Source: Paracoccus wurundjeri
Lineage (GTDB): Bacteria; Pseudomonadota; Alphaproteobacteria; Rhodobacterales; Rhodobacteraceae
DNA: 64,000 bases
Assembly (NCBI RefSeq): GCF_030678915.1
Contig: NZ_JAUUTZ010000003.1
Coordinates: 186,001 to 250,000 of the forward strand
Reading direction: 5' to 3'
The notes below the pieces were generated by a model, which had not been told where the DNA came from, ran no database searches, and worked only from the letters and a program-made list of their open reading frames with translations. A program made the position numbers and the translations under genes. This document shows, piece by piece, positions 1 through 64,000 of the stretch. Position 1 is the first letter of the stretch, and the number at the start of each line of letters is the position of its first letter.

Positions 1-263
1 ACCTTCGCCCGGAACCCGATGGCCAGACCCTGGGCGATCAGGATCAGCGGCGCAGCCTTTATCACCACCTCGGAAATGTTATACGCCGATGACAGCGGAT
101 CGATCAGCAGTCTGTAAAGGCCGCCGAGAGGTGGGGCCCCCAGAAAACCGAACAGGACCATGCTTCCCAGCAATGCCAGAATGAAGGTCACCAGCGGCAC
201 GAGCATAATGCTCTTGAGAGAAACCTCGTTTCGTTGGACAAGCGCGTATCGGTTCAACATCAT
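1..263 (-). CDS. ABC transporter permease, BMP/nucleoside type (partial)
   Basis: Only the N-terminal 87 codons are in the window; the gene runs off the left edge. The reading begins MMLNRYALVQR, followed by a hydrophobic segment (about residues 20-43), a short loop, and the stretch IAQGLAIGFRAK. That stretch matches the start of the conserved permease signature of the YufP/NupP (BPD_transp_2) group, which normally continues into an NIGAEGQ-like motif. The start codon overlaps the stop of the upstream ATPase gene, so the two are translationally coupled. Known role of the family: inner-membrane permease of substrate-binding-protein-dependent importers for nucleosides, purines or simple sugars. 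Next to demethylase genes, uptake of a methylated purine is a reasonable inference. The substrate-binding protein would lie outside the window. Confidence 0.75.
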   Translation of the reverse strand, partial: MMLNRYALVQRNEVSLKSIMLVPLVTFILALLGSMVLFGFLGAPPLGGLYRLLIDPLSSAYNISEVVIKAAPLILIAQGLAIGFRAK

Positions 264-1798
264 GCCGCCCTCATGGTTTGGTCGAATTCGCCCATCATCA
301 TCCGCCCGACATCCTCGGCAGTAACCGACCTGGCTTGGACCGAGGGGGACAGCCGTCCATGATACATGACGTGGATCCGGTCGGAGATCTCGAATATCTC
401 CTCGAGTTCTTCGGAAATCATGAGAATCGCCGTACCCGTATCCCGCAGATCTACCAGTTTCTGCCTGACCATCGCCGCCGCTCCGACATCAATGCCCCAA
501 GTGGGCTGGGAAACGATCAGGATACGGGGTTTCAGCAGGAGTTCGCGGCCCAGTACGAACTTCTGCAAGTTGCCGCCCGAGAGGCTGGACGCGATCGATT
601 GCCGCCCCCGCGAACGGACATCCATGTCGGAAATGCAACTATCAGCAAAATCGGCCTGCTGCCGTCGTCTAATCAATCCCTTTCGGACCAGCCCCGCCCG
701 ATGGGCGGTAAGCAGCACGTTATCCGCCAAGCTCATGGTAGGAACCGTCGCACGCCCCAGTCGTTCTTCCGGAACGAACGTTACCCCCAGTTGCCGGCGC
801 ATTCCCGGCGGGGCATCCCCCACGGAGCGATCGAAAATGCGAATACTACCGGCCTCATCGCCCTGCAGCCTGATTTCACCTGACAGAAGCCGCGCCAACG
901 TGGACTGGCCGTTGCCCGACACACCTGCAATGCCGACGATCTCGCCCGGGCGGACCACCATCGACACGCTATCGAGGCTTTCTCCCAATGGGTCGGGGTT
1001 GTCATAAACCAGATCGCTGACGGCCAACGCTGGCTCGCAGCTCGGTTTCGCCTCGGCATGGCGGGCAGTTGGGATGTCGTGTCCGATCATCAGGCGAGCC
1101 AGTTCCGCCGATGTGGCCTGCTGCGGATTCGCCGTTCCCGTGACCCGACCCTGACGCAGAACGACGGCAGAATGGCACAAGTCCCTGATTTCCTCTAGCT
1201 TATGCGAGATGTAGAGCATCGCCACGCCACGTCCGGACAGTTTTTTCAGCGTCTCGAAAAGCTGCTTCACACTGTGGGGCGGGAGCACGGATGTCGGCTC
1301 ATCCAGGATGAGTAGCTTCGGATCCTGCATGAGGCAGCGGATGATCTCAACCCTCTGCCGCTCACCTACCGAAAGGCCATGCACCGGCGACTCAGGATTG
1401 ATGTTAAGCCCGTATTGGTCCGCCTTCTGCCTAATAATCTCGGATAGTTCGGGTAACGATCCGGGGACGGTCAGCGAGATATTTTCAACGACGCTGATCG
1501 TTTCAAACAGCGAGAAATGCTGAAACACCATGCCGATGCCAAGATCACGGGCGACGCTCGGGCTTGTGACGGCGACCTTTTCGCCGTTCCAGACAATCTC
1601 GCCCTCATCCGGTTGCTGAATACCGTAGATGGTCTTCATGAGGGTGGACTTGCCCGCGCCGTTTTCACCCAGAATAGCGCAGATCTGGCCCTGTTCCAGC
1701 GCAAGATCCACGCTGTCGTTTGCCACATATGTGCCGTATCTCTTGGTAATGTTTTGCAATCGAAGTAATGGGGGGGGATTACCTACCTTGGTCTTCAA
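260..1798 (-). CDS. ABC transporter ATP-binding protein, nucleoside/simple-sugar type
   Basis: A 512-aa protein with two tandem ABC cassettes, as in YufO/NupO, MglA and RbsA. The N-terminal cassette has Walker A GENGAGKS, signature LSVGERQ and Walker B LLILDEP. The C-terminal cassette has the degenerate Walker A GVSGNGQS and signature LSGGNLQK, with SQP in place of DEP at its Walker B, so that site is probably weak or inactive. I chose the TTG at 1798 because GGGAGAAG lies just upstream and the alignable sequence begins soon after; an upstream in-frame start at 1855 would add 19 unlikely residues. It overlaps the permease start. It energises import, plausibly of purines such as methylxanthines given the adjacent cluster. 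Confidence 0.85.
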   Translation of the reverse strand: MKTKVGNPPPLLRLQNITKRYGTYVANDSVDLALEQGQICAILGENGAGKSTLMKTIYGIQQPDEGEIVWNGEKVAVTSPSVARDLGIGMVFQHFSLFETISVVENISLTVPGSLPELSEIIRQKADQYGLNINPESPVHGLSVGERQRVEIIRCLMQDPKLLILDEPTSVLPPHSVKQLFETLKKLSGRGVAMLYISHKLEEIRDLCHSAVVLRQGRVTGTANPQQATSAELARLMIGHDIPTARHAEAKPSCEPALAVSDLVYDNPDPLGESLDSVSMVVRPGEIVGIAGVSGNGQSTLARLLSGEIRLQGDEAGSIRIFDRSVGDAPPGMRRQLGVTFVPEERLGRATVPTMSLADNVLLTAHRAGLVRKGLIRRRQQADFADSCISDMDVRSRGRQSIASSLSGGNLQKFVLGRELLLKPRILIVSQPTWGIDVGAAAMVRQKLVDLRDTGTAILMISEELEEIFEISDRIHVMYHGRLSPSVQARSVTAEDVGRMMMGEFDQTMRAA

Positions 1799-1998
1799 AT
1801 GCTTCTCCCTGTTGTTGAGGACGACGCATGCTGGCAGCAGCCTGGACCAACGCACGCCAAGCTAGCGACAAAAGTCGTGTTATTATTCTTTCTTCACGCA
1901 AGGATCGGCTAGAATGTTAAGCTTACCGATCCGCCGAACGCTGGTTCCCTTTTTTGGTAACAAGGCGACCAAGGGGCGAGTAGATAAATTACAGAGAC

Positions 1999-2019
1999 GT
2001 TCTGTTCCAGAAATAGAAC
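1999..2019. promoter_or_regulatory. Candidate LysR-type operator (T-N11-A palindrome)
   Basis: GTTCT, 11 bases, then AGAAC forms a perfect 5-bp inverted repeat of the classic LysR T-N11-A form, with a second palindrome (TTCTG/CAGAA) nested inside. It lies 37 bases before the lysR start, in the gap between the divergent ABC importer and lysR genes, where an autoregulatory LysR site is normally found. Binding is inferred. Confidence 0.5.
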
Positions 2020-2055
2020 ACTACCCAAGGCTTAAAATGCATAAGGTAGATAAGT

Positions 2056-2994
2056 ATGCAAAAGGTAGAGTTGAAAGACATTCGAAATTTCGTGCTTATT
2101 GCCCGGGCGGGCAGTCTGACACGCGCAACGATGGTGTCCGGCGTTCCAAAAGCGACGTTGAGCCACAGTATCCGTCGCTTGGAAGATCTGCTCGAGGTCG
2201 AACTGTTCCTCAGGTCCCAAAGGGGATTTCACCTGACCGATGCAGGCAATGCTTTGCTGGACAACAGCGCGCGCGTGTTCGACAGCATCGAAGCTGCGAC
2301 CAGCGCCGCTCAGCGTGCGCACAGTTCCCTGAACGGCAAGGTTCGCATCTTGGGTAGCACCGAGTTCGGAACCAGCATCATTGGCGCCGCCACCTTGCTG
2401 TTGGCGCGCGAGCATCCCGGCTTGTCATTCGAGACCCGGACCTATCCCGGCGACACGCCCCTGCCGGAGCCATCAGACTTCGATTGTTTAATCTTCGTTG
2501 GCACGGCGCCGTCGTCCGACCACGTGTGCCGGAAGCTTGGGAACGTCAGCTATCGCGCTTATGCAAGCCCTATCCTGCTAGAGAAGTGGAGTACTCCGGA
2601 AAGGATCGACGATCTGTCGCGTATGCCAGGCATCGAATACACGCGAAAGGGCATTGCCGAGCCTTGGCTGCTTCAGGACGATGACGGCAAGCAAGCCGCA
2701 AGATACGATATACGGTTCAGCGTGCACGACTACTGGATGGCGAAGTTCTATGCGGTATCAGGCGAAGCCGTCGCCTACTTGCCCGACTTCTTCGTCTACT
2801 ACGAGGTGGCGCAAGGCAGCCTTGTCCCGTTGCTGAAGCCGCCTGAGGATGTGGATCAGATTTCCGTGTGGGTGATATACGGCGCTGCCCGGCACAAGAA
2901 CCCGCGCGTAAAGCTGGTAGTTGATACCTTGTGCAAGCAGTTTTCCAGCGTCATTCATCATCCAGGGTATGCCTTGGTCCGCAGAACCGACTGA
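2056..2994 (+). CDS. LysR-family transcriptional regulator
   Basis: A 312-aa protein of normal LysR length. An N-terminal winged helix-turn-helix occupies about residues 5-62 (TRATMVSGVPKATLSHSIRR, then FLRSQRGFHLTDAG). An effector-binding domain of the periplasmic-binding-protein fold follows from about residue 90 (GKVRILGSTEFG). The HTH is close to the AphB/CrgA-like subgroup. It is divergent from the ABC importer genes and reads toward the demethylase operon across a 471-base gap, so it is the likely regulator of uptake, catabolism or both. The inducer is unknown; a methylxanthine would fit. A palindromic candidate site lies just upstream. Confidence 0.85.
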   Translation: MQKVELKDIRNFVLIARAGSLTRATMVSGVPKATLSHSIRRLEDLLEVELFLRSQRGFHLTDAGNALLDNSARVFDSIEAATSAAQRAHSSLNGKVRILGSTEFGTSIIGAATLLLAREHPGLSFETRTYPGDTPLPEPSDFDCLIFVGTAPSSDHVCRKLGNVSYRAYASPILLEKWSTPERIDDLSRMPGIEYTRKGIAEPWLLQDDDGKQAARYDIRFSVHDYWMAKFYAVSGEAVAYLPDFFVYYEVAQGSLVPLLKPPEDVDQISVWVIYGAARHKNPRVKLVVDTLCKQFSSVIHHPGYALVRRTD

Positions 2995-3465
2995 CGGGCT
3001 ATGTCAACATGCAAAGCGCGCGAGAATGCGCCAGCCATGAGCCGTTCTTAATCAAGATCGTGCGCTTGCGCCCGAGCCAGAAAAGGTCGTGGACTATCGC
3101 TAAACATTTCGTCCTTTGTGTCGATCGAATGTAGGTATCCGGTCGATCAAAAAGCCCGACGCCAGTCCGGGGTATATAAGCCGTGGCAGGCAAGTGTCTG
3201 TGATCGCGTTGAAAAAACCGGTACTGAGGGTACACGGATGCACGAGCGTATTCCCGGCAACGAGGCTGTATTCAACGACAGGTGCCAAAAGAATGGTTTG
3301 GATACGAATCGCCGTCTTTTCGACAGGGTTGCTCACCGTTGCTGCTTCGGTTCGTTCAAAATTCGAAACACAAGGTACAAACTACTGCACTTTTTGAAAC
3401 GCATTTCCTTCTGCTAGGCTTTTTTATGAAGCAACTATCACAATGGTAGCTAATCGGGGGGAATA
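2995..3465. other. Intergenic region before the first demethylase operon
   Basis: No convincing gene. It is more A+T rich than its flanks and should hold the promoter of the operon starting at 3466. A weak palindrome, TTCG-N9-CGAA, lies at 3351-3367 (a possible LysR half-site pair), and a GGGGGGAA ribosome-binding site precedes the 3466 ATG. I do not see a clear sigma-70 promoter. Confidence 0.4.
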
Positions 3466-4521
3466 ATGAACGCCTTGACTCCACTTACCGCAGATCAAAG
3501 CTATCTGCGCCATTTCTGGCATCCTGTCGCAACCGTGAACGAACTTGAGGCTGCCGATCCGGCAGGCAACGGTCCGATCGGCAGGACGCTTCTGGATGAA
3601 CCACTGGTCATCGCCAAACTGGATGGAAAATACGTTGCCATGCGGGACCGTTGCGCGCATCGCTGCGCCCAGCTGTCTGTCGGAAAGGTGCTTGATAACA
3701 ACCGTATCCAGTGCCCGTATCACGGCTGGGAATACGGCGCCAGCGGCCGCTGCGAACTGATGCCAGCTTGTCCCAACGATGCAATTCCGAAAAAAGCGTT
3801 CACGCCCGCCTATGCCTGCGAAGAGCGGTATGGAATCATATGGGTCCGCCTGGACAGCTCGTGGGATTGCACAAATATTCCCTATTGCGAGGCTTGGGAA
3901 AACCCCGAGTACAAGCGCCAAATCATCGCAGAACCCTACAACTGGGACAGTTCGGCCGAACGCCGATGGGAAAACTTCACCGACTTCTCACACTTTGCCT
4001 ATGTGCATCCGGGCACCCTTTATGACCCGGCATATTCGGAACCGGCAATCGTGCCCGTGGATCGCGTGGGCGGCGAGCTTCGCTTCTTTATGGAGCCGGG
4101 CCGCGACATGTTGGACACATTGCCGGACGACAGCCCGTTGGGAAGCTGGAACTATCGGAACGCCATGCCGTTCAGCGTCAACCTGTCGATCAGGCTGTAC
4201 AAGAACGACAAGCCGTTCCTCCTCTGGACGACCTCCAGCCCAATATCGCAGAATTCGTGCCGCAACTTCATGATCATCGCGCATACCGATGACGACATGC
4301 CCGACAGTCAGCCGCTCGACTTCCAAAAACTCGTCCTGGCCGAGGATAAGCCCGTCATCGAATCCCAGCCCGGTCCGATCTACCTGGACGAGGTTTCGCT
4401 GCCGACGGACAAGATCTCGAACCAGTACCGGAAATGGTTGCGCGAACTCTCCACCGCCGCTGCCAAGGGCGAAGAAGCGTTCAAGGCGGCACTGTTCACC
4501 GATATCACAGAAAGCAAGTGA
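3466..4521 (+). CDS. Rieske oxygenase, NdmB-like methylxanthine N-demethylase
   Basis: A 351-aa complete Rieske non-heme iron oxygenase. The Rieske cluster ligands are C63-x-H65 and C83-x2-H86 (CAHRC, CPYHGW). The catalytic domain carries the bridging aspartate and facial-triad histidines D173, H176 and H181 in ENFTDFSHFAYVHPG. The opening SYLRHFWHPV and the C-terminal stretch WTTSSPISQNSCRNFMII match what I recall of Pseudomonas NdmB (theobromine N3-demethylase) more closely than NdmA. Expected reaction: O2- and NADH-dependent N-demethylation releasing formaldehyde, with electrons from a dedicated reductase. It is first in an operon with NdmC-, Rieske-, NdmE- and reductase-like genes. N3 specificity is inferred from resemblance only. 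Confidence 0.78.
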   Translation: MNALTPLTADQSYLRHFWHPVATVNELEAADPAGNGPIGRTLLDEPLVIAKLDGKYVAMRDRCAHRCAQLSVGKVLDNNRIQCPYHGWEYGASGRCELMPACPNDAIPKKAFTPAYACEERYGIIWVRLDSSWDCTNIPYCEAWENPEYKRQIIAEPYNWDSSAERRWENFTDFSHFAYVHPGTLYDPAYSEPAIVPVDRVGGELRFFMEPGRDMLDTLPDDSPLGSWNYRNAMPFSVNLSIRLYKNDKPFLLWTTSSPISQNSCRNFMIIAHTDDDMPDSQPLDFQKLVLAEDKPVIESQPGPIYLDEVSLPTDKISNQYRKWLRELSTAAAKGEEAFKAALFTDITESK

Positions 4522-4526
4522 CCGGC

Positions 4527-5348
4527 ATGAACGCACGTGAGGACGCAGCGGTCTGGAATCGTTGGTATCCCCTTGGGTCGCCAACGGACATCCGGCGACG
4601 GAAGGCAACAAAAACCTGGCTTCTGGGCCACGACATCGATCTTGAAATCCATAAGACTTGGATTTCCGCGTCGAGCGACTCCCGACCTTTGCCGGTGACC
4701 GAGCGGCTAGGATATGTCTGGACAAGCCTTGGCACGCCCGATGGACCCCCACAGCAGTTGCTGGAATACTACGAGGTCGATCGCCTGGTGATGAACATCT
4801 GGTCAACGCCGATCAAATGTTCGGGCCTGCGGATCGTGGACAACGTGATCGACAACGCGCATTTCCCGTTTCTGCATCCCAACATCCTGGGTGACGATGA
4901 TCACCTGGACCTGGTTCCGGGAGAGGCCAGTGTGGATACAGCGGGAGCGCTGTGGCTGAAGTCGCAGAAGGCTTGGCTGCCGCTTACGAACTCGGTCGCC
5001 GAATACACCTATCGGATCTCGGACCCGTATTCGGTGGTTCTCTTCATCCATCGTCCATCGACACCTGATCGATACGACTATCTCGGCATCTTCACACAGC
5101 CCTTGGATGAGGAAAACTTCGTTGCGCACAAGCTGCTTGCGTGGATAAGGGAGGATTGGATGGACGAGCGCCAGTTGAAAGCGGACCAGCAGAGCATCTC
5201 GGTCCAGGACAAGTATGTTCTCGAGCGGCATGTCCACAAGAAATTGCCGCTCAATGGTGCGGAAACCTCCATCAAGGTGGACAGCTCTTCTCTAAACTAC
5301 CGCGAATGGCTGCGGTCCAACCATGTGACCTATGGGGCGATGATATGA
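4527..5348 (+). CDS. NdmC-like oxygenase catalytic subunit lacking a Rieske domain
   Basis: A 273-aa protein. The non-heme iron motif is present (IDNAHFPFLH; D109, H112, H117), followed by an SRPBCC-type catalytic domain, but the N-terminal 100 residues contain no Rieske cysteine/histidine pairs. This is the unusual architecture of NdmC, the N7-demethylase that borrows its Rieske cluster from NdmD and needs the GST-like NdmE. The C-terminus (SSLNYREWLRSNHVTYGAMI) also fits NdmC. I chose the ATG at 4527, five bases after the previous stop; the upstream in-frame extension overlaps the ndmB-like gene. Its stop overlaps the next start (ATGA). It is a paralogue of the gene at 8533. Confidence 0.75.
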   Translation: MNAREDAAVWNRWYPLGSPTDIRRRKATKTWLLGHDIDLEIHKTWISASSDSRPLPVTERLGYVWTSLGTPDGPPQQLLEYYEVDRLVMNIWSTPIKCSGLRIVDNVIDNAHFPFLHPNILGDDDHLDLVPGEASVDTAGALWLKSQKAWLPLTNSVAEYTYRISDPYSVVLFIHRPSTPDRYDYLGIFTQPLDEENFVAHKLLAWIREDWMDERQLKADQQSISVQDKYVLERHVHKKLPLNGAETSIKVDSSSLNYREWLRSNHVTYGAMI

Positions 5349-5878
5349 CCTCGTATGTTGTTGCACTCGAAAAAGATGTCCGCGACTTTTCGATCGTCAG
5401 GTCGATGATGGGCGACAAGCCTCTGATCATCTGGCGAGGCATCAGCGGCGCGATCAACGTCTGGCTGGATCGCTGCCCACACCGTTCCGTAAGGCTCAGC
5501 GCAGGACGGAACATGGGTGAATATCTCGAAGGCGTGTACCATGGCTGGCGATTCGATGAATCGGGCAAGGTGATGCAGGTTCCCGCACTCCAGGGTCGCC
5601 CGCCTGACGACATCTCTGCAACCGTTTATTCCACGGCTGTGGCGGACGGCTTTGTCTGGGCTAGCGAACAAGAATGCTCGCCATCGGGCAGTGCGGGCGA
5701 ACCGTGCTATCCGGTCCACTTCGCGGCGCCATTCGATCAGGTCAGGCTTCATGTCGACGCCAACGTCAACCATCTCACACCTTGGGGCGTCGATGGAACG
5801 ATGGTTTACCCGACCGGCAATCCGGTGCAAAGGCGCGCGGAACTGTCGGCCATCAGGCGCAGACTGGAGGAGTCATGA
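5345..5878 (+). CDS. Free-standing Rieske-like protein with a missing cluster ligand
   Basis: A 177-aa protein resembling the N-terminal Rieske domain of NdmD and of aromatic-ring hydroxylases. The first ligand pair is intact (C44-P-H46). In the second pair the cysteine is replaced by glycine: the sequence reads EGVYHGW (G63...H66) where C-x-Y-H-G-W is expected. The codon is GGC, two changes away from a cysteine codon. A normal [2Fe-2S] Rieske cluster is therefore unlikely, although the fold around it looks kept. It overlaps its neighbours by ATGA at both ends, so translation is tightly coupled with the NdmC-like and NdmE-like proteins. It may be a structural subunit that has lost electron transfer, or a decaying duplicate of the intact protein at 7803. 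Confidence 0.7.
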   Translation: MTSYVVALEKDVRDFSIVRSMMGDKPLIIWRGISGAINVWLDRCPHRSVRLSAGRNMGEYLEGVYHGWRFDESGKVMQVPALQGRPPDDISATVYSTAVADGFVWASEQECSPSGSAGEPCYPVHFAAPFDQVRLHVDANVNHLTPWGVDGTMVYPTGNPVQRRAELSAIRRRLEES

Positions 5879-6516
5879 TACAGTTGCATGACTATCCCCT
5901 TTCGGGGAACTGCTTCAAGGTTCGCTTCCTGCTGGAGCAGCTTGGCCTAGACTACCAATCGATTCTTGTCGATTTTTATCCAGGATACGAGCACAAATCA
6001 CCGCGGTTTCTTGATATAAATCCGCTGGGACAGCTTCCGGCCATTGTGGATGACGGCGAAGCGATTCGCGATGCACAGGCCATCCTAGTCTATCTTGCAG
6101 CCGCATACGACAATTCTGACAAGTGGTTTCCGCGCGACCGTCAGGGCGAGGTCTATCAATGGCTTGCCTTCGCGGATCAACTGACCGGCTCTATCTCAGC
6201 CGCGCGGCTGCATGATGCTATGTTCTATCGGTTGGATGTGGGCAAGGCTCGGTCTGACGGCGTCAGGCTGCTGCGCGTCATCGACGAGCATCTCTGGTTC
6301 GCAGAGAAAGACGACCTGGAATGGCTGCTGCCGTTGCCGCACCCCACCATCGGAGATGTCGCGTGCTTTCCTTATATTGCACTCGCCGAAGAAGGTGGCA
6401 TCGACCTGGCTCCGTTTTCCTCCGTGTCGCGCTGGGTGGAGCGCTTCATGAGACTTGAGGGGTTCAAGCCGATGCCTGGCATGATGCCTCTTCCAATGCC
6501 GAAGGAAACGCCATGA
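5875..6516 (+). CDS. GST-like protein, NdmE type (copy 1)
   Basis: A 213-aa glutathione-S-transferase-fold protein: thioredoxin-like N-terminal domain (DYPLSGNCFKVRFLLEQLG, then INPLGQLPAI with the cis-proline, then RDAQAILVYLA), followed by an all-helical C-terminal domain. In the Pseudomonas caffeine system the GST homologue NdmE is a structural partner that holds NdmC and NdmD together rather than a conjugating enzyme. Position directly between the NdmC/Rieske genes and the reductase supports that role here. The start at 5875 overlaps the previous stop and excludes an upstream extension of 67 codons. Closely related to the gene at 9389. Confidence 0.78.
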   Translation: MIQLHDYPLSGNCFKVRFLLEQLGLDYQSILVDFYPGYEHKSPRFLDINPLGQLPAIVDDGEAIRDAQAILVYLAAAYDNSDKWFPRDRQGEVYQWLAFADQLTGSISAARLHDAMFYRLDVGKARSDGVRLLRVIDEHLWFAEKDDLEWLLPLPHPTIGDVACFPYIALAEEGGIDLAPFSSVSRWVERFMRLEGFKPMPGMMPLPMPKETP

Positions 6517-7460
6517 ACACTCAACGGGTAAAGATCAGGCGGATCGTAGAGCAAACGCCCGAAATCCGTTCGTTCGAACTGGTCCCCTGCGATGGATCGT
6601 CTGTCAAGTTCACGCCAGGCGACCATATTGACGTCTGCGTTGGCGACGGCCTTATCCGCCAGTACTCGCTTTGGAATGCCCCCAGGGACTGCGACGCCTA
6701 TCTCATCGGCGTGAAGCGCGAGCAGAATAGCCGGGGCGGATCTGCTGCTATGCACGCACTGAACGAGGGCGATGAGATTGAGGTGAGCCCGCCACGGAAT
6801 AACTTTGAGCTCCGTTCGGACGAGGGTCCGGTGATCCTTATTGCCGGGGGTATCGGCATCACACCCGTTCTGGCCATGGCGCGTCATCTGCAGTCCGTGA
6901 ACCGCAAATACGTCCTGCACCTCTTCGCCCGAAGCGCCGAGCATGCGCCGTTCAAAAGCGAACTTGCTGCCTTGGATGAGGCTCCCGTCCATCTTGGTCT
7001 TGTTCCGCCGACACTTAACGCCGTTCTAACTGGGATCCTATCCAATCCGACTACCGATGCACGTTTGTATTTCTGCGGACCCGGACCCTTCATGGACCTG
7101 ATCGAGCAACTGGCAAAGAACTGTGGCTGGAAAAGTGACCGGGTCCACCAAGAACGGTTCAGCGTCGATGCCGATTCTCTCGAACTTGACGGGGAGAGCT
7201 TCGAGGTGGTGCTCCAGAAATCGGGTGTCACCCTGACGGTTGCGGAGGACCAAACCATCATCGGTGCGATGGAGGAGGTCGGGCTTGAGCCATTGACATC
7301 CTGCGAGCAAGGGGTATGCGGCACCTGCCTGACCACCGTTCTGGAAGGCGAACCTGATCACCGCGATTTATATCTCAATCCGGCCGAAAAGGAATCCGGG
7401 ACGCTGATCATGCCATGCGTATCGCGTTGCAAGGGTAAGAGACTGGTGCTGGACCTGTGA
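6513..7460 (+). CDS. VanB-type oxygenase reductase (NdmD C-terminal half equivalent)
   Basis: A 315-aa class IA-type reductase: flavin domain (GDHIDV, RQYSLWNAP), NAD(P)H domain (LIAGGIGITPVLAMA, YFCGPGPFMD) and a C-terminal plant-type ferredoxin with C264-x4-C269-x2-C272-x29-C302. The last 50 residues (CEQGVCGTC to CVSRCKGKRLVLDL) closely resemble the end of NdmD as I recall it. NdmD carries an extra N-terminal Rieske domain; this protein does not, and such domains are encoded separately at 5345 and 7803. It is the only reductase in the window, so it probably serves all four oxygenase components. The start overlaps the GST gene stop (ATGA). Confidence 0.82.
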   Translation: MNTQRVKIRRIVEQTPEIRSFELVPCDGSSVKFTPGDHIDVCVGDGLIRQYSLWNAPRDCDAYLIGVKREQNSRGGSAAMHALNEGDEIEVSPPRNNFELRSDEGPVILIAGGIGITPVLAMARHLQSVNRKYVLHLFARSAEHAPFKSELAALDEAPVHLGLVPPTLNAVLTGILSNPTTDARLYFCGPGPFMDLIEQLAKNCGWKSDRVHQERFSVDADSLELDGESFEVVLQKSGVTLTVAEDQTIIGAMEEVGLEPLTSCEQGVCGTCLTTVLEGEPDHRDLYLNPAEKESGTLIMPCVSRCKGKRLVLDL

Positions 7461-7461
7461 T

Positions 7462-7695
7462 ATGGTAATGCGGCGCATATCTCTTGAAGGATCTCTCAAT
7501 ACCGAGTCCTGTCTTGCCATGGCCAGTCATTTTGCCCGGCGCCTTTCGCTATCGAGCACGATCGCGAACGCGACCCCCAGCCGCATCACGCTGACTCTGA
7601 CCGGGGACGAACGCCTTATCGACATGTTCGAAATTGCCTGCTGGCTTGGACCGGACGACGTGAACGTCGATACGATCACTGTAGAGACCATCTAG
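7462..7695 (+). CDS. Small conserved-looking protein of unknown function
   Basis: A 77-aa protein starting one base after the reductase stop (a second ATG lies at 7468), so co-translated with it. No family is recognised with confidence. The order of a basic helix (MASHFARRLSL), a strand-rich middle (SRITLTLTGDERLIDMFEIA) and an end reading WLGPDDVNVDTITVE loosely resembles the acylphosphatase-like ferredoxin fold, but the catalytic GxVQGVxFR loop is absent. It closes the first demethylase operon and could be an accessory or assembly protein. Confidence 0.5.
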   Translation: MVMRRISLEGSLNTESCLAMASHFARRLSLSSTIANATPSRITLTLTGDERLIDMFEIACWLGPDDVNVDTITVETI

Positions 7696-7802
7696 GGTCG
7701 GAAATCGAGGCTCGGCGTCATGAGGGACGCTGAAACGGACGCGCTGGACAATGGCACAACCAGCCAGCGTCTAGGGCTGAAAATGCAGAAATGAGGAATG
7801 GA

Positions 7803-8474
7803 ATGAAAACTTCAGAACTGGAAGCTGGCTGGTTCCCAGCGGGACTTCAGAACTATGTCCTTCCGAAGACGGCTGGACGCGTCATGATCTTCGACAACGA
7901 CATTGCCCTGTGGCGCGGCGAGGACGGGAAGATCCGCGCATGGGAAAACAGGTGCCCCCACAGGGGAATGCGCTTGTCCTACGGTATTGTCAGGGGCAAC
8001 ACGCTGACTTGCCTGTACCATGGCTGGACCTATGACGGGGCCGGCGCCTGCGCGGGCATCCCGGCGCATCCCGAACTGACTCCACCCAAGACGATCCGCG
8101 CCAAGGCCTATCGCGCGGCGGATTCCGGCGGGTTCATCTGGGTCGCCAATCCAGACGAGACAACGGAAGCGCCATCGATAGAAGGTGACTGGGTTCCCAA
8201 CCGATCGGTCCATATCGACTTGGCTCCGACCAGCCTGAACGAGCTTATAAAAGGGATGGATGCCGAGTTGGCGTTGAAGATTACCGATCGCGCCGCTGTC
8301 GTGCGCGTTCCCGGAGTGACAGGAGAAATCCTCCTCGCGTTCCTGAATATGAAGGAACACGGGGCCATGATCCACACCTCGATTCCCGCCAGTGCATCGG
8401 TGGACGCCGCGATCGCGGTCAGCAAGCTGACCGGCCGTCTACGCCAGATATTCAAGGCATCAAGCGCCGCTTGA
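7803..8474 (+). CDS. Free-standing Rieske protein (NdmD N-terminal half equivalent)
   Basis: A 223-aa protein with a complete Rieske motif: C51-P-H53 and C70-L-Y-H73 (NRCPHRG, CLYHGWTY). The opening GWFPAGL and IALWRGEDGKIRAWENRCPH resemble the N-terminal Rieske domain of NdmD, and the C-terminal 90 residues correspond to the linker that joins it to the reductase there. Here the protein ends before any flavin domain, so it must work as a separate electron-transfer subunit between the reductase (6513) and a Rieske-less NdmC-like subunit. I chose the ATG at 7803, preceded by AGGAATGG, over 7791. It begins a second block (Rieske, NdmC-like, NdmE-like) about 100 bases after the first operon. Confidence 0.78.
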   Translation: MKTSELEAGWFPAGLQNYVLPKTAGRVMIFDNDIALWRGEDGKIRAWENRCPHRGMRLSYGIVRGNTLTCLYHGWTYDGAGACAGIPAHPELTPPKTIRAKAYRAADSGGFIWVANPDETTEAPSIEGDWVPNRSVHIDLAPTSLNELIKGMDAELALKITDRAAVVRVPGVTGEILLAFLNMKEHGAMIHTSIPASASVDAAIAVSKLTGRLRQIFKASSAA

Positions 8475-8532
8475 TAGGCACTCAAGTCTAGCAAGTTGAT
8501 CGTCTCACTTCGACAAGCGAGGAGAATACATT

Positions 8533-9387
8533 ATGACAACCGATAATTTCACCCAGTCGCAATGGTATGCAATTGGCCGCCTTCCCGATTTCGACGGCGT
8601 AGCACAGAAGCCCGTTCGGCTGCTTTCCCGTGACTTGACTGTAAGCCACGAAGCTGGCGATCTTTCAGTGAAAGATGCCGAAGGGCACAGCCTTCTGACG
8701 CAAGTCCGTTATGGCCATCTATGGACGTCGCTAAGCGATAGGCCTCGCCCGCTTTACGACATGCCGGAATTTGACGAACCGGGTCGGCGTCTTGTCACTG
8801 CGGGTGGCGTGGGCGTGCGTTGCTCGGGGCTGCGCTGCGTGGAAAACTTCCTTGACATGGCGCATTTTCCCTTCGTCCATACCGATATCCTCGGCGTGGA
8901 AGAGCATTCGAGCGTCGAAAGCTATGACGTCAACATGGATGCGGAACAAGACGAAATCTGGGCGACCAAATGCAAGTTCTTCCAGCCCATGGCATCAGCG
9001 GCGGCATCAGGCGGCCAAATGACCGAATACAAGTATCGCGTCCCGCATCCGTATTCGACGATTCTGTACAAGACCTGCCCGATCCAGGAGGATGTCTGGG
9101 ATCTGGTGGGACTGTTCATCCAGCCCGTGGAAGAGGACGAATGCATCGTCCACTCGTTCATTCTGGTCTTTGACGATGAAAACACCGATACCGGTCTTCT
9201 TCACTTCCAGCAGAACATCTTCCTGCAGGATCGGATGATCCTCGAGAACCAGGTTCCCCGGAAACTGCCCCTCGATCCCCGTTGGGAGTTGCCGACCCGA
9301 GCAGACGCATCCTCCATCGCCTATCGCCGCTGGCTGAAGGCCAATGAACTTCAGTGGGGGGTCGCCCTCTTCAACGAGGCAGCATGA
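8533..9387 (+). CDS. NdmC-like oxygenase catalytic subunit lacking a Rieske domain (copy 2)
   Basis: A 284-aa protein with the iron motif FLDMAHFPFVH (D108, H111, H116) and no Rieske ligands at its N-terminus. Segments such as WATKCKFFQP, YRVPHPYSTILYKTCP and SSIAYRRWLK match Pseudomonas NdmC as I recall it, more strongly than the copy at 4527. Predicted N7-demethylase-type catalytic subunit that receives electrons from the intact Rieske protein encoded just upstream. It has a good GAGGAG ribosome-binding site, and the next gene starts one base after its stop. Confidence 0.8.
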   Translation: MTTDNFTQSQWYAIGRLPDFDGVAQKPVRLLSRDLTVSHEAGDLSVKDAEGHSLLTQVRYGHLWTSLSDRPRPLYDMPEFDEPGRRLVTAGGVGVRCSGLRCVENFLDMAHFPFVHTDILGVEEHSSVESYDVNMDAEQDEIWATKCKFFQPMASAAASGGQMTEYKYRVPHPYSTILYKTCPIQEDVWDLVGLFIQPVEEDECIVHSFILVFDDENTDTGLLHFQQNIFLQDRMILENQVPRKLPLDPRWELPTRADASSIAYRRWLKANELQWGVALFNEAA

Positions 9388-9388
9388 G

Positions 9389-10015
9389 ATGAAGCTGTTC
9401 GACTATGTCCTGTCCGGCAATTGCTACAAGATACGGCTGTTGCTGGATTTCCTTGAGCTTTCCCATGAAAAGCAAGCCGTGGACTTCTTTCCGGGGCGCG
9501 AACACAAGTCCGATGCGTTCCTCCAGATAAACCCGCTGGGCCAGATCCCGGTGCTGGAGGACGACGGAGCCTACATCCGGGACGCGCAGGCCATTCTCGT
9601 GTATCTCGCCTCGCGCTACGATCCGACGGGAACGTGGTGGCCGATCAACGATCCGTCCGAACTAGGTCGGGTCGCGCAATGGCTGGCCTTCGCGGACAGC
9701 ATCACGTCCACGGCGTCGGCGGCGAGACTGCATGACGTGCTGGGCTATGACCTCGACGTGGCGCAAGCAAGGGCCGGCGCTCACAAGTTGTTCCGAGTCC
9801 TGGATGACCATCTGGCCAACCAGGAGTTACAAGGGTTCAACTGGATCGCGGGATCGAACCCGACGGTGGCGGATATCGCGTGCTTCCCCTATGTGGCGCT
9901 GGCAGGGGACGGCGGCATCGAGTTGTTCTATTACCCGGCGATCCAACGCTGGATACGCAGGTTCGTCAAACTACCGCGCTTCAAGCTGATGCCGGGGATC
10001 AACATCTTCGACTGA
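9389..10015 (+). CDS. GST-like protein, NdmE type (copy 2)
   Basis: A 208-aa GST-fold protein. It shares long near-identical stretches with the copy at 5875: SGNCYK against SGNCFK, EHKS, INPLGQ, and the whole of RDAQAILVYLA. It also shares the ending FKLMPGIN/FKPMPGM. The start at 9389 lies one base after the NdmC-like stop. It is the predicted scaffold partner of the NdmC-like and Rieske proteins of this block. It is last in the operon and followed by a candidate terminator. Confidence 0.78.
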   Translation: MKLFDYVLSGNCYKIRLLLDFLELSHEKQAVDFFPGREHKSDAFLQINPLGQIPVLEDDGAYIRDAQAILVYLASRYDPTGTWWPINDPSELGRVAQWLAFADSITSTASAARLHDVLGYDLDVAQARAGAHKLFRVLDDHLANQELQGFNWIAGSNPTVADIACFPYVALAGDGGIELFYYPAIQRWIRRFVKLPRFKLMPGINIFD

Positions 10016-10035
10016 CCTGTCAGATTGCCACGACC

Positions 10036-10080
10036 GGGAACGTCGTCCGCTGTCAGGATACCGTTCCCAGTCCTTTTTTC
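10036..10080 (+). terminator. Candidate rho-independent terminator after the second NdmE-like gene
   Basis: GGGAACG (10036-10042) pairs with CGTTCCC (10062-10068) across a 19-base loop and is followed by AGTCCTTTTTTC. It sits 20 bases after the stop of the operon's last gene. The loop is long, so confidence is moderate. Confidence 0.5.
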
Positions 10081-10869
10081 TTCTCGCGTCAGCGGCGGGC
10101 TTGCCGATCTGCTCCTATCGAGTCGGCATCTTCATTTCCTCGGCGCCACTAGGCATATAGACGAAGTGCGCGAGCGCGCTCCAGGCAATGACGGAGAAGA
10201 CATCGCTCTCTTGGCGGTGCGGCGTAGCGCTCGGCCCTCGCGTTCTGGCGAGGAATAAAGATCAGTCGGCGAGAACTGCTGCAAACGGTTGCTATTGCGC
10301 CGAAATGCGTGGGCCTGGATCAGCAAATCCGAGAGGCCCTTCACTCGCTCTCGTTCATTCTGCGCACCAACGCCCCGCCTCTGTTCAGGCCGAGAGGCAA
10401 ACACTCCTCCTGAACAGGGTCGAATGGCGGCCTGTTACGCTTCGCTGCTGCGCAGGACTGTTTCTATTCGTTGCGCATCCAACGCCGAGAATCGCCCGCT
10501 TGCGGTGCTCTGTCTTACCTCTCGATAAATGGCACTCACCTGCCCGTCGAAAGGATAGCTTTCGCTGCTGCGTAATGGAGCGGGGTTTCCGACGCTTCGG
10601 CTTTGGGAAAACACAATCGAAGAAAAATTCGCCGTATCTCCGAATGAAGTTCATCGCTGTCACCACAGATCGTCCTTATGCTTTCTGAAATGCCCAGTCG
10701 AAAAGGTTTTGTTGTGTTTCTTCGGGTGAAGCACTGCTCGCAGCGATGAAAAAGGGGTAGGTCAGATCGTCTCCGAGGGAAACGTCGCAACTTATGCCGG
10801 TTATTTCGGTAGGCAGACGTGCTGCGAATATCTCAACTCGTTTAGTTCGAGTTCATCCGACAAGCGTCG
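10081..10869. other. No recognisable gene; boundary of catabolic block and IS debris
   Basis: About 790 bases with only short or low-quality open frames on both strands, none with family features or a convincing ribosome-binding site. The position between the demethylase operon and a truncated IS3-family transposase suggests decayed insertion-sequence flank. Confidence 0.4.
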
Positions 10870-11140
10870 ATGGGAACGAGAGCCAATGACGAGTTCAAAC
10901 GCAAAACCAGCCGCCCCAACGAGATGTGGCAAACCGATTTCACCTACTTCAAGATCATCGGTTGGGGCTGGGTGTATCTGTCGACCGTGCTCGACGATTA
11001 CTCGCGCTACATCATCGCCTGGAAACTGTGCACCACCATGCGCGCCGAGGATGTAACCGATACGCTGGAACTGGCCCTGGAAGCCTCGGGCTGCGACAGC
11101 GCGGCAGTGCTGCACAAGCCAAAGTTGCTCAGCGACAACG
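10870..11140 (+). pseudogene. IS3-family transposase (OrfB) fragment, integrase core
   Basis: The frame reads DEFKRKTSRPNEMWQTDFTY then WGWVYLSTVLDDYSRYIIAW, LELALEASGC and KLLSDN: the first part of the DDE (rve) catalytic core, with the first Asp in QTDFTY and the second in the SDN motif. The homology stops abruptly after SDN, where IS3 transposases continue with GPSYI. The start region is missing as well. The lost middle is replaced by IS110-family DNA, and the C-terminal end of the same type of transposase reappears at 11869. Confidence 0.7.
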
Positions 11141-11868
11141 TCTTATATCGGGAAGTTCTGGCTGCTTAGGTCAGCAGGTCATGGGGTATCCGGTGTCCCG
11201 GATGCCCTGATATGGTTACCCAAGCGGTCTCCGCCGTCAAGAAGCGGTCTCTCCCATAGCAAACACAGGGTACGCGCGATGGCTGCCCTCACCGTCCTTA
11301 AGACGAGATCCAAAATCCCAAGCGGAAGACCTGAACATTACTACGAGGTCAGCGAACTGCCTCCACGGATCTTGTCAGACAAGGGTCCTTCCGCCTGGGC
11401 TCGCCCCCTCGAAGAAGGGGCGATAGGGTTCGCCGTGTTTGACCACGGCGTGTACGGTGCGCGCCATCTTGGCCGCGATAGCGGTGTAGGCCTTGCGGCG
11501 CAGATGAGCATTGTGCCGGTCTCGCGCGATGTAGCGTTCGAACTTGTCGCGGAAGCTGTTGGTGCGTTTGAGCACTGCAACCTGTCCAGCCATCCAGAAG
11601 GTTCGGCGGAGCCGGGCGTTGCCATACTTTGAGATCTTGCTCTGGCCGCGGAACATGCCGGATTGGACGGTGGCGAGGTCCATTCCGCAGAACTTCAGGA
11701 ACTGGCGATGATGTCGGAACCGCCTTAGGTCACCAGCTTCAGCGAGGATGGTCAGGGCGTTGATCGGGCCGATCCCAGGGATTGTGGTCAGCAACTGGTA
11801 ATCGGGCAGATCGGACAGAAGCTCGACTGCCCGCACCTCGATCTCGTTGCGCTGTTTAACCAGGCTGC
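11141..11868 (-). mobile_element. IS110-family element remnant with transposase C-terminal half
   Basis: On the minus strand about 11868-11375 encodes the C-terminal (IS116/IS110/IS902) transposase domain: LLTTIPGIGPINALTILAEA, FLKFCGMDLA, SKYGNARLRR. The N-terminal RuvC-like DEDD half is absent; at about 11868 the frame runs into the antisense of the IS3 gene. Bases 11141-11374 are the downstream non-coding part. The remnant interrupts an IS3-family transposase, with loss of the middle of that gene and of its own 5' half, so neither element can move by itself. Confidence 0.65.
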
Positions 11869-12037
11869 GCCCTTCGTCGAACACTACAATCACCGGCGAT
11901 ACCATGAGAGCCTGAACAACGTGACGCCTGCTGATGCCTACTTCGGCAGGGCCGAGACCATCATCAAACAACGCGAAAGGATCAAGCGAAGGACCATCCA
12001 ACAGCGGCGCTTGCAACACCGCAAGCTCGCCGCGTAA
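11869..12037 (+). pseudogene. IS3-family transposase C-terminal fragment
   Basis: The plus-strand frame reads FVEHYNHRRYHESL, then TPADAYFGRAE, and ends QQRRLQHRKLAA before TAA. This is the typical end of an IS3-family OrfB, carrying the YH/NN region after the catalytic Glu. It is the continuation of the fragment ending at 11140; the intervening part of the transposase has been lost. Confidence 0.65.
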
Positions 12038-12072
12038 CATTAACCCAATGACGAGGCCTATACTCCGCTAAT

Positions 12073-12312
12073 TTACGCCCCGAGATGTGCCAGTTGTTCT
12101 GACGACGGACAGTTTCGCGCCTTGATGTCCCTGACAAGCGGCAGCAGAAAGAAGCAGATCGAGATACCTGCCAGCGAACCGATGGCCGTCAGTTCATGAA
12201 GTGTCGGAGATGCCTCGTCGGTCTCCCACCTGGCAAGGGTGGCTGCGTTGCCAGGTGGGAGGCAAACTCGGCAATCTCCATGTCGAGGCTTTGACGCGCG
12301 ATCTGAATTCAT
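12073..12312 (-). pseudogene. Degenerate XRE-type helix-turn-helix remnant
   Basis: The 79-aa frame contains ATLARWETDEASPTLHELTA, the second half of an XRE-type HTH. The expected first half (IARQSLDMEIAEFASHLA) is present just upstream but one frame over, preceded by an in-frame stop. The gene therefore looks frameshifted and inactive. A perfect 13-bp inverted repeat (12224-12236 and 12248-12260) falls on the break. It lies downstream of frmA on the same strand. Confidence 0.4.
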
Positions 12313-12340
12313 TTTCCCAGCATCGCCGCCCCCTGTCCTT

Positions 12341-13468
12341 CTAGTAAAGCACGACTGACCGAATCGACTCGCCGTTATGCATCAGGTCGAAACCCTTGTT
12401 GATGTCATCCAAAGGCATGGTGTGGGTGATCATCGGGTCGATCTCGATCTTGCCCTCCATGTACCAGTCGACGATTTTCGGCACATCGGTCCGGCCGCGG
12501 GCGCCGCCGAATGCGGTGCCTTTCCAGACCCGGCCGGTGACAAGCTGGAACGGACGGGTGCTGATCTCGGCTCCGGCGGCAGCGACGCCGATGATCACCG
12601 ACTGGCCCCAGCCGCGATGCGTGCATTCCAGCGCGTCGCGCATGACCTTGGTGCTGCCGGTGGCGTCAAAGCTGTAATCCGCGCCGCCGATCTGATCGAA
12701 CGGGGTTTTCGTCATCTCGACGATTTCCTGAACGACATTTTCGACATTCTTCGGATTGACGAAATGGGTCATGCCGAATTTCTCGGCCATTTCCTTCTTG
12801 TCGTCGTTCAGATCGACGCCGATGATCATATCGGCCCCGGCAAGGCGCAGCCCCTGAATCACGTTCAGGCCGATGCCGCCCAGGCCAAAAACCACCGCTT
12901 TCGCGCCGATCTCGACCTTGGCGGTATTGATGACCGCGCCGATGCCGGTGGTCACGCCGCAACCGATATAGCAGATCTTGTCGAAAGGCGCGTCTTCGCG
13001 AACCTTGGCGACGGCAATCTCCGGCAGAACAGTGTAGTTCGAGAAGGTGGAGCAGCCCATATAGTGATGGATCACCGTACCGTCATCGAGGCTGAAACGC
13101 GACGTTCCATCGGGCATCAGCCCCTGCCCCTGAGTCGCGCGGATCCGGGTGCAGAGATTGGTCTTGCCCGACAGGCAGGACGCACATTCGCGGCATTCAG
13201 GTGTGTAAAGCGGGATGACATGATCACCGGGTTTCACGGATTTAACACCCGGGCCAACCTCGACCACGACACCAGCGCCCTCATGACCCAGGATCGAGGG
13301 AAAGAGACCTTCCGGGTCGGCGCCCGAGCGGGTGAATTCGTCGGTGTGGCAGATGCCGGTCGCCTTGATCTCGATCAAGACCTCGCCTTCCTTCGGCCCT
13401 TCGAGATTGACCTCTATCACTTCCAGCGGTTTGCCTGCCTCGAAGGCTACGGCGGCACGGGTTTTCAT
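12341..13468 (-). CDS. frmA: S-(hydroxymethyl)glutathione dehydrogenase (class III alcohol dehydrogenase)
   Basis: A 375-aa zinc-dependent medium-chain dehydrogenase. Catalytic zinc ligands are C40 and H62-E63 with a later Cys; structural-zinc cysteines are C92, C95, C98 and C106. NAD-binding GLGGIGLN and the class III signatures [10 protein letters not shown] and [10 protein letters not shown] are present. It oxidises S-hydroxymethylglutathione, the spontaneous adduct of formaldehyde and glutathione, to S-formylglutathione. N-demethylation releases one formaldehyde per methyl group, so its place between two demethylase blocks makes metabolic sense; Pseudomonas caffeine clusters carry such genes too. 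The start at 13468 has GGAA upstream; an upstream extension of 28 codons was rejected. No S-formylglutathione hydrolase gene is adjacent. Confidence 0.92.
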
Positions 13469-14218
13469 GATCGATTCCTTTGTTTCAAGCCTGTCCGGCG
13501 ATGCGGGAGAGGCAATCTTCGCGTATTGAGGAAACTGGCGAAGCCTCGACAAAAGGGAGGATCAAGGCTTCGCCTGGTCAGGCGGCGGCGGAGGTAGCAG
13601 ACGCCAAACGTGTCTTGCTGACAAGATGACGGTAATGGTATGCACCATCCAAAAAAGCCAATTTATCTGGATCTAGCGTCCGAAAATGTGAACAGAGCAT
13701 AGCTCTTGCGCGATGAGTTGTGATTGCCAGCGTAAGGGTTGCTGGCGCTATTTTGATGCTGTTTCAAAAATTACCCAAGCAGAACATGGCCGAAGTGCAA
13801 CTAGCAATCGCCACATCATCTTGCCACGATCTTGTCGGCGAGACCGATTCTGGGCCGGGTTTCACATGCATCCCGTACGGTTGACATGTGCGGGATAGGC
13901 TTACATTACGTGATTATGGTGCGTCAGAGGCTTCATCGGCGACCTCAAATTGCATGGCTAGGCAAAAGTATGCAAAATCCTGCAATTCGAAGCGAACAAA
14001 ACCGCAACTTCGTCGCGGAAAATCAAAACGTTCTGGGTTCTTCAGACCGGGCCAACTAATGGCCACATGAAACAGGATATTAGATACGATCGCGTCAGAT
14101 CAAGCATGTCGCGAATTTTAGACACCCCGTTCATATGTAAAGTCTTTGTAACAGCGACACGTTGGGCTGACACTAATGGTCTATTCTATGCAGCAAAAGC
14201 TACAGAAGGAGTGACGAT
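13469..14218. other. Divergent intergenic region between frmA and the NdmA-like gene
   Basis: No supported gene in 750 bases; short open frames here lack family features. It should contain the promoters of both flanking genes. TTGACA (13881) with TACATT after 15 bases is a weak promoter candidate about 310 bases before the NdmA-like start. The ribosome-binding site AAGGAG lies seven bases before the 14219 ATG. Confidence 0.35.
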
Positions 14219-15298
14219 ATGGGCGCACGTTTGTTGATCGAGAACATGGAATTCCTCCGCCACTTTTGGCATCCGGTCGCTACCCTCGACGAGTTCGAGA
14301 AGGCCGACTCAATGGGCAATGGCCCTATGGCAGTCACCTTGCTGGACGAGAAGGTCGTTATTGCTCGTCTCGACGGAAAAATGGTCGCGATGAAGGACCA
14401 ATGTGTCCACCGCTCGGCGAAACTGTCGGGCGGCAAAGTCCAGGAGGACCAGCTTCAGTGCCCGTACCACGGCTGGATGTACAACGCAGAGGGCAAGTGC
14501 ACCTTCATGCCGGCATGCCCGACGCAGAAGATTTCTTCGCGCGCCAAGGTGGCGAACTATGAATGCGAGATGAAGTACGGCCTGATCTGGGTTCGCCTGG
14601 ATAGCTCGTGGAACGTGACTGAAATCCCGTATTTCAGCGTTGCCGACGACCCGAAGATGAAAATCGTAGTGCAAGAGCCCTACTGGTGGAATGCCAGCGC
14701 GCCGCGCCGCTGGGAAAATTTCACGGACTTTTCCCACTTTGCATTCGTTCACCCGGGCACGCTATTCGATCCTAACAACGCCGAGCCGCCCATCGTGCCG
14801 ATCGATCGCGTGAATGGCCAACTGCGCTTTATCTATGACACGCCTCCTGGCATGGATGTTCCCGATCAGGCGCCCATCGGCAATTTCACCTATCACTGCA
14901 GCATGCCGTTCACGATCAACCTGGCGGTTCAGAAGTATGTAGGGAACAGCCTTCACGTCCTGTTCAACGTGTCCTGCCCGGTGAACGCGAAGCAGACGAA
15001 GAACTTCCTAATTTTCGCCCGCGAGAAGAGCCTGAACGATTCGGATCATCCCCACATCGCCTTCAACGACCTCGTCTTTGCCGAGGACCAGCCGGTCATC
15101 GAATCGCAGTGGCCAGAAGAGATCTATGAAGACGAGCTGTCGGTCGTGACCGACAAGATTTCGATACAGTACAGGAAATGGATCAAGGAACTGGAAACCG
15201 CCCACGCGCAGGGTAAGGAAGCTTTCGAGAAGGCTCTCCTGTCTCCAGTTCTGGAAAGCGACCGGATGCATCCTGAACTACAAGCGGCTGCGAGCTGA
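14219..15298 (+). CDS. Rieske oxygenase, NdmA-like methylxanthine N-demethylase
   Basis: A 359-aa complete Rieske oxygenase: cluster ligands C62-x-H64 and C81-x2-H84 (QCVHR, CPYHGW), and iron motif ENFTDFSHFAFVHPG (D170, H173, H178). The stretches EPYWWNAS, GTLFDPNNAEPPIVP, SLHVLFNVSCPV and IAFNDLVFAEDQPVIESQWP agree closely with Pseudomonas NdmA (caffeine N1-demethylase) as I recall it, whereas the paralogue at 3466 looks more like NdmB. Predicted to remove an N1-methyl group using electrons from the reductase at 6513. It is first in a short operon with two unknown small proteins and a VOC protein. Regiospecificity is an inference. Confidence 0.8.
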   Translation: MGARLLIENMEFLRHFWHPVATLDEFEKADSMGNGPMAVTLLDEKVVIARLDGKMVAMKDQCVHRSAKLSGGKVQEDQLQCPYHGWMYNAEGKCTFMPACPTQKISSRAKVANYECEMKYGLIWVRLDSSWNVTEIPYFSVADDPKMKIVVQEPYWWNASAPRRWENFTDFSHFAFVHPGTLFDPNNAEPPIVPIDRVNGQLRFIYDTPPGMDVPDQAPIGNFTYHCSMPFTINLAVQKYVGNSLHVLFNVSCPVNAKQTKNFLIFAREKSLNDSDHPHIAFNDLVFAEDQPVIESQWPEEIYEDELSVVTDKISIQYRKWIKELETAHAQGKEAFEKALLSPVLESDRMHPELQAAAS

Positions 15299-15327
15299 CG
15301 CTCGGCCAGATTTCAGGAGATATTCCA

Positions 15328-15648
15328 GTGTCAGTCCAATTCACGACGAGTTCTCCCGATGCGCTGCTTCGGGAGTTCAACCAGAGAATCGTCCAGGAAG
15401 AAACCTGGGGTAAGGCGGAAGGCTGGGTGCTGCAGGAGTGCGAAGCCTTCTACCAGCATTCCGAGGACATGTCGGATGTCGGCGCAAGGCTTGTGCCAAG
15501 CGTCGATGCAGGCACGTTGACCTTTGAACTTCAGGCCGATGGCGGCAAGGGCATTCCACCCGATCTGACCAAACTGTATTACACGAGGCTGGTGGAAACC
15601 TTTCTGCGGTGGATGGACGTGCGCTTTGATGAGGTTCGACTGAACTGA
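15328..15648 (+). CDS. Unknown 106-aa protein, first of a tandem paralogous pair
   Basis: The start is a GTG with AGGAG about ten bases upstream. I recognise no family. By eye it aligns with the next gene: FNQRI/FNASV near the N-terminus, a W...FYQHSEDM / W...YFTHAHPEW block, ARLVPSVDAGTLTFEL / SWVLPSVRQRSLVFNI, then LYYTRLVETFL / AAYHAELVGTL. It looks like a small soluble alpha/beta protein. Position directly after the NdmA-like gene suggests an accessory role in methylxanthine metabolism, which is not established. Confidence 0.6.
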   Translation: MSVQFTTSSPDALLREFNQRIVQEETWGKAEGWVLQECEAFYQHSEDMSDVGARLVPSVDAGTLTFELQADGGKGIPPDLTKLYYTRLVETFLRWMDVRFDEVRLN

Positions 15649-15678
15649 GCAGTCACGAACCCGTCAAGGAGAAACGAT

Positions 15679-16050
15679 TTGGAACGGAAAGGAAGGAAGT
15701 TGGCTTTGTATATGAACACCGCCGAACCGGAGAAGATTCTTCGGGCATTTAACGCGTCGGTCGGCAAGATCGACCAACCTCATGACGGCGCAAGATGGCT
15801 TCGGCCGAAGAACTCGGACTACTTCACGCATGCGCACCCGGAATGGGCTTACAAGTCATGGGTGCTGCCCAGTGTCCGCCAGAGATCACTGGTGTTCAAC
15901 ATCATCAGGCCCGAGGACCGCTATGTTTCGGTGAAAGCCTATGCCGCCTACCACGCCGAGCTTGTCGGCACGCTGATGGATGCGGGATTGGCGAACCCTC
16001 TGGACATAAAGATGTCGTCGCGATGCGCCGACGGCGACCTCAATGCCTAA
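15679..16050 (+). CDS. Unknown 123-aa protein, second of a tandem paralogous pair
   Basis: It begins at TTG with AAGGAGAA eight bases upstream; an internal ATG (residue 12, MNTAEPEKIL) is an alternative start. It shares with the previous gene the order FN..., aromatic/His block, (V/L)PSV...(L/F)xF and a (Y/H)xxxLV(E/G)T(F/L) helix, so the two are probably an old tandem duplication. No known domain recognised, no signal peptide or membrane segment. It lies between the NdmA-like operon start and a VOC protein gene. Confidence 0.6.
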   Translation: MERKGRKLALYMNTAEPEKILRAFNASVGKIDQPHDGARWLRPKNSDYFTHAHPEWAYKSWVLPSVRQRSLVFNIIRPEDRYVSVKAYAAYHAELVGTLMDAGLANPLDIKMSSRCADGDLNA

Positions 16051-16075
16051 CCTCAAGAGAAGTAAGGACACACCG

Positions 16076-16525
16076 ATGGCTAGTGCAGACACGTTCCAAC
16101 CAATGCACAACATCTTCTGCGAAGATGTAGAGAAACAGAAGCAATTTTATGCTGCGATCTTGGGCTGGGATGATGTTCCCGAAGCCTCTTCGCCCATCTA
16201 CCGGGTTCTGCAGGGCAACGGCTTCCAACTGGCCTTCAACGGTATCCGGGCCTATGAGCTTCTGGGTCTGAAGGATCGCGAGAGAAGCAGGACCCCGACA
16301 TCCACCGTCGGCACGATGGTAACGTTCGTGGTCGAGGACTGGGCAACGGTTGACGAGATCGCGCGCAAGCTGCCCGAGCTTGGTGGGTCGATCGTCAAGG
16401 GGCCGTTTGCTACCTATTACGGGCAATGGCAGTTGATCTTCAACGATCCAGAATTCAACATTGCGCGCATCACCGCGATGACTATCCCCGAGGTTGCCGA
16501 AATTCCGGTTGTCAATTTCGACTAG
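16076..16525 (+). CDS. VOC-family (glyoxalase/dioxygenase-like) protein
   Basis: A 149-aa protein of the vicinal-oxygen-chelate fold: HNIFCEDVEKQKQFYAAILGW opens with the first beta-alpha-beta module, and the second module ends GQWQLIFNDPEFNIARI. The metal ligands usual in glyoxalase I are not clearly conserved, so the reaction cannot be named. The start at 16076 has AAGGA six bases upstream; the in-frame codons before it overlap the preceding gene. Last gene of the NdmA-like operon. Confidence 0.7.
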   Translation: MASADTFQPMHNIFCEDVEKQKQFYAAILGWDDVPEASSPIYRVLQGNGFQLAFNGIRAYELLGLKDRERSRTPTSTVGTMVTFVVEDWATVDEIARKLPELGGSIVKGPFATYYGQWQLIFNDPEFNIARITAMTIPEVAEIPVVNFD

Positions 16526-16662
16526 GGATTTCCGGAGTAAGGCGTCAAATTGTTGGTTTTAAGTAAGAAATTACGCCGAATCTGCCGAAATTGCCATTGA
16601 GAATTGACTCATGTGCAACCTTGCCCGGCTTGAACAGGCTGGGGGCAGATGGAGTGATTGAC

Positions 16663-17355
16663 ATGGGATTCTTGAGGATAATTCGGAAATGGGCCCTGCG
16701 CGACCAGTTGTCTACCGGCGGTGTGGGCGTGCGCAGCTTGGGTCGGATCCTGTCGAGCCGGCGGTTTCAACGTATTTTTGCGGCAATGCTATTTGCGGTG
16801 ACGGCACATTTCATGGCCTTCACCTATGTTGAATCGTTTCTCGGCGAGACTGCGTCGGTACCAAGCCGGGCGGTTGCACCAATGTTCGTTGCCTTCGGCG
16901 TCGCGGGCATTGCCGCGAACGTGGTCACCGGGGCGCTGATCGACAACTGGCTGAAGATGATCGTGCCGGTTTCGCATATTCTCGCCTACTATTCGCTATG
17001 TGTTCTCGCACTGTTCGGCGCCGAACTCGGCTTTGTCGGCGTTGCCCTGGCATTGATACTCTGGGGCGGTGCGATCGCGGCCATCCTTGTGGGATTGCAG
17101 ACCTGGGTTTTGAAGGAAGCCGGCGCCGATGCGTTGCAGGCGTCAGCCATTTACGTTGCGTTTTTCAACGGGGCGATCGGCTTCGGCGCCGCGGCAGGAG
17201 CGGGTTTGCTGGAGACGGCGGGATTGTCGGGCCTGTTTCTCTGTGCGGCTGCTCTTGTTTACGTTGGGATCGCATCCATTATCATGTTGCGTGAATCTGA
17301 CCGGCGGCCTGTTCAAACCGGGAATCGCGGCGAAATCCCGGATCCGGCTGACTGA
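16663..17355 (+). pseudogene. Major facilitator superfamily transporter, C-terminal half only
   Basis: 230 residues with about six hydrophobic segments (for example IFAAMLFAVTAHFMAFTYVE, GALIDNW, GFVGVALALILWGGAIAAI). This is the C-terminal bundle of a DHA1-type MFS efflux protein, which normally has about 400 residues and twelve helices. The N-terminal half is missing, and the preceding DNA carries only short frames. Probably truncated when the catabolic island joined the plasmid backbone; unlikely to transport anything alone. Confidence 0.6.
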
Positions 17356-17613
17356 TGGAACCGGCTTACCGGGATGGTGCGCGGTGCCTCCATGAACGGC
17401 TGGCCCGTCCCGCATATCGGCAGATATTTGGGTCAGCCTGTTGCCGCCACCGTGTCAACCGTCTCCGTTCCGGGCGCATCGTTGTATTTATCATGCCCAA
17501 TGATCCATGGCATCAGCATCCCAGGCCGCAGCAACGCTTTCGAGCCCGCAAGTTCGCCTCATGCTTACCAACATGATCGCAGGCGTACCGCTGGAGAAGA
17601 TTTGCGAGGATAT

Positions 17614-18546
17614 ATGATGACTGAGGATGGTTTGTCCTTCGATCTGCGGCCATTGCGGTATGTGCTTGCGGCCCATGACGAACTGAGTTTCTCGCGGGCG
17701 GCCCGGGTGCTCGGCATGCGTGTCTCAACGATCAGCCGCAATGTCCGATCCTTTGAGGACGAGATTGGTGTGTCGCTGTTCGAGCGAACGACGAGCGGTG
17801 TCCGTCTCACGGATGCCGGTCGCCGGTTTCTTGGAGAGATCGTTCCGGCCCTGCAAATGATTGAATCTGCTCTGCAGCATGCGGGTGCTGCCGGGCGGGT
17901 CGAGGAAGGAACTGTCCGGATCGGGATTATTACCACGCTGGCAGGCGGGTTCCTGCGGGACCTGATCACTTCGTTCCGGCAAGCCTTCGACGGTGTCCAT
18001 CTCGCCGTCGTTGATGGTGGGCGGCGCGAGCATTTGCGCGCGCTTCGATCCCGTGAACTTGACATGGTTTTCCTGACCGGCAACGATCAGATAGGCGGTT
18101 GCGATGTGTTTGAGCTTTGGCGCGAGCGGGTACATGTCGCGCTCGCTGCTGATCATCCCTTTGCCGGCAAGGATGCCCTGGACTGGTCCCATCTTCGAGA
18201 TGAGCAGTTTATCATATCGACACATGATCCCGGCCCGGAGGTCCATGACTATATCATCCGACGCATCGCCGATTACAGCACATATCCAAGTATTGCCTAT
18301 CGCCCGGTGATTCAGGAAACACTCATGCATATGGTGGCGATTGGCGAGGGGATCACAGTGGTTTCGGAGGGCTGGACGAGCATGGCCTTCCCGGGGCTTG
18401 CACTGGTTCCGCTGACGGCAGAAGAGGATATTATTCCGTTCAGCGCTATTTGGTCGCCGGATAACGATAACCCGGCATTGCGACGCTTCATCAGTTTCGC
18501 GAAGGTGCTGTCGTCGAAACGCCGCGATGATCTCAGTGATCAGTAA
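17614..18546 (+). CDS. LysR-family regulator next to the trb operon
   Basis: A 310-aa LysR protein. The winged HTH spans about residues 10-70 (ELSFSRAARVLGMRVSTISR, then LFERTTSGVRLTDAGRRF), and the effector domain begins near residue 95 (GTVRIGIITTLAGGF). I chose the ATG pair at 17614/17617 with AGGA upstream; the much longer upstream frame has no family features. It is convergent with, and overlaps by seven bases, the end of the DUF2274 gene that heads the minus-strand trb block. A LysR gene at this place is common in such elements, so a role in conjugation control is plausible. Confidence 0.8.
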   Translation: MMTEDGLSFDLRPLRYVLAAHDELSFSRAARVLGMRVSTISRNVRSFEDEIGVSLFERTTSGVRLTDAGRRFLGEIVPALQMIESALQHAGAAGRVEEGTVRIGIITTLAGGFLRDLITSFRQAFDGVHLAVVDGGRREHLRALRSRELDMVFLTGNDQIGGCDVFELWRERVHVALAADHPFAGKDALDWSHLRDEQFIISTHDPGPEVHDYIIRRIADYSTYPSIAYRPVIQETLMHMVAIGEGITVVSEGWTSMAFPGLALVPLTAEEDIIPFSAIWSPDNDNPALRRFISFAKVLSSKRRDDLSDQ

Positions 18547-18833
18547 TTGGATTGCGATCCGGGGCGTGTGCCGAGATCAGCCCCGACTGATTTTGCCGCG
18601 GGCGGTGATCGCAGTTGCGCTTTCGATTTCCGACTCCTCCAACCGCGATCGGAGCGCGGGAAAGCCTCCAGCATATGCGGGATCAGCGCCGCGGTATCAA
18701 CCGGCTCGTAGAGACGGCTGTGCTCTGTGGCATAGAGATCAAGCTCTTCTTTGAGCGGCTCGGGCAGGGAAAGGGTGATTTTCACGGTGCCGAGTTTGGG
18801 CAGTGGTCCGAGTTTCAGTTTGGACATCATCAT
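18540..18833 (-). CDS. DUF2274 domain protein of the trb operon
   Basis: A 97-aa protein starting KLKLGPLPKLGTVKITLSLP, then EELDLYATEH and AALIPHMLEAF: the DUF2274 pattern, a small ribbon-helix-helix-like protein found directly downstream of trbI in alphaproteobacterial trb clusters. It overlaps trbI by four bases. The last 30 residues are basic and of low complexity and run into the convergent lysR 3' end, so the natural end may have been shifted. Molecular function unknown. Confidence 0.7.
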   Translation of the reverse strand: MMMSKLKLGPLPKLGTVKITLSLPEPLKEELDLYATEHSRLYEPVDTAALIPHMLEAFPRSDRGWRSRKSKAQLRSPPAAKSVGADLGTRPGSQSNY

Positions 18834-19963
18834 GCTCCATCAGGTTCGATGATCAAATCGCGGCCAACTATCACCCGCACCGGAAACCCCGGCCGGATGG
18901 TCAGTGTCGGCTCTACCTGCAGCTGCCGCTGGACGATCTGCTGGCCGGTGTCATCGATGGTATCGACTGCGCCCTCGCGGATGGCGCGGGTGAGGCGGTC
19001 CTCGTTGTCACTCGCGAGCTCAGTGCCGGCCGCGAGCAGCGTGGACAGGCCCGCGGCTTTCATCAGATCCCACCAATGGTGATCGACACCATCCTCGAGC
19101 CCGGCATAGCCGCTCGCGTCCGCACCCGACAGGCGCTCCAGCACGAGCGAGCGGCCATCCGGGAAAATCAGCCGGGTCCACACCAGCAGCACCCGGCGCT
19201 GCCCGAAACCGACACTGTCATCATATGCGCCGATGAGCCGGGTGCCCTGGGGGATCAGAAGGATCGAGCCGGTCGGACTGTCATAGACGGGTTCGGTGAC
19301 CTGGGCGGTGATCTGGCCGGGCAGATCGGAGCGGATGCCGGTGATGAGCGCCGCCGGGATGACGGAACCCGCCTGCAAGATATAGGGCGAAGCCGGTGCC
19401 GTGACGCGATCCGGCGCCACCACCGGCCGATCCACCGGACCGTCGAGAAAAGCGCGCCGTCCATCCTGTCCGACCGCCGAACCGGGTTGCCCGGCGAGAC
19501 CGGCCAGACCCGACCGGGCGACACCGGCTGCCGCAGTCCCGGTATCTGGCCCGGTCTCGAAGAACACCCCGCTGAGCCTCGCAGCCTCTGCCTCGGCGCG
19601 GCGGCGTTCTTCCTCCGGATCGACCGTCCGCGTGGTGACGGTGGACAGGTCGACCGGCTTTCCCTGCTGCTGCGCTTTCAGGATCGGCCCACCGAGATCG
19701 CCGGGCAGGGCCGGCCCGAGTTCCGGGCCGGTATAATCAGATGGCAGTTCCGCGAGACCATCCGCCGTGGGCCGATTTTGGGTCGAGTAGAGCTCCTCAC
19801 CGCCCGGTGCTGCTTCGCGGGTCTGCAGCGCATAGATCAATGCCGCACAAATCCCGAGCAAGACCACGGCACCGACAGCGATGAGCAATTTGCGAGACAG
19901 GCGGGTGACGCGCGGCGGGTTCGGGGGCATCCGCATTCGCGCAGCGGTATCGGTCCCGCTCAT
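18830..19963 (-). CDS. trbI: Conjugal transfer protein TrbI (VirB10-like)
   Basis: A 377-aa protein: short cytoplasmic N-terminus, one membrane helix (about residues 27-47), a proline-rich linker, then the VirB10 C-terminal domain (LQAGSVIPAALITGIRSDLP, PQGTRLIGAYD, GYAGLEDGVDHHWWDL). It bridges the inner and outer membranes in the mating-pair type IV secretion channel. It overlaps trbG upstream and the DUF2274 gene downstream by four bases each. Confidence 0.92.
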   Translation of the reverse strand: MSGTDTAARMRMPPNPPRVTRLSRKLLIAVGAVVLLGICAALIYALQTREAAPGGEELYSTQNRPTADGLAELPSDYTGPELGPALPGDLGGPILKAQQQGKPVDLSTVTTRTVDPEEERRRAEAEAARLSGVFFETGPDTGTAAAGVARSGLAGLAGQPGSAVGQDGRRAFLDGPVDRPVVAPDRVTAPASPYILQAGSVIPAALITGIRSDLPGQITAQVTEPVYDSPTGSILLIPQGTRLIGAYDDSVGFGQRRVLLVWTRLIFPDGRSLVLERLSGADASGYAGLEDGVDHHWWDLMKAAGLSTLLAAGTELASDNEDRLTRAIREGAVDTIDDTGQQIVQRQLQVEPTLTIRPGFPVRVIVGRDLIIEPDGA

Positions 19964-20991
19964 GATGACGCGCCTCCCTTGCCCATATCACCCCTTGCCG
20001 AAGCCTTGGTCTGTGTCGGTGCGATCCTGACGATCCGCACCAGTTGCTGGCGATCGCCACTGCCGAGCCGCAGTTCGGCGGCCGCAAACAGCCGGTCGAC
20101 GATCAGCATATTGCGGGAGACCCGGCTGTTGACGATTTGCGGTGTGCCATCCGGCCCCAGCACGAAGATGGGTGGCATCTCGCCCTGCACGATGCCGGGT
20201 GGGAAGACGACATAGACATGGCGGCCATCATCGAAGACGGAGACGGGCCGCCAGGGCGGGCTGTCGCCCGGAATCTGCAGCCCGTAGCGGTAATTGCGTG
20301 CCGAGGTTTCCGGAATGGCTGGCCGCGCCGCGGTGGCGCGCCGCGTGATCCGCGACTGCGGATAATCCCAGGACACGGCCGGCATCCAGGTCTCCTCGCT
20401 GGCGCGCAGCTCGATCATGTAGCTGCGCCGGTCGGTGCTGATGACCAGGTTGGTCGAGATATCGGGCCGGGTCGGCTTGACCAGCACATGGATGCGGGCG
20501 TCTGCCCCGGACCCGCTTGTCGTATCGCCGATGATCCAGCGGGTGGTATCGCCCGCCGCGATCGGGCCCGTGCCGGCGAGGGTCTCGCCGGGCTCCAGCG
20601 CGATATCGGTGATCTGCCCGGGTGCGGCATAGACCTGGTAGAGGGCGCCCTCCGACCAGGGATAGACCTGGATGGCGTTGTAATAGCCCTCCCGGCGCGG
20701 CTCGACGCGGGCCGCGGCATTGGCATTCGCGACCTGCGAAGCTGGCGTGCCCGCCGCCACGCCGCCTTTCGCGGGTGTCCAGGAGGGCGGCCTGTGCAAC
20801 GGTTCGGGCACTGTATCCGCCTCCACCGCGGGCGGGTCCGGCAGGGGCGGGACATGATCGTCATAGCGGAATTGCGGCGGCTTGTTCGTGGCGCAGCCGG
20901 TCAGCGCCAGAGTGGCAAAGACGATGCTCAATCCGTATATGAGACGCTGACGCAAATGTTTTTGGGGAGAAGGCAACAGATGGTGCAGCAT
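19960..20991 (-). CDS. trbG: Conjugal transfer protein TrbG (VirB9-like)
   Basis: CagX/VirB9 protein with lipoprotein-type signal (LIYGLSIVFATLALTGC) and the conserved block PYSEGALYQVYAAPGQITDI-like (here PWSEGALYQVYAAPGQITDI), then GYAP-type C-terminal domain ending YRYGLQIPGDSPPWRP and beyond. It is an outer-membrane core subunit of the transfer channel. The start is uncertain. The frame is open back to an ATG at 21357 that overlaps the trbF stop, which is the expected native start, but 120 codons of that stretch are antisense to an inserted cupin gene. I give the ATG at 20991, nearest the signal peptide. Confidence 0.8.
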   Translation of the reverse strand: MLHHLLPSPQKHLRQRLIYGLSIVFATLALTGCATNKPPQFRYDDHVPPLPDPPAVEADTVPEPLHRPPSWTPAKGGVAAGTPASQVANANAAARVEPRREGYYNAIQVYPWSEGALYQVYAAPGQITDIALEPGETLAGTGPIAAGDTTRWIIGDTTSGSGADARIHVLVKPTRPDISTNLVISTDRRSYMIELRASEETWMPAVSWDYPQSRITRRATAARPAIPETSARNYRYGLQIPGDSPPWRPVSVFDDGRHVYVVFPPGIVQGEMPPIFVLGPDGTPQIVNSRVSRNMLIVDRLFAAAELRLGSGDRQQLVRIVRIAPTQTKASARGDMGKGGASS

Positions 20992-21345
20992 GGAGATATT
21001 GCCGAAAAATTTTCGCTGTTCTCGGAGCATTGGCGCCCGAAAGTAATCGCCAGCCTCAACGGGCAGGAGATGAAGATCGTCAAGGTTCAGGGTGTCTTTC
21101 CCTGGCATCATCATGAGGATTGCGAAGAAATGTTCCTGGTCTGGAAGGGACGCTTCCGGGTGGAGTTCCGCGACCGGGTCTGTGACATGGGACCGGGAGA
21201 GTTTGTCGTCGTTCCGCGCGGCGTCGAGCACCGTACTGCGGCCGATGAGGAGGCGGAGATCCTGATCTTCGAGCCCGCCGAGGTCCTGAACACCGGCAAT
21301 GTCACCGATGAGAGCTTCACGGCGCCGCAAGGCGTGACGATCTGA
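20980..21345 (+). CDS. Cupin-domain protein inserted antisense between trbF and trbG
   Basis: A 121-aa single cupin barrel. Motif 1 reads FPWHHHEDCEEMFLVWKG, with metal-ligand histidines and Glu, and motif 2 reads GPGEFVVVPRGVEHRTAADE. The ribosome-binding site GGGGAGAAGG precedes the ATG. It lies on the opposite strand to the whole trb operon, filling exactly the space between the trbF stop and the trbG signal peptide, and its 5' end overlaps the trbG start. Small cupins bind a metal and act as isomerases, dioxygenases or sensors; the substrate is unknown. It looks like a cargo gene captured within the operon. Confidence 0.8.
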   Translation: MVQHGDIAEKFSLFSEHWRPKVIASLNGQEMKIVKVQGVFPWHHHEDCEEMFLVWKGRFRVEFRDRVCDMGPGEFVVVPRGVEHRTAADEEAEILIFEPAEVLNTGNVTDESFTAPQGVTI

Positions 21346-21353
21346 AACGGTTC

Positions 21354-22043
21354 TCATTGGCTCATCTCCCGCGACCAGCTGATGGCATTGACATAGATGC
21401 CGAGGGGATTGGCGCGCAGGCGCTCGGCGGTGCGCGGGGTCTGGATGACGATGGTCAGGATCGCGGTCCAGCGTTCGGTGCCTGATTGCTGGCCATTCTC
21501 GTAGTGGCGCTCGGTCCAGGCGACGCGGAAAGAATTCGGCGAGGCCCGGATGACGGATGACACCTCCACCGAGACCTGTTCCTCGCCGACCTTGGCAAAC
21601 GGATCATCGGCACGGGCATAATCATTCAATGCCGCCGCGCCACGATCACTGGTGAACGCGTAGGCGCGCAGCCAGTTCTGGCGCAGGATCACCGGATCGG
21701 CGGGCAACCCGCGGGTCTGCTCGATGAAACGGCCGAGATGGAAGGCGATCTGCGGATCGGTCGGCTGATAATCGGCATCGGCGGGCGCCACCGCCTGTGC
21801 CTCGCCCAGCGCATCGACCTGCACCACCCAGGGGACCACGGTGCCGCGCGCCGATTGCCAGACCAGGGCCGCGGCAAACCCCGCCGAGAGGACCAGGCAA
21901 CCGAAGGCCATGTAACGCCAGTTCCTTGCCTGCACCCGGGCCGAGCCAATGCGCTCGTCCCAGGCTTGCGCGGCCTTTTGATAGGGTGTCTCGGGCTCCG
22001 GGGTCCTGCCGTAATGCGTGGTTGGGCGTCTGAAGATGTTCAT
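21354..22043 (-). CDS. trbF: Conjugal transfer protein TrbF (VirB8-like)
   Basis: A 229-aa protein: a cytoplasmic tail (TPYQKAAQAWDERIGSARVQ), a membrane helix at about residues 45-65, then a periplasmic VirB8 domain with FIEQTRGLPADPVILRQNW and the end NPLGIYVNAISWSRE, typical of TrbF. An inner-membrane assembly factor of the mating channel. It overlaps trbL by four bases; at its 3' end the ATGA that once coupled it to trbG survives at 21354-21357. Confidence 0.93.
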   Translation of the reverse strand: MNIFRRPTTHYGRTPEPETPYQKAAQAWDERIGSARVQARNWRYMAFGCLVLSAGFAAALVWQSARGTVVPWVVQVDALGEAQAVAPADADYQPTDPQIAFHLGRFIEQTRGLPADPVILRQNWLRAYAFTSDRGAAALNDYARADDPFAKVGEEQVSVEVSSVIRASPNSFRVAWTERHYENGQQSGTERWTAILTIVIQTPRTAERLRANPLGIYVNAISWSREMSQ

Positions 22044-23398
22044 GGGCGAGTACTTTCGGAGAGATTGACGGAGGCGCCGGGGCCGTGGCTGTCGCCCGCG
22101 CGGACGGCATGGGCGGTCACCCTTGCGCCCTGGCCGAGCCCCGGATGGCGGCGCAGGCGCTGCGCCCAGCCGGGTGCAGTGCCGGCAGCGACAGAATTAC
22201 TTGGCGCAGAAGACTCGTTCCCACCCACCGTGCCCATGGTGGAACTGCCGCCGGTGGCCGCGATGCTGGATTTGGCACCCTGCGCATAGTTGGTCTTCAT
22301 GCTGTCCCCGGCGCGGGCGGTGACCCGCTTCAGGGGCGAGATGGCGGCTCTGCCTGCAGCGCGCCCGACACCGCCGAGACCGGATACAGCCCCGCCGATG
22401 CCGGATTGTCCGCCGGTTCCGAGCCGGTAGGCGGTGGCGGCGCCACCGGCAAGCGCCGCGCCGCCACGTGCGGCAGCTGCACCTCCGGACAGCGCGGCCG
22501 CACCCCCGCCGGCCGCAAGCGTTGCGGCTCCGCAAGCAGCTGCAGCTGCGCCGCCAACCGCCAGCCCGGTACCGGCGGCAGCACCGGCACCCAGTTGCGG
22601 GCCGCCGGAGACCAGCCCGGTGGCGATGCCGGGCCCGAAAATCCCCAAGCCCAGCAGCGACAGTGCGGCCAGCACGATCGCCATCGCCTCATCGATCGTC
22701 GGGGTGACACCGCCGAAGCCCCGGGTGAACTGACCGAAGAGCGTCGAGCCGATGCCGATGATCACCGCGAGTACCATCACCTTGATACCGGAGGAGACGA
22801 CATTGCCCAGCACCCGCTCGGCCATGAAGGCGGTCTTGCCGAAGAGCCCGAAGGGGATTAGCACGAATCCCACCAGTGTCGTGAGCTTGAACTCGATCAG
22901 GGTGACGAAGAGCTGCACGGAGAGGATGAAGAAGGCGAGGATCACCAGCGCCCAGGCGAAGAGCAGGCAGGCGATCTGGATGAAGTTCTCGAAAAACGCC
23001 ACCCAGCCCATCAGATCGGAGATGGATTCCAGCAGCGGCCGTCCGGCATCGAGCCCGGTCTGGGCGACCCGGCCGGGCCGCATCAGATCGGCATTGGTGA
23101 AGCCGGTGCCCGAGGCCATCAGGCCGAGACCGGCAAAACTCTCGAAAGTGATCCGGGCAAGATTGTTCCAGTTCGAGATGATATAAGCGAAGACGCCGAC
23201 GAAGAGCGTTTTCTTCACCAGCCTTGCGATGATATCGTCCTCGGCGCCCCAGGCCCAGAAGAGTGCGGCCAGCGTCACATCGATGACGATCAGCGTGCTG
23301 GCGATGAACGCCACCTCGCCGCCCAGCAGACCGAAGCCGGAATCGATATAGGAGGTGAACACCTCCAGGAATTGATCGATGACGCCGGTGCTTTCCAT
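22040..23398 (-). CDS. trbL: Conjugal transfer protein TrbL (VirB6-like)
   Basis: A 452-aa polytopic membrane protein. It opens VIDQFLEVFTSYIDSGFGLL, has five or more membrane segments in the first 280 residues (for example LTTLVGFVLIPFGLFGKTAF), then a long Ala/Gly-rich tail of low complexity. This is the usual TrbL/VirB6 layout. It forms part of the inner-membrane pore of the conjugative channel. Located four bases after the TrbK-alt gene. Confidence 0.92.
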   Translation of the reverse strand: MESTGVIDQFLEVFTSYIDSGFGLLGGEVAFIASTLIVIDVTLAALFWAWGAEDDIIARLVKKTLFVGVFAYIISNWNNLARITFESFAGLGLMASGTGFTNADLMRPGRVAQTGLDAGRPLLESISDLMGWVAFFENFIQIACLLFAWALVILAFFILSVQLFVTLIEFKLTTLVGFVLIPFGLFGKTAFMAERVLGNVVSSGIKVMVLAVIIGIGSTLFGQFTRGFGGVTPTIDEAMAIVLAALSLLGLGIFGPGIATGLVSGGPQLGAGAAAGTGLAVGGAAAAACGAATLAAGGGAAALSGGAAAARGGAALAGGAATAYRLGTGGQSGIGGAVSGLGGVGRAAGRAAISPLKRVTARAGDSMKTNYAQGAKSSIAATGGSSTMGTVGGNESSAPSNSVAAGTAPGWAQRLRRHPGLGQGARVTAHAVRAGDSHGPGASVNLSESTRP

Positions 23399-23402
23399 GC
23401 GA

Positions 23403-23690
23403 TCACTGTCCCTCGTGTTCCTGTGGGGCGACCGGGTCCGGCGTCTTGCCCCGGAACCGGTCGCGGGGCGCGGCCCAGATGTTCAAGCATTTTTCGTCCT
23501 TCGCGGCCGCCTTCCCCATTTGCTGACAGCGGCGCTGTTCCGTGTGCAGCGGATCCTCGGGCAGCAGGCGAATCTCCGGCCCGGGTGACTCCGGCAGATC
23601 GCCAGACTCCTGCAACTGGATCACGGTCACCGTCATGGCCACGGCGAGCAGCAGGATCGCGAGAACACGCGGCCAGAACGGATCATGCAT
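23403..23690 (-). CDS. TrbK-alt putative entry-exclusion protein
   Basis: A 95-aa protein with one N-terminal membrane helix (VLAILLLAVAMTVTVIQLQ) and the motif EQRRCQQMGKAAAKDEKCLN, characteristic of the TrbK-alt family between trbJ and trbL in alphaproteobacterial clusters. Proposed role: surface or entry exclusion against redundant mating. Assigned from motif and position. Confidence 0.78.
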   Translation of the reverse strand: MHDPFWPRVLAILLLAVAMTVTVIQLQESGDLPESPGPEIRLLPEDPLHTEQRRCQQMGKAAAKDEKCLNIWAAPRDRFRGKTPDPVAPQEHEGQ

Positions 23691-23711
23691 GGCATTCGCC
23701 TCCGCCGGTCA

Positions 23712-24509
23712 TCACTCGCTGAACATGCGGGCATGGCCCGGCCGGTAGCCGGAACCGGGCGCCAGGAACCGCTCGCGCTGAATGCGGCCCTGCTCGGCGG
23801 CCGTGGCGCGCTCGGCCTCGAGCAGCGCTGTCGCGCGGCCATTGGCGGACATCACCGCGACCAGGTCGGAGAGCTGCTGCGACTGCAGCGCCAGCAACTG
23901 GTTCCCGGCCTGGGTGGCCTGGAGCGCGCCAACGGCATCCTGGCTTTCATCGACCAGCGCGGCCATCTCGGCGCGGTTGCTGTCGATATGGCCGACGGCA
24001 CCGGCCTGCACGCGCATGGCGTCCTGCAAGCCACCGACAGTGGTTTCCCAGCGAGCACGGGCATCCGTGAGAAGCTGCTGATCCGTCGCCGAAAGCGAAA
24101 GTTCCCCGTAATCCTGCTGAAACGCCTGGTCGATGTTCTCGACATCGAAGGCGATGTTCTGGGCCTCACCGAGCAGCTGCCTGGTCTCATCGACATTCTG
24201 TTGCAGTTGCTGCAGCGCGCTATAGGGCAGGCTTTCGAGATTGCGGGCCTGGTTGATCAGCATCTGCGCCTCGTTCTGCAGCGAGGTGACCTGGTTGTTG
24301 ATCTGCTCGAGTGCCCGCGCCGCCGAGAGAATATTCTCGGCATGGTTCTGCGGGTCATAGACAATCAGGGGTCCGCCGCCGATGCCGAACAGGGCATGGG
24401 CGGGTGTGCTCAAAACTGATGTTACTAGTGCCAAGGAAACGATTACGACGCCAGCCACCCGAAACCGATGGCGCCGGCGGCGCGGGGCGAGGTTGAATTT
24501 GTGTGTCAC
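23712..24509 (-). CDS. trbJ: Conjugal transfer protein TrbJ (VirB5-like)
   Basis: A 265-aa secreted protein beginning at GTG, with a basic N-terminus, hydrophobic signal and a cleavage site near TPAHA. The mature part is helical and coiled-coil-like (IVYDPQNHAENILSAARALE opens the conserved domain). A VirB5-like minor pilus component. Its start overlaps the trbE stop (GTGA). Confidence 0.9.
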   Translation of the reverse strand: MTHKFNLAPRRRRHRFRVAGVVIVSLALVTSVLSTPAHALFGIGGGPLIVYDPQNHAENILSAARALEQINNQVTSLQNEAQMLINQARNLESLPYSALQQLQQNVDETRQLLGEAQNIAFDVENIDQAFQQDYGELSLSATDQQLLTDARARWETTVGGLQDAMRVQAGAVGHIDSNRAEMAALVDESQDAVGALQATQAGNQLLALQSQQLSDLVAVMSANGRATALLEAERATAAEQGRIQRERFLAPGSGYRPGHARMFSE

Positions 24510-27076
24510 GGATTGATCTCCTCTTCGGTCATGTCCTCGTCTGTGGCGAATTCGGTATTGGATACCGCCGAAATGGCCTCATCCTCGCCGGGCGCACGGG
24601 CATCATCGGACCGTGATGTGCTTTCCCTTGCCGGCTCTTCCGTCCCGGCCGCGAGATTGGTGAGCTCGGGGATCAGATCGGCGGCCCAGGCGACGCCGCG
24701 CGCCCTGAGCCAGGCGGCCAGGAACCCGTCGCGGCCATGTTCCGCGAGAATTTGCGTGATCAGCGCCTGGTCGGATTTGGATGACGCCGCGCAGAGCGCG
24801 AGACCGATCTCTGCGAGCCCCAGCTCAAAGAGCCGGTTGCCGCGCCGGGACTGGCAGTAATAATCGCGTTTCGGCGTGGCCCGGGCGAGGATCTCGATCT
24901 GCCGGTCATTGAGACCGAAACGGCGATAGACACGCAGGATCTGCGGCTCGATGGCGCGTTCATTCGGCAACAGCAGCCGCGTCGGGCAGGACTCAATAAT
25001 CGCCGGCGCGATGGGGGACTGGTCGATATCCGAGAGGCTTTGCGTGGCGAAGATGACAGAGGCGTTCCTCTTGCGCAGCGTCTTCAGCCATTCGCGCAGT
25101 TGCTCCGCAAAACCCTGGTCATCCAGCGCCAGCCAGCCCTCATCGATGATCAGCAGCGTAGGTCTGCCATCGAGCCGGTCACCGATGCGGTGGAAGAGAT
25201 AGGACAGCACGGCGGGGGCCGCGCCGGTGCCGACCAGCCCCTTGATCTCGAAGGCCTGAACATCCGCATGGCCCAGATGCTCGGTCTCGGCATCGAGCAA
25301 TCGGCCGTAAGCCCCGCCGATGCAATAGGGGCGCAGCGCCTGTTTCAGATCATTCGCCTGCAACAGCACCGCGAGTCCGGTGAGGGTCCGTTCTTCGATC
25401 GGCGCCGAGGCGAGCGAGGTCAGTGCTGTCCAGAGATGCTCCTTCACCTCCGGGGTGATCCGGATGCCCTCGCGTGTGAGAATGGCCACGATCCAACCGG
25501 CGGCCCAGGCACGTTCATAAGTCTCATCGATGCGGGCGAGCGGCTGCAGCGAAACGGAAACCTCTTCACTTTCCGTCAGCCCGCCGCCGAGATCGTGCCA
25601 GTCGCCGCCCATGGCCAGTGCCGAGGCGCGAATGCTACCGCCGAAATCGAAGGCGAAGACCTGACTTCCTTCATAGCGGCGGAACTGCATCGCCATGAGC
25701 GCCAGCAGCACGGATTTGCCGGCACCGGTCGGACCGACGACCAGCGTGTGTCCGACATCGCCGACATGCAGGGAGAACCGGAACGGGGTCGCGCCCTCGG
25801 TCCGGCCGTAGAGCAGCGGCGCATCTTGGAAATGCGCGTCCCACGCCTCGCCCGCCCAGACGGCCGAGAGCGGGATCATATGGGCGAGATTCAAGGTGCT
25901 GATCGGTGGCTGGCGGATATTGGCATAGGCATGTCCCGGTAGGCTCCCGAGCCAGGCATCTACCGCATTGACACTTTCCGTCATGGCGGTGAAATCCCGC
26001 CCCTGGATGATTTTTTCCACCAGCCGCAGCTTCTCGTCGGCGACGCGGGGCTCGGTGTCCCAGACAGTCACCGTGGCGGTGACATATGCCATGCCGGCCG
26101 TATCGGCGCCGAGCTCCTGCAGCGCCAGATCGGCATCCGCCGCCTTGTTCGCCGCATCTGTGTCGACCAGCGCCGATGGCTCATTGGTCATCACCTCTTT
26201 CAGGATCGCGGCGATAGATTTGCGCTTGGCGAACCATTGGCGCCTGATCTTCGTCAGCAGCCGTGTCGCATCCGGTTTGTCCATCAGGATGGCGCGGGTC
26301 GACCAGCGATAGGGGAAGGCGAGCCGGTTCAGATCGTCGAGAATGCCGGGCGTGGTCGCGCCCGGAAAGCCGGTGATGGTCAACACCCGCAGATGATGAT
26401 CGCCCAGCCGCGGCTCCAGCCCGCCGAGAAGCGGCTGGTCGGCCAAGAGCGCATCGAGATGCATCGGGATCTCGGGCACGCCCACGCGCTGCCGGTTGGT
26501 GGAAATCGTCGAATGCAGATAGCTCAGCGTCTCGCCATCATCGAGCCAGCGGCATTCCGGCATGAAGCCGTCGAGCAGCGCCAGCACCCGGTCGGTCTGA
26601 TCGGCAAATCCGCGCAGCAATTCCCAGGGATTCACGCCCGCGCTTTCGCGGCCCTCATAGAGCCAGCTCTCGGCTCGCGCCGCATCCTCGGCGGGCGGCA
26701 GCCACAGGAAGGTGAGATAATAGCGGGAGTCGAAATGGCTGCTGTCTTCCTCAAAGCCCGCTTTCCGCTCGGCGTCGACCAGAGCCGAGGCCGTATCGGG
26801 AAACATGCTGCCCGGATAACTGGCCGCCTCGCTGCGCTGCGCCTCTACGAAGATCGCCCAGCCGGAGCCGAGGCGGCGGAAGGCATTGTTGATGCGGCCG
26901 GCGACCGCCGCCAGTTCGGCGGCGACCGAGGACTCCAGGTCCGGTCCCCGGAACCGCGCCGTCCGCTGGAACGATCCATCCTTGTTCAGTACCACGCCCT
27001 CGCTGATCAGGGCCGCCCAGGGCAGGTAATCGGCGAGGCGGGTGGCATGGCGGCGATATTCGGCGAGATTCATCAT
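24506..27076 (-). CDS. trbE: Conjugal transfer ATPase TrbE (VirB4-like)
   Basis: A 856-aa AAA+ ATPase: N-terminal CagE/TrbE/VirB domain (MNLAEYRRHATRLADYLPWA), Walker A VVGPTGAGKSVLL, and Walker B LLIIDEGWLALDD. It powers pilus assembly and substrate transport at the inner membrane. I chose the ATG pair at 27076/27073, preceded by GAGGGG, rather than the in-frame TTG at 27100 that overlaps trbD. The C-terminal tail is Glu/Asp-rich. Confidence 0.95.
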   Translation of the reverse strand: MMNLAEYRRHATRLADYLPWAALISEGVVLNKDGSFQRTARFRGPDLESSVAAELAAVAGRINNAFRRLGSGWAIFVEAQRSEAASYPGSMFPDTASALVDAERKAGFEEDSSHFDSRYYLTFLWLPPAEDAARAESWLYEGRESAGVNPWELLRGFADQTDRVLALLDGFMPECRWLDDGETLSYLHSTISTNRQRVGVPEIPMHLDALLADQPLLGGLEPRLGDHHLRVLTITGFPGATTPGILDDLNRLAFPYRWSTRAILMDKPDATRLLTKIRRQWFAKRKSIAAILKEVMTNEPSALVDTDAANKAADADLALQELGADTAGMAYVTATVTVWDTEPRVADEKLRLVEKIIQGRDFTAMTESVNAVDAWLGSLPGHAYANIRQPPISTLNLAHMIPLSAVWAGEAWDAHFQDAPLLYGRTEGATPFRFSLHVGDVGHTLVVGPTGAGKSVLLALMAMQFRRYEGSQVFAFDFGGSIRASALAMGGDWHDLGGGLTESEEVSVSLQPLARIDETYERAWAAGWIVAILTREGIRITPEVKEHLWTALTSLASAPIEERTLTGLAVLLQANDLKQALRPYCIGGAYGRLLDAETEHLGHADVQAFEIKGLVGTGAAPAVLSYLFHRIGDRLDGRPTLLIIDEGWLALDDQGFAEQLREWLKTLRKRNASVIFATQSLSDIDQSPIAPAIIESCPTRLLLPNERAIEPQILRVYRRFGLNDRQIEILARATPKRDYYCQSRRGNRLFELGLAEIGLALCAASSKSDQALITQILAEHGRDGFLAAWLRARGVAWAADLIPELTNLAAGTEEPARESTSRSDDARAPGEDEAISAVSNTEFATDEDMTEEEINP

Positions 27077-27089
27077 GCGTTTGGCCCCC

Positions 27090-27371
27090 TCACACCGCAA
27101 GATGGCTTGGCAGGCGCAGATGCCGTCGCGCGACCTCGACGAAGAGCGGATCGCGCTTCGCCGCCCAGACAGCGGCGATATGACCGACAGCCCAGATCAC
27201 CAGCCCGGCGAGCCAGAGCTGGAGCCCGAGGCCCACGGCACCGGCCAGCGTGCCGTTCAGGATCGCGATGCTCCGTGGCGCCCCGCCGAGCAGGATCGGC
27301 TCGGTGAGCGCGCGATGCACCGGGACGGAGAAGCCCGGCACCGCGTCAAGCTGTTCAAAGCTGGCGGCCAT
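27090..27371 (-). CDS. trbD: Conjugal transfer protein TrbD (VirB3-like)
   Basis: A 93-aa inner-membrane protein: PVHRALTEPILLGGAPRSIA is the TrbD/VirB3 N-terminal motif, followed by two membrane segments. The start at 27371 overlaps the trbC stop (ATGA). It works with TrbE in pilus biogenesis. Confidence 0.9.
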   Translation of the reverse strand: MAASFEQLDAVPGFSVPVHRALTEPILLGGAPRSIAILNGTLAGAVGLGLQLWLAGLVIWAVGHIAAVWAAKRDPLFVEVARRHLRLPSHLAV

Positions 27372-27700
27372 CAGATCAGGGCTCCACCGCCGAAGCTGAA
27401 GAAGCTGAGGAAGAAGGAACTGGCCGCGAAGGCGATGGAGATGCCGAAGACGATCTGGATCAGCCGCCGGAACCCGCCGCCGGTATCGCCGAAGGCGAGC
27501 GTCAGCCCGGTCATGATGATAATGATCACCGCGATGATCTTGGCCACCGGCCCCTCGATGGATTCGAGGATCGATTGCAGCGGTGCCTCCCAGGGCATCG
27601 AGGAACCCGAAGCATGGGCGGCCCGGGCCGTGAGGCTGACCCAGGTGATCATCGCCGCAGTGGCGATATGGTGACGGATGCGCAGGGCATGACGGATCAT
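27371..27700 (-). CDS. trbC: Conjugal transfer pilin TrbC (VirB2-like)
   Basis: A 109-aa pre-pilin: basic leader, hydrophobic signal with cleavage near AAHASG, then two membrane helices (IIAVIIIIMTGLTLAFGD and IVFGISIAFAASSFFLSF) joined by a short basic loop. This matches VirB2/TrbC pilins. It overlaps trbB upstream and trbD downstream. Confidence 0.9.
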   Translation of the reverse strand: MIRHALRIRHHIATAAMITWVSLTARAAHASGSSMPWEAPLQSILESIEGPVAKIIAVIIIIMTGLTLAFGDTGGGFRRLIQIVFGISIAFAASSFFLSFFSFGGGALI

Positions 27701-28680
27701 GCGGGATCTCCTTGATCATGAGGAATGACAGGCGTGATGGCGTAATCGCCATCCGGAGTGAGCCCGTCGACACGGGCGAGCTCAGAGAGGCGGCGGGCCG
27801 ATCCGCGCCCCGAGAGCACGGCGATCAGACCGATTGTCTCGGCGATCAGCGCCCGCGGGACGGTGATCACCGCCTCCTGGATCAGCTGCTCCATGCGGCG
27901 CAGCGCGCCGATCGCCGAACCGGCATGGATGGTGCCGATACCGCCCGGATGGCCGGTGCCCCAGGCTTTCAACAGGTCGAGCGCTTCCGGACCCCGCACC
28001 TCGCCGATCGGAATCCGGTCGGGGCGCAGGCGCAGCGCGGACCGGACGAGATCGGAAAGTGTCGCCACGCCATGCTTCGTGCGCATGGCGACGAGATTGG
28101 GTGCAGCGCATTGCAGTTCCCGCGTATCCTCGATGAGGACGACGCGGTCGGTGCTCCTGGCGACTTCGGCCAGAAGCGCATTGGTCAGCGTGGTCTTGCC
28201 GGTCGAGGTGCCGCCGGCAACAAGGATATTGGCATGGGTGGCCACGCCCAGCCGCAGCGCCTCGGCCTGCAACCGGGTCATGATCCCGCCCGTGACATAA
28301 TCCTCGAGCGTGAAGACCGCCACGGCAGGCTTGCGGATCGCGAAGGCGGGCGCCGCGACCACCGGCGGCAGCAGGCCCTCGAAGCGCTCGCCACTCTCCG
28401 GCAGTTCGGCAGAAACCCGTGGCGCCCCGGCATGGGTCTCGGCGCCGACATGATGCGCCACCAGCCGGATGATCCGTTCACCATCGGCGGGGGACATCAT
28501 CTCGCCGGTGTCCGTCAGCCCTTCGGTGAGCCGGTCGATCCAGAGCCGCCCGTCGGGGTTGAGCATCACCTCGACGGTCACGGGATCGTCCAGAAACCGC
28601 GCGATCGCCGGCCCGAGCGCGGTCCGGAGCATGCGGGCTCCGCGCTCCAATGCCGCCGGTTTCCGATGCGTATCCACCAT
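27697..28680 (-). CDS. trbB: Conjugal transfer ATPase TrbB (VirB11-like)
   Basis: A 327-aa hexameric traffic ATPase: Walker A GGTSTGKT (156-163), Asp box [10 protein letters not shown], Walker B-like [13 protein letters not shown], His box [15 protein letters not shown]. First gene of the trb operon; the promoter is expected in the 363-base gap upstream. Confidence 0.95.
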
Positions 28681-29043
28681 GCCGTCCCCGTTCCGCTTGT
28701 GGGCGCCTCCAACAGGCGACCCTGGATCGGGGACAAGTAAAAGAACCTGATTTTGCGGGGGTTCAACAGGTTTCAGACGGGCGTCGTAGCCTGGCGTGCA
28801 ATTACAGGAGAACGGCGGAATCGGTTCCGCGAGACGGGGGGCGTTGCCGGGCCGGGCCGCGAATCAGAATGGAGTATTCGCCATGTCCGGCACCGTTCGA
28901 GCGCGAATTCTCAGGGACTGATCAATGCGCACCGACGAAGAGTGGTGTAAGCCCGGACAGGGCGGAGCGTATGGTCCACCAGATCGTCCAGGGAAGTTCC
29001 CGAGCGGCCCCGGATGATCATGCCTCTCGGTCTTGGACCGGCG
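28681..29043. other. Intergenic gap upstream of trbB
   Basis: No supported gene. The frames here are short and without family features. It should hold the trb operon promoter and the end of the vapBC transcript; I cannot mark a clear promoter or terminator. Confidence 0.4.
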
Positions 29044-29418
29044 CTATATCTTCTCGATGAGAGTGACGGCCGGAAGGCCGTCGAAATGCTTGTCGCAGGT
29101 CAGCAGCATCGCATCATGCGCCTGCGCGGTGGCGAATATGGTCGCATCCGCGGTCGCCAGTCTGTGCTTGCGGCAGGCTTCGGCGGCCGCGAGGGCGATT
29201 TCCGTGTCGAGCGGAGCCACCTGGCAGACCTGGGTAAAGGCAATGACCTGGTCCGCCTTGTCCTCGCCGACCTCCCGGGTCAGCCATTTGGCGAGTTCCA
29301 ACTGTACCATGGTGGGAACCAGCCAGTCGGCGCGCTCGGGCAGATGCTCGGCCACCTGCTCTCCGGTCGGAGAACCTGTCAGCCATTCGATCCAGGCCGA
29401 GGTATCGACGAGCACCAT
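29044..29418 (-). CDS. VapC-type PIN-domain toxin ribonuclease
   Basis: A 124-aa PIN-domain protein. Acidic catalytic residues lie in VLVDTSAWIEWL (first Asp), near ELAKWL (Glu), in LATADATIFATAQ (Asp) and LTCDKHFDGL (Asp). VapC toxins cleave tRNA or rRNA. Its ATG overlaps the stop of the antitoxin gene (ATGA), the standard toxin-antitoxin arrangement, which would help keep the plasmid in the cell. Confidence 0.88.
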   Translation of the reverse strand: MVLVDTSAWIEWLTGSPTGEQVAEHLPERADWLVPTMVQLELAKWLTREVGEDKADQVIAFTQVCQVAPLDTEIALAAAEACRKHRLATADATIFATAQAHDAMLLTCDKHFDGLPAVTLIEKI

Positions 29419-29630
29419 CAGAAGCGATCCGACCGGTCGCGGTAATCCGTGGCCGAAGCCCCCTTCGCCAAGCCCTTCAATGCCTCCCGCTTCGGCACCG
29501 GGACGAGCAGCACACCGGTGCCCTTGGGGATGAAGGCGAAGGTCAGGCCCGCTTCCCAGTGATGGGCGGTGCGGATCGCCTTGGGGATCGATATCTGGAA
29601 CTTCGAGGACAGGGTTGCGGTCTCCGGCAT
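29418..29630 (-). CDS. VapB/AbrB-type antitoxin
   Basis: A 70-aa swapped-hairpin AbrB DNA-binding protein: ATLSSKFQISIPKAIR then EAGLTFAFIPKGTGVLLVPV. I chose the ATG at 29630, with AAAGGG seven bases upstream, over the ATG two codons earlier. It neutralises the adjacent PIN toxin and probably represses the pair. Confidence 0.85.
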   Translation of the reverse strand: MPETATLSSKFQISIPKAIRTAHHWEAGLTFAFIPKGTGVLLVPVPKREALKGLAKGASATDYRDRSDRF

Positions 29631-29768
29631 CTTCATACCCTTTCATGATCGATGCGGGAAACGTAAGATATCCGGAGGGCCAGTTCAAGATGGCGGATCG
29701 ATCCCATCTCAGATTTGGGCAAGCGGAGATGGGATATGCCATCGCATCAATGCCATTCGAACGGGAAT

Positions 29769-30203
29769 TCATCCGGACTTTCCGGCTGACGGATCATCCT
29801 GCCCGGTAACATCCTGCGGTATCTCGGCCAGGAAACCGCCGCCCTGCTGCAGACGCCTGCCGAGGGTTTCCACGAAACTCTCGAAACGCTCGCGTCCCTT
29901 GACCTGCGCGGCCGCCTGGTCTTCCGCCGCCAGCGGCGGAGTGATCGTCAGCCAGAAGCGGATGAAGAGCGCCAGCGTATCGGCGATGATGCGCAGATCG
30001 CGTTCAAGCCTTGCGCTTTGGCGCGAGAGACGATCAAGTCGCCGGGTAAAGGCGGCCTCGCGCATATCCTGGGCATCGGGCGAGAGAAAGGAGGCGATGG
30101 CTGCTTCGGCCACGGCGGATCGCGACAGCTTCTTTCGCTGGGCGAGATCGTCGAGCCGGTCGAGCAGATCGGCGGGCAGGGTGAGGCAAAGGCGTCTGCG
30201 CAT
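29769..30203 (-). CDS. CopG-type ribbon-helix-helix protein downstream of traG
   Basis: A 144-aa protein opening RRRLCLTLPADLLDRLDDLA and KKLSRSAVAEAAIASFL, the ribbon-helix-helix DNA-binding pattern, followed by a hydrophobic middle segment (TLALFIRFWLTITPPLAA) that may touch the membrane. It begins eight bases after traG. Homologues are regularly annotated as conjugal transfer regulators or TraJ-like proteins at this place. Confidence 0.75.
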   Translation of the reverse strand: MRRRLCLTLPADLLDRLDDLAQRKKLSRSAVAEAAIASFLSPDAQDMREAAFTRRLDRLSRQSARLERDLRIIADTLALFIRFWLTITPPLAAEDQAAAQVKGRERFESFVETLGRRLQQGGGFLAEIPQDVTGQDDPSAGKSG

Positions 30204-30211
30204 ATCGGCTT

Positions 30212-32212
30212 CTAGAGCTCCATCCCGTCATCGGGGTCGAGTGAGGTCGTTCGCGCGAGCCCGTTCATCTGCCGCTGCAGGGCCCTTCGCTGGCGGGTGC
30301 TGTCCGCAGATTCCTCATCGAGCATCATGGTGAACTCGCTTTCCGGCGCCGGTGCCTTCTTCTCGTGAACCACCTCGACATGTTCGGGCAGGTCCGGTTC
30401 CCGCCGCAGGCTGGCATTGGCCTTGTCCTCGGGCTTATGACCGATCGTCCTTGCCGCTGCCGCGAGATCGGCATCGGGCTGTTTCGGTGCGAGCGCCGAC
30501 CAGCTGTCGACCCCTGCCGAGATCGCGATCCCGGCCGGATCGGGCGGCGGCAGGATCCGCTCGGTGAAGCGATGGTCCTCGAAATAGCGGGCCTTCTTCG
30601 CCCGAACCGGCGGGGTGCCGGCGACCATGACGATCTCGTCGTCTGCAGGAAGCTGCATGATTTCGCCGGGTGTCATGAGTTGGCGTGCGGTCTCGGAGCG
30701 CGAGACCATGATATGGCCGAGCCAGGGCGCCAGCCGGCTGCCGGCATAGTTCTGCATGGCCTTCATCTCGGTGGCGGTGCCGAGCGCATCGGAGACCCGC
30801 TTGGCGGTGCGTTCGTCATTGGTCGCGAAACTCACCCGGACATGGCAGTTGTCGAGGATCGCATTGTTCTGCCCATAGGCTTTCTCGATCTGGTTGAGGG
30901 ATTGGGCGATCAGGAACGACTTGATCCCGTAGCCGGCCATGAAGGCGAGCGCAGATTCGAAGAAATCCAGCCGGCCAAGGGCAGGGAACTCGTCCAGCAT
31001 CATCAACACACGATGCTTGCGGTCCGTCGCATGCAGATCCTCGGTCAGGCGCCGGCCGATCTGGTTGAGAACCAGCCGGATCAGCGGCTTGGTGCGCGAG
31101 ATATCCGAGGGCGGCACGACGAGATAGAGCGTGGCCGGCTGCTCACCGGCAATCAGGTCGGCGATGTGCCAGTCGCAGCGCGAGGTGACTTTGGCGACGA
31201 CGGGGTCGCGATAGAGCCCGAGAAAGGACATCGCGGTGGAAAGGACACCGGAGCGTTCATTGTCGGATTTGTTCAGCAACTCGCGCGCGGTCGAGGCGAC
31301 GACCGGATGGGGGCCGGCTTCGCCGAGATGACGCGTCGTCATCATCGCCTTCAGCGTGACTTCGATCGGATGGCGCGGATCGGAGAGGAACGCGGCCACC
31401 CCGGCCAGCGTCTTGTCCGTTTCGGCATATAGGACATGCAGGATCGCGCCCACCAGCAGGGCATGCGAGGTCTTCTCCCAGTGATTGCGCTTTTCCAGCG
31501 AGCCCTCGGGATCGACCAGCACATCGGCGATATTCTGGACGTCGCGGACCTCCCATTCGCCGCGGCGGATCTCGAGGAGCGGATTATAGGCCGCCGAGGC
31601 CGCATTGGTGGGATCGAAGAGCAGGGCATGGCCATGTCGCGACCGGAACCCGGCGGTCAGCTGCCAGTTCTCGCCCTTGATGTCATGGACGATGGCCGAG
31701 CCCGGCCAGGTCAGCAGCGAGGGCACGACGAGACCGACGCCCTTGCCTGACCGGGTCGGCGCGAAGCAGAGCACATGCTCGGGCCCGTCATGGCGCAGGT
31801 AATCCCGGCCATGCCGGCCCAGCACCACGCCATCCGGCCCCAGCAGGCCGGCCCGCGCGATCTCTTTCCGGTCGGCCCATTTCGCCGATCCGTAAGTGTC
31901 GATCTCGCGTGCCTCGCGGGCGCGCATGACCGACAGCGTGATGGCGGCGGCGATTGCCAGGAAACCGCCCGAGGCCGCGATGATGCCGCCCTCCCGGAAG
32001 ATGCGCGGCGCATAGGCCTCGAAAAGATACCACCACCAGAAGAGGGCAGGGGGATAATAGACCGGCCAGCCGGCCAGTTCGAACCAGGGGGCGCCGAGCT
32101 GTGGCTGGAAGCCGAGGCGCCAGGCCACCCATTGCGTGCCGCCCCAGCAGGTCAGCAGGATGATGAGGAAAACGAGGATGATCTGTCCCCAGAGAATTTT
32201 CGTGCCGGACAT
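30212..32212 (-). CDS. traG: Type IV coupling protein TraG/VirD4
   Basis: A 666-aa protein: two N-terminal membrane regions (residues about 5-30 and 50-95), Walker A APTRSGKG (151-158), and Walker B VLMMLDEFPALG. It delivers the relaxase-DNA complex to the Trb channel. Preceded by the relaxase gene, 15 bases away, as in other mobilisation modules of this type. The C-terminal tail is acidic, ending SLDPDDGMEL. Confidence 0.94.
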   Translation of the reverse strand: MSGTKILWGQIILVFLIILLTCWGGTQWVAWRLGFQPQLGAPWFELAGWPVYYPPALFWWWYLFEAYAPRIFREGGIIAASGGFLAIAAAITLSVMRAREAREIDTYGSAKWADRKEIARAGLLGPDGVVLGRHGRDYLRHDGPEHVLCFAPTRSGKGVGLVVPSLLTWPGSAIVHDIKGENWQLTAGFRSRHGHALLFDPTNAASAAYNPLLEIRRGEWEVRDVQNIADVLVDPEGSLEKRNHWEKTSHALLVGAILHVLYAETDKTLAGVAAFLSDPRHPIEVTLKAMMTTRHLGEAGPHPVVASTARELLNKSDNERSGVLSTAMSFLGLYRDPVVAKVTSRCDWHIADLIAGEQPATLYLVVPPSDISRTKPLIRLVLNQIGRRLTEDLHATDRKHRVLMMLDEFPALGRLDFFESALAFMAGYGIKSFLIAQSLNQIEKAYGQNNAILDNCHVRVSFATNDERTAKRVSDALGTATEMKAMQNYAGSRLAPWLGHIMVSRSETARQLMTPGEIMQLPADDEIVMVAGTPPVRAKKARYFEDHRFTERILPPPDPAGIAISAGVDSWSALAPKQPDADLAAAARTIGHKPEDKANASLRREPDLPEHVEVVHEKKAPAPESEFTMMLDEESADSTRQRRALQRQMNGLARTTSLDPDDGMEL

Positions 32213-32227
32213 GGAAGGTTCCTTTCG

Positions 32228-34015
32228 TCAGAGTCCGAGATCGCGCTTGCGCCCCAGCGCCCAGTCGATGCCGCCGCCATCTTTCGCGATTCCGGAGATG
32301 TGCTGGCCGAGCTTGGTGTCGATTTCGCGGGACCAGGGCACGAGCTGGAAGCCGGGGCCCCCGTCGGGTCCGGGTCCCTCGATCATGGCGAAACGGCCCG
32401 ATGAGAGAGTGAGCTGGCGGCGATAGGTGCCGGACACATAGTCTCCGGCCTGTGGCGTCACATGGGACATTCCGGTCTCGGCCGAGAGCCGATGGCCGGT
32501 CATGTCGAGCTCGCGCCTCCGGAGGGTTGCCAGCAGGTTGCGTTGCAGGATGATGCGCTGCCCCTGGCGCCGGGCGAGCCCCTCATCGGCGAGATGTTCG
32601 GCCCGCGCATCCATCGCCGCGCGCACCTCCCTGCCGAACCCGCCCATGGCGAGCGGCAGGGCATCGTGCGCGACCAGCCGGTGATCCAGCCAGGTGGCGC
32701 CGGGGGCGGAGACCTGCGCCGCGAGATCGAGATCGGAGCGGTTGGCGAGTACCAGTGTGGGGCGCGGATCCTCCGGCCCACCGAAGCGGCGGAGCTCGAC
32801 GATGCCACCGATATCGGGAGCATGCTCGAAGGCCTCGATGCCGCGCAGCCGGATATGATGGGCCCGGCCATCGGTGCCGTCGACCACGGCATAGGCCTCC
32901 CCGGTCAATTCGTTATGCAGCCCCTTGTCGATGAGCCGCCCGATGACCCGGGGACCGTCCCGGCCGGGATCGATCACGAAGTCGGAGATGCCGCGATCCA
33001 GTCCGCGCTCCGTGAAAGCGCGATGCATGGTCTTGATGATATCGCCGCGCTGGCCCAGATCGCGCAGGGTGCGTTCGGCGTCCTGCCCGATCACCCATTC
33101 GCCCGGACCGGCCTCTGATGCCAGCCCCAGCTTGCGCAGATGCTGGAGACGGCCGATCATCAGCCGGCGGATGTCCGGGTCGGCCGGCCCCTTTGCCTCG
33201 GGCCGCAGATCGATATAGCCGATCTCATCGGTGCGAAACCGGATCTCGCGGTCCAGCCGGGTCCAGCGCTCGGCGGTCATTTCCCGTTCCAGGCCCAGGC
33301 GCACCTCGTGTTCGGGTTTTGGCCCCAATTCGAGCGAGACCAGGTCCTCGGCGCGGGAGCGCAACCCGGAACTGATATAGTCGCGGGAGATGACCAGGTC
33401 CGTCCCGCTCCGGTCGATGCCGCGCACCAGCAGATGGACATGGGGATTGTCGGTGTTCCAGTGATCGACCGCGATCCAGTCGAGACCCGTGCCGAGATCG
33501 GTCTCCATCTGCCGGACCAGGTCGCGGGTGAAGCCCTTGAGGTCCTCCATCTCGGCCGCATCCTCGGGCGAGATGATGAAGCGGAAATGATGCCGGTCCT
33601 CCCGGCAGCGGGTGGTGAAGTCGAGATCATCGGCGCGATCGGTCTCGGCATCGAACATGATGCCGTGCTCACCGTCCCGGCTGACGCCCTCGCGCTTGAG
33701 ATAGGAGAGATGGGCCGACATTGGCGCGGCGCGAAACGCGCGTCCCTTGTGGCGGGCGATACGCGCCGCGACAACGACGCGACGTTGCGCCCCGAAGAGC
33801 CGGTTGCGGGCGAAGACATTGCGGCCGCGCCCGAACCGCGAAGCACTTCCCAAACCGGCGCGGCTTCCCGAGCGCGAGGATCGCGTGCCGCTCTCCGTGG
33901 TCCGGGCATGTTTGGCCGCGCGCAGCACCTGGTTGATGAAGCTCTTGGGACGTGGCGCCGGCGTGGCGCGTGGCTTGCCGGGACGGATGCGAAACTCACG
34001 CTCATCTGTGCTCAT
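32228..34015 (-). CDS. Relaxase (VirD2/MOB-P type, DUF3363)
   Basis: A 595-aa mobilisation nuclease. The metal-binding histidine motif is DHWNTDNPHVHLLVRG (H185, H192, H194). The probable catalytic tyrosine is Y105 in SAHLSYLKREG. The C-terminal half is the DUF3363 region. It nicks one strand at oriT and pilots it into the recipient. The start at 34015 has GGAGG upstream; the frame extends 36 codons further but into the proposed oriT region without family features. The N-terminal 90 residues are strongly basic. Confidence 0.9.
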   Translation of the reverse strand: MSTDEREFRIRPGKPRATPAPRPKSFINQVLRAAKHARTTESGTRSSRSGSRAGLGSASRFGRGRNVFARNRLFGAQRRVVVAARIARHKGRAFRAAPMSAHLSYLKREGVSRDGEHGIMFDAETDRADDLDFTTRCREDRHHFRFIISPEDAAEMEDLKGFTRDLVRQMETDLGTGLDWIAVDHWNTDNPHVHLLVRGIDRSGTDLVISRDYISSGLRSRAEDLVSLELGPKPEHEVRLGLEREMTAERWTRLDREIRFRTDEIGYIDLRPEAKGPADPDIRRLMIGRLQHLRKLGLASEAGPGEWVIGQDAERTLRDLGQRGDIIKTMHRAFTERGLDRGISDFVIDPGRDGPRVIGRLIDKGLHNELTGEAYAVVDGTDGRAHHIRLRGIEAFEHAPDIGGIVELRRFGGPEDPRPTLVLANRSDLDLAAQVSAPGATWLDHRLVAHDALPLAMGGFGREVRAAMDARAEHLADEGLARRQGQRIILQRNLLATLRRRELDMTGHRLSAETGMSHVTPQAGDYVSGTYRRQLTLSSGRFAMIEGPGPDGGPGFQLVPWSREIDTKLGQHISGIAKDGGGIDWALGRKRDLGL

Positions 34016-34088
34016 GACAGCCTCCGGATGAATGCAGTTGGCCCGCCCATACGGGGAGCCCCTGATCTTGCAGGGAAAATCACCGATG

Positions 34089-34180
34089 GATATGCACGAC
34101 CGACCGCCATATGCACAAAACACAGAGCCATTCCAATGGCTTGTGGGTGTTTTGCGCAGGTGCTTTTATCTTGCCCTAAA
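34089..34180. other. Candidate origin of transfer (oriT)
   Basis: Just upstream of the relaxase gene lies a nested palindrome. CAAAACAC (34116-34123) pairs with GTGTTTTG (34147-34154), and inside it AGCCATT-CC-AATGGCT (34126-34141). Twelve bases further on is TATCTTGCCC (34167-34176), one base different from the IncP/RP4 nick sequence TATCCTG|CCC. Direct repeats ATATGCAC flank the left side. Palindrome, spacing and nic-like core together resemble IncP oriT. By analogy the nick would fall after 34173 on the plus strand. Confidence 0.5.
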
Positions 34181-34262
34181 CCGGTCGTCTGTCCGCATCC
34201 CGCCCGTCTTTCCGCCCTGCCTTTCCGGTGACCCGCCATGCTGCGCCATTCCATGATACCCG

Positions 34263-35018
34263 TCATGGGATATCCCCCGGAGCGGAGCGCGTGACGAATA
34301 GCGCACCCGATGGCGATGATGTCAGTGTGGTCTCGGGTTCTGGCGGCGCATCCGGAACGCGCCCGCTTTGCTCTCGCGGTGCGGTTTCCGTGCGGCTCGA
34401 TTGCGCGATGAAGATCGGCGCGTCGCGCCAATCGGTGAGCGGCGGCGTGGCCGCGACCATGCCAGCGAGAGGAGTTTCGCCGCCGAGACGCGGTGCGAGC
34501 CGGGCGACATAGGTGCGGGTTTCGGCTGGCAATGCGCGGCCGGTCGCGAGGTAATCGTCATAGCGTTCGGGACCGGCATTATAGGCCGCGAGCATCGCGC
34601 CGATATTGCCATAGCGGTCGAACATCTCGCGCAGATAGGCGGTGCCGGCGAGAATATTGTCGCGCGGATCGAAGGGATCGCGTCCGAGATCATATCGCGC
34701 GCGCAGTTCCGCCCAGGTGTCGGGCATGACCTGCATCAGCCCGCGCGCGCCGGCGGAGGACACCGCGCGCGGATTGCCCGCGCTTTCGGCGCGGAGAACG
34801 GCGCGAATCCAGGATGCCGGAATGGCGAAGTGCCGTGCGGCTTCTGTGATATGGATGGCGTAAGGGCTGTCGATCTGTGGATGCTCGGCCTGCACGGGCC
34901 GTGCCTGCGCGACGGCTGTCGATGCGGGGCCAAGGACAAGGCCGGAAAGAAGTAGGCAGGCGAGGCGGCGGCTCGCGCCGCGCCGCCAGGCTGTTCGGGA
35001 CATGCAGCATGCGGGCAT
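34263..35018 (-). CDS. Lytic transglycosylase (conjugation-associated)
   Basis: A 251-aa secreted protein: signal peptide with a hydrophobic core LACLLLSGLVLG, then an SLT domain with catalytic Glu (E78 in RAVLRAESAGNPRAVS), GARGLMQVMPDTW, and AAYNAGPERY. It opens the peptidoglycan for the transfer channel (VirB1 role). The C-terminal 60 residues are low-complexity. Four bases separate it from the DUF736 gene. Confidence 0.92.
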   Translation of the reverse strand: MPACCMSRTAWRRGASRRLACLLLSGLVLGPASTAVAQARPVQAEHPQIDSPYAIHITEAARHFAIPASWIRAVLRAESAGNPRAVSSAGARGLMQVMPDTWAELRARYDLGRDPFDPRDNILAGTAYLREMFDRYGNIGAMLAAYNAGPERYDDYLATGRALPAETRTYVARLAPRLGGETPLAGMVAATPPLTDWRDAPIFIAQSSRTETAPREQSGRVPDAPPEPETTLTSSPSGALFVTRSAPGDIP

Positions 35019-35021
35019 GGT

Positions 35022-35357
35022 TCAGTCCCGCTCCCCGCGTTTTTTGGGGCGCGTCCAGTGCAGCCCCCAGTCGCGCCCATCCTTGTCGGCCTGGAACAGG
35101 CGCGCGCGGATCGGATGCGCGAAAACGGGGTCATCGAGCAGCACCGAGAGATAGGTCCCGGCGCGATCGCCGATATGCGTCCAGCCCGCACCTATCTCGG
35201 GGCCGTCACCGTCGCCGAGATGCAGTCGGTAGCTCGGCGCGTTGTCGGTCTCGGTATCATCGGTCGGAACGAAGACGAGTTCGAGATCAAGCGTGAGCGT
35301 GCGGATGCGTCCGGAATATCCGGATGAGGTGCGGATGAATTGGCCGATCTGGGGCAT
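35022..35357 (-). CDS. DUF736 family protein
   Basis: A 111-aa protein: IGQFIRTSSGYSGRIRTLTL, then PSYRLHL, EIGAGWTHIGDRAGTYLSV and LDDPVF, the DUF736 signature. Such proteins occur next to transfer and partition genes in alphaproteobacterial plasmids; the biochemical role is unknown. Confidence 0.85.
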   Translation of the reverse strand: MPQIGQFIRTSSGYSGRIRTLTLDLELVFVPTDDTETDNAPSYRLHLGDGDGPEIGAGWTHIGDRAGTYLSVLLDDPVFAHPIRARLFQADKDGRDWGLHWTRPKKRGERD

Positions 35358-35426
35358 GGAGATGATCCTTTCGCTTGCGGTTATGGTGGCAGGTCGCGTG
35401 CAACACGCCGACCGGGGAGGGGGCGT

Positions 35427-35975
35427 TCACCGCATCGACGCCCGCCATTCGAAATGCCCGTCGCCTGTCGCGTCGATCCAAAGCGGCGTGAGCCGGGCGG
35501 TGATGGAGATGCGGGGCAGGGGGCCGAAATAGCGCCCGTCGAGACTGTCGGGAACGCCGCGGTTCATGAGGAACACCTCGCCCTCGGTGAGCCTGCGGCA
35601 GCCCTGCCAGCGCGGCAGTTCGCGGCCGAGCCGATCGCGTAGCCGGGCCGTGCCATAACTGTGCCCATCTACGCTGATGGTCTGATCGGTCCTGCAGATC
35701 TCGGCGCCCGGCAACGCCGCGACCTGTTTGATCAGTGGCACACCGCGCGGCAGGTACCCGCGATCATCAAGCAAAGCGGCGAGACTATCGGGCGGCATGA
35801 CGGTGACCAGGTCATCGCGATGATTATGTTCCGCGGGGCGGGCGATATAGAGGCCGGTCGGCACGCTGGCCGAGGCGTTCCAGATCAGGCGCGGTGCGTG
35901 TCCGGTGATCATCGGGACTGCGATCAGCGCGACAGATGCGAGCATGGCGAAGAGCGTGAGACGGCATTGGCTCAT
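35427..35975 (-). CDS. traF: TraF-type S26 signal peptidase
   Basis: A 182-aa membrane-anchored protease: an N-terminal hydrophobic anchor, catalytic Ser S37 in SASVPTGLY, and Lys K83 in PLIKQVAALPG, with box NRGVPDSLDGRYFGP. The TraF group matures and cyclises conjugative pilin. It overlaps DUF2840 by four bases. Confidence 0.9.
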   Translation of the reverse strand: MSQCRLTLFAMLASVALIAVPMITGHAPRLIWNASASVPTGLYIARPAEHNHRDDLVTVMPPDSLAALLDDRGYLPRGVPLIKQVAALPGAEICRTDQTISVDGHSYGTARLRDRLGRELPRWQGCRRLTEGEVFLMNRGVPDSLDGRYFGPLPRISITARLTPLWIDATGDGHFEWRASMR

Positions 35976-36493
35976 GACAGGATCCTCCGCCGTGCAAGCC
36001 AGGCGCGATGCTGATCAGCCGTGTAATCTCGGGGCTCCACACCGATATTCAGGCGATTATGGACATGCCGCCAGTATTCCGGCGCCGCGTCAGCCGGATC
36101 GATGCCGAGCGCCTCGATCCCGTCGATGAGCTGGAGTACGCGTTCGACCTTTGGCCAGCCATTGAGCCGCAGCAGGATATCCGCGCCAGGGCGGATGCAA
36201 GGCAATACCTGGTACGGCTCACCGCGCGCGATGCCGCGCAGGATGTCGATCCGCGACATGATCGTGCCGTACTCATTGGCAACCCAGCGCATGAAGGCAA
36301 AAATATCTCCGGATGCGAAACCGACGGTGCGATGGTGATGGTCGTGAATGCGCTCACAGATCGGGTGGCCGAAGCGGAGCCAATGCTCGATCCGGCCTTC
36401 CTGCCAGGTCAGATCGACCAGCGTGGTGCAAACCGGCGTGTTTTCCGGCCCTGCATGCTCGTCCAGTTGGCGGTCGATAAACCTGCTGCTCAT
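35972..36493 (-). CDS. DUF2840 family protein
   Basis: A 173-aa protein with LTWQEGRIEHWLRFG, ANEYGTIMSRIDILR and PGADILLRLNGWPKVERVL, the DUF2840 pattern. It is conserved upstream of traF in these elements; function unknown. The start at 36493 is set by GGGAGGAG four bases upstream. In related elements a ParA-like gene usually precedes it; here repA follows directly. Confidence 0.85.
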   Translation of the reverse strand: MSSRFIDRQLDEHAGPENTPVCTTLVDLTWQEGRIEHWLRFGHPICERIHDHHHRTVGFASGDIFAFMRWVANEYGTIMSRIDILRGIARGEPYQVLPCIRPGADILLRLNGWPKVERVLQLIDGIEALGIDPADAAPEYWRHVHNRLNIGVEPRDYTADQHRAWLARRRILS

Positions 36494-36659
36494 CCTACTC
36501 CTCCCTGGGCCGGAGGACATGCGGGCAGAAGCGGATCGGGGAGGCGGGCGGCAACGGTCACGGTACGAGCGTGCCTGACGCGCAGTGCTGAATCTGCGAC
36601 CGCGATGCAGCCAATCTCATGATCAAGGGCCATATTCGCGGATTGCGAGGACCATTTAT

Positions 36660-37754
36660 TCATTGATCGCCCCCCGATTTTTTCTTCGGGGGCCACCGAT
36701 CATTGGCTTTCGCAGGCGCGTGTCCTGTCCGGGGGGCGGAATGGTTTTCCCCAGCCTGCGCGCTCCTACTACAGTTAGAGTCTTTAATGTTAGATAAGTT
36801 ACGGGCCGGATTCTGGCTCTCCGGCCAAAGGTTTAGCTGCGCTCCCTGCGTGCGGAGCTCAGACTGTCCTGCGTGCGAAGTACAGGTGGGACCTGCGTGC
36901 GGAATACAGATGCCATTCACAGCTTTTCCACAGGAGCCTGCGGGCCGGATATGGAGTATCTCGCGCCGGCCATCGAGCTGGCGGGTGAGCCGGTAGCCCG
37001 GCAATGGTTGGCGCAGGACAAGACGGCGTATCTGGAGCGCAAAATCCGAGGGACGCACGAGGCTGCCGGATTTTTCGTGCAGATGGGCGAAATCGAAACG
37101 CCAGCCCCGCGACTGATGCCCGGCATGTTTGCGTGCGACACGGTAGAGCCAGCGCTCCAGCCCGCCTGTCAGGCGGAAATAGGCGGGATCAATTGCCAGA
37201 ACGAGTGTTCGGTCAATGACGCCGCGGTAGAACCAATCGGGCAAAACAAGCTCCATGCCCTCGACACGCCCATCATGGCGTGTCAGTTGCTCCCATTCGC
37301 TGATCCAGGAGAATTGGTGCCGCCGCCAATGCCGGTCGTGACGGATCGTCGTGCGGATCGAGGTCGATTGCAGCCGGACGAGCGCTTTCTTCAGAAGCTC
37401 GTAGGCACGGATCCCGGTGCCGCGCCCTGTTGCCGTCAGCAGCTGATAGGGCATGAAACGCAGAAAGGGCGACGTGTCGAGGCCGTGGTTCCTGGCCGCG
37501 ACGATCTGGCTCGCCGCCCAGATCAGCACATCCGCGTCCCAGATCGTCGCCATGCCATGTTCGGGCACGGCAAAGACCTCGACCTGTACGTCACCCGAGG
37601 CATAGCGGATGGGGGTGGTTCGTTTGGCCTTGGCCAGTGAGAAGAAGGGTCGTTCCATGAGATCCCGCTGATCGCGTGGACTGGCGTCGCCGGTGGCCAC
37701 GATGAAGGGATCGAGGCCGGCGCGCCCGGAGGCGGGATCACGGTGCGGGGACAT
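36660..37754 (-). CDS. repA: Plasmid replication initiator protein RepA (RPA family)
   Basis: A 364-aa protein of the replication initiator A family: PFFSLAKAKRTTPIRY, EHGMATIWDADVLIWAASQI, FMPYQLLTATGRGTG, and YELLKKALVRLQSTSIRTTI. It binds iterons and opens the plasmid origin. The start at 37754 is tentative; a GTG at 37766 is an alternative. The C-terminal 90 residues are of low complexity and are encoded by DNA with origin-like features, suggesting origin and gene overlap. An AlpA-like HTH gene lies immediately upstream. Confidence 0.88.
   Translation of the reverse strand: MSPHRDPASGRAGLDPFIVATGDASPRDQRDLMERPFFSLAKAKRTTPIRYASGDVQVEVFAVPEHGMATIWDADVLIWAASQIVAARNHGLDTSPFLRFMPYQLLTATGRGTGIRAYELLKKALVRLQSTSIRTTIRHDRHWRRHQFSWISEWEQLTRHDGRVEGMELVLPDWFYRGVIDRTLVLAIDPAYFRLTGGLERWLYRVARKHAGHQSRGWRFDFAHLHEKSGSLVRPSDFALQIRRLVLRQPLPGYRLTRQLDGRREILHIRPAGSCGKAVNGICIPHAGPTCTSHAGQSELRTQGAQLNLWPESQNPARNLSNIKDSNCSRSAQAGENHSAPRTGHAPAKANDRWPPKKKSGGDQ
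36845..36932. repeat. Candidate origin of replication: three iterons and a DnaA box in the repA 3' end
   Basis: CCTGCGTGCG occurs at 36845, 36868 and 36892, a period of 23-24 bases (about two helical turns), and the following bases are also partly conserved (GGA/GAA then ACAG). TTTTCCACA at 36924-36932 fits the relaxed DnaA consensus TTWTNCACA. An A+T-rich stretch follows on the other side at about 36770-36805. All lie inside the repA coding region. Confidence 0.5.
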
Positions 37755-37768
37755 TTCTGCGGACACGC

Positions 37769-38050
37769 TCAGCGCCCGCCCCGGGCCATATGGGGGTCCG
37801 GATTCGGATCCTGACGCTTGGCTGGACGTATCTCGCCGCGCGGGTCCGAGGTCGATGTGAGTCTGCCCTTGTCGGCCCAGGCCTCGAGCTCGTCGATCGC
37901 ATAGACGACACGCCCGCCAAGCTTGCGAAACAGTGGTCCCGTTCCATAGGTGCGGTGCTTTTCGAGGGTGCGGGGGGAGAGGCCGAGGAAATCGGCGGCG
38001 TCGCGGGTGCGCAGAAAGCGTGGCGGCAGAAGAGCGTGTTCGGGGTACAT
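37769..38050 (-). CDS. AlpA/MerR-like helix-turn-helix protein
   Basis: A 93-aa protein: RFLRTRDAADFLGLSPRTLE then GPLFRKLGGRVVYAIDELEA is the excisionase/AlpA type of winged HTH. It directly precedes repA (14-base gap), a common arrangement in these plasmids, and is the probable regulator of repA. Confidence 0.82.
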   Translation of the reverse strand: MYPEHALLPPRFLRTRDAADFLGLSPRTLEKHRTYGTGPLFRKLGGRVVYAIDELEAWADKGRLTSTSDPRGEIRPAKRQDPNPDPHMARGGR

Positions 38051-38185
38051 GGATGGCTCCGTGGATGTGAAGGATGCCGCTCACATCGAGCGGCGAACAC
38101 GGGCCATGGTGGCGAAGGAAATGATCGTGGAGGGAGGGCGAATTTGATGGGGGTCAATTTCTCCCACCACCGATCGTGGTATCGG

Positions 38186-38821
38186 TCAGAAACGGCGGCG
38201 AAAGCGCAGGAGTTTGCGGTAGCCGCCCGCGATCATTTTCGTCCCATCCTTGAGCAGATCGCGCACGGCATCGCGCAGGGGCGAGGTTTGCCAGTGCTCC
38301 TCGGCGATCCGCTCGGCGCCGAAGAGAACTCCGGCGATTTCGCGTTGGCTGGCATGGTTCTCCCGGCCATCGACCGCCCGCAGCATGGCTTTCAGCCGGC
38401 GGCGCTGCTGTGCCGTCATGCGCCGGTCGGGTGGCACCTGGTAGCCGTTGAGATGGCGGAGCAGCCGGTCGAGTGCCGCGAGGCGGTCGAGCCCGTCGCG
38501 ATCGAGCGGAATCAGCACGGCCAGGGGATCATCCGGATTGCAGGCGGGATCCGCGATGAGATGCAGACCCGGCCCGATCTCGCGCAGAAGGATATGCAGT
38601 TCCTCCGGCGCTATCCTTGTCTCGCCGGAGAGGAAGGCCCGGAGGTTGGTCACACCGATATGCGGGGGTGGAATGCCTGTGACCAGGCGCAGCACGGCCG
38701 TGTCGGCCGCCTCGCTCCAGAAGACGGGCTGATCAGTGGCAGATAATTCCGGTCGGGCCGGGAAATCGCAGGCCCCAACGGGCCTCCATCGCTGCGGGCA
38801 GTGGATCGTCGAGAGTGCCAA
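38186..38821 (-). CDS. DUF2285 (RovC-like DNA-binding) protein
   Basis: A 211-aa protein whose C-terminal part carries the DUF2285 pattern: DRLAALDRLLRHLNGY, REIAGVLFGAERIAEEHW, RDLLKDGTKMIAGGYRKLLR. The first 20 residues look out of frame; the conserved sequence appears to begin at ARPELSATDQPVFWSEAA, which in relatives follows the RWGLRFP end of the upstream DUF6499 frame. A one-base insertion in a C run near 38760 would explain the split. Confidence 0.78.
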   Translation of the reverse strand: MALSTIHCPQRWRPVGACDFPARPELSATDQPVFWSEAADTAVLRLVTGIPPPHIGVTNLRAFLSGETRIAPEELHILLREIGPGLHLIADPACNPDDPLAVLIPLDRDGLDRLAALDRLLRHLNGYQVPPDRRMTAQQRRRLKAMLRAVDGRENHASQREIAGVLFGAERIAEEHWQTSPLRDAVRDLLKDGTKMIAGGYRKLLRFRRRF

Positions 38822-38957
38822 TGCGCCGAAGCTCAGTGTAATCCGCCTGGTAGTCGCGATTCCGCCTCAGGCATTCCCAGGCAAGATGATCGACCCCGGC
38901 ATGGTCGATGTCATCATAGGCGGCATCCATGTGCCAGTGCGACGTATCGGGTCTCAT
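38733..38957 (-). CDS. DUF6499 transcriptional-regulator domain, probably split from DUF2285
   Basis: A 74-aa protein: DTSHWHMDAAYDDIDHAG, then LAWECLRRNRDYQADYTELR and ARWGLRFP. This is the N-terminal domain found fused to DUF2285 in plasmid regulators. Here the frame closes 25 bases after RWGLRFP and overlaps the DUF2285 gene by 89 bases. Either the ancestral gene was broken by a one-base frameshift or the two parts are made separately. The ATG at 38957 follows GAGAG. Confidence 0.7.
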   Translation of the reverse strand: MRPDTSHWHMDAAYDDIDHAGVDHLAWECLRRNRDYQADYTELRRIGTLDDPLPAAMEARWGLRFPGPTGIICH

Positions 38958-39074
38958 GGCATTTCTCTCGTGGGACAGGTGATACAATTCAGGGGAGAAA
39001 TTATTGCGATGGCGCTGCCAGGGGGCAAGCCCGCACCGCCGCAAACCGCCTTGCGCTGCCGGCAAGGCGCCGGC

Positions 39075-39338
39075 TCAGCCGGGACGGTCCTGGCGCAGGA
39101 TCTTGTAGCCGTGTTCCGACATCCAATGCGCGCGGGCCAGATGGCCGGCATGAACCCGGCGGGCGCGGTCAGGCTCGAGTTCGGGATCGATTCCGAACAG
39201 TACCTTGACGGCTTCCTCCCATTCCGCGCCGTCGGCTTCGGCATCGAGCAGGCGGACATAGAGCTTGACATGCTCGCGGTCGTAGTCGGTGAGCAGATCG
39301 CCTGCCGGGGCTTCGTCACGAAATTTCGGCGCCGTCAT
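39075..39338 (-). CDS. Small conserved plasmid protein (often annotated DUF2285-like)
   Basis: An 87-aa protein: LLTDYDREHVKLYVRLLDAE, ADGAEWEEAVKVLFGIDPEL, EPDRARRVHAGHLARAHWM. A recurrent small protein in alphaproteobacterial integrative and plasmid elements near rep and regulator genes; the family name is given from memory and is uncertain. Function unknown. Confidence 0.65.
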   Translation of the reverse strand: MTAPKFRDEAPAGDLLTDYDREHVKLYVRLLDAEADGAEWEEAVKVLFGIDPELEPDRARRVHAGHLARAHWMSEHGYKILRQDRPG

Positions 39339-39458
39339 TTCTCGCCATCCCCGTGAACCTGACCCCGCGGATCAGAATCACACGTACAATATCGCGCGGA
39401 TATGGCCGGTAAACCGGGAAACATTACGGATGAATGCAATGGAACGACCAGGGCAGGT

Positions 39459-39719
39459 TCATGCCGGTTTCCGATCCTGGGATTGTCTTCGCGATTCATC
39501 GATCATCACCCCGATATGCGGGCCAGAATTGATGAAGACGATCCCTGCTGCCTCCAGTGCGCGGCGCACTTGGTCGGCGGTGCTTTCAAACACGCGCAGG
39601 CCATTGGCCGACTCCATGCGCTTGAGCGCGGTCAGCGATATCTTGGCCTCGTCAGCGAGCATCTCCTGTGTCCAGCCCAGTAATGCGCGCGCGGCCCGTG
39701 TCTGTTGGGCGGTGATCAT
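39459..39719 (-). CDS. XRE-family helix-turn-helix regulator
   Basis: An 86-aa protein: TRAARALLGWTQEMLADEAK, ISLTALKRMESANG, then ALEAAGIVFI. A single-domain XRE DNA-binding protein, probably regulating neighbouring plasmid genes. Monocistronic, with A+T-rich upstream DNA (39720-39800) that should contain its promoter. Confidence 0.82.
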   Translation of the reverse strand: MITAQQTRAARALLGWTQEMLADEAKISLTALKRMESANGLRVFESTADQVRRALEAAGIVFINSGPHIGVMIDESRRQSQDRKPA

Positions 39720-39883
39720 GCATGATCACCTCCTACGGACATTCAGCCGCATGCCAGAACTACAGCTATAATAGTCGTAGTTTATAAGAAAATCGACCCA
39801 TAATCGATGATCTGTAGGATCCGGCCGAGGGCAGTGATTCTGTGCATGGCAGGAGAAGTGGCGGATGTGCCGAAAAGCATGGG

Positions 39884-39912
39884 AAAACCCGGCGGCTTGC
39901 GCCGTCGGGTTT
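39884..39912 (-). terminator. Rho-independent terminator after ssb
   Basis: A 12-bp stem with a TTGC loop (39885-39896 with 39901-39912, one G-T pair), rich in G+C and ending AAAA/TTTT, lies 13 bases after the ssb stop on the minus strand. The other side is also T-rich, so it may work in both directions. Confidence 0.7.
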
Positions 39913-39925
39913 CTTGTTGTTTCGC

Positions 39926-40327
39926 TCAGAACGGCACGTCATCATCATCGATGTAATTGCCGTCATCACTTTCGGTCTGCCTGGCCCGGCTCAGGAAATC
40001 GACCGTTTCGGCGATGATCTCGCAGCCATAGCGGTCAACACCCTGCTGGTCGGTCCATTTCGAGTAGTGGATGCGGCCGCGCACCAGAAGCTTCATGCCC
40101 TTCTCGCAATATTGCTGGATCGTCTTGCCGAGGCCGTTGAAGCAGGTGATGCGGTGCCATTCTGTGTCCTGGACCCGGTAGCCGTTCTCGTCGCGGAGAA
40201 CCTTACCTTCCGCATAGCGGGGGCGCGAGGTGGCCAGGGTGAAATGGGTGATGGCGGTGCCGCCCTGGGTGGTGCGGGTTTCGGGCGCCTGACCGATATT
40301 GCCAGCGAGGATAACGATATTTTGCAT
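39926..40327 (-). CDS. ssb: Single-stranded DNA-binding protein
   Basis: A 133-aa OB-fold protein: NIVILAGNIGQAPETRTTQG, EWHRITCFNGLGKTIQQYC, KGMKLLVRGRIHYSKW, and an acidic tail ending DDDDVPF that fits the partner-binding tip of SSB proteins. The ATG at 40327 has GGAGAA upstream. Plasmid SSB coats the incoming strand after transfer; its leader carries strong hairpins. Confidence 0.93.
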   Translation of the reverse strand: MQNIVILAGNIGQAPETRTTQGGTAITHFTLATSRPRYAEGKVLRDENGYRVQDTEWHRITCFNGLGKTIQQYCEKGMKLLVRGRIHYSKWTDQQGVDRYGCEIIAETVDFLSRARQTESDDGNYIDDDDVPF

Positions 40328-40347
40328 GGGTTTTCTCCGTTGCTTCT

Positions 40348-40456
40348 TCGGAGGGACCATCCCTCCGATGAGACCCGGCCGAGACCGTCGGGAGACAGCT
40401 GCAACCGCCGATCCATCGGCGGCCTGCCCCCAAGGCCCGGAGTGGTGCGGGCAGGC
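40348..40456 (-). promoter_or_regulatory. Hairpins in the ssb leader
   Basis: Three inverted repeats sit upstream of ssb: TCGGAGGGA/TCCCTCCGA (40348-40368, 3-base loop), CCGCCGAT/ATCGGCGG (40405-40422, 2-base loop) and GCCTGCCC/GGGCAGGC (40422-40456). The first lies only 20 bases before the start codon. They could be leader RNA structures, or single-strand promoter elements like Frpo of F plasmid. Confidence 0.45.
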
Positions 40457-41034
40457 GCTTCGCGCCAACACGGTCCGGAGCCGCGGGGGTTGCCGGAGGA
40501 AACCGAACGGGCTCAGGGGATCGATCAGGAGGAGGGATTGGTGCATTCGGGAGCAAAACGGAGATGCTCAGCCAAACCGGTATCCATGCCGGAAAAAGTA
40601 ATCAGGTCAGGCCCCGGAAACCCCGCAGCATCTCGAACAGCAGTATCTCCCCCATCTCCAACCAGACCCGCGTTTTCCGCAGGAAGGTCAGGTTCTTAGG
40701 AACGAGAGCGATCAAGCAATCGGGTCCGGGGCGCGGAATCGCATTGCCCTGATATCGGCCATTGATGACCCGGTCCGGCGATATTGCGAGAAGATCGGCA
40801 GAAGCTGCCTGCGGCCTCTTCCACGGAACGAAATGGGCTGGCGCGGCAGAGATTGACCAATCCGCTTTGCGAATTCTCTGCCGATGGTCGAGTTTCCAGT
40901 CCGGGCAACATGGACCGAAAAGGATGGCAACGACCCGATAGTGAAATGATTTTCTGTTTCTGCGCGAAAAACCGGGCCCCCGGCGGTGCAAGCCGCCAGG
41001 TCAACCCACGCGTATCGCGAGTAATAGCAGTGGT
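40457..41034. other. Gap without a recognisable gene
   Basis: About 580 bases; frames on both strands are short or of odd composition and have no family features. Nothing supported except the probable ssb promoter. Confidence 0.35.
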
Positions 41035-41451
41035 TCAATACGAGAAGACCGACTCACCAAGCGCATTCAATTGGGCAATGGCCGAAATGCCGATGACCAG
41101 GCCGCCAATTTCGCCAAGCAGATTGACGGCGACACCCGAGTCGATGAGATTCTTCGTGATGTCATGGACAAGCGCATAGCCGGCGATCATCGCGGGTACC
41201 GCAAATCCCGTGAGCGCGATGACGCGCAGGACCGGGTTCTTCGCAAAGCCGAGCACCACGATCACCAGCGCAATCGACAGGAGCGCGGCACCGATGGCGG
41301 CAAAGCCCGACATCAGAACACTGGCTCCGGCCGTCCAGGCATATTGTGCGGCAGTGATGGCGACCATCACGGGCAAGGCCCAGATCGCGAGATGATAGGC
41401 GATCACACAGGCGACAATGGTCAGCAAGATGGCAAGCAGGATCAGCGTCAT
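41035..41451 (-). CDS. Small polytopic membrane protein, unknown
   Basis: A 138-aa very hydrophobic protein with four likely membrane helices (LILLAILLTIVACVIAYHLA, AAIGAALLSIALVIVVLGFA, and others). Family not recognised. It lies between ssb and the low-G+C effector cassette and has its own upstream gap; possibly a plasmid backbone protein. Confidence 0.5.
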   Translation of the reverse strand: MTLILLAILLTIVACVIAYHLAIWALPVMVAITAAQYAWTAGASVLMSGFAAIGAALLSIALVIVVLGFAKNPVLRVIALTGFAVPAMIAGYALVHDITKNLIDSGVAVNLLGEIGGLVIGISAIAQLNALGESVFSY

Positions 41452-41749
41452 GGAAGCCTCCGGTCAGGTGATTGAAGATCACGTCAGGCTGCCAGAGGGT
41501 ACGCTCCGCCTGCGACTAAGCTGTTTCGCCGGTTCTGCAATGGTATGAAATACTGGATGGGCAGCTCAGTCAAGTGAACCCGGCTTCAACGGGAAGTCGA
41601 GACCCTCAGGCTCTGACCTGCCACAGCTATCCCAAACGATCCAGTTTCCAGCAGGCAGAGCAGGACCTATAGAGTGATCCCGATAGGCCGTCCATGCGTA
41701 TGATTATTCATGATTGCGCTTGCGCCTGATAGTCGTACCGAGTTTCCGG

Positions 41750-42079
41750 CTATGCCCCGAAACTCACGCGTTTTACGTCCATTACATCAATAACTCTAGC
41801 ATCTTTGCATGCCAGTATCAGAACAATAACGGCATGTGCGAAAGGTGGGGCCATCTGTTGCCAAAGCGAAATATTGATGACAACGGTGCTGTCTGCTTTC
41901 CAAATGAAGCTAATATCATCCTTAGGATGAGCAATGTGCTCGGGTAGCGACATAACGTGCAAGCCAATGAGTGCTGCCATGGCCGTTTCCAGAATAGCGG
42001 CCTCTGTCATATCCAAATACAGTTCTATATGGTTCGGCGGCGGTACTTTGGGAACGCCGCGTTCATGAGGACTCTTCAT
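41750..42079 (-). CDS. Unknown 109-aa protein ending the DUF4123 operon
   Basis: Starts within the last bases of the previous gene (four-base overlap). Central hydrophobic/helical stretch TEAAILETAMAALIGLHVMS and a second near the C-terminus; no family recognised. Base composition is lower in G+C than the plasmid backbone. It could be part of an immunity function with the gene upstream. Confidence 0.5.
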   Translation of the reverse strand: MKSPHERGVPKVPPPNHIELYLDMTEAAILETAMAALIGLHVMSLPEHIAHPKDDISFIWKADSTVVINISLWQQMAPPFAHAVIVLILACKDARVIDVMDVKRVSFGA

Positions 42080-42483
42080 TTTGGAGACAATTTCACCGAA
42101 ATAATCTCCGTTATTCGATCACCTTTGTATCGCAGGTAAGCTACAACCGGCCGATCCGCGCGGAGCCAATTCTGCCGCAGCCCAAAATTAACAATCAGAA
42201 CGGAATCTCCGGAGCGAATGCCGTGACCCAGGTCATAACCCGCTTCAATTCTTGATGCCGCGAGATCTTCAATTTCGACCGCATTCGCTCCAAGATTCCC
42301 GAGTAGTGATTCAACATGACTCAGCGGCTGTCCGATTAAGTGGCCCTCAAGTGTTTCTGCGGCATTCTCACTGGTCATGTCAGCGGTGAGTTTTGCTTCC
42401 AACAACGGACTTCCTCCTGCAGATGAACCCACGACCCATGTTGCCAGAGCAGGAATTAAAACAATCGCGTAGCGCCGGCGCAT
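42076..42483 (-). CDS. Secreted small protein, candidate immunity protein
   Basis: A 135-aa protein with an N-terminal signal sequence (RRRYAIVLIPALATWVVGSS) and a mature part of mixed helices and strands (HLIGQPLSHVESLLGNLGAN, PVVAYLRYKGDRITEI, the latter resembling SmpA/BamE-like lipoprotein repeats). It overlaps the upstream effector-candidate gene by one base (TAATG). A periplasmic protein directly after a putative effector gene fits the usual effector-immunity layout, but this is inferred from position. Confidence 0.5.
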   Translation of the reverse strand: MRRRYAIVLIPALATWVVGSSAGGSPLLEAKLTADMTSENAAETLEGHLIGQPLSHVESLLGNLGANAVEIEDLAASRIEAGYDLGHGIRSGDSVLIVNFGLRQNWLRADRPVVAYLRYKGDRITEIISVKLSPK

Positions 42484-43232
42484 TACAGCCTCATGCCCGA
42501 ACCCGGCGCATCACCCGCAGGTTTTCTCCGCGGCAGTTCGGATTTTTCTGCTATCGTCATCGCGAAGGAATTGCTGTTTGGGCCGGTGGGTACATATTTG
42601 ATGCGCTTTGCATCAATTATCATTGATTCCGCGGCGAGCTTAGCGGTCAGATTTCTATTGGTATCTTTTAGAGTGATAAATCGATTACTTGGATCGACTT
42701 CACCGCTGACATAATAGTCTGGTGATATATGAGCTTTGAGGAAGCCGAAGTCTTCACTATCGTCTGGATTCGGGACGTGCCCCTCTTCCACCTTTTTAAC
42801 GCTGTCACTGGTCGAAACACCGCTAATCACGCCGGATAAGCCAGGACTCGCCCCCTCACTTGAGGGGAAAGCACTATAGGTCGGCATTGCACCACTTCCA
42901 CCGCGATTCCAGGCTACTACGAACAAATGATGCCATTGATAGATATACGGAACGCCGCCCAGCTTTCGTATGCCCATTTCGTAACGCCAATCTGGACATG
43001 TTTTACATGTCCGCCGTCTTTTTTCTTTCTTATAGGCTTTTGCAGATGACGCTGAACTTCCCCCACCGCCCCTGCTGCTAGAGCCGCGAGAACCGGACGA
43101 TTGGGAAACGGCACCTGACGATCCGCCCCGGCTGCTACCGCTAGCAGAAGAACCACTGCCGCTTGTTCTGGCAATACGGCCTGCACTCTGTGAAGCACGT
43201 ACAGCACTTGCAACAATCGGTCCAATAGCCAT
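42483..43232 (-). CDS. Candidate DUF4123-linked effector, unknown toxin domain
   Basis: A 249-aa protein. The N-terminal 65 residues are Ser/Gly-rich and of low complexity, followed by a basic stretch (YKKEKRRR) and CKTCPDWRYEMG with a C-x2-C pair, then IYQWHHLFVVAWN. No known toxin domain is recognised. It follows the DUF4123 gene with overlap of start and stop, the position where type VI secretion effectors are encoded. No VgrG, PAAR or T6SS core gene is present in the window. Confidence 0.5.
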   Translation of the reverse strand: MAIGPIVASAVRASQSAGRIARTSGSGSSASGSSRGGSSGAVSQSSGSRGSSSRGGGGSSASSAKAYKKEKRRRTCKTCPDWRYEMGIRKLGGVPYIYQWHHLFVVAWNRGGSGAMPTYSAFPSSEGASPGLSGVISGVSTSDSVKKVEEGHVPNPDDSEDFGFLKAHISPDYYVSGEVDPSNRFITLKDTNRNLTAKLAAESMIIDAKRIKYVPTGPNSNSFAMTIAEKSELPRRKPAGDAPGSGMRL

Positions 43233-44482
43233 CAGTACACTCCCATCTGAGGTAGTTTTCCGGGAGCAATGTTCTGATCAATTCCGAACATACATCGCCC
43301 GTGCAGAATCTCAGCTTGCAAGGTAACACCCCCCTCATCATCAAAACATTCGTCCACACCGGCTTCTGACAACACCTGTGCTGCGCGATCACCGTAGAAC
43401 GCAATTAAAACATAGCATATTTCGATGAACTTTATCACATGTCCGTAATCGATGCCATCAAGCCCAAACAACTTCTGCGCCAGTTCGTATACATGATCAG
43501 GATCAAGGCCGCGCTTATAGCTTACCTCCATCCGTCTGGCATGTCGCAACGCCACCATTGCGGTTCCGGCATTGAACAATCTCTCAATATCGCTCTCAGG
43601 GTCGCGCGGCGCATCAGCGCAGGATGACAGGTCCGTCTTCGCGGTGATGATCTTACCCTCGATCTGTACTGTGAAGCCCGAGACAGTCGTGAGTGGTGCT
43701 AAGAGTCTCCGACCCCGCAGAAATAAAATGAAGTAAAGAAAGAACTCTGGCTCCCAGAACCGATTGTAATACCAGCGATCGTCCATATCGCGGATTTTGG
43801 TGAGTTTCCGCAAGCGGTTACGCATATCTGGAGGCGATGTCGGGCTGCGCAGGAAAATCCCTATGTTGGTTTGCCATAAGCTGCCGAATAACTGCCGTCT
43901 AAAGCGACCCGGGTTATCTCTTTGTTCCGGGTCAAGCGTAAGATCGACCAGCCATGGCGAGATGGACCGCATCTCCGACTGTTCCGGTGTATCAGCACCC
44001 GTTGCTTGATTTTCGAATAACGGCGCGGCAGGTAGGAGTCCATCGGACAATGCCTCTGCCAAGGTGTTGCCGGTTTGCTGCCAAACACTACCATCCAGAA
44101 CCGCGTAGACTCGATGTCCGTCGTGATGCGCGAACAACGCATCCCAGAGTGCGGGTGCAATCCACTCAGGATGCTTACCGGTGCCGTCAGACGGATCGAG
44201 CGTTTGCAGTTGAACACTACCGGCTCCGCGATCCACCCCCCAGAGACGAGGGCCTTCACGTAAAGCGGTAACTGTTCCTACGCCGGTGAACAGATCAGAT
44301 TGAACTGTCGATGAATCAGCACCTCTGACCCTTACATCTACAGGCGTCAATCCATCCCGCTTGAGGCTGGTCATTACCATGCTTTCCGCATGAGCCGGGG
44401 AATTGGCCTCTACAGCCCACTCAGAAGTTCCCGCTTCCCTTGCACTATCTACGAAATGCGCCGTTGCGATCCAGAAAGGCAT
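43232..44482 (-). CDS. DUF4123 domain protein (type VI effector adaptor type)
   Basis: A 416-aa protein. Residues about 120-270 carry the DUF4123 pattern: HRVYAVLDGSVW, SPWLVDLTLDPE, WQTNIGIFLRSP, MRNRLRKLTKIRDMDDRWYYN and FWEPEFFLYFI. DUF4123 proteins are chaperones that load effectors onto VgrG spikes. The first 115 residues (ATAHFVDSAREAG and on) and the C-terminal 130 are additional. It heads an overlapping four-gene operon of lower G+C than its surroundings, apparently acquired cargo. Confidence 0.7.
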   Translation of the reverse strand: MPFWIATAHFVDSAREAGTSEWAVEANSPAHAESMVMTSLKRDGLTPVDVRVRGADSSTVQSDLFTGVGTVTALREGPRLWGVDRGAGSVQLQTLDPSDGTGKHPEWIAPALWDALFAHHDGHRVYAVLDGSVWQQTGNTLAEALSDGLLPAAPLFENQATGADTPEQSEMRSISPWLVDLTLDPEQRDNPGRFRRQLFGSLWQTNIGIFLRSPTSPPDMRNRLRKLTKIRDMDDRWYYNRFWEPEFFLYFILFLRGRRLLAPLTTVSGFTVQIEGKIITAKTDLSSCADAPRDPESDIERLFNAGTAMVALRHARRMEVSYKRGLDPDHVYELAQKLFGLDGIDYGHVIKFIEICYVLIAFYGDRAAQVLSEAGVDECFDDEGGVTLQAEILHGRCMFGIDQNIAPGKLPQMGVY

Positions 44483-45056
44483 CTCGCCGCCTCTTCAACT
44501 AAAAGTTCGCGCGGGCAAGGCCGTGACATCTAATCTGATGCCATGCCCTCAAGCAATATTGCGGTTTACAGGCGATCCTGCAAGTCATTGGAAAGTATAG
44601 AGCGGTACAATACCGTTTTTACAATTCAACTCTTTGAAAACATATTATTATATAAGACCCCGTATGGGTAAGCGACTGATAGTCAGGTTTGCTGGCTCAC
44701 CTCTGTATTCCTCGTGATCATAATAAGGCTATAAGCGCCGTCCTTGAACCTTAGACGTGCAAAGCGGTACCTGAAACAGCCCATTTTGCGCCTGATTCCG
44801 AAGATACACCAGCAAACCTGACAGATTATTTTCATTCATAAACGCATCCACAGACAGGCTCAGTTCAAGTGTTGACTATGCCTCGGTAGCGATGGCTGGT
44901 TCGACGGGTCGCACCGCAGCGATCTCGATGTCCGGCGAAAGGCAGCTTTGGGTCGGGCAAGTCGATGCAGTGCCTCCGGTGATCACAATTTTGCAAAGCT
45001 CACTTTCTGCGCATTATTGCCTCGACGGCCTGAATCCCACCGTTACTGGATGGCGC
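44483..45056. other. A+T-rich gap with a 14-bp inverted repeat
   Basis: No gene is supported. It should hold the promoter of the DUF4123 operon; the region 44600-44660 is strongly A+T-rich. A perfect 14-bp inverted repeat, GTCAGGTTTGCTGG at 44682-44695 and its complement at 44809-44822, encloses 113 bases. This may be the boundary of the acquired cassette. Confidence 0.4.
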
Positions 45057-45992
45057 TCATGCGCCACCCTCGAATTTCATGACCGGGATGCCGAGCTTAC
45101 GCGCCTTGTCGGCGAGGTTCTCCTGGATCCCGGTGCCGGGGAAGACGAGGACGCCAACTGGCAGCACATCCAGCATCGCATCGTTGCGCTTGAAGGGCGC
45201 GGCCTTGCCATGCTTCGTCCAGTCGGGACGGAAGGCAACCTGCTGTACCTTGCGGTGATCAGCCCAGCGGGAGGCGATCAGTTCGGCTCCTTTCGGTGTT
45301 CCGCCATGCAGCAGAACCATTTCGGGATGCTTTGCATGAACCTGATCGAGCTTTGCCCAGATCAGGCGATGGTCGTTGAAATCGCCGCCGCCGGTCAGGG
45401 CGACCTTCGGGCCGTCGGGCAGCATCACCTCGGTTTCCGCCCGGCGTTTCGCGGCCAGGAAATCGCGGCTGTCGATCATCGCGGCGGTCAGGTTGCGATG
45501 GTTGACCATCGAGCCGGTACGCGGTCGCCAGGCACTGCCGGTGTGATGCTCGAAGGCTTCCGCCGAGAGATCGCGGAAGAGTTCCATGCCGCTTCGCCGT
45601 TCGATCAGGGTTTGCCCCTCTGCCGTGACGCGCTCGAGTTCCAGCGATTTCACCTCGCTGCCATCCTGTTCCCGCTGCAGCCGGTGCTGCGCCTGCTCAT
45701 TCCTGTCGAGATCCCGCTCAATGCGGCTTGCTGCTCGGTGGAAGAGATTGACCGCACCCCAGAGCAGTTCCTCGAGATCGGGCTCGAGGCGGGTATCGCC
45801 AAGCGTTGCAACGAGGGCGTCGAAGATATCGCTGACGGCCGCGTTGACGTGAGCGCCCTCGGGCAGCGGGCGTGGATCGGGTTCATCCTGGAACGGGTGC
45901 CAGCCATAGAGCTGGAGTTCAGTGAGGGCATGATTGGTCTGGGAGGCGCTGTGGACCGGCTCGGCACCTGAGGTATCGGGATTGTTTGCCAT
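45057..45992 (-). CDS. DUF2493 (SLOG-like) protein
   Basis: A 311-aa protein. The C-terminal 110 residues hold the DUF2493/YspA-type SLOG domain: VALTGGGDFNDHRLIWAKLD, LLHGGTPKGAELIASRWAD, FRPDWTKHGKAAPFKRNDAM and VLVFPGTGIQENLA. SLOG domains bind nucleotide-derived ligands. The N-terminal part is charged and helical. The ATG at 45992 follows AAGGA. It is the last gene of the leading-region series methylase-helicase, Toprim, DUF2493, separated from Toprim by a structured leader. Confidence 0.82.
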   Translation of the reverse strand: MANNPDTSGAEPVHSASQTNHALTELQLYGWHPFQDEPDPRPLPEGAHVNAAVSDIFDALVATLGDTRLEPDLEELLWGAVNLFHRAASRIERDLDRNEQAQHRLQREQDGSEVKSLELERVTAEGQTLIERRSGMELFRDLSAEAFEHHTGSAWRPRTGSMVNHRNLTAAMIDSRDFLAAKRRAETEVMLPDGPKVALTGGGDFNDHRLIWAKLDQVHAKHPEMVLLHGGTPKGAELIASRWADHRKVQQVAFRPDWTKHGKAAPFKRNDAMLDVLPVGVLVFPGTGIQENLADKARKLGIPVMKFEGGA

Positions 45993-46094
45993 CGGGTTCG
46001 TCCTTTGTCTTGAGACCGCGCCCATCGCGGCCTTCGCAGGCGTCGAAAGCGCATGGGCGGGACGGGCTGGCAGCCCTCGCCTGCGAGGGCCCTG

Positions 46095-46171
46095 ATGGCC
46101 AAGCCCGGCTATTTTGCTTCGCGATGCAAAGGCGGCCCTGCCGCCGGCGGAAAATAGCCGGGCGCGGCCAT
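46095..46171. promoter_or_regulatory. Large palindrome in the leader of the DUF2493 gene
   Basis: CCCGGCTATTTT (46104-46115) pairs perfectly with AAAATAGCCGGG (46151-46162), and after a 3-base mismatch ATGGCC (46095-46100) pairs with GGCCAT (46166-46171). It stands 100 bases upstream of the DUF2493 start in a 299-base gap that also contains GCCCAT/ATGGGC and CCTCGCCTGCGAGG repeats. A structured RNA leader or a single-strand promoter are both possible. Confidence 0.5.
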
Positions 46172-46291
46172 TGCCCGCCCGGCCTGCTTGTGTGCCGATC
46201 GCCCTCTCGGAAGGCCGTGGGTGCGGGCCTCTCCGACGATGGACATGCACCGATGGAATAACCCGAATCCGTCAGGAGGCGGGCTATGAGA

Positions 46292-47359
46292 TCATCTCCC
46301 GGGGAGATCCTGCCGTTTCCCCGCCAGAAACCGGTGGGTCTCCTCGGGATGAAGTTGGTCCCTCAACATTGCCCGAAGCGCATGGAGACCATAGCGGCAC
46401 AGATCATCGTTGAAATCTCCGCCGACGGGCAGAAGCGATATCACCTCGATCCCGTAGCTCACTGCTCTGGCGGTCAGGCTGTCTCTTGCAGCTTCTCCGG
46501 CCGGATCGCGATCGCAGAGGATATAGAGTCGTTGCAACATGGGCGGGAACCGGATGGCGGCGAGATGCGCCGTCGAAAGCGCCGCCAGCATCGGCATGGT
46601 GGGCAGAACTTGGCGAACCGACAGCACGGTTTCGATGCCTTCGCCAGCGGCGAGTACGCCCCCCGCGGTGCCGAAGCGGACCCCATGACCGAGTAGCTCG
46701 CCCATCGCCCGCCGCGGGGTCGCGACAGCGGCCTTGCCGGAGCCATCCGGGGCGAGCCAGGTGCGATGCGCGCCGGTCTGATGCCCGGAAAGATCGGTGA
46801 CAGCGGTGATCATCGCCGGCATGATCTCCGTAGGCGATTGCGTGTCAGGCCGATAATAGCATCGGGGATGAAAGCGCAGTGCGGTGGCGTCCGAAAGGAA
46901 GGTGATTCCCCGGCTGTTCAGATAGGTTTCTGCCAGCGTGCCGGAGATCGGTTCTGCCATGGCAAAGAGCCGCCGCGCCGATTCAGGGGCGCTGGTTGTC
47001 GGATTGGATTTGCCACCGATCGGTGTTCTGCTCTGCTCCGGCTGGGGATGCGGAAGCGCAAGGAAACGCCGCGCTTCCTCGGCCACATCCCTGAACTCAG
47101 TGAACCCGCAGCACTCGCGAATGAGATCGAGCAGATCCCCGTGCTGCCCCGTCGCCATGTCGGTCCAACGGCCTTGGGCGCCCTTGCCGGTTTCCGGCCC
47201 GGTCAGCCGGACGAACATCGACCGGCCCGGAGTATTCCGCACATCACCGACCAGCCAGTAATTGCCCTGTCTGCGCCCGTTCGAGAGATAATGACGGCAC
47301 ACCGCCTCGGCCTCCTGGCCAAGGCGGATCGCCAGGTCTGAGGCGTCATGACGCGGCAT
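46292..47359 (-). CDS. Toprim-domain, primase-like protein (DUF7146/P4-primase type)
   Basis: A 355-aa protein. The N-terminal half has RRQGNYWLVGDVRNTPGRSM and GRWTDMATGQHGDLLDLIRE, resembling the zinc-ribbon/CHC2 region of plasmid primases. The C-terminal half is a Toprim domain: GGVLAAGEGIETVLSV (Glu) and RLYILCDRDPAGEAARDSL (DxD). Probably primes or repairs incoming plasmid DNA. Its ATG overlaps the stop of the helicase gene. Confidence 0.85.
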   Translation of the reverse strand: MPRHDASDLAIRLGQEAEAVCRHYLSNGRRQGNYWLVGDVRNTPGRSMFVRLTGPETGKGAQGRWTDMATGQHGDLLDLIRECCGFTEFRDVAEEARRFLALPHPQPEQSRTPIGGKSNPTTSAPESARRLFAMAEPISGTLAETYLNSRGITFLSDATALRFHPRCYYRPDTQSPTEIMPAMITAVTDLSGHQTGAHRTWLAPDGSGKAAVATPRRAMGELLGHGVRFGTAGGVLAAGEGIETVLSVRQVLPTMPMLAALSTAHLAAIRFPPMLQRLYILCDRDPAGEAARDSLTARAVSYGIEVISLLPVGGDFNDDLCRYGLHALRAMLRDQLHPEETHRFLAGKRQDLPGR

Positions 47360-50300
47360 CAGGTGATCTCCCGTGCGCCGACGCGTTCCACCGGCCAGCG
47401 CGCAAAAATCTTGCCGAGCACTTCCGGACCCAAAGCCTCGTCCACCGGCACGAACATGCGTAGCTTCCAGGAGATGATCTCGTGAAAGAGACCGTAAGCC
47501 CGCAGACGTTCGCGCATGGCATCGGTGAAGCTTGACAGCTCGATGCGATTGGCGCCCATGACCCGGACCCGGCGAAGCTGCAGACCCTCGGCGAGATCGA
47601 GGACCGTGCGGCCCTCCATCAGTGCCGCAAAGGCATTCTCGGGGGTGATGGTGGTGATCCCGCTCGTGCTCGCATTCGCAGCCCAGGCCGGGGAGACCTT
47701 GCGGCCGATGATGCGTTCGCCTTCGTCGGTTTGCAGCCGATAGACGCGTGTGGAATCGTTCGGCAGCCGTTTCCAGATCGGCAGCAGCAGACCCGTCACC
47801 ATGTGCAGTGTGAACTCGGCAAACTCCGGCACTTCCGCGATTTCCGCGCTCCAGGCGGATGCGAAAGCGTCCCGATCGGCGTCGATCCAATGGGTCTCAC
47901 CCATCATCCTGACCGGGATATTCTGCGCCTCCATCGGCCGGATCAGCCGGACCCGGCGCTCGATCTCGCCATCGTCCAGCATGATGCTGGTGGTCGGCAC
48001 CTGCACCACCGCGCGGCCGGAACGGGTGTTGACCAGGAGCTTCGCGCGTGGATCGTCGAGCTCGGCCAGGGCGGCATCCAGCGTCACGGGCTGGTTGCGT
48101 TTGCGTTCGGTGATGCTCAGCAGGCTGGTTTCCGCACCCGTCCGGGGGTGGGTATGGATGACCTGCCGGTCGGTGACGATGAAGCTTTCGGCGCGCAAGG
48201 TCTCCAGCCCGGCATCATAGCTGCCGGAGGCAATGGCGCCCTCGATCCGCGCGGTCAGCAACTGCTCGAAGGCGGTGAAGAGCACGCCCTGCAATTCGAT
48301 GGTCAGTGCCAGCAACCGATTGAGGAAGGTGGTGATCGGCGGCAGATCATCCTTGATGCCATTGGCGTCCATCAGCTTCAGCCCGGTGGCGGATTCGAAC
48401 CGCTCCAGCGAGCAGCCCTCGACCTTGCCTCGCACGAGCAACAGGTAAAGCTGGCGCAGCGCGTCACGGGCATAATGTGATTCCAGATTGTCCTCGGGCC
48501 GGAACAGGCCCTGGCCGCCGGTCTGGCGTTGGCCGCGCGTGATCGCGCCCAGCGTGTCGAGACGGCGGGCGATGGTCGAGAGAAACCGCTTCTCGGCCTT
48601 CACGTTCGTCGAGACCGGCCGGAAGAGCGGTGGCTGCGCCTGGTTGGTCCGATGCGTGCGGCCGAGGCCCTGGATGGCGGCATCCGCCTTCCAGCCCGGC
48701 TCGAGCAGGTAATGGACGCGCAGGCGCGTATTCTTCGCTGACAGCTCGGCGTGGTAGCTGCGGCCGGTGCCGCCCGCGTCGCTGAACACCAGCACGCGTT
48801 TCTGATCATCCATGAAGGCCTGGGTCTCGGCCAGATTGGCCGAACCGGCGCGGGTTTCCACCACCAGCCGGTCAATGGTGACCCCATCACCGGGTTTGCG
48901 GAGGATGCGGCGCGCGCGTCCCGTGACTTCGGCCACCATGTCACTGCCGAAATGCTGGACGATCTGGTCCAGCGCGCCGGGAACAGGCGGCAGGCTGGCC
49001 AGGCTAGCGATCATCTCGTCGCGCCGTGCGACGGCCTCGCGGCTCAGGGTGGGTTGGCCATCGCGGGTGACCGGGCGGGAGGACAGATTCCCTTCCGAAT
49101 CCGTGAACGGCTCGTAAAGCTGGACCGGAAAGGAATGGGCAAGGTAGTCCAGGACATATTCACGCGGCGACAAATCCATTTTCAGATCGCTCCATTCCTC
49201 GGTGGGGATCTCCGCGAGCCGCCGTTCCATCAGCGCCTCACCGGTCGAGACGATCTGGATGACGGAGGAATGGCCCGCGTCCAGATCGGCGGTGATCGAC
49301 CGGATCAGTGTCGGGGTCTTCATGCTGGTCAGCAGGTGCCCAAAGAAGCGCTGCTTGGCGCTCTCGAAGGCCGAACGGGCAGCGGACTTCGCCTGTCTGT
49401 TCAGCGTGCCCTCGGTGCCGGTGATGTTGGCGGCCTGCATGGCCGCGTCGAGATTGTTATGGATGATTGCGAAGGCGCCCGCATAGGCGTCGTAGATCCG
49501 GGTCTGCTCTTGCGTCAGCGTGTGCTCGACCAGCTCGTATTCGACGCCGTCGAAGGAGAGCGAGCGAGCCGTGTAGAGACCGAGCGCGCGCAGATCGCGG
49601 GCAAGCACCTCCATCGCGGCGACACCGCCGGCCTCAATCGCCTCGACGAACTCGGCCCTCGTCGAGAACGGAAAATCCTCGCCGCCCCAGAGACCGAGAC
49701 GCTGGGCATAGGCGAGATTATGAACCGTGGTGGCGCCGGTCGCCGAGACGTAGACGACACGGGCATTCGGCAATGCATGCTGAAGCCGCAGGCCAGCGCG
49801 ACCCTGTTGGCTGGCCGCGGTATCGCCGCGTTCTCCCTTGCCGCCCGCGGCGTTCTGCATGGCATGCGCCTCGTCGAATATCACCACCCCATCGAAGTCT
49901 TTCCCCAACCATTCCACGATTTGCTTCACGCGCGAAACCCTCTCGCCGCGATCATCGGAGCGCAGCGTGGCATAGGTCGTGAAAAGGATGCCCTCGCTCA
50001 GCGTGATCGGCTTACCTTGCGGGAATCGGCTGAGCGGCGTGACCAGCAGCCGCTCCATGCCGAGGGCCGACCAGTCGCGCTGCGCATCCTCCAGCAGCTT
50101 GTCGGATTTCGAGATCCAGACCGCCTTGCGGCGGCCCTGCAGCCAGCTGTCGAGGATGATCGCGGCGGATTCGCGTCCCTTGCCGACCCCGGTGCCATCG
50201 CCGATCATGAAGCCCTGCCGGAAGCGGACAGCACCGTCCGCCTCCTCCGGCGCGACAGAGAGCGTGTCGAAGGTCTCGTCGACAAGCCAGTTGCCGGCCA

Positions 50301-51720
50301 GGAAATCCGAATGCGCCTCGCCGGCATAGATGACGGTTTCGAGCTGGGCGTCGGACAGCTTGCCAAGAATGTCCCTGGGCAACAGCGGGTGATAGCTGGG
50401 CTTCGGCGGCGCGATGCTCGCCATCGAGGCCGATTGCACGAGCCGGGTCGGATGTGCCTGTGCCCCGGCAATGCGGATGGTCTGAAGCCCGTAATCCTCA
50501 TAGATCGCATCCGACAGACGATCTGCCTCAGCCGGTTCCCAGTCCACGGTCTCATAGGCAAGTGGCACGCCCTCCGGTTCGACCAGCGGCGCGGCGGGTG
50601 TCGCCCTCGCAACCCGCCTGACATAGCCGCGGACAGAACGGGGTGCGGCAGGCTGTCCAACCGGCTCGGCGACCGGCACGCCCAGGCCGGGATCGATCGG
50701 CAGCCGACTGGCAAGCTGCTCTTCCAGCCAGCCGATCAGCGTCGCCACATCCGGCGCGACACCGGGAGATGGCGGAAACACGGCCGGATCTTCGGCGGGC
50801 AGCTTGTCGATGACGGTGAGCCGCGTGGGGATCGTCGTGCCGTGCCTGGCATAGACTGAACCAGCGATGGCGGCGGAAAAGCTGACGCGGCCGCGTTCCT
50901 GCAACCGGGTAAAAGCATCAGTCCAGGCCGGATTGTCGGGCGCGAGGTTCGCCCCGGTGATGGTAACAAGCCGCCCGCCGGGCGCCAGGCGCGCCAGCGC
51001 CGAGGCGACATGGCGATAAGCGGCATCAGCCATCCGTCCCTCGACATTGGCCATGACCGAGAAGGGCGGGTTCATCAGCACGACACTCGGGATCAGGCCG
51101 GGATCGAGGTGATCGTCGATCTGGGCGGCATCGAGGCGCGTGACGGCAAGAGCCGGAAAGAGGCAGGACAAGAGGCTGGCACGGGTTACGGCGAGTTCGT
51201 TGAGCAGCAGCGTGCCGCCGGCGATCTCGGCCAGGATGGCGAGAAGCCCGGTGCCGGCCGAGGGTTCCAGCACCCGGTCGGCGGGCGTGATCGCCGCAGC
51301 GAACGCGGCCGCGACGCCGAGCGGGATCGGTGTGCTGAATTGCTGGTAGCTCTGCATCTCCTCGGAGCGCCGCATCTGCGTCGGCAACAGCCCGGCGATC
51401 TTGTCGAACTGCGGCAGGATGGCTGTCGAGGAGCCGGCTTTGCGGAACAGCGCCTTGCCGTATTTGCGCAGGAAGAGGACGGTCGCTGCTTCGCAGGCAT
51501 CATAGGCCGTCTTCCAGGACCAGGCGCCGGCGGCATCGGACGCGCCGAAGGCAGCTTCCATCGCATCGCGCAGCGTGGCGACATCAACACGCTGGCCGTG
51601 TTCGAGATGGGTCAACAGTAGCTCGGCGGCAGTGAATGTTGCGACGGATGGCTCGGAGTCATGGTCGAGCGAAGACGCCACGGCGGCCTGTGCTGCCGCG
51701 GAGGTGGAAATCATGTTCAT
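47359..51720 (-). CDS. Giant methyltransferase / Strawberry-notch-like helicase
   Basis: A 1453-aa protein with two parts. Residues about 125-310 form an adenine-type DNA methyltransferase fold (motif I LEPSAGTGLL, 151-160; motif IV NPPF, 217-220). Residues about 440-1150 form an SF2 helicase of the Strawberry-notch family: Walker A GDGTGVGKG (507-515), DEAH (616-619), SATGATTVHNLAYAQRLGLW, VFSDAGGTGRSYHAEL and GLGRTHRTNQ. Such proteins are found on large plasmids and phages and may modify or protect incoming DNA. The ATG at 51720 follows GAGGAA. Confidence 0.9.
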   Translation of the reverse strand: MNMISTSAAAQAAVASSLDHDSEPSVATFTAAELLLTHLEHGQRVDVATLRDAMEAAFGASDAAGAWSWKTAYDACEAATVLFLRKYGKALFRKAGSSTAILPQFDKIAGLLPTQMRRSEEMQSYQQFSTPIPLGVAAAFAAAITPADRVLEPSAGTGLLAILAEIAGGTLLLNELAVTRASLLSCLFPALAVTRLDAAQIDDHLDPGLIPSVVLMNPPFSVMANVEGRMADAAYRHVASALARLAPGGRLVTITGANLAPDNPAWTDAFTRLQERGRVSFSAAIAGSVYARHGTTIPTRLTVIDKLPAEDPAVFPPSPGVAPDVATLIGWLEEQLASRLPIDPGLGVPVAEPVGQPAAPRSVRGYVRRVARATPAAPLVEPEGVPLAYETVDWEPAEADRLSDAIYEDYGLQTIRIAGAQAHPTRLVQSASMASIAPPKPSYHPLLPRDILGKLSDAQLETVIYAGEAHSDFLAGNWLVDETFDTLSVAPEEADGAVRFRQGFMIGDGTGVGKGRESAAIILDSWLQGRRKAVWISKSDKLLEDAQRDWSALGMERLLVTPLSRFPQGKPITLSEGILFTTYATLRSDDRGERVSRVKQIVEWLGKDFDGVVIFDEAHAMQNAAGGKGERGDTAASQQGRAGLRLQHALPNARVVYVSATGATTVHNLAYAQRLGLWGGEDFPFSTRAEFVEAIEAGGVAAMEVLARDLRALGLYTARSLSFDGVEYELVEHTLTQEQTRIYDAYAGAFAIIHNNLDAAMQAANITGTEGTLNRQAKSAARSAFESAKQRFFGHLLTSMKTPTLIRSITADLDAGHSSVIQIVSTGEALMERRLAEIPTEEWSDLKMDLSPREYVLDYLAHSFPVQLYEPFTDSEGNLSSRPVTRDGQPTLSREAVARRDEMIASLASLPPVPGALDQIVQHFGSDMVAEVTGRARRILRKPGDGVTIDRLVVETRAGSANLAETQAFMDDQKRVLVFSDAGGTGRSYHAELSAKNTRLRVHYLLEPGWKADAAIQGLGRTHRTNQAQPPLFRPVSTNVKAEKRFLSTIARRLDTLGAITRGQRQTGGQGLFRPEDNLESHYARDALRQLYLLLVRGKVEGCSLERFESATGLKLMDANGIKDDLPPITTFLNRLLALTIELQGVLFTAFEQLLTARIEGAIASGSYDAGLETLRAESFIVTDRQVIHTHPRTGAETSLLSITERKRNQPVTLDAALAELDDPRAKLLVNTRSGRAVVQVPTTSIMLDDGEIERRVRLIRPMEAQNIPVRMMGETHWIDADRDAFASAWSAEIAEVPEFAEFTLHMVTGLLLPIWKRLPNDSTRVYRLQTDEGERIIGRKVSPAWAANASTSGITTITPENAFAALMEGRTVLDLAEGLQLRRVRVMGANRIELSSFTDAMRERLRAYGLFHEIISWKLRMFVPVDEALGPEVLGKIFARWPVERVGAREIT

Positions 51721-51897
51721 CGGGGGTTCCTCGGGAGAGCGGGACGGGATCGAGCCGGTGCAGCGCTCTCTCTTGCCCACACCGGCCCAAAACCCGCCCG
51801 ACCGCGCTCTTCCTCTCCTGAAAAGCAGAGGCGCTGGAATTGATTTTGTTTCTGTTATGTTCTATATCTGGAACAGGCTCAAACAAGGAGATTCGCC

Positions 51898-52191
51898 ATG
51901 GACTCCACCGGTTTCACGCTGCCCGCCACCTCGCGCCAGATCTCCTATGCAAGATCCCTGGCGCTCAGGAACCACACGCTTCTGCCATGGGAAGCATTGC
52001 AGGACCGGCGGGCGCTCAGCGCCTGGATCGATGCCCAGGCAAAGAAGAAACCGGCCATGCCGGACAACCTGCCGACCTCGAAACAGGTCGGCTTCGCGGA
52101 ACGGCTCGCGCATATCAAGCGGCGCACGGTGCCGGATGAATGCTTCCGCGACCGGCAATTGCTCTCGCGCTGGATCGATTGCAACCGGTGA
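51898..52191 (+). CDS. Small two-repeat protein divergent from the methylase-helicase
   Basis: A 97-aa protein consisting of two copies of a 40-residue unit: ATSRQISYARSLALRN...RRALSAWID and PTSKQVGFAERLAHIK...RQLLSRWID. Strong ribosome-binding site AAGGAG. The unit (T-S-x-Q, aromatic-A, basic, LSxWID) looks like a small DNA- or protein-binding helical motif, but no named family is claimed. Confidence 0.65.
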   Translation: MDSTGFTLPATSRQISYARSLALRNHTLLPWEALQDRRALSAWIDAQAKKKPAMPDNLPTSKQVGFAERLAHIKRRTVPDECFRDRQLLSRWIDCNR

Positions 52192-52490
52192 GGCCCGGGC
52201 GGAAGATTGGCGGGGGTTGAATGGTGGAGGGAAAAATTGCCTCCACCCGCTTTGACGATTTTGGTGCAGCAGGTCAGAACAGGATGCACAGCCACGAAGC
52301 GACAGCCGATCCTTCTGCTGCGTGATCCTCTGTCAGAAAAGTTTCACGAGATTTATCCCCGAAACGTTCCACGGAAAATGTGGACAACCATGCGGCCTTG
52401 CGAGAAATGATCACCCCCCTTGCGGGCGCGGATGGCCGTGCCCATCTCGCGTCCATAACCCGCCGACAGCGACAAACAGAACAAACGAGC

Positions 52491-53030
52491 ATGCTGACGA
52501 TGCGATTCCTGCTGACATTTTATTCCGAGGCAGCTGGTCAGTTGCGCTGCCTGGATAGCGCACATCTTCCTGCGTTTCGCTCAGGCAGGGTCGAAGATAT
52601 CCCCGCGGCTCTGCAACAGGAGCCGGATCTGGTCATGCGCTGGATGCTTGGACGCTACGAGATCGCGGATGTCCTGATACCCGAGCCGCGAGGCCCGGAA
52701 GGTGCAGCGAAACAGGGGGATCTGATCGCGGTTTATGCCCTTGATCCGGAATGCGCCGTTATCGGCCTCGGGAACGATTATCACGGTGCCTGGCTGGAGA
52801 TGTTCCTGCATGGAAACCAGCCGCTTGGATCTATCGCCACCCGCAAGGCACGGATCTCGCCGACGACCGGGGCGATCGCCTCGCTCGAAGATCGGGTAAC
52901 CCATCCCCTGAACACGCGTGATGAGGCCTGCCGTCGGACGGCGGACAAGATCACCGGTTACCGATCGATGTTGGATGAATCGCGCAAGGATGACGTCCGG
53001 TGGGCAGGTCATCCGGAGGAAAACGTCTGA
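52491..53030 (+). CDS. Hypothetical protein
   Basis: A 179-aa frame from ATG 52491 (an earlier in-frame start at 52380 would add 37 weak residues). It reads naturally: MRFLLTFYSEAAGQLRCLDS, DLVMRWMLGRYEIADVLIPE, AVYALDPECAVIGLGNDYHG. No family is recognised. No close partner gene. Confidence 0.5.
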   Translation: MLTMRFLLTFYSEAAGQLRCLDSAHLPAFRSGRVEDIPAALQQEPDLVMRWMLGRYEIADVLIPEPRGPEGAAKQGDLIAVYALDPECAVIGLGNDYHGAWLEMFLHGNQPLGSIATRKARISPTTGAIASLEDRVTHPLNTRDEACRRTADKITGYRSMLDESRKDDVRWAGHPEENV

Positions 53031-53236
53031 GAGAACTCAGTCGATTTCCTTCCGGCGTCCGGGACCCGCGAAAATACCACCAATCGGAATTCGTGCTGCG
53101 CGACGATGCGCGCGAATTGCCGTATTCCTCTGCGTGAATTAAACGGAAGCTGAAACTGTACGGGTCCCGGTGGCCGATGCCCCGGCTGCCGAAAAATCAC
53201 CCGATGGTCTCGCCATCTGATCTGGAAGGAGAAGAC

Positions 53237-53854
53237 ATGTACCAGCCCCCGAATGCGATCCGGATGCATGTCGCTCTGGCGGATATCGAGCCCGAGATCT
53301 GGCGGCGCCTGGTTGTCCCCGTGGATTGGCGGCTGGACCGGCTGCATCTCGTCCTCCAGGCGGCGTTCAGTTGGACGAACGGCCATCTGCATGAGTTCCG
53401 GATCGGTGGGCTACGCTACGGTGATCTGAACTTGCTGGACGACGGCTTTGGCGGCCCGCGTGTGTTCGACTATACCGAGATCAGTTTGCGGGATTTTGTC
53501 GGGAAAGACAGCAGCTTCATCTATGTCTATGATTTCGGCGATAATTGGCAACATCTGATCAGGATCGAGGAATGGCTGACGCTGGAGACCGAACCACGGC
53601 ATGCGATCTGCCTGGAGGGTGCACGAGCACGGCCGCCTGAGGATGTCGGCGGACCCTGGGCCTATGACGACTTTCTCGAAATCATCACTGACCCGGAACA
53701 TGATGATCACCGCTCGACCTTGCGCTGGGCAGGCGGGCATTTCGATCCGGAATGGTTCGATCTCGACCTGATCAACAAGGATTTGCGAAACACGTTTCGC
53801 GCCAACGCGCGGCGTCGGTTACATCAACCGAAGCCGAAATCGAAGTGGAGTTGA
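53237..53854 (+). CDS. Plasmid pRiA4b ORF-3 family protein
   Basis: A 205-aa protein: IRMHVALADIEPEIWRRLVV, LHLVLQAAFSWTNGHLHEFR, FIYVYDFGDNWQHLIRIEEW, and ARARPPEDVGGPWAYDDFLE, the PF07929 pattern (also called IS1096 passenger TnpR family). Often carried by mobile DNA; its role is unsettled. The start at 53237 has AAGGAGAA upstream. Confidence 0.88.
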   Translation: MYQPPNAIRMHVALADIEPEIWRRLVVPVDWRLDRLHLVLQAAFSWTNGHLHEFRIGGLRYGDLNLLDDGFGGPRVFDYTEISLRDFVGKDSSFIYVYDFGDNWQHLIRIEEWLTLETEPRHAICLEGARARPPEDVGGPWAYDDFLEIITDPEHDDHRSTLRWAGGHFDPEWFDLDLINKDLRNTFRANARRRLHQPKPKSKWS

Positions 53855-54351
53855 TGCACAGCCGTTTTGGCTGTTACGCTGCATTCTAGCTGTTGCGCTG
53901 AGTCCGGCACGGCTACGGTAGTATGGAAATCGGGGTGGCATCCAGTCGTTCGCCGCAATTGCTCGGGTCACTTCTGAGCTAATCGAAAACAGCCATTCAT
54001 TTACCGAAACCCCCGGCCAGTCCCGCTGCGACCCCCTTCAAGGGCAGCGAAGCTCAGATAGTGGCTTTTGCAAATTATGATCGTCGGAGGCGCTACATCG
54101 ACTTGCCCGGCCCTAAGCCGGCCGACGACTCCTGTCGGGTGACAGGCGCAGCTTCCCTGAACCAGCCATTGGTGCCCGCTGCGGCGAACAACAATAGGCA
54201 ATGCAGCTATTGGGGCATAATGCTTCAGAGGAGACCTGCACTGCCAACTCCAATCCGCATGCTCAACGAAACTATCGCGCCACGCAAACAAAGGTCTCAC
54301 CTTGGCCAAGTTTTCGGTTAGGATGCAGCGAGTTTTGTGGAGAGGATTTGA
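53855..54351. other. Gap without a recognisable gene
   Basis: About 500 bases. Frames on both strands (for example 54001-54411 minus) lack family features and normal initiation signals. It probably includes the promoter of the exonuclease gene and decayed DNA. Confidence 0.35.
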
Positions 54352-55362
54352 ATGACGTTGTTCGACTGGCTTTTCGGGCGCAGTTCTGAACCGCAGCGGC
54401 GCGATCAGCAACGGACTGATGGTTTCGAACCTTTATCCTCTCGAACCGACCATGCGTCTGCCAGACCGTTCTTTGGCCATGCCGAACAAGTCCCTCAGGG
54501 GCGCTTTCGCTTCATCGCGTTAGATGTGGAAACGGCATGCAGCGATGTTGCAAGCATCTGCCAGATCGGGCTGGCCTGCGTACAACCCGATAACGAGATC
54601 CAGACATTCTCGATGCTGATCAATCCCCGCACCGGGTTCGATCCATTCAACATCCGGCTCCACGGCATCGGGCCGGATCATGTCGCGCAGGCACCCGGAT
54701 TTGCGGACGCCCTGAGGGTTCTTCTGCCCCTGCTGACGCAGCACCACCTTGTCCAGCACAGCAATTTCGACAAGCAGGCGGTGAATGCCGCCTGCAGGTC
54801 CTGTGGCATCGACGCTCCCGACTTGCGGTGGAGCGACAGCGTCACGATCGCGAGGCGGGCATGGCCGGAGTTGAAGGGGAATGGCGGGCACGGGCTGGCC
54901 AACCTCAAGAGGAAGCTGAACCTTCGGTTCCACCACCATGACGCAGGTGAAGACGCCCGCGCAGCCGCAATGGTCGTGCAGCACGCCGAGAGCCAACTTG
55001 GCCTTTCTTTCGAAGATCTGATCAAGCCAGTTGGCAAAAAAAGCTATGCTCCCGCAATCACCATGGCGGGAAACCCATCAGGGCCGTTGGCCGGTTTCAC
55101 GGTGGTTTTCACAGGCGCGCTTGGCATGTCCCGAACCGAGGCGGCCGAGTTGGCGGCCCGGGCCGGGATGTCGGTCAAAGCGGGTGTGACCAAGCAGACC
55201 ACTCACCTCGTCGTCGGGGATCAGGATCTGTCCCTTCTTGCCGGACATGCTCGAAGCAGCAAGCATCGAAAAGCCCAAGAAATGCAGGGCGTCGGTCACC
55301 CCATCCAGATCATCGGCGAAAGCGATTTTCGAAGGCTTGTCGCTGACTGCGGTACTGCCTGA
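54352..55362 (+). CDS. DEDDh exonuclease with C-terminal BRCT domain
   Basis: A 336-aa protein. Exonuclease domain (about residues 50-225): FRFIALDVETA (D58, E60), LHGIGPDHV, LVQHSNFDKQAV, and HDAGEDARAAAMV with the final His/Asp pair, as in DNA polymerase III epsilon. BRCT domain (about residues 244-332): LAGFTVVFTGALGMSRTEAA and KAGVTKQTTHLVVGDQD. A 3'-5' nuclease for DNA repair or processing. Monocistronic cargo gene. Confidence 0.85.
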   Translation: MTLFDWLFGRSSEPQRRDQQRTDGFEPLSSRTDHASARPFFGHAEQVPQGRFRFIALDVETACSDVASICQIGLACVQPDNEIQTFSMLINPRTGFDPFNIRLHGIGPDHVAQAPGFADALRVLLPLLTQHHLVQHSNFDKQAVNAACRSCGIDAPDLRWSDSVTIARRAWPELKGNGGHGLANLKRKLNLRFHHHDAGEDARAAAMVVQHAESQLGLSFEDLIKPVGKKSYAPAITMAGNPSGPLAGFTVVFTGALGMSRTEAAELAARAGMSVKAGVTKQTTHLVVGDQDLSLLAGHARSSKHRKAQEMQGVGHPIQIIGESDFRRLVADCGTA

Positions 55363-55486
55363 ATCTTTGGATGAGTTACAGTCGGCCCAGAGCCGACCTC
55401 CACCGGTGGTTTTGATGCTGCGGCGCGATCCGTCATTCCAGCTGTTCACTGCAATCGCAAAATCCGGTGATGGGTGAACTGACAGT

Positions 55487-56022
55487 GTGCGGGACCTTCA
55501 TGCCATTCGCTGCATGTGCAACCTTGCTCGGCGGGAGCGGCGGATATTCTATTGTCGCCTTGAAGGCGGCACCCATGCGGTGACGATCAACCAGACGCTG
55601 AAGGGGATGCGCTACCTTTATGGCCCGATGAACGCCGACGCGGAGCTGGTGCTGGACCGTGCCCTGGACGAGGTGCGTATCCTGCCGGAGAACGGCGCAG
55701 GCCCAAGCCGCTTTGGCGAGATCAGCTTTAACAGCGGCGCCTATACCTACACCGCATATTACAGCTTCGAGTTGTTCGATGATCGTGGCGATCTGCTGCC
55801 ATCAGACCCTGACAACCCATATCCCAATGGCAGTTTCAAGAGGGGTCTGACGGTCATCCGGGATATCGAAGCGGCCAACCCGGTTTTCAGAAAAGACTGC
55901 CTGCTGGATCACTCCTATGACGCGCTGGCGACGCTGCAGGCGCACCGATGGCCTGCTGGAGCAGGTATCATGGCGTCGAGTTGGAGGACGCATTTGTCGT
56001 CGTGGAGGGTCGAGAGAACTGA
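55487..56022 (+). pseudogene. Unknown protein gene, probably frameshifted
   Basis: From about 55550 the frame reads like real protein: TINQTLKGMRYLYGPMNADA, RFGEISFNSGAYTYTAYYSF and GLTVIRDIEAANPVFRKDCL. Near 55945-55970 the natural reading seems to move to another frame that ends YHGVELEDAFVVVEGREN at TGA 56020-56022, while the first frame runs on as low-quality sequence. No family recognised. A GTG at 55487 is the earliest start. Confidence 0.35.
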
Positions 56023-56213
56023 AACGAGGTCGCTCCCGCAATCTCGGCCCAGAGCTGCCGTTCGACTTCATTGCAACGAAGGTCCACTTGGAGCCCACTT
56101 CGACAGATGCTGCAGAATAACTGAATGGCCGCTTCTCGGTCTTTGCTGTGCACTATTTTTGCGGTTGCCTTGTTCAGGCTTTTTCGGTGTGTCTTCCGTT
56201 GCGCGGAACCCAA

Positions 56214-56261
56214 CCAGAATGCGGCTGTTCATGCCGCCGCCTTCAGATCGGAACGTGCATC
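56214..56261. repeat. 48-bp duplicate of the cation transporter/lspA junction
   Basis: Matches 57407-57454 at 45 of 48 positions. It carries the last codons of a cation transporter (RSDLKAAA-stop) and the first of an lspA (MNSRIL), with similarity ending sharply on both sides. It is the scar of a second, otherwise lost copy of the metal-resistance module 1.2 kb away. Confidence 0.75.
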
Positions 56262-56346
56262 ACCGTTTTTGGATAAGTTCTGTCAGAAGGACACAATCAA
56301 AACGGTCATTTCTCATAAAGACTCTGACCCAGAGGTCATTGGAGTT

Positions 56347-56814
56347 CTAAGCTGCGGAATAGCTCGTAAAGACCTCGCTGCTACCATCCCGGCGGATCAA
56401 GAACACATCATAAGCTTCACGCTGATCTTCTGGGCCCATTCCAGGCGACCCATAAGGCATGCCAGGAACAGCGAGACCGACAGCATCTGGCCGTTCAGCC
56501 AACAGGCGGCGGATGTCGGCAACCGGCACGTGACCTTCGATCATGTAACCCTCAATCTCGCCCGTGTGGCACGATATCATTCTTTGCGGGATGCCATTGT
56601 CCAGCTTGTGACGCATCATGAGGGTCCCAAAGCTCCGCTCCTCGGTGACGCGAAAGCCCTCCTGCCTAAGAATGGCGACCCAGGCGCGACAGCAGCCGCA
56701 ATTAGGGTCTTTGAGAACGTGGATTGTTGGTGCAGCTTGCGCAAATGCCGCAAGCGGCGCGGCGCTGGCAATGCCAGCGACGGCGGTCAAAATTTGGCGG
56801 CGCGTTATGTGCAT
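56347..56814 (-). CDS. DUF411 metal-binding periplasmic protein
   Basis: A 155-aa protein with a Tat-like signal (TRRQILTAVAG...AFAQA) and the DUF411 core: DPNCGCCRAW (C39, C41, C42), then a Cys/His pair in MISCHTGEIEGYMIEGHVP and GLAVPGMPYGSPGMG. Members occur in copper, silver and other metal-resistance clusters and are thought to bind metal in the periplasm. The start at 56814 has GGAGAA upstream. It follows lspA and the cation transporter on the same strand. Confidence 0.88.
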   Translation of the reverse strand: MHITRRQILTAVAGIASAAPLAAFAQAAPTIHVLKDPNCGCCRAWVAILRQEGFRVTEERSFGTLMMRHKLDNGIPQRMISCHTGEIEGYMIEGHVPVADIRRLLAERPDAVGLAVPGMPYGSPGMGPEDQREAYDVFLIRRDGSSEVFTSYSAA

Positions 56815-56915
56815 CGCATTTCTCCTTTTGAATAGCATGCCTTGGGCGGGACTTGGGTTGCGCAGTTGGGCGAACGTGCTGTCGAAGCCCTTTGCGGATG
56901 GTATGCGGACATCGT

Positions 56916-57425
56916 TTATCTCCCCGTGATATTTCCCTCGCGTTGGTCTTGTTCCTGATGTCCCGGCTTGTCTTTCGTCGCGCGAAAGCCGTCCCAGAAC
57001 AGCAGTGCCGCCCCACAGAAAATCGCCACGTCAGCGAGGTTGAAGGACGGCCAGTGGTATGTTCCGAAGTGAAAATCCAGAAAGTCAGGGACCGCCTGAT
57101 AACGCAGCCGGTCGATGACATTGCCGAGCGCACCGCCGATGACCAGACCGAGAGCAGCAGCCGTCAGCCTGTTCGGCGCGCGCCATAACCAGATCAGCAG
57201 CCATGCCATGATCGCGGTAGCAAGCACGACGAGACCCCACCAGGGCACGATCCCACCGAGCATGCCGAAGCTGACCCCATCGTTCAGGACACGAACGAGA
57301 TTGAGAAAGGGCAGAACCTCGACCCCATGCTCAAGCGCCGGGGTGTTCAGGGCAAGCGCCTTGGTGCCCTGATCGAGACCGAAAGCTGCAATCGTGCAGA
57401 CCGCCCCCAGAATGCGGCTGTTCAT
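56916..57425 (-). CDS. lspA: Lipoprotein signal peptidase (type II), metal-cluster copy
   Basis: A 169-aa four-helix membrane protease with catalytic aspartates D105 (GNVIDRL) and D132 (FNLADVAI) and the box LNDGVSFGML. A second, mobile lspA of this kind accompanies lead/cadmium resistance genes (PbrC-like). Its start overlaps the stop of the cation transporter (ATGA). The soluble tail is short and polar. Confidence 0.9.
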   Translation of the reverse strand: MNSRILGAVCTIAAFGLDQGTKALALNTPALEHGVEVLPFLNLVRVLNDGVSFGMLGGIVPWWGLVVLATAIMAWLLIWLWRAPNRLTAAALGLVIGGALGNVIDRLRYQAVPDFLDFHFGTYHWPSFNLADVAIFCGAALLFWDGFRATKDKPGHQEQDQREGNITGR

Positions 57426-58270
57426 GCCGCCACTTTCAGATCGGAACGCGCATCGCGGATGATCGCCCAGGAAGAATGCAAGAACAATCCTGCGATGCCG
57501 AAGGCGACGATTCGGTCGGGCCATGCGCTACCCAGCCAAAACACCAGACCGGCGGCGATAACGACTGCCGCATTGCCGATGGCGTCGTTGCGCGAAAACA
57601 GCCAGACGGCACGCATGTTCGCGTCGCCTTTGCGGAATTTCAGCAGGGGCAACACGGAGATGACATTGATGACAAGAGCAATAAGGCCCAGTATCCCCAT
57701 CAGAGTGGCGTCTGGCGGTGTCGGCTCGAATGCCCGTATGATGGTTGTGCCAAGGACGCCAAGACCGAGCAAGCCGAGAAAGATGCCCTGAATCAGGGCT
57801 GATCGCGCTCGCCAGGCGAGGCTCCAGCCGATGGCCAGAAGTCCGAGGAAGGTAATTGCGCCATCGCCGATGAAATCGAGCGCATCGGCCTTCACAGCCT
57901 GCGATCCGGAGATGAACCCGCCGACCATCTCGATGACACCATAACCAACGTTTAGGATTACGACGATCCAGAGCGCGCGTCGGTAGGCCGGGTCCTGATG
58001 GGCCGCACCTTGCTGAATATCCTCGTCGCTCTCGATACGGTCAAACCCATACCCAGTTGTCTCAACGGCTTTTTCGATCTCCGGCAACCGCGCTTCAGGG
58101 GCCTTCAAGGTCATGATATGGGTCGCCGCCGACACTTTCACCGCGTCGGGCGCGACCCCGGCAGACTGCGCCGCTCGTTCAATCTGTGCGGCGTCCTTGG
58201 CGCAATCCATGCCGGAGACGCGGTAACGGAAGGATGGAATATCTGCTATCGCGTTTTCTGCGTTGGCCAT
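57422..58270 (-). CDS. CDF-type cation transporter with N-terminal HMA-like domain
   Basis: A 282-aa protein. Residues 12-80 resemble a heavy-metal-associated domain (YRVSGMDCAKDAAQIERAA) but keep only one cysteine of the usual CxxC (C23). Residues about 95-275 form six membrane helices of the cation diffusion facilitator family, with KADALDFIGDG and FSRNDAIGN giving the paired Asp metal sites. Expected to export divalent metal (Cd, Zn, Co or Pb). The start at 58270 has GGAGAA upstream; divergent from the CmtR-like gene. Confidence 0.85.
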   Translation of the reverse strand: MANAENAIADIPSFRYRVSGMDCAKDAAQIERAAQSAGVAPDAVKVSAATHIMTLKAPEARLPEIEKAVETTGYGFDRIESDEDIQQGAAHQDPAYRRALWIVVILNVGYGVIEMVGGFISGSQAVKADALDFIGDGAITFLGLLAIGWSLAWRARSALIQGIFLGLLGLGVLGTTIIRAFEPTPPDATLMGILGLIALVINVISVLPLLKFRKGDANMRAVWLFSRNDAIGNAAVVIAAGLVFWLGSAWPDRIVAFGIAGLFLHSSWAIIRDARSDLKVAA

Positions 58271-58314
58271 GGTCGCAGTTCTCCTGCTAAAGTGGATCAA
58301 AGGATAATATATCA

Positions 58315-58668
58315 GTGAGTAATGATATGACGCAGATCGTTACCGACCGCAAGACCGCTACCATTGAACAACGCGCAAAGCTTTTCCGCGGCTTCGCCGA
58401 CCCAAGCCGCTTGGCTATTCTCGGTGCCTTGTGCGGGGGGCCGCTGGTTGTTCACGAACTCGTCGAACGCACGGAATTATCGCAACCAAACGTTTCCAAC
58501 CATCTCCGATGTCTTTTGGATTGTGGGCTTGTCGCCAGCGACCGCGATGGACGCTTCATTCGCTACCGTATCAGCAGCCCGCGCATTACAGCCCTTTTGA
58601 ATGATGTGGACGCACTTCTGGAATTGGTCGCAGAGGGTGTTGAGGCGTGCGGCAACTATCGCGAGTGA
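58315..58668 (+). CDS. ArsR/SmtB-family metal sensor, CmtR-like
   Basis: A 117-aa winged-helix repressor: LFRGFADPSRLAILGAL, then recognition helix ELSQPNVSNHLRCLLDCGLV. Cysteines C66 and C70 (C-x3-C in the DNA-binding helix) and C112 near the C-terminus match the Cd/Pb-binding triad of CmtR. It starts at GTG (an ATG at 58327 is an alternative) and is divergent from the cation transporter across 44 bases, so it most likely represses that operon until Cd or Pb is bound. Confidence 0.85.
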   Translation: MSNDMTQIVTDRKTATIEQRAKLFRGFADPSRLAILGALCGGPLVVHELVERTELSQPNVSNHLRCLLDCGLVASDRDGRFIRYRISSPRITALLNDVDALLELVAEGVEACGNYRE

Positions 58669-59072
58669 CAAACGGTCGTTTTGGCAGCAAAGAAAGCTGG
58701 TCATAAACCTGCCAAGGCCGAAGCGGTTACACTTGCAGGTTCTGCCGACGCTAGGTCATGCATCCCGGAGGACGTAAGATTGGGGGGCATCCACCATTCG
58801 TTGAACGGTCCGCCGAACCGGACGTTGGCGCATCCGCAGCGAAATCACCATTTGTTCGCATTGCTGACCTCCATCCTTTGCGCAGCGACCGCCCGCTCTC
58901 CGCCCGACCTGACCATGAGCCCCGCGTCTTTGCTGCCCCCGGCATGAATGTCGTGAAAGGGCTGGGTGCCGTCATCGAGCAATCTGATGTGATGCTCTTA
59001 GGCAATCACCCATGCGCCGCGCTGCCGCGTGACGGCTCCGAGCCCTTTGTAATCGCATGGCTTTCGGCACCT
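58669..59072. other. Gap without a supported gene
   Basis: About 400 bases between the metal sensor and an acetyltransferase. Frames on both strands have no family features; likely decayed DNA. Confidence 0.35.
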
Positions 59073-59531
59073 TCACGGCAGTCTGCGCCATTCATATAGC
59101 GCGTCGGGAGTTCTTTCCTCGTTAGACGACCCATCGGTTACCTTAACCTTCTGAAACCCATTACGTTCGTAAAAGCTGATGGCACGGCGATTCCGTTGGA
59201 AAACCCAAAGCTGCAAGAACACGTGGCGCTCTTTCGCCTTATCCAAGAGCGTTTTGCCAAGCGATCTGCCGACTTGTGCTGGAAGAAGGTAAAGATGATC
59301 AACCCAGCCTTCTTTGAAAGCGCAAAAGCCGACAAGAGATTGACTTTCTTCGGCGACCCAAACTTCGCATTCCGGAAACACGCTGTTCCGATAAAATATC
59401 TTGTCGTCCTCGAAAGAATGTAGTTGGGGCAAGTAAGGCAGGAAATGCCGGCGGGATTTTCGCGCTATGGCAGCCACGGTGTCGGACTCATCAGATAACG
59501 CCCGCCGAAAAATTGTTTTGAGCATTGTCAT
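59073..59531 (-). CDS. GNAT-family N-acetyltransferase
   Basis: A 152-aa GNAT protein: EVWVAEESQSLVGFCAFKEG, WVDHLYLLPAQVGRSLGKTL (acetyl-CoA loop, variant), and NRRAISFYERNGFQKVKV. Similar to RimI-like or toxin-resistance acetyltransferases; substrate unknown. The ATG at 59531 has AAAGG upstream. The frame extends further upstream but without family features. Confidence 0.82.
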   Translation of the reverse strand: MTMLKTIFRRALSDESDTVAAIARKSRRHFLPYLPQLHSFEDDKIFYRNSVFPECEVWVAEESQSLVGFCAFKEGWVDHLYLLPAQVGRSLGKTLLDKAKERHVFLQLWVFQRNRRAISFYERNGFQKVKVTDGSSNEERTPDALYEWRRLP

Positions 59532-59718
59532 TGCTGCTTGCCTTTTCTCTAACAGCACGTTGAAAGACTTCTCTTCACCCGGCAGTATTAACGATAAAAA
59601 TGCCCGAATCATCGAGCATTTGATGATGCAGCAACGTCCGCACTGTCCGCTTTGACAAGCGAACTGCTTCTGCTCTCGCTGCTTACTCACCAGCAAAAAG
59701 TCGGACGAGGGTGGTGCA

Positions 59719-60339
59719 TCATCGCTGGCCCGTCTTCCAGCCTTCTTCGGTCAGTAGGGCCTGCAGCCCAGCAAGCTGGAAGCGCCAGAAATGGCGGATC
59801 GCCTCGCGGATGTCCTCCGGCTGCTCATACTGCCGCAGGATGGCGGAGATCGTGTCGAGCGTGCCCGAGAAGATCTGACGTAGCACCAACGCCAGCGCCG
59901 AATCATTTCGCTGAGCAAAACGCTGCAGAGCGCGGGCCATCATTTCCTCAATCATCCCTTCGCGCATGGCCTCGTAGCGGGTGCCATAGGCATTGCTCAT
60001 CAGGATCGCCACCGCATGGCGATGACCGGTCCAGAACATCAGTAGGGCATTTGCCGCCTCCGAACCATCGGCGGTCTGCAAGGTCCAGGCCTGATCCTGC
60101 TCGAAGCCCGCCAGGCGGGCACGCAGCAGGTCAATGTGGCGAGCGGCTAGGTCCGGCGGGACGGTCTGAAGGAACAGGGCTTCCTTGTCATGCGCGTATT
60201 TGTAGAGATTGCTGGCCGTCGTGCCTGCCTGCCGGGCGATATCGGTGAGGCGAGCGGCTTTGAAACCACGGGTGGCGAACTCCGCCCCCGCCGCCTGAAG
60301 AATTCGTGCCCGCAATTCTTCCTTCAGGACCTGCGCCAT
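59719..60339 (-). CDS. TetR-family regulator paired with an amidase
   Basis: A 206-aa protein: HTH at residues 8-55 (RARILQAAGAEFATRGFKAA, LTDIARQAGTTASNLYKYAH), then an all-helical ligand domain. Its start overlaps the amidase 3' end by 16 bases on the same strand, so it probably regulates that gene. Confidence 0.85.
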   Translation of the reverse strand: MAQVLKEELRARILQAAGAEFATRGFKAARLTDIARQAGTTASNLYKYAHDKEALFLQTVPPDLAARHIDLLRARLAGFEQDQAWTLQTADGSEAANALLMFWTGHRHAVAILMSNAYGTRYEAMREGMIEEMMARALQRFAQRNDSALALVLRQIFSGTLDTISAILRQYEQPEDIREAIRHFWRFQLAGLQALLTEEGWKTGQR

Positions 60340-61772
60340 GCCAGCCTCCGCGACAGTGCCTGCAGGCGCGGCAACCACGGCGCAGCCCGTTCAAGTTGGA
60401 AGGCAAGGCGGAAAAGCAGCGCGTCACTGCCCACCGGGGCGGTGAAGTGGCTGTCGACCGGCAGGCCGGACGCGCCGACATGGAGAGGTACCGACATCGC
60501 CGGACAGCCGGCCAGCGAGGCGGGGGCGGTATAAGCCGCGCTGCGCTCGAAATGGGCGCGTAACACCGCGTTGGCGGTGCCGGGTGTGAACTCACCAAGC
60601 GGAAAGGCGGTGAAGGGGATGGTCGGCGACAGCAGCAAATCCACCCCCTCCAGACAACCTGTCAGTACCGCACCGGATACTGTGATCTCCTGCATCGCCG
60701 CGCCAATGCGCGACGGGGGCAGTCCGCGCCCGTGATCGGCAAGCCAGCGGGTATAGGGTTCCGGCAAGTCGTCAGCGTCTTCGCACCCTGACGCGAGCAT
60801 GTCGATCATCCCGGCCGCGGTCACCGCCATCAGATCGAACATCGCCTGGCCCGCAACCGCGCGGTCCAGGCGCGGCCCCTCGACGGGAACGAGGTGGTGA
60901 CAAAGCGACCGGCACAACGCGACGGTCCGTTCCAACCCTTCCAGCACCTCCGGTTCGGGCGACTCGCCGAAACAATCCCGCGCAAACCAGCCGATCCGCA
61001 GCCCGGCGGGTGGATCGCTCTCCAGCGCGGCGGTTTCGGGCAGCGGATCAGACAACCCCTCCGCCTCGGTCGCACGCAGCCAGTTGGCACTGTCACGAAC
61101 CGTGCGGCTGAGGCAGTGATCGCTGAGGATACCTGCCAACGGTGCCTCGGGCGGGATACCGGTAGATCTCGTCCGCCCGCGCCCCGGCTTGAAGCCGAAG
61201 ACCCCGCAAAGCGCCGCCGGTCCCCGGATCGAGCCCCCGCCATCCGAGGCATGAGCCACCGGCACCATGCCCGAGGCCACTGCCGCCGCTGCCCCGCCGG
61301 ACGAACCGCCTGTCGAGCGAGTTACATCCCAGGGATTGCGTGTGGCGCCCGTGGCCAGTGGTTCGGTCGTGCCCAGAAGTCCGAATTCCGAGGTTGTGGT
61401 CTTGCCCAGCATAACCAATCCGGCGGCATCGAGTGCCTCGGTATAAGCCGAGCCTTGCGGCGCGACATGTCCCGCCATCAACCGTGAGCCCAGCCCGATG
61501 GGCAAGCCGGGATAGGCCAGCAGATCCTTCAGCAGGGTCGGAACGCCATGAAAGACCCCATCCGGCGCCAACTGCTCGATGCGTTGTCGGGCGATATCGG
61601 CATCCAACGAGGCCAGGGCATTCAGCGCCGGGTTGAGCGCCTCGCACCGCCCAATTGCGGCCTGCAACAATTCCATCGGCGTGACCGCACCGGACCTGAC
61701 CATCTCGGCCTGCGCCGTCGCGTCCAGATCAACCAACGGTAGCTCGGTGATGTCGGTTTGCTCGACGTTCAT
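60324..61772 (-). CDS. Amidase-signature family hydrolase
   Basis: A 482-aa amidase: Lys K82 ([10 protein letters not shown]), cis-Ser in GGSSGG (157-158), and the nucleophile S181 in [13 protein letters not shown] give the Ser-Ser-Lys triad. It hydrolyses an amide (for example cyclic dimers, aryl amides or amino-acid amides); the substrate is not determined. The start at 61772 is set by GGAGG six bases upstream rather than the ATG four codons earlier. Confidence 0.9.
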
Positions 61773-62054
61773 AGCTGCCTCCATAAGAGAATTATTGATT
61801 CTCTTTTAGTGCAAACGGTACCTGTTGTCGATCCGCCCGGCGGGCTGATAGCAGCCATTTGGGTTTTGCTCTGATAGATTGAGGCATATTCCGTGACCTG
61901 GCCGGTGGAGAAAACATCAGCCTCTGATCTCCAGTGTCCGGCGTATGACTGCTTCCAACACATGTCAGAGTTTGACCAACATTCTTCGGCTGGTGCGGAT
62001 CGCAGGGTGGATGACAGAGGCAGGGCGACCTCGATCGCCCTGCGGAGCGGGATG

Positions 62055-64000
62055 TCATTCGGCAGCAACCATTGCCGGATCGTGATCAGCGTCGCCACCG
62101 GCGCCACCCTCACTGGCAAGAAATGCCGGAAGGGCAACATCGTTCTCATCCTGCGCATTGCCATCTGTCGCCGCATCGTCGGGTTCCTCCCTCCGCAGCG
62201 GTTCCGGCAGCCAGCCGGTCTCGGCGAGCAGGCGTTCCGCCTCCTTCGCCATCTCGCCCTTTTTCAGATGCTCGATCAGATCGACGGCGGCATCACCCGC
62301 GCCCTCGCGCACGGCCTCGAGGATGCGGGATTTGGTGACCCGGCCGAGATAGTTCTCGACCGTTGGCCGCCAGCCCGCCTCGACCAGGTCGAGTTCGGTC
62401 AGGCGCGTCAGCCGGTCCGCCTCGCGCACGCGGCGCTCCAGCCCGTGCTGGCTGACGCCCATGCCGCTATAGGGGTTCGGCCGCTCGTAGAGCGCGGTGA
62501 TACCGAAGCTGACGCAATGGGCAAGCAATGCCTGGCGGCTGGCCTCGTCGAGCCCATCAAGCCAGGTCCAGAGCCGGTCACCTTCGTCTTCGAGCGGGAT
62601 ATCGGTTTTCCAGGCCTCATGGCGATCATCGATGCTTTTCGCCGGGGAGCTGTCGCCGAGATCGGGGGGTTGGACGGCCAGATGCACCTCGCGCACCCGC
62701 GCTTCCAGGGCGCAGCCGGACACATGCATGCCGAAGCAATCCTGAACCAACTTGTGCAGAAGCGCGGTCATGGCGATATGCGGATTGCTGGCCACGGCAT
62801 CCCGCAGGGCGAGCGTGCGATAGGCGGTCAGTTCGGTGATCAGCCGCTCGGGCAGCGGTTTGATGGTCTCCGCGTCGTCATTATCTTCCCCGGATCGCGC
62901 AGGCTCGCCACCCATGGCGATGGTGCCGCCGGAATCCGCACCATCGGCATCTTCACCATCGGGATGTGCCGCTATCTCATCCTCGGGACGGACGTAACCG
63001 CGCTGGACCAGAAGCCCGCCCTCGATATCGATGCTGACGAAGACACCGGCGCAGCCCATCTGTTCCGGTTCAAAGACCATCGGGCGGTTGTCGAACTCCT
63101 CCAGTGCCTGCTCGATCTCGCCAAGGCGGTGATCGATCTCATCGGGCAATTCGTCGGTCTTGGCATATTCGGCCTCGAGATCGTCATATTCGTCGCGCAG
63201 CGCCTCATGGGTGCTGCGTTCCTCGTCTGTCAGATCGACGGTGGTGCCGAGCAGTTGGCGCAGCCCGCGATCATGCCCATAGGGAAAACCGGCCGCAGTC
63301 TCGATCCATTTCCAACCCTCGGCGGCGATGGCTTCAGCCTCGGATGTCAGTTTCTCGCCTACCAGCCGGTCGAGCAGAACGGGATCCTGCAACCAGCCAC
63401 CATCATCCTGCTGGAACAGGTCACGCAGCACGTAACCGCCCGCCGCCTCATAGGCGTCGATGCCGACGAACAGCACCCGTTTATCGCTGGCCCGCACCGC
63501 CGTCTCGGTCAGCAGGCGGCGGATGTGGTAGGGTTCCGTCTGCCAGCCATCCCTGATCGCGTCCCAGACCTCTTCCTGCCGGGCATGATCCTCTGAGACG
63601 GTGAAGGCCATCAGCTGTTCCAGCGTCATGCCGTCTTCGGCATAGATCTCGAGCAGCACCGGCGAGACCGCGACCAGGCGCAGGCGTTGTTTCACCACCT
63701 TGACGTCAACGAAGAAGGCGGCAGCGATCTCTTCCTCGCTCATGCCCTTCTCGCGCAAGACCTGGAAGGCGCGGAACTGGTCGAGCGGATGCAGCGGCGC
63801 GCGCTCGATATTCTCGGCCAGCGACAGCTCGTCGATCAGCACATCGGCATCGGCCTCCGAGACCACGCAGGGCACCGGCGCAGTTTTGTTCAACCGTTTC
63901 TGCCGGACCAGCAATTCCAGCGCCCGGTAGCGGCGACCGCCTGCGGGCACTTCGAACATGCCGGTCTCCTTGCCGCTTTCATCGAGTTCCGGCCGGACAT
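62055..64000 (-). CDS. ParB/Spo0J-type partition protein (partial)
   Basis: The 5' end lies outside the window. It contains the ParB nuclease-like box (VPAGGRRYRALELLVRQKRL, then LIDELSLAENIERAPLHPL), the HTH with GMSEEEIAAAFFVDVKVVKQ, and a long C-terminal part rich in acidic residues ending in low-complexity sequence. About 650 aa are visible, longer than chromosomal ParB but usual for large plasmid homologues next to Strawberry-notch genes. It is the CTP-dependent DNA-binding or nuclease-like component of plasmid maintenance. The 282 bases after it (61773-62054) hold no gene. Confidence 0.85.
   Translation of the reverse strand, partial: VRPELDESGKETGMFEVPAGGRRYRALELLVRQKRLNKTAPVPCVVSEADADVLIDELSLAENIERAPLHPLDQFRAFQVLREKGMSEEEIAAAFFVDVKVVKQRLRLVAVSPVLLEIYAEDGMTLEQLMAFTVSEDHARQEEVWDAIRDGWQTEPYHIRRLLTETAVRASDKRVLFVGIDAYEAAGGYVLRDLFQQDDGGWLQDPVLLDRLVGEKLTSEAEAIAAEGWKWIETAAGFPYGHDRGLRQLLGTTVDLTDEERSTHEALRDEYDDLEAEYAKTDELPDEIDHRLGEIEQALEEFDNRPMVFEPEQMGCAGVFVSIDIEGGLLVQRGYVRPEDEIAAHPDGEDADGADSGGTIAMGGEPARSGEDNDDAETIKPLPERLITELTAYRTLALRDAVASNPHIAMTALLHKLVQDCFGMHVSGCALEARVREVHLAVQPPDLGDSSPAKSIDDRHEAWKTDIPLEDEGDRLWTWLDGLDEASRQALLAHCVSFGITALYERPNPYSGMGVSQHGLERRVREADRLTRLTELDLVEAGWRPTVENYLGRVTKSRILEAVREGAGDAAVDLIEHLKKGEMAKEAERLLAETGWLPEPLRREEPDDAATDGNAQDENDVALPAFLASEGGAGGDADHDPAMVAAE

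Follow-up and report, generated by a model that had tools for sequence, protein, structure and literature searches.

A predicted methylxanthine N-demethylase operon of Paracoccus wurundjeri with two Rieske-less NdmC-like subunits

The 64,000-nucleotide stretch of Paracoccus wurundjeri DNA analysed here (the window) carries a mobile operon whose most likely function is the demethylation of caffeine-type methylxanthines. The operon comprises two trios, C1-R1-E1 and R2-C2-E2; since it has two Rieske-type genes, R1 and R2, it is not simply one split NdmD. Judging from sequence, the best overall explanation, and one we consider probable, is that the island converts methylxanthines to xanthine, with R2-C2-E2 forming the N7 route and C1-R1-E1 an unusual module.

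The features of the region are listed in Table 1. The eight genes named by a first-pass annotation of this DNA are open reading frames that begin where it placed them and have the domains it gave them, and conjugation genes do adjoin the island, which it placed on a conjugative element. It overlooked R1 and the gene for the 77-residue protein, and the island extends beyond its description, with frmA inside and the LysR and BMP-type transporter genes before. The transporter continues leftward past the window edge; in locus L039, genes for permeases, a BMP binding protein and an OmpK/Tsx-like outer-membrane protein lie upstream of the window. Counterparts of the LysR gene were found in the fetched loci of P. 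versutus, K. nataicola, P. shandongensis and Pseudooceanicola. The C1-R1, R1-E1 and E1-reductase junctions all overlap as ATGA (overlaps and codons were compared among operons with L012 left out), and a promoter and terminator scan gave no signal exceeding that of shuffled controls. Neither s1 nor s2 matched a Pfam or NCBIfam family; no solved relative of s1 scored better than E 0.33, and s2 has weak matches on plasmids.

Table 1. Features of the island and its left flank, in window coordinates.
Feature	Coordinates	Strand	Basis
BMP-type ABC transporter ATPase	260..1855	-	gene set continues past the left window edge
LysR-type regulator	2056..2994	+	77-90% identical genes in relatives' loci
NdmB-type methylxanthine N3-demethylase (predicted)	3466..4521	+	own Rieske domain; Rieske+VanA_C; Q/L specificity residues
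C1, divergent NdmC-like catalytic subunit without Rieske cluster	4527..5348	+	VanA_C
R1, Rieske-fold protein	5345..5878	+	second cluster Cys replaced by Gly63
E1, NdmE-like GST protein	5875..6516	+	GST_N
Red, VanB-type reductase without Rieske domain	6513..7460	+	flavin/NAD part and plant-type 2Fe-2S (Fer2, NAD-binding)
Degenerate acylphosphatase-like protein, 77 aa	7462..7695	+	profile match
R2, stand-alone Rieske protein	7803..8474	+	complete CxH...CxxH ligands
C2, NdmC-like catalytic subunit, predicted N7-demethylase subunit	8533..9387	+	VanA_C without Rieske
E2, NdmE-like GST protein	9389..10015	+	GST_N
IS remnants	10870..12040		rve integrase fragment 10870-11169 (+); IS110-type transposase 11375-12040 (-)
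frmA, S-(hydroxymethyl)glutathione dehydrogenase, formaldehyde removal	12341..13468	-	above NCBIfam cut-off
NdmA-type methylxanthine N1-demethylase (predicted)	14219..15298	+	Rieske+VanA_C; N282/F286
s1, small conserved protein	15328..15648	+	no Pfam/NCBIfam family
s2, small conserved protein	15679..16050	+	distant paralogue of s1
VOC (glyoxalase-fold) protein	16043..16525	+	domain

The assignment to methylxanthine N-demethylation, already made in the first-pass annotation, is strongly supported by the bit scores, identities and specificity residues of the NdmA- and NdmB-type proteins, whose likeness to the solved enzymes goes far past what chance would give. The former is 66.7% identical to P. 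putida NdmA and scores 558.9 bits against the solved CBB5 NdmA (next family, 110.7 bits), while the latter scores 434.5 bits against the solved CBB5 NdmB (next family, 109.5 bits). BLAST places the NdmB-like protein about as close to NdmA (54.8% identity, 389 bits) as to NdmB (54.0%, 403 bits), and its assignment to N3 derives from two residues, Q/L. At these positional-specificity sites all six NdmA rows carry N/F and all nine NdmB rows Q/L. An excerpt of PMC8055839 cites a switch from N1 to N3 specificity by two mutations, and PDB entries 6icp and 6icq bear the title NdmA QL mutant. An NdmA-type gene was not found in the draft genomes of three of the eight island copies (K. intermedius, G. 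potus and P. shandongensis).

We infer the substrate, the demethylated positions, the electron route and the complex as follows. Using O2 and NADH, the island's enzymes would remove the N-methyl groups of caffeine-type methylxanthines and so yield xanthine. Electrons from NADH would pass through the flavin and plant-type 2Fe-2S cluster of the reductase, the only one of the island, to the built-in Rieske clusters of NdmA (N1) and NdmB (N3), and also to the stand-alone Rieske protein R2 and from there to C2 (N7). The GST protein E2 would keep R2 attached to C2, the role proposed for NdmE with NdmD and NdmC. Formaldehyde would go to FrmA and xanthine to the host's XdhABC. The C1-R1-E1 trio is a conserved and selected, if unusual, module; since C1 keeps its iron site and R1 lacks a canonical cluster ligand, C1 would most likely be fed by R2 in a mixed complex or be a non-catalytic partner. 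The canonical NdmABCDE scheme does not account for the additional trio, whose Rieske protein lacks a ligand.

C1 and C2 had been treated as equivalent; by sequence they are not, because their identities to NdmC are 30% and 47.5%, respectively. Both are catalytic subunits without a Rieske cluster in which the iron triad is intact. C1 keeps D109, H112, H117 and D228 and has pocket residues Q/S; its branch in the NdmC-family tree is 2.86 long, its dN/dS is 0.06-0.07, and its fold model has a modest pLDDT of 66 and serves for fold class only. C2 has the residues Q/F, which are also found in all six canonical NdmC rows. They are not a hallmark of NdmC, since Q/F occur in 40 of the 53 NdmC-family rows, including modules whose function is unassigned. 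In the best tree, C2 groups with alphaproteobacterial split modules (87/85), outside the canonical NdmC clade. In this phylogeny, a check that the first-pass annotation had proposed, grouping with NdmC is not rejected: the AU test of placement inside the canonical clade gave p 0.121 for C2 (0.44 for C1; the near-identical operons L010-L012 were excluded from trees and test).

A single Rieske gene, that for R2, had been annotated, but R1 is a second (Pfam Rieske, E 1.7e-15). R2 fully matches the CxH...CxxH ligand pattern of Rieske [2Fe-2S] proteins and R1 does not, its ligand Cys being replaced by Gly (GxxH) in all eight operons, which hold five distinct sequences. The Gly codon is GGC in every operon, and we therefore rejected an assembly error as its source. 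The R1 fold model, with a modest pLDDT of 75, was used for fold class only. R1 also contains Cys111 and Cys121. The lost ligand, the short chain (177 aa vs. 223 aa for R2) and the very long branches of C1 and R1 could be taken to mean that C1-R1-E1 is a decaying duplicate without function. (Besides L010-L012, the Rieske tree omits L085, L089, L093-L095, L097 and matches below 75 bits.) We regard such decay as very improbable, given that the R1 frame is stop-free in 8 of 8 operons, that dN/dS across C1 and R1 (0.06-0.16) is like that of the other operon genes, with the R1 values of 0.09-0.16 indicating purifying selection, and that the iron triad of C1 is kept.

The remaining proteins of the trios also resemble their P. 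putida counterparts: E1 and E2 are 52-53% identical to NdmE, and Red is 41% identical to residues 283-588 of NdmD. Together with the values for NdmA, NdmB and C2 given above, these identities supply the BLASTP comparison that the first-pass annotation had suggested. The 77-residue protein was recognized by a profile match of E 1.3e-24 among the 735 open stretches of at least 50 codons in the window. The acylphosphatase Pfam family PF00708 did not match the window copy; among its relatives it scored 15.4 bits in L015, below the cut-off of 22.5, and 23.9 bits in L090, above it. The gene accompanies the split form in 31 of the 37 such loci and is absent from all nine fused ones, loci that are not phylogenetically independent. 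Across 43 rows (without L082, the C1 rows and, where a locus had two, its second row), its association with the split form has a Fisher p of 8.9e-6, yet only two to three independent pairs exist on the tree, so that a phylogenetic test is impossible and we rejected a statistical link between the two.

To place the island among its relatives, we compared fetched loci selected for their resemblance to C1, C2 or NdmA; 20 of the stretches come from a subset of the genomes with a match, and this selection biases the frequencies of split and fused forms. A reductase-free Rieske frame is present in 37 loci, 29 of them outside the methylxanthine island, and none of these 29 has an open reading frame best matched by NdmA or NdmB within the fetched stretch. 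This refutes the view of the first-pass annotation that a Rieske-less NdmC with a GST partner is specific to NdmABCDE. The split modules of Rhodobacterales and Rhizobiales, such as those on Agrobacterium plasmid pAtCFBP7129a and on contig 56 of the P. wurundjeri genome itself, share with the island the separate Rieske protein, the Rieske-less catalytic subunit and the GST protein, the acylphosphatase-like gene (23 of the 29 outside the island) and often a BMP transporter. They differ from it in showing no NdmA or NdmB nearby, often purine-type deaminases, and in 26 of 29 cases no reductase in the fetched stretch.

What the first-pass annotation called a split NdmD stands insofar as Red has only Fer2 and NAD-binding domains and the Rieske cluster has its own gene, the two being one frame in eight compared loci. 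Derivation by break-up of NdmD is not upheld, as C2 lies among split relatives in the best tree and many of the fetched alphaproteobacterial loci have a Rieske gene of their own, though three are fused. In a reductase tree rooted with other reductases (L010-L012 left out), the outgroup was scattered, and the tree favours neither fusion nor fission. A single canonical NdmABCDE, with NdmD divided between a reductase gene and a single Rieske gene and with both NdmC-like proteins as equivalent N7 subunits, would account for the presence of every canonical part and accords with the unrejected clade of C2 and canonical NdmC. We nevertheless think it improbable in view of the two Rieske-type genes, one without its ligand Cys, the divergence of C1 and the frequency of separate Rieske genes in relatives.

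Sister modules, without NdmA or NdmB, adjoin BMP transporters and deaminase genes, for which the closest families are guanine deaminase (above cut-off) and 8-oxoguanine deaminase (366.6 bits, short of the cut-off of 532). Along with the wide occurrence of Q/F, this is what would be expected if only NdmA and NdmB acted on methylxanthines and both split modules, merely recruited nearby, acted on another N-methylated or oxidised purine. Such a division of labour appears unlikely to us, although less so than a broken NdmD: the modules form one co-directional operon with NdmB and the sole reductase in 8 of 8 island copies, and conversion of caffeine to xanthine needs an N7 step for which C1 and C2 are the only candidates in the island.

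The closest known system is NdmABCDE of P. putida CBB5 (compared via plasmid pTmex-577K of P. putida MT178 and PDB 6ick and 6icl), in which NdmA, NdmB, a Rieske-less NdmC, an NdmE-like GST protein, a VanB-type reductase and frmA also occur together. The island differs in having its own gene for the N7-system Rieske cluster and no fused NdmD, two C/R/E trios, an R1 without ligand Cys, and the acylphosphatase-like gene. In addition, a BMP transporter lies beside it, whereas the P. putida cluster has an NCS2 symporter, none of which was found in the window by tblastn. The Rieske oxygenases SxtT and GxtA (PDB 6wn3, 6wnc) are the best solved sequence matches of C2, R1 and R2 and the best fold matches of the R1 and C1 models; unlike C1, C2, R1 and R2, they carry Rieske and catalytic domains in one chain and act on saxitoxin-type substrates. 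More tentatively, the island may represent a third Rieske oxygenase layout, in which a chain of its own is given to each of five parts: the catalytic subunit, the Rieske carrier, a scaffold of GST type, an adaptor resembling acylphosphatase, and the reductase. The two modules would then form one mixed complex, with R1 as a cluster-less placeholder and R2 feeding both C1 and C2, which would extend its reach to a methyl position or substrate outside NdmABCDE.

Of frmA and frmB, which flank the NdmABCDE cluster, only frmA accompanies the island: frmB had no match in the window or in locus L039, and a frmB-like gene (49% match) is located on contig 4 of the same genome. Genes xdhA, xdhB, xdhC and guaD, all above NCBIfam cut-offs, are on contig 34. 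Komagataeibacter and Gluconobacter share the core operon without a difference over 6.55 kb, one of the copies residing on a plasmid from kombucha, and P. versutus has it at 96.6% identity, which indicates that it was transferred recently. In a study of cacao fermentation (PMC12417404), Acetobacteraceae and Paracoccus are listed with the N3-demethylase K21723. Given these exact copies in acetic acid bacteria and the near copy in Paracoccus, plasmids may be disseminating the use of caffeine or theobromine in fermentations of tea and perhaps of cacao.

That the split form might be undescribed, as first proposed, agrees with the literature covered, where neither titles nor passages mention NdmC together with a Rieske gene standing apart; Summers 2013 and Kim 2019 enter this coverage via papers that cite them and via the titles of PDB entries. 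According to a 2015 review (PMC4408171), NdmCDE was the earliest report of a Rieske domain detached from its oxygenase and fused to a reductase. In the island, the Rieske domain is split off yet unfused, an arrangement that recurs in alphaproteobacteria and thus offers a natural way to study which cluster serves which iron site. A ligand-less Rieske-type protein kept by selection and an acylphosphatase-like partner are the concrete oddities of this system.

The island contains NdmA-, NdmB-, NdmC- and NdmE-type parts, as does the NdmABCDE system of CBB5, but a fused NdmD, present in that system, was looked for here and is absent. It is thus of the Ndm kind without being canonical. The first-pass annotation had suggested that such a split architecture, with the Rieske gene apart from the reductase, might be undescribed, and our literature search returned no account of an NdmC whose Rieske partner is encoded separately. 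The genes that the annotation named stand, while a second Rieske-type gene (R1) and a 77-aa frame had been overlooked.

Features of the island and its surroundings in the window
Feature	Positions	Strand	Content or place
LysR gene and BMP-type ABC transporter			left of the operon
Tight operon	3466-10015	+	NdmB-like, C1, R1, E1, reductase (Red), 77-aa gene, R2, C2, E2
R1	5345-5878	+	Rieske-type gene within the operon
77-aa frame	7462-7695	+	matches a profile of small genes beside split modules of other genomes
IS remnants	10870-12040		between operon and frmA
frmA	12341-13468	-	after the IS remnants
NdmA-like gene	14219-15298		right of frmA
s1 and s2	15328-16050		two small genes, right of frmA
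VOC gene	16043-16525		right of frmA
Conjugation genes			right of the island

The genome containing the window is 5.08 Mb in size and very probably belongs to a Paracoccus. The trb genes next to the island have plasmids of this genus among their top matches, e.g. a P. saliphilus plasmid with 82% nucleotide identity. Within the operon, the R1 frame overlaps both C1 and E1 as ATGA. In P. versutus and P. shandongensis, a 290-aa ORF, which we tentatively read as an HTH regulator, lies between E2 and frmA, at the position of the window's IS remnants. s1 and s2 are distantly paralogous and fall into no known family; their close copies adjoin NdmA in the four loci seen, and weaker relatives of s2 are found on other plasmids.

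The canonical P. putida MT178 cluster served as the reference for identities. The NdmA-like and NdmB-like proteins are 66.7% and 54.0% identical to NdmA and NdmB, C2 and C1 47.5% and 30.4% to NdmC, and E1 and E2 52.4% and 53.2% to NdmE. Red shares 41% with residues 283-588 of NdmD, and R2 and R1 share 31% and 28%, respectively, with its N-terminal part. Against the solved CBB5 proteins, NdmA scores 558.9 bits (next family, 110.7) and NdmB 434.5 bits (next family, 109.5); judged solely by BLAST, the protein assigned to NdmB lies equally near NdmA and NdmB. Positions 282/286 (NdmA numbering) are N/F in all six NdmA-type rows and Q/L in all nine NdmB-type rows. PDB entries 6icp and 6icq, titled 'NdmA QL mutant', carry Q and L at these positions in the aligned sequence, and a switch from N1 to N3 demethylation by two mutations is reported in PMC8055839. 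The N1 (NdmA) and N3 (NdmB) assignments are based on overall likeness together with the specificity residues. In C2 the pocket residues are Q/F, as in 6/6 canonical NdmC rows; Q/F was ruled out as the mark of an N7-demethylase because 40 of the 53 NdmC-family rows share it, including modules whose function has no assignment. C1 has Q/S in 5/5 rows and a complete iron triad.

R1 is a Rieske-fold protein, GxtA/SxtT being the best fold matches of its model. Its first motif, CPH, is kept, and its second reads GVYHGW instead of CxYHGW, so that Gly63 occupies the position of a ligand Cys. This glycine is present in all eight operons (5 distinct R1 sequences), encoded by GGC every time, and in no other Rieske stretch of the comparison listing. 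Like C1, R1 is under evolutionary constraint: dN/dS against four other operons is 0.09-0.16 for R1 and 0.06-0.07 for C1, within the range of the remaining genes. Cys111 and Cys121 are found in 8/8 R1 rows and are both absent from R2 rows; given how closely the R1 rows are related, the case that this makes for a replacement ligand is weak. The Rieske protein of another comparison locus, L015, has one Cys aligned with Cys121.

In CBB5, according to PMC4408171, NdmA and NdmB are fed by NdmD, and NdmC, which has no Rieske cluster, acts in complex with NdmD and NdmE. Judged from homology to that system, Red would deliver electrons directly to NdmA and NdmB, and R2 would supply C2, with E2 as scaffold. 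The xanthine produced would pass to XdhABC, whose genes are present in the host genome, and the formaldehyde to FrmA, a frmB-like gene being on another contig. C1-R1-E1 does not fit the canonical scheme because R1 is without one ligand; most likely, C1 would draw on R2 within a mixed complex, or else act as a non-catalytic partner.

The comparison took in 46 loci. In 37 of them the Rieske frame contains no reductase, and in 8 a single frame encodes both; a ninth fused locus, from Cupriavidus, was assigned by kinship, its frames being interrupted. In this locus (L019, Cupriavidus sp. EM10 plasmid) the ndm matches are fragmented across the NdmA, NdmC, NdmE and NdmD regions. Eight of the split loci are copies of the window's island, and in the fetched stretches of the other 29 no ORF has NdmA or NdmB as its best match. 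Many split modules outside the island adjoin BMP transporters and purine-type deaminases, the latter including proteins nearest to 8-oxoguanine deaminase (under cut-off) and guanine deaminase (over cut-off). The host itself carries a further split Rieske-NdmC-GST module on contig 56 (L040, 1900-10172), accompanied by a reductase of its own, a BMP transporter and an acylphosphatase-like gene. Such operons recur in Rhodobacterales and rhizobia (L080-L095, L097, L021, L025), in most cases alongside purine-type deaminases and a gene of the acylphosphatase-like kind, and our literature search met no description of them. In sampled genomes, with the host counted, relatives were detected with C2 in 8/385 of the class (E 1e-30) and with C1 in 24/390 of the order (E 1e-25), and NdmA/B-type proteins in 2/398 of the phylum (E 1e-70). 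Among the same-genus genomes in the C1 listing, 23 besides the host, one carries the C1 gene itself (93%).

A profile built solely from 12 small genes adjoining split modules of other genomes was run over 735 open stretches in the window and matched the 77-aa frame with E 1.3e-24. Two such neighbours are annotated as acylphosphatase in their records. We call the 77-aa protein a putative degenerate acylphosphatase relative because a Pfam scan gave no match for the window copy and, of two relatives scanned, one fell under the cut-off and one over it. The gene accompanies 31/37 split loci (8/8 island copies, 23/29 others) and 0/9 fused ones, with independent changes too few for a test of this association on the tree.

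C2 groups with split modules (87/85), and the canonical NdmC sequences are a clade by themselves (100/100). The placement of C1 is unsure (branch length 2.86), and constraining C2 or C1 with NdmC was not rejected (p 0.121 and 0.44, respectively). In a short search without bootstrap, E1 groups (98) with GSTs of fused clusters and two split loci, and E2 (98) with a Rhodobacteraceae MAG GST. Judging by the trees, the trios C1-R1-E1 and R2-C2-E2 may well have different origins. In the reductase tree, which outgroups did not root, a 98/96 branch has all nine fused reductases on the same side.

The 6.55 kb operon (6552 bases) is 100% identical in K. intermedius TF2, Gluconobacter potus and pKNA08, a plasmid typed as conjugative in Komagataeibacter nataicola from kombucha. 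Identity to this acetic acid bacteria copy is 96.6% in P. versutus, 91.0% in P. shandongensis, 88.5% in the window and 84.2% in Pseudooceanicola. Transfer among acetic acid bacteria and Paracoccus appears very recent, because three of the former share the operon unchanged and P. versutus has it at 96.6%. NdmA, s1, s2 and the VOC gene accompany the operon in the window, P. versutus, K. nataicola and Pseudooceanicola; NdmA is on a separate contig (94%) in Paracoccus sp. MKU1, and none was found in the draft genomes of K. intermedius, G. potus and P. shandongensis. Past E2, the acetic acid bacteria copies (L010, L011, L016) match frmA in pieces only (residues 1-134, 149-213). In Pseudooceanicola nitratireducens (L048-L049), a stretch of about 33 kb holds frmA, the NdmA module, a BMP transporter, a gene resembling xanthine dehydrogenase and the NdmB operon; this may be an older layout of the island. 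Finally, PMC12417404, on a cacao-fermentation metagenome, lists reads for methylxanthine N3-demethylase in Acetobacteraceae and Paracoccus, which its authors view as theobromine biosynthesis; demethylation by a relative of the window's operon would be the likelier explanation.
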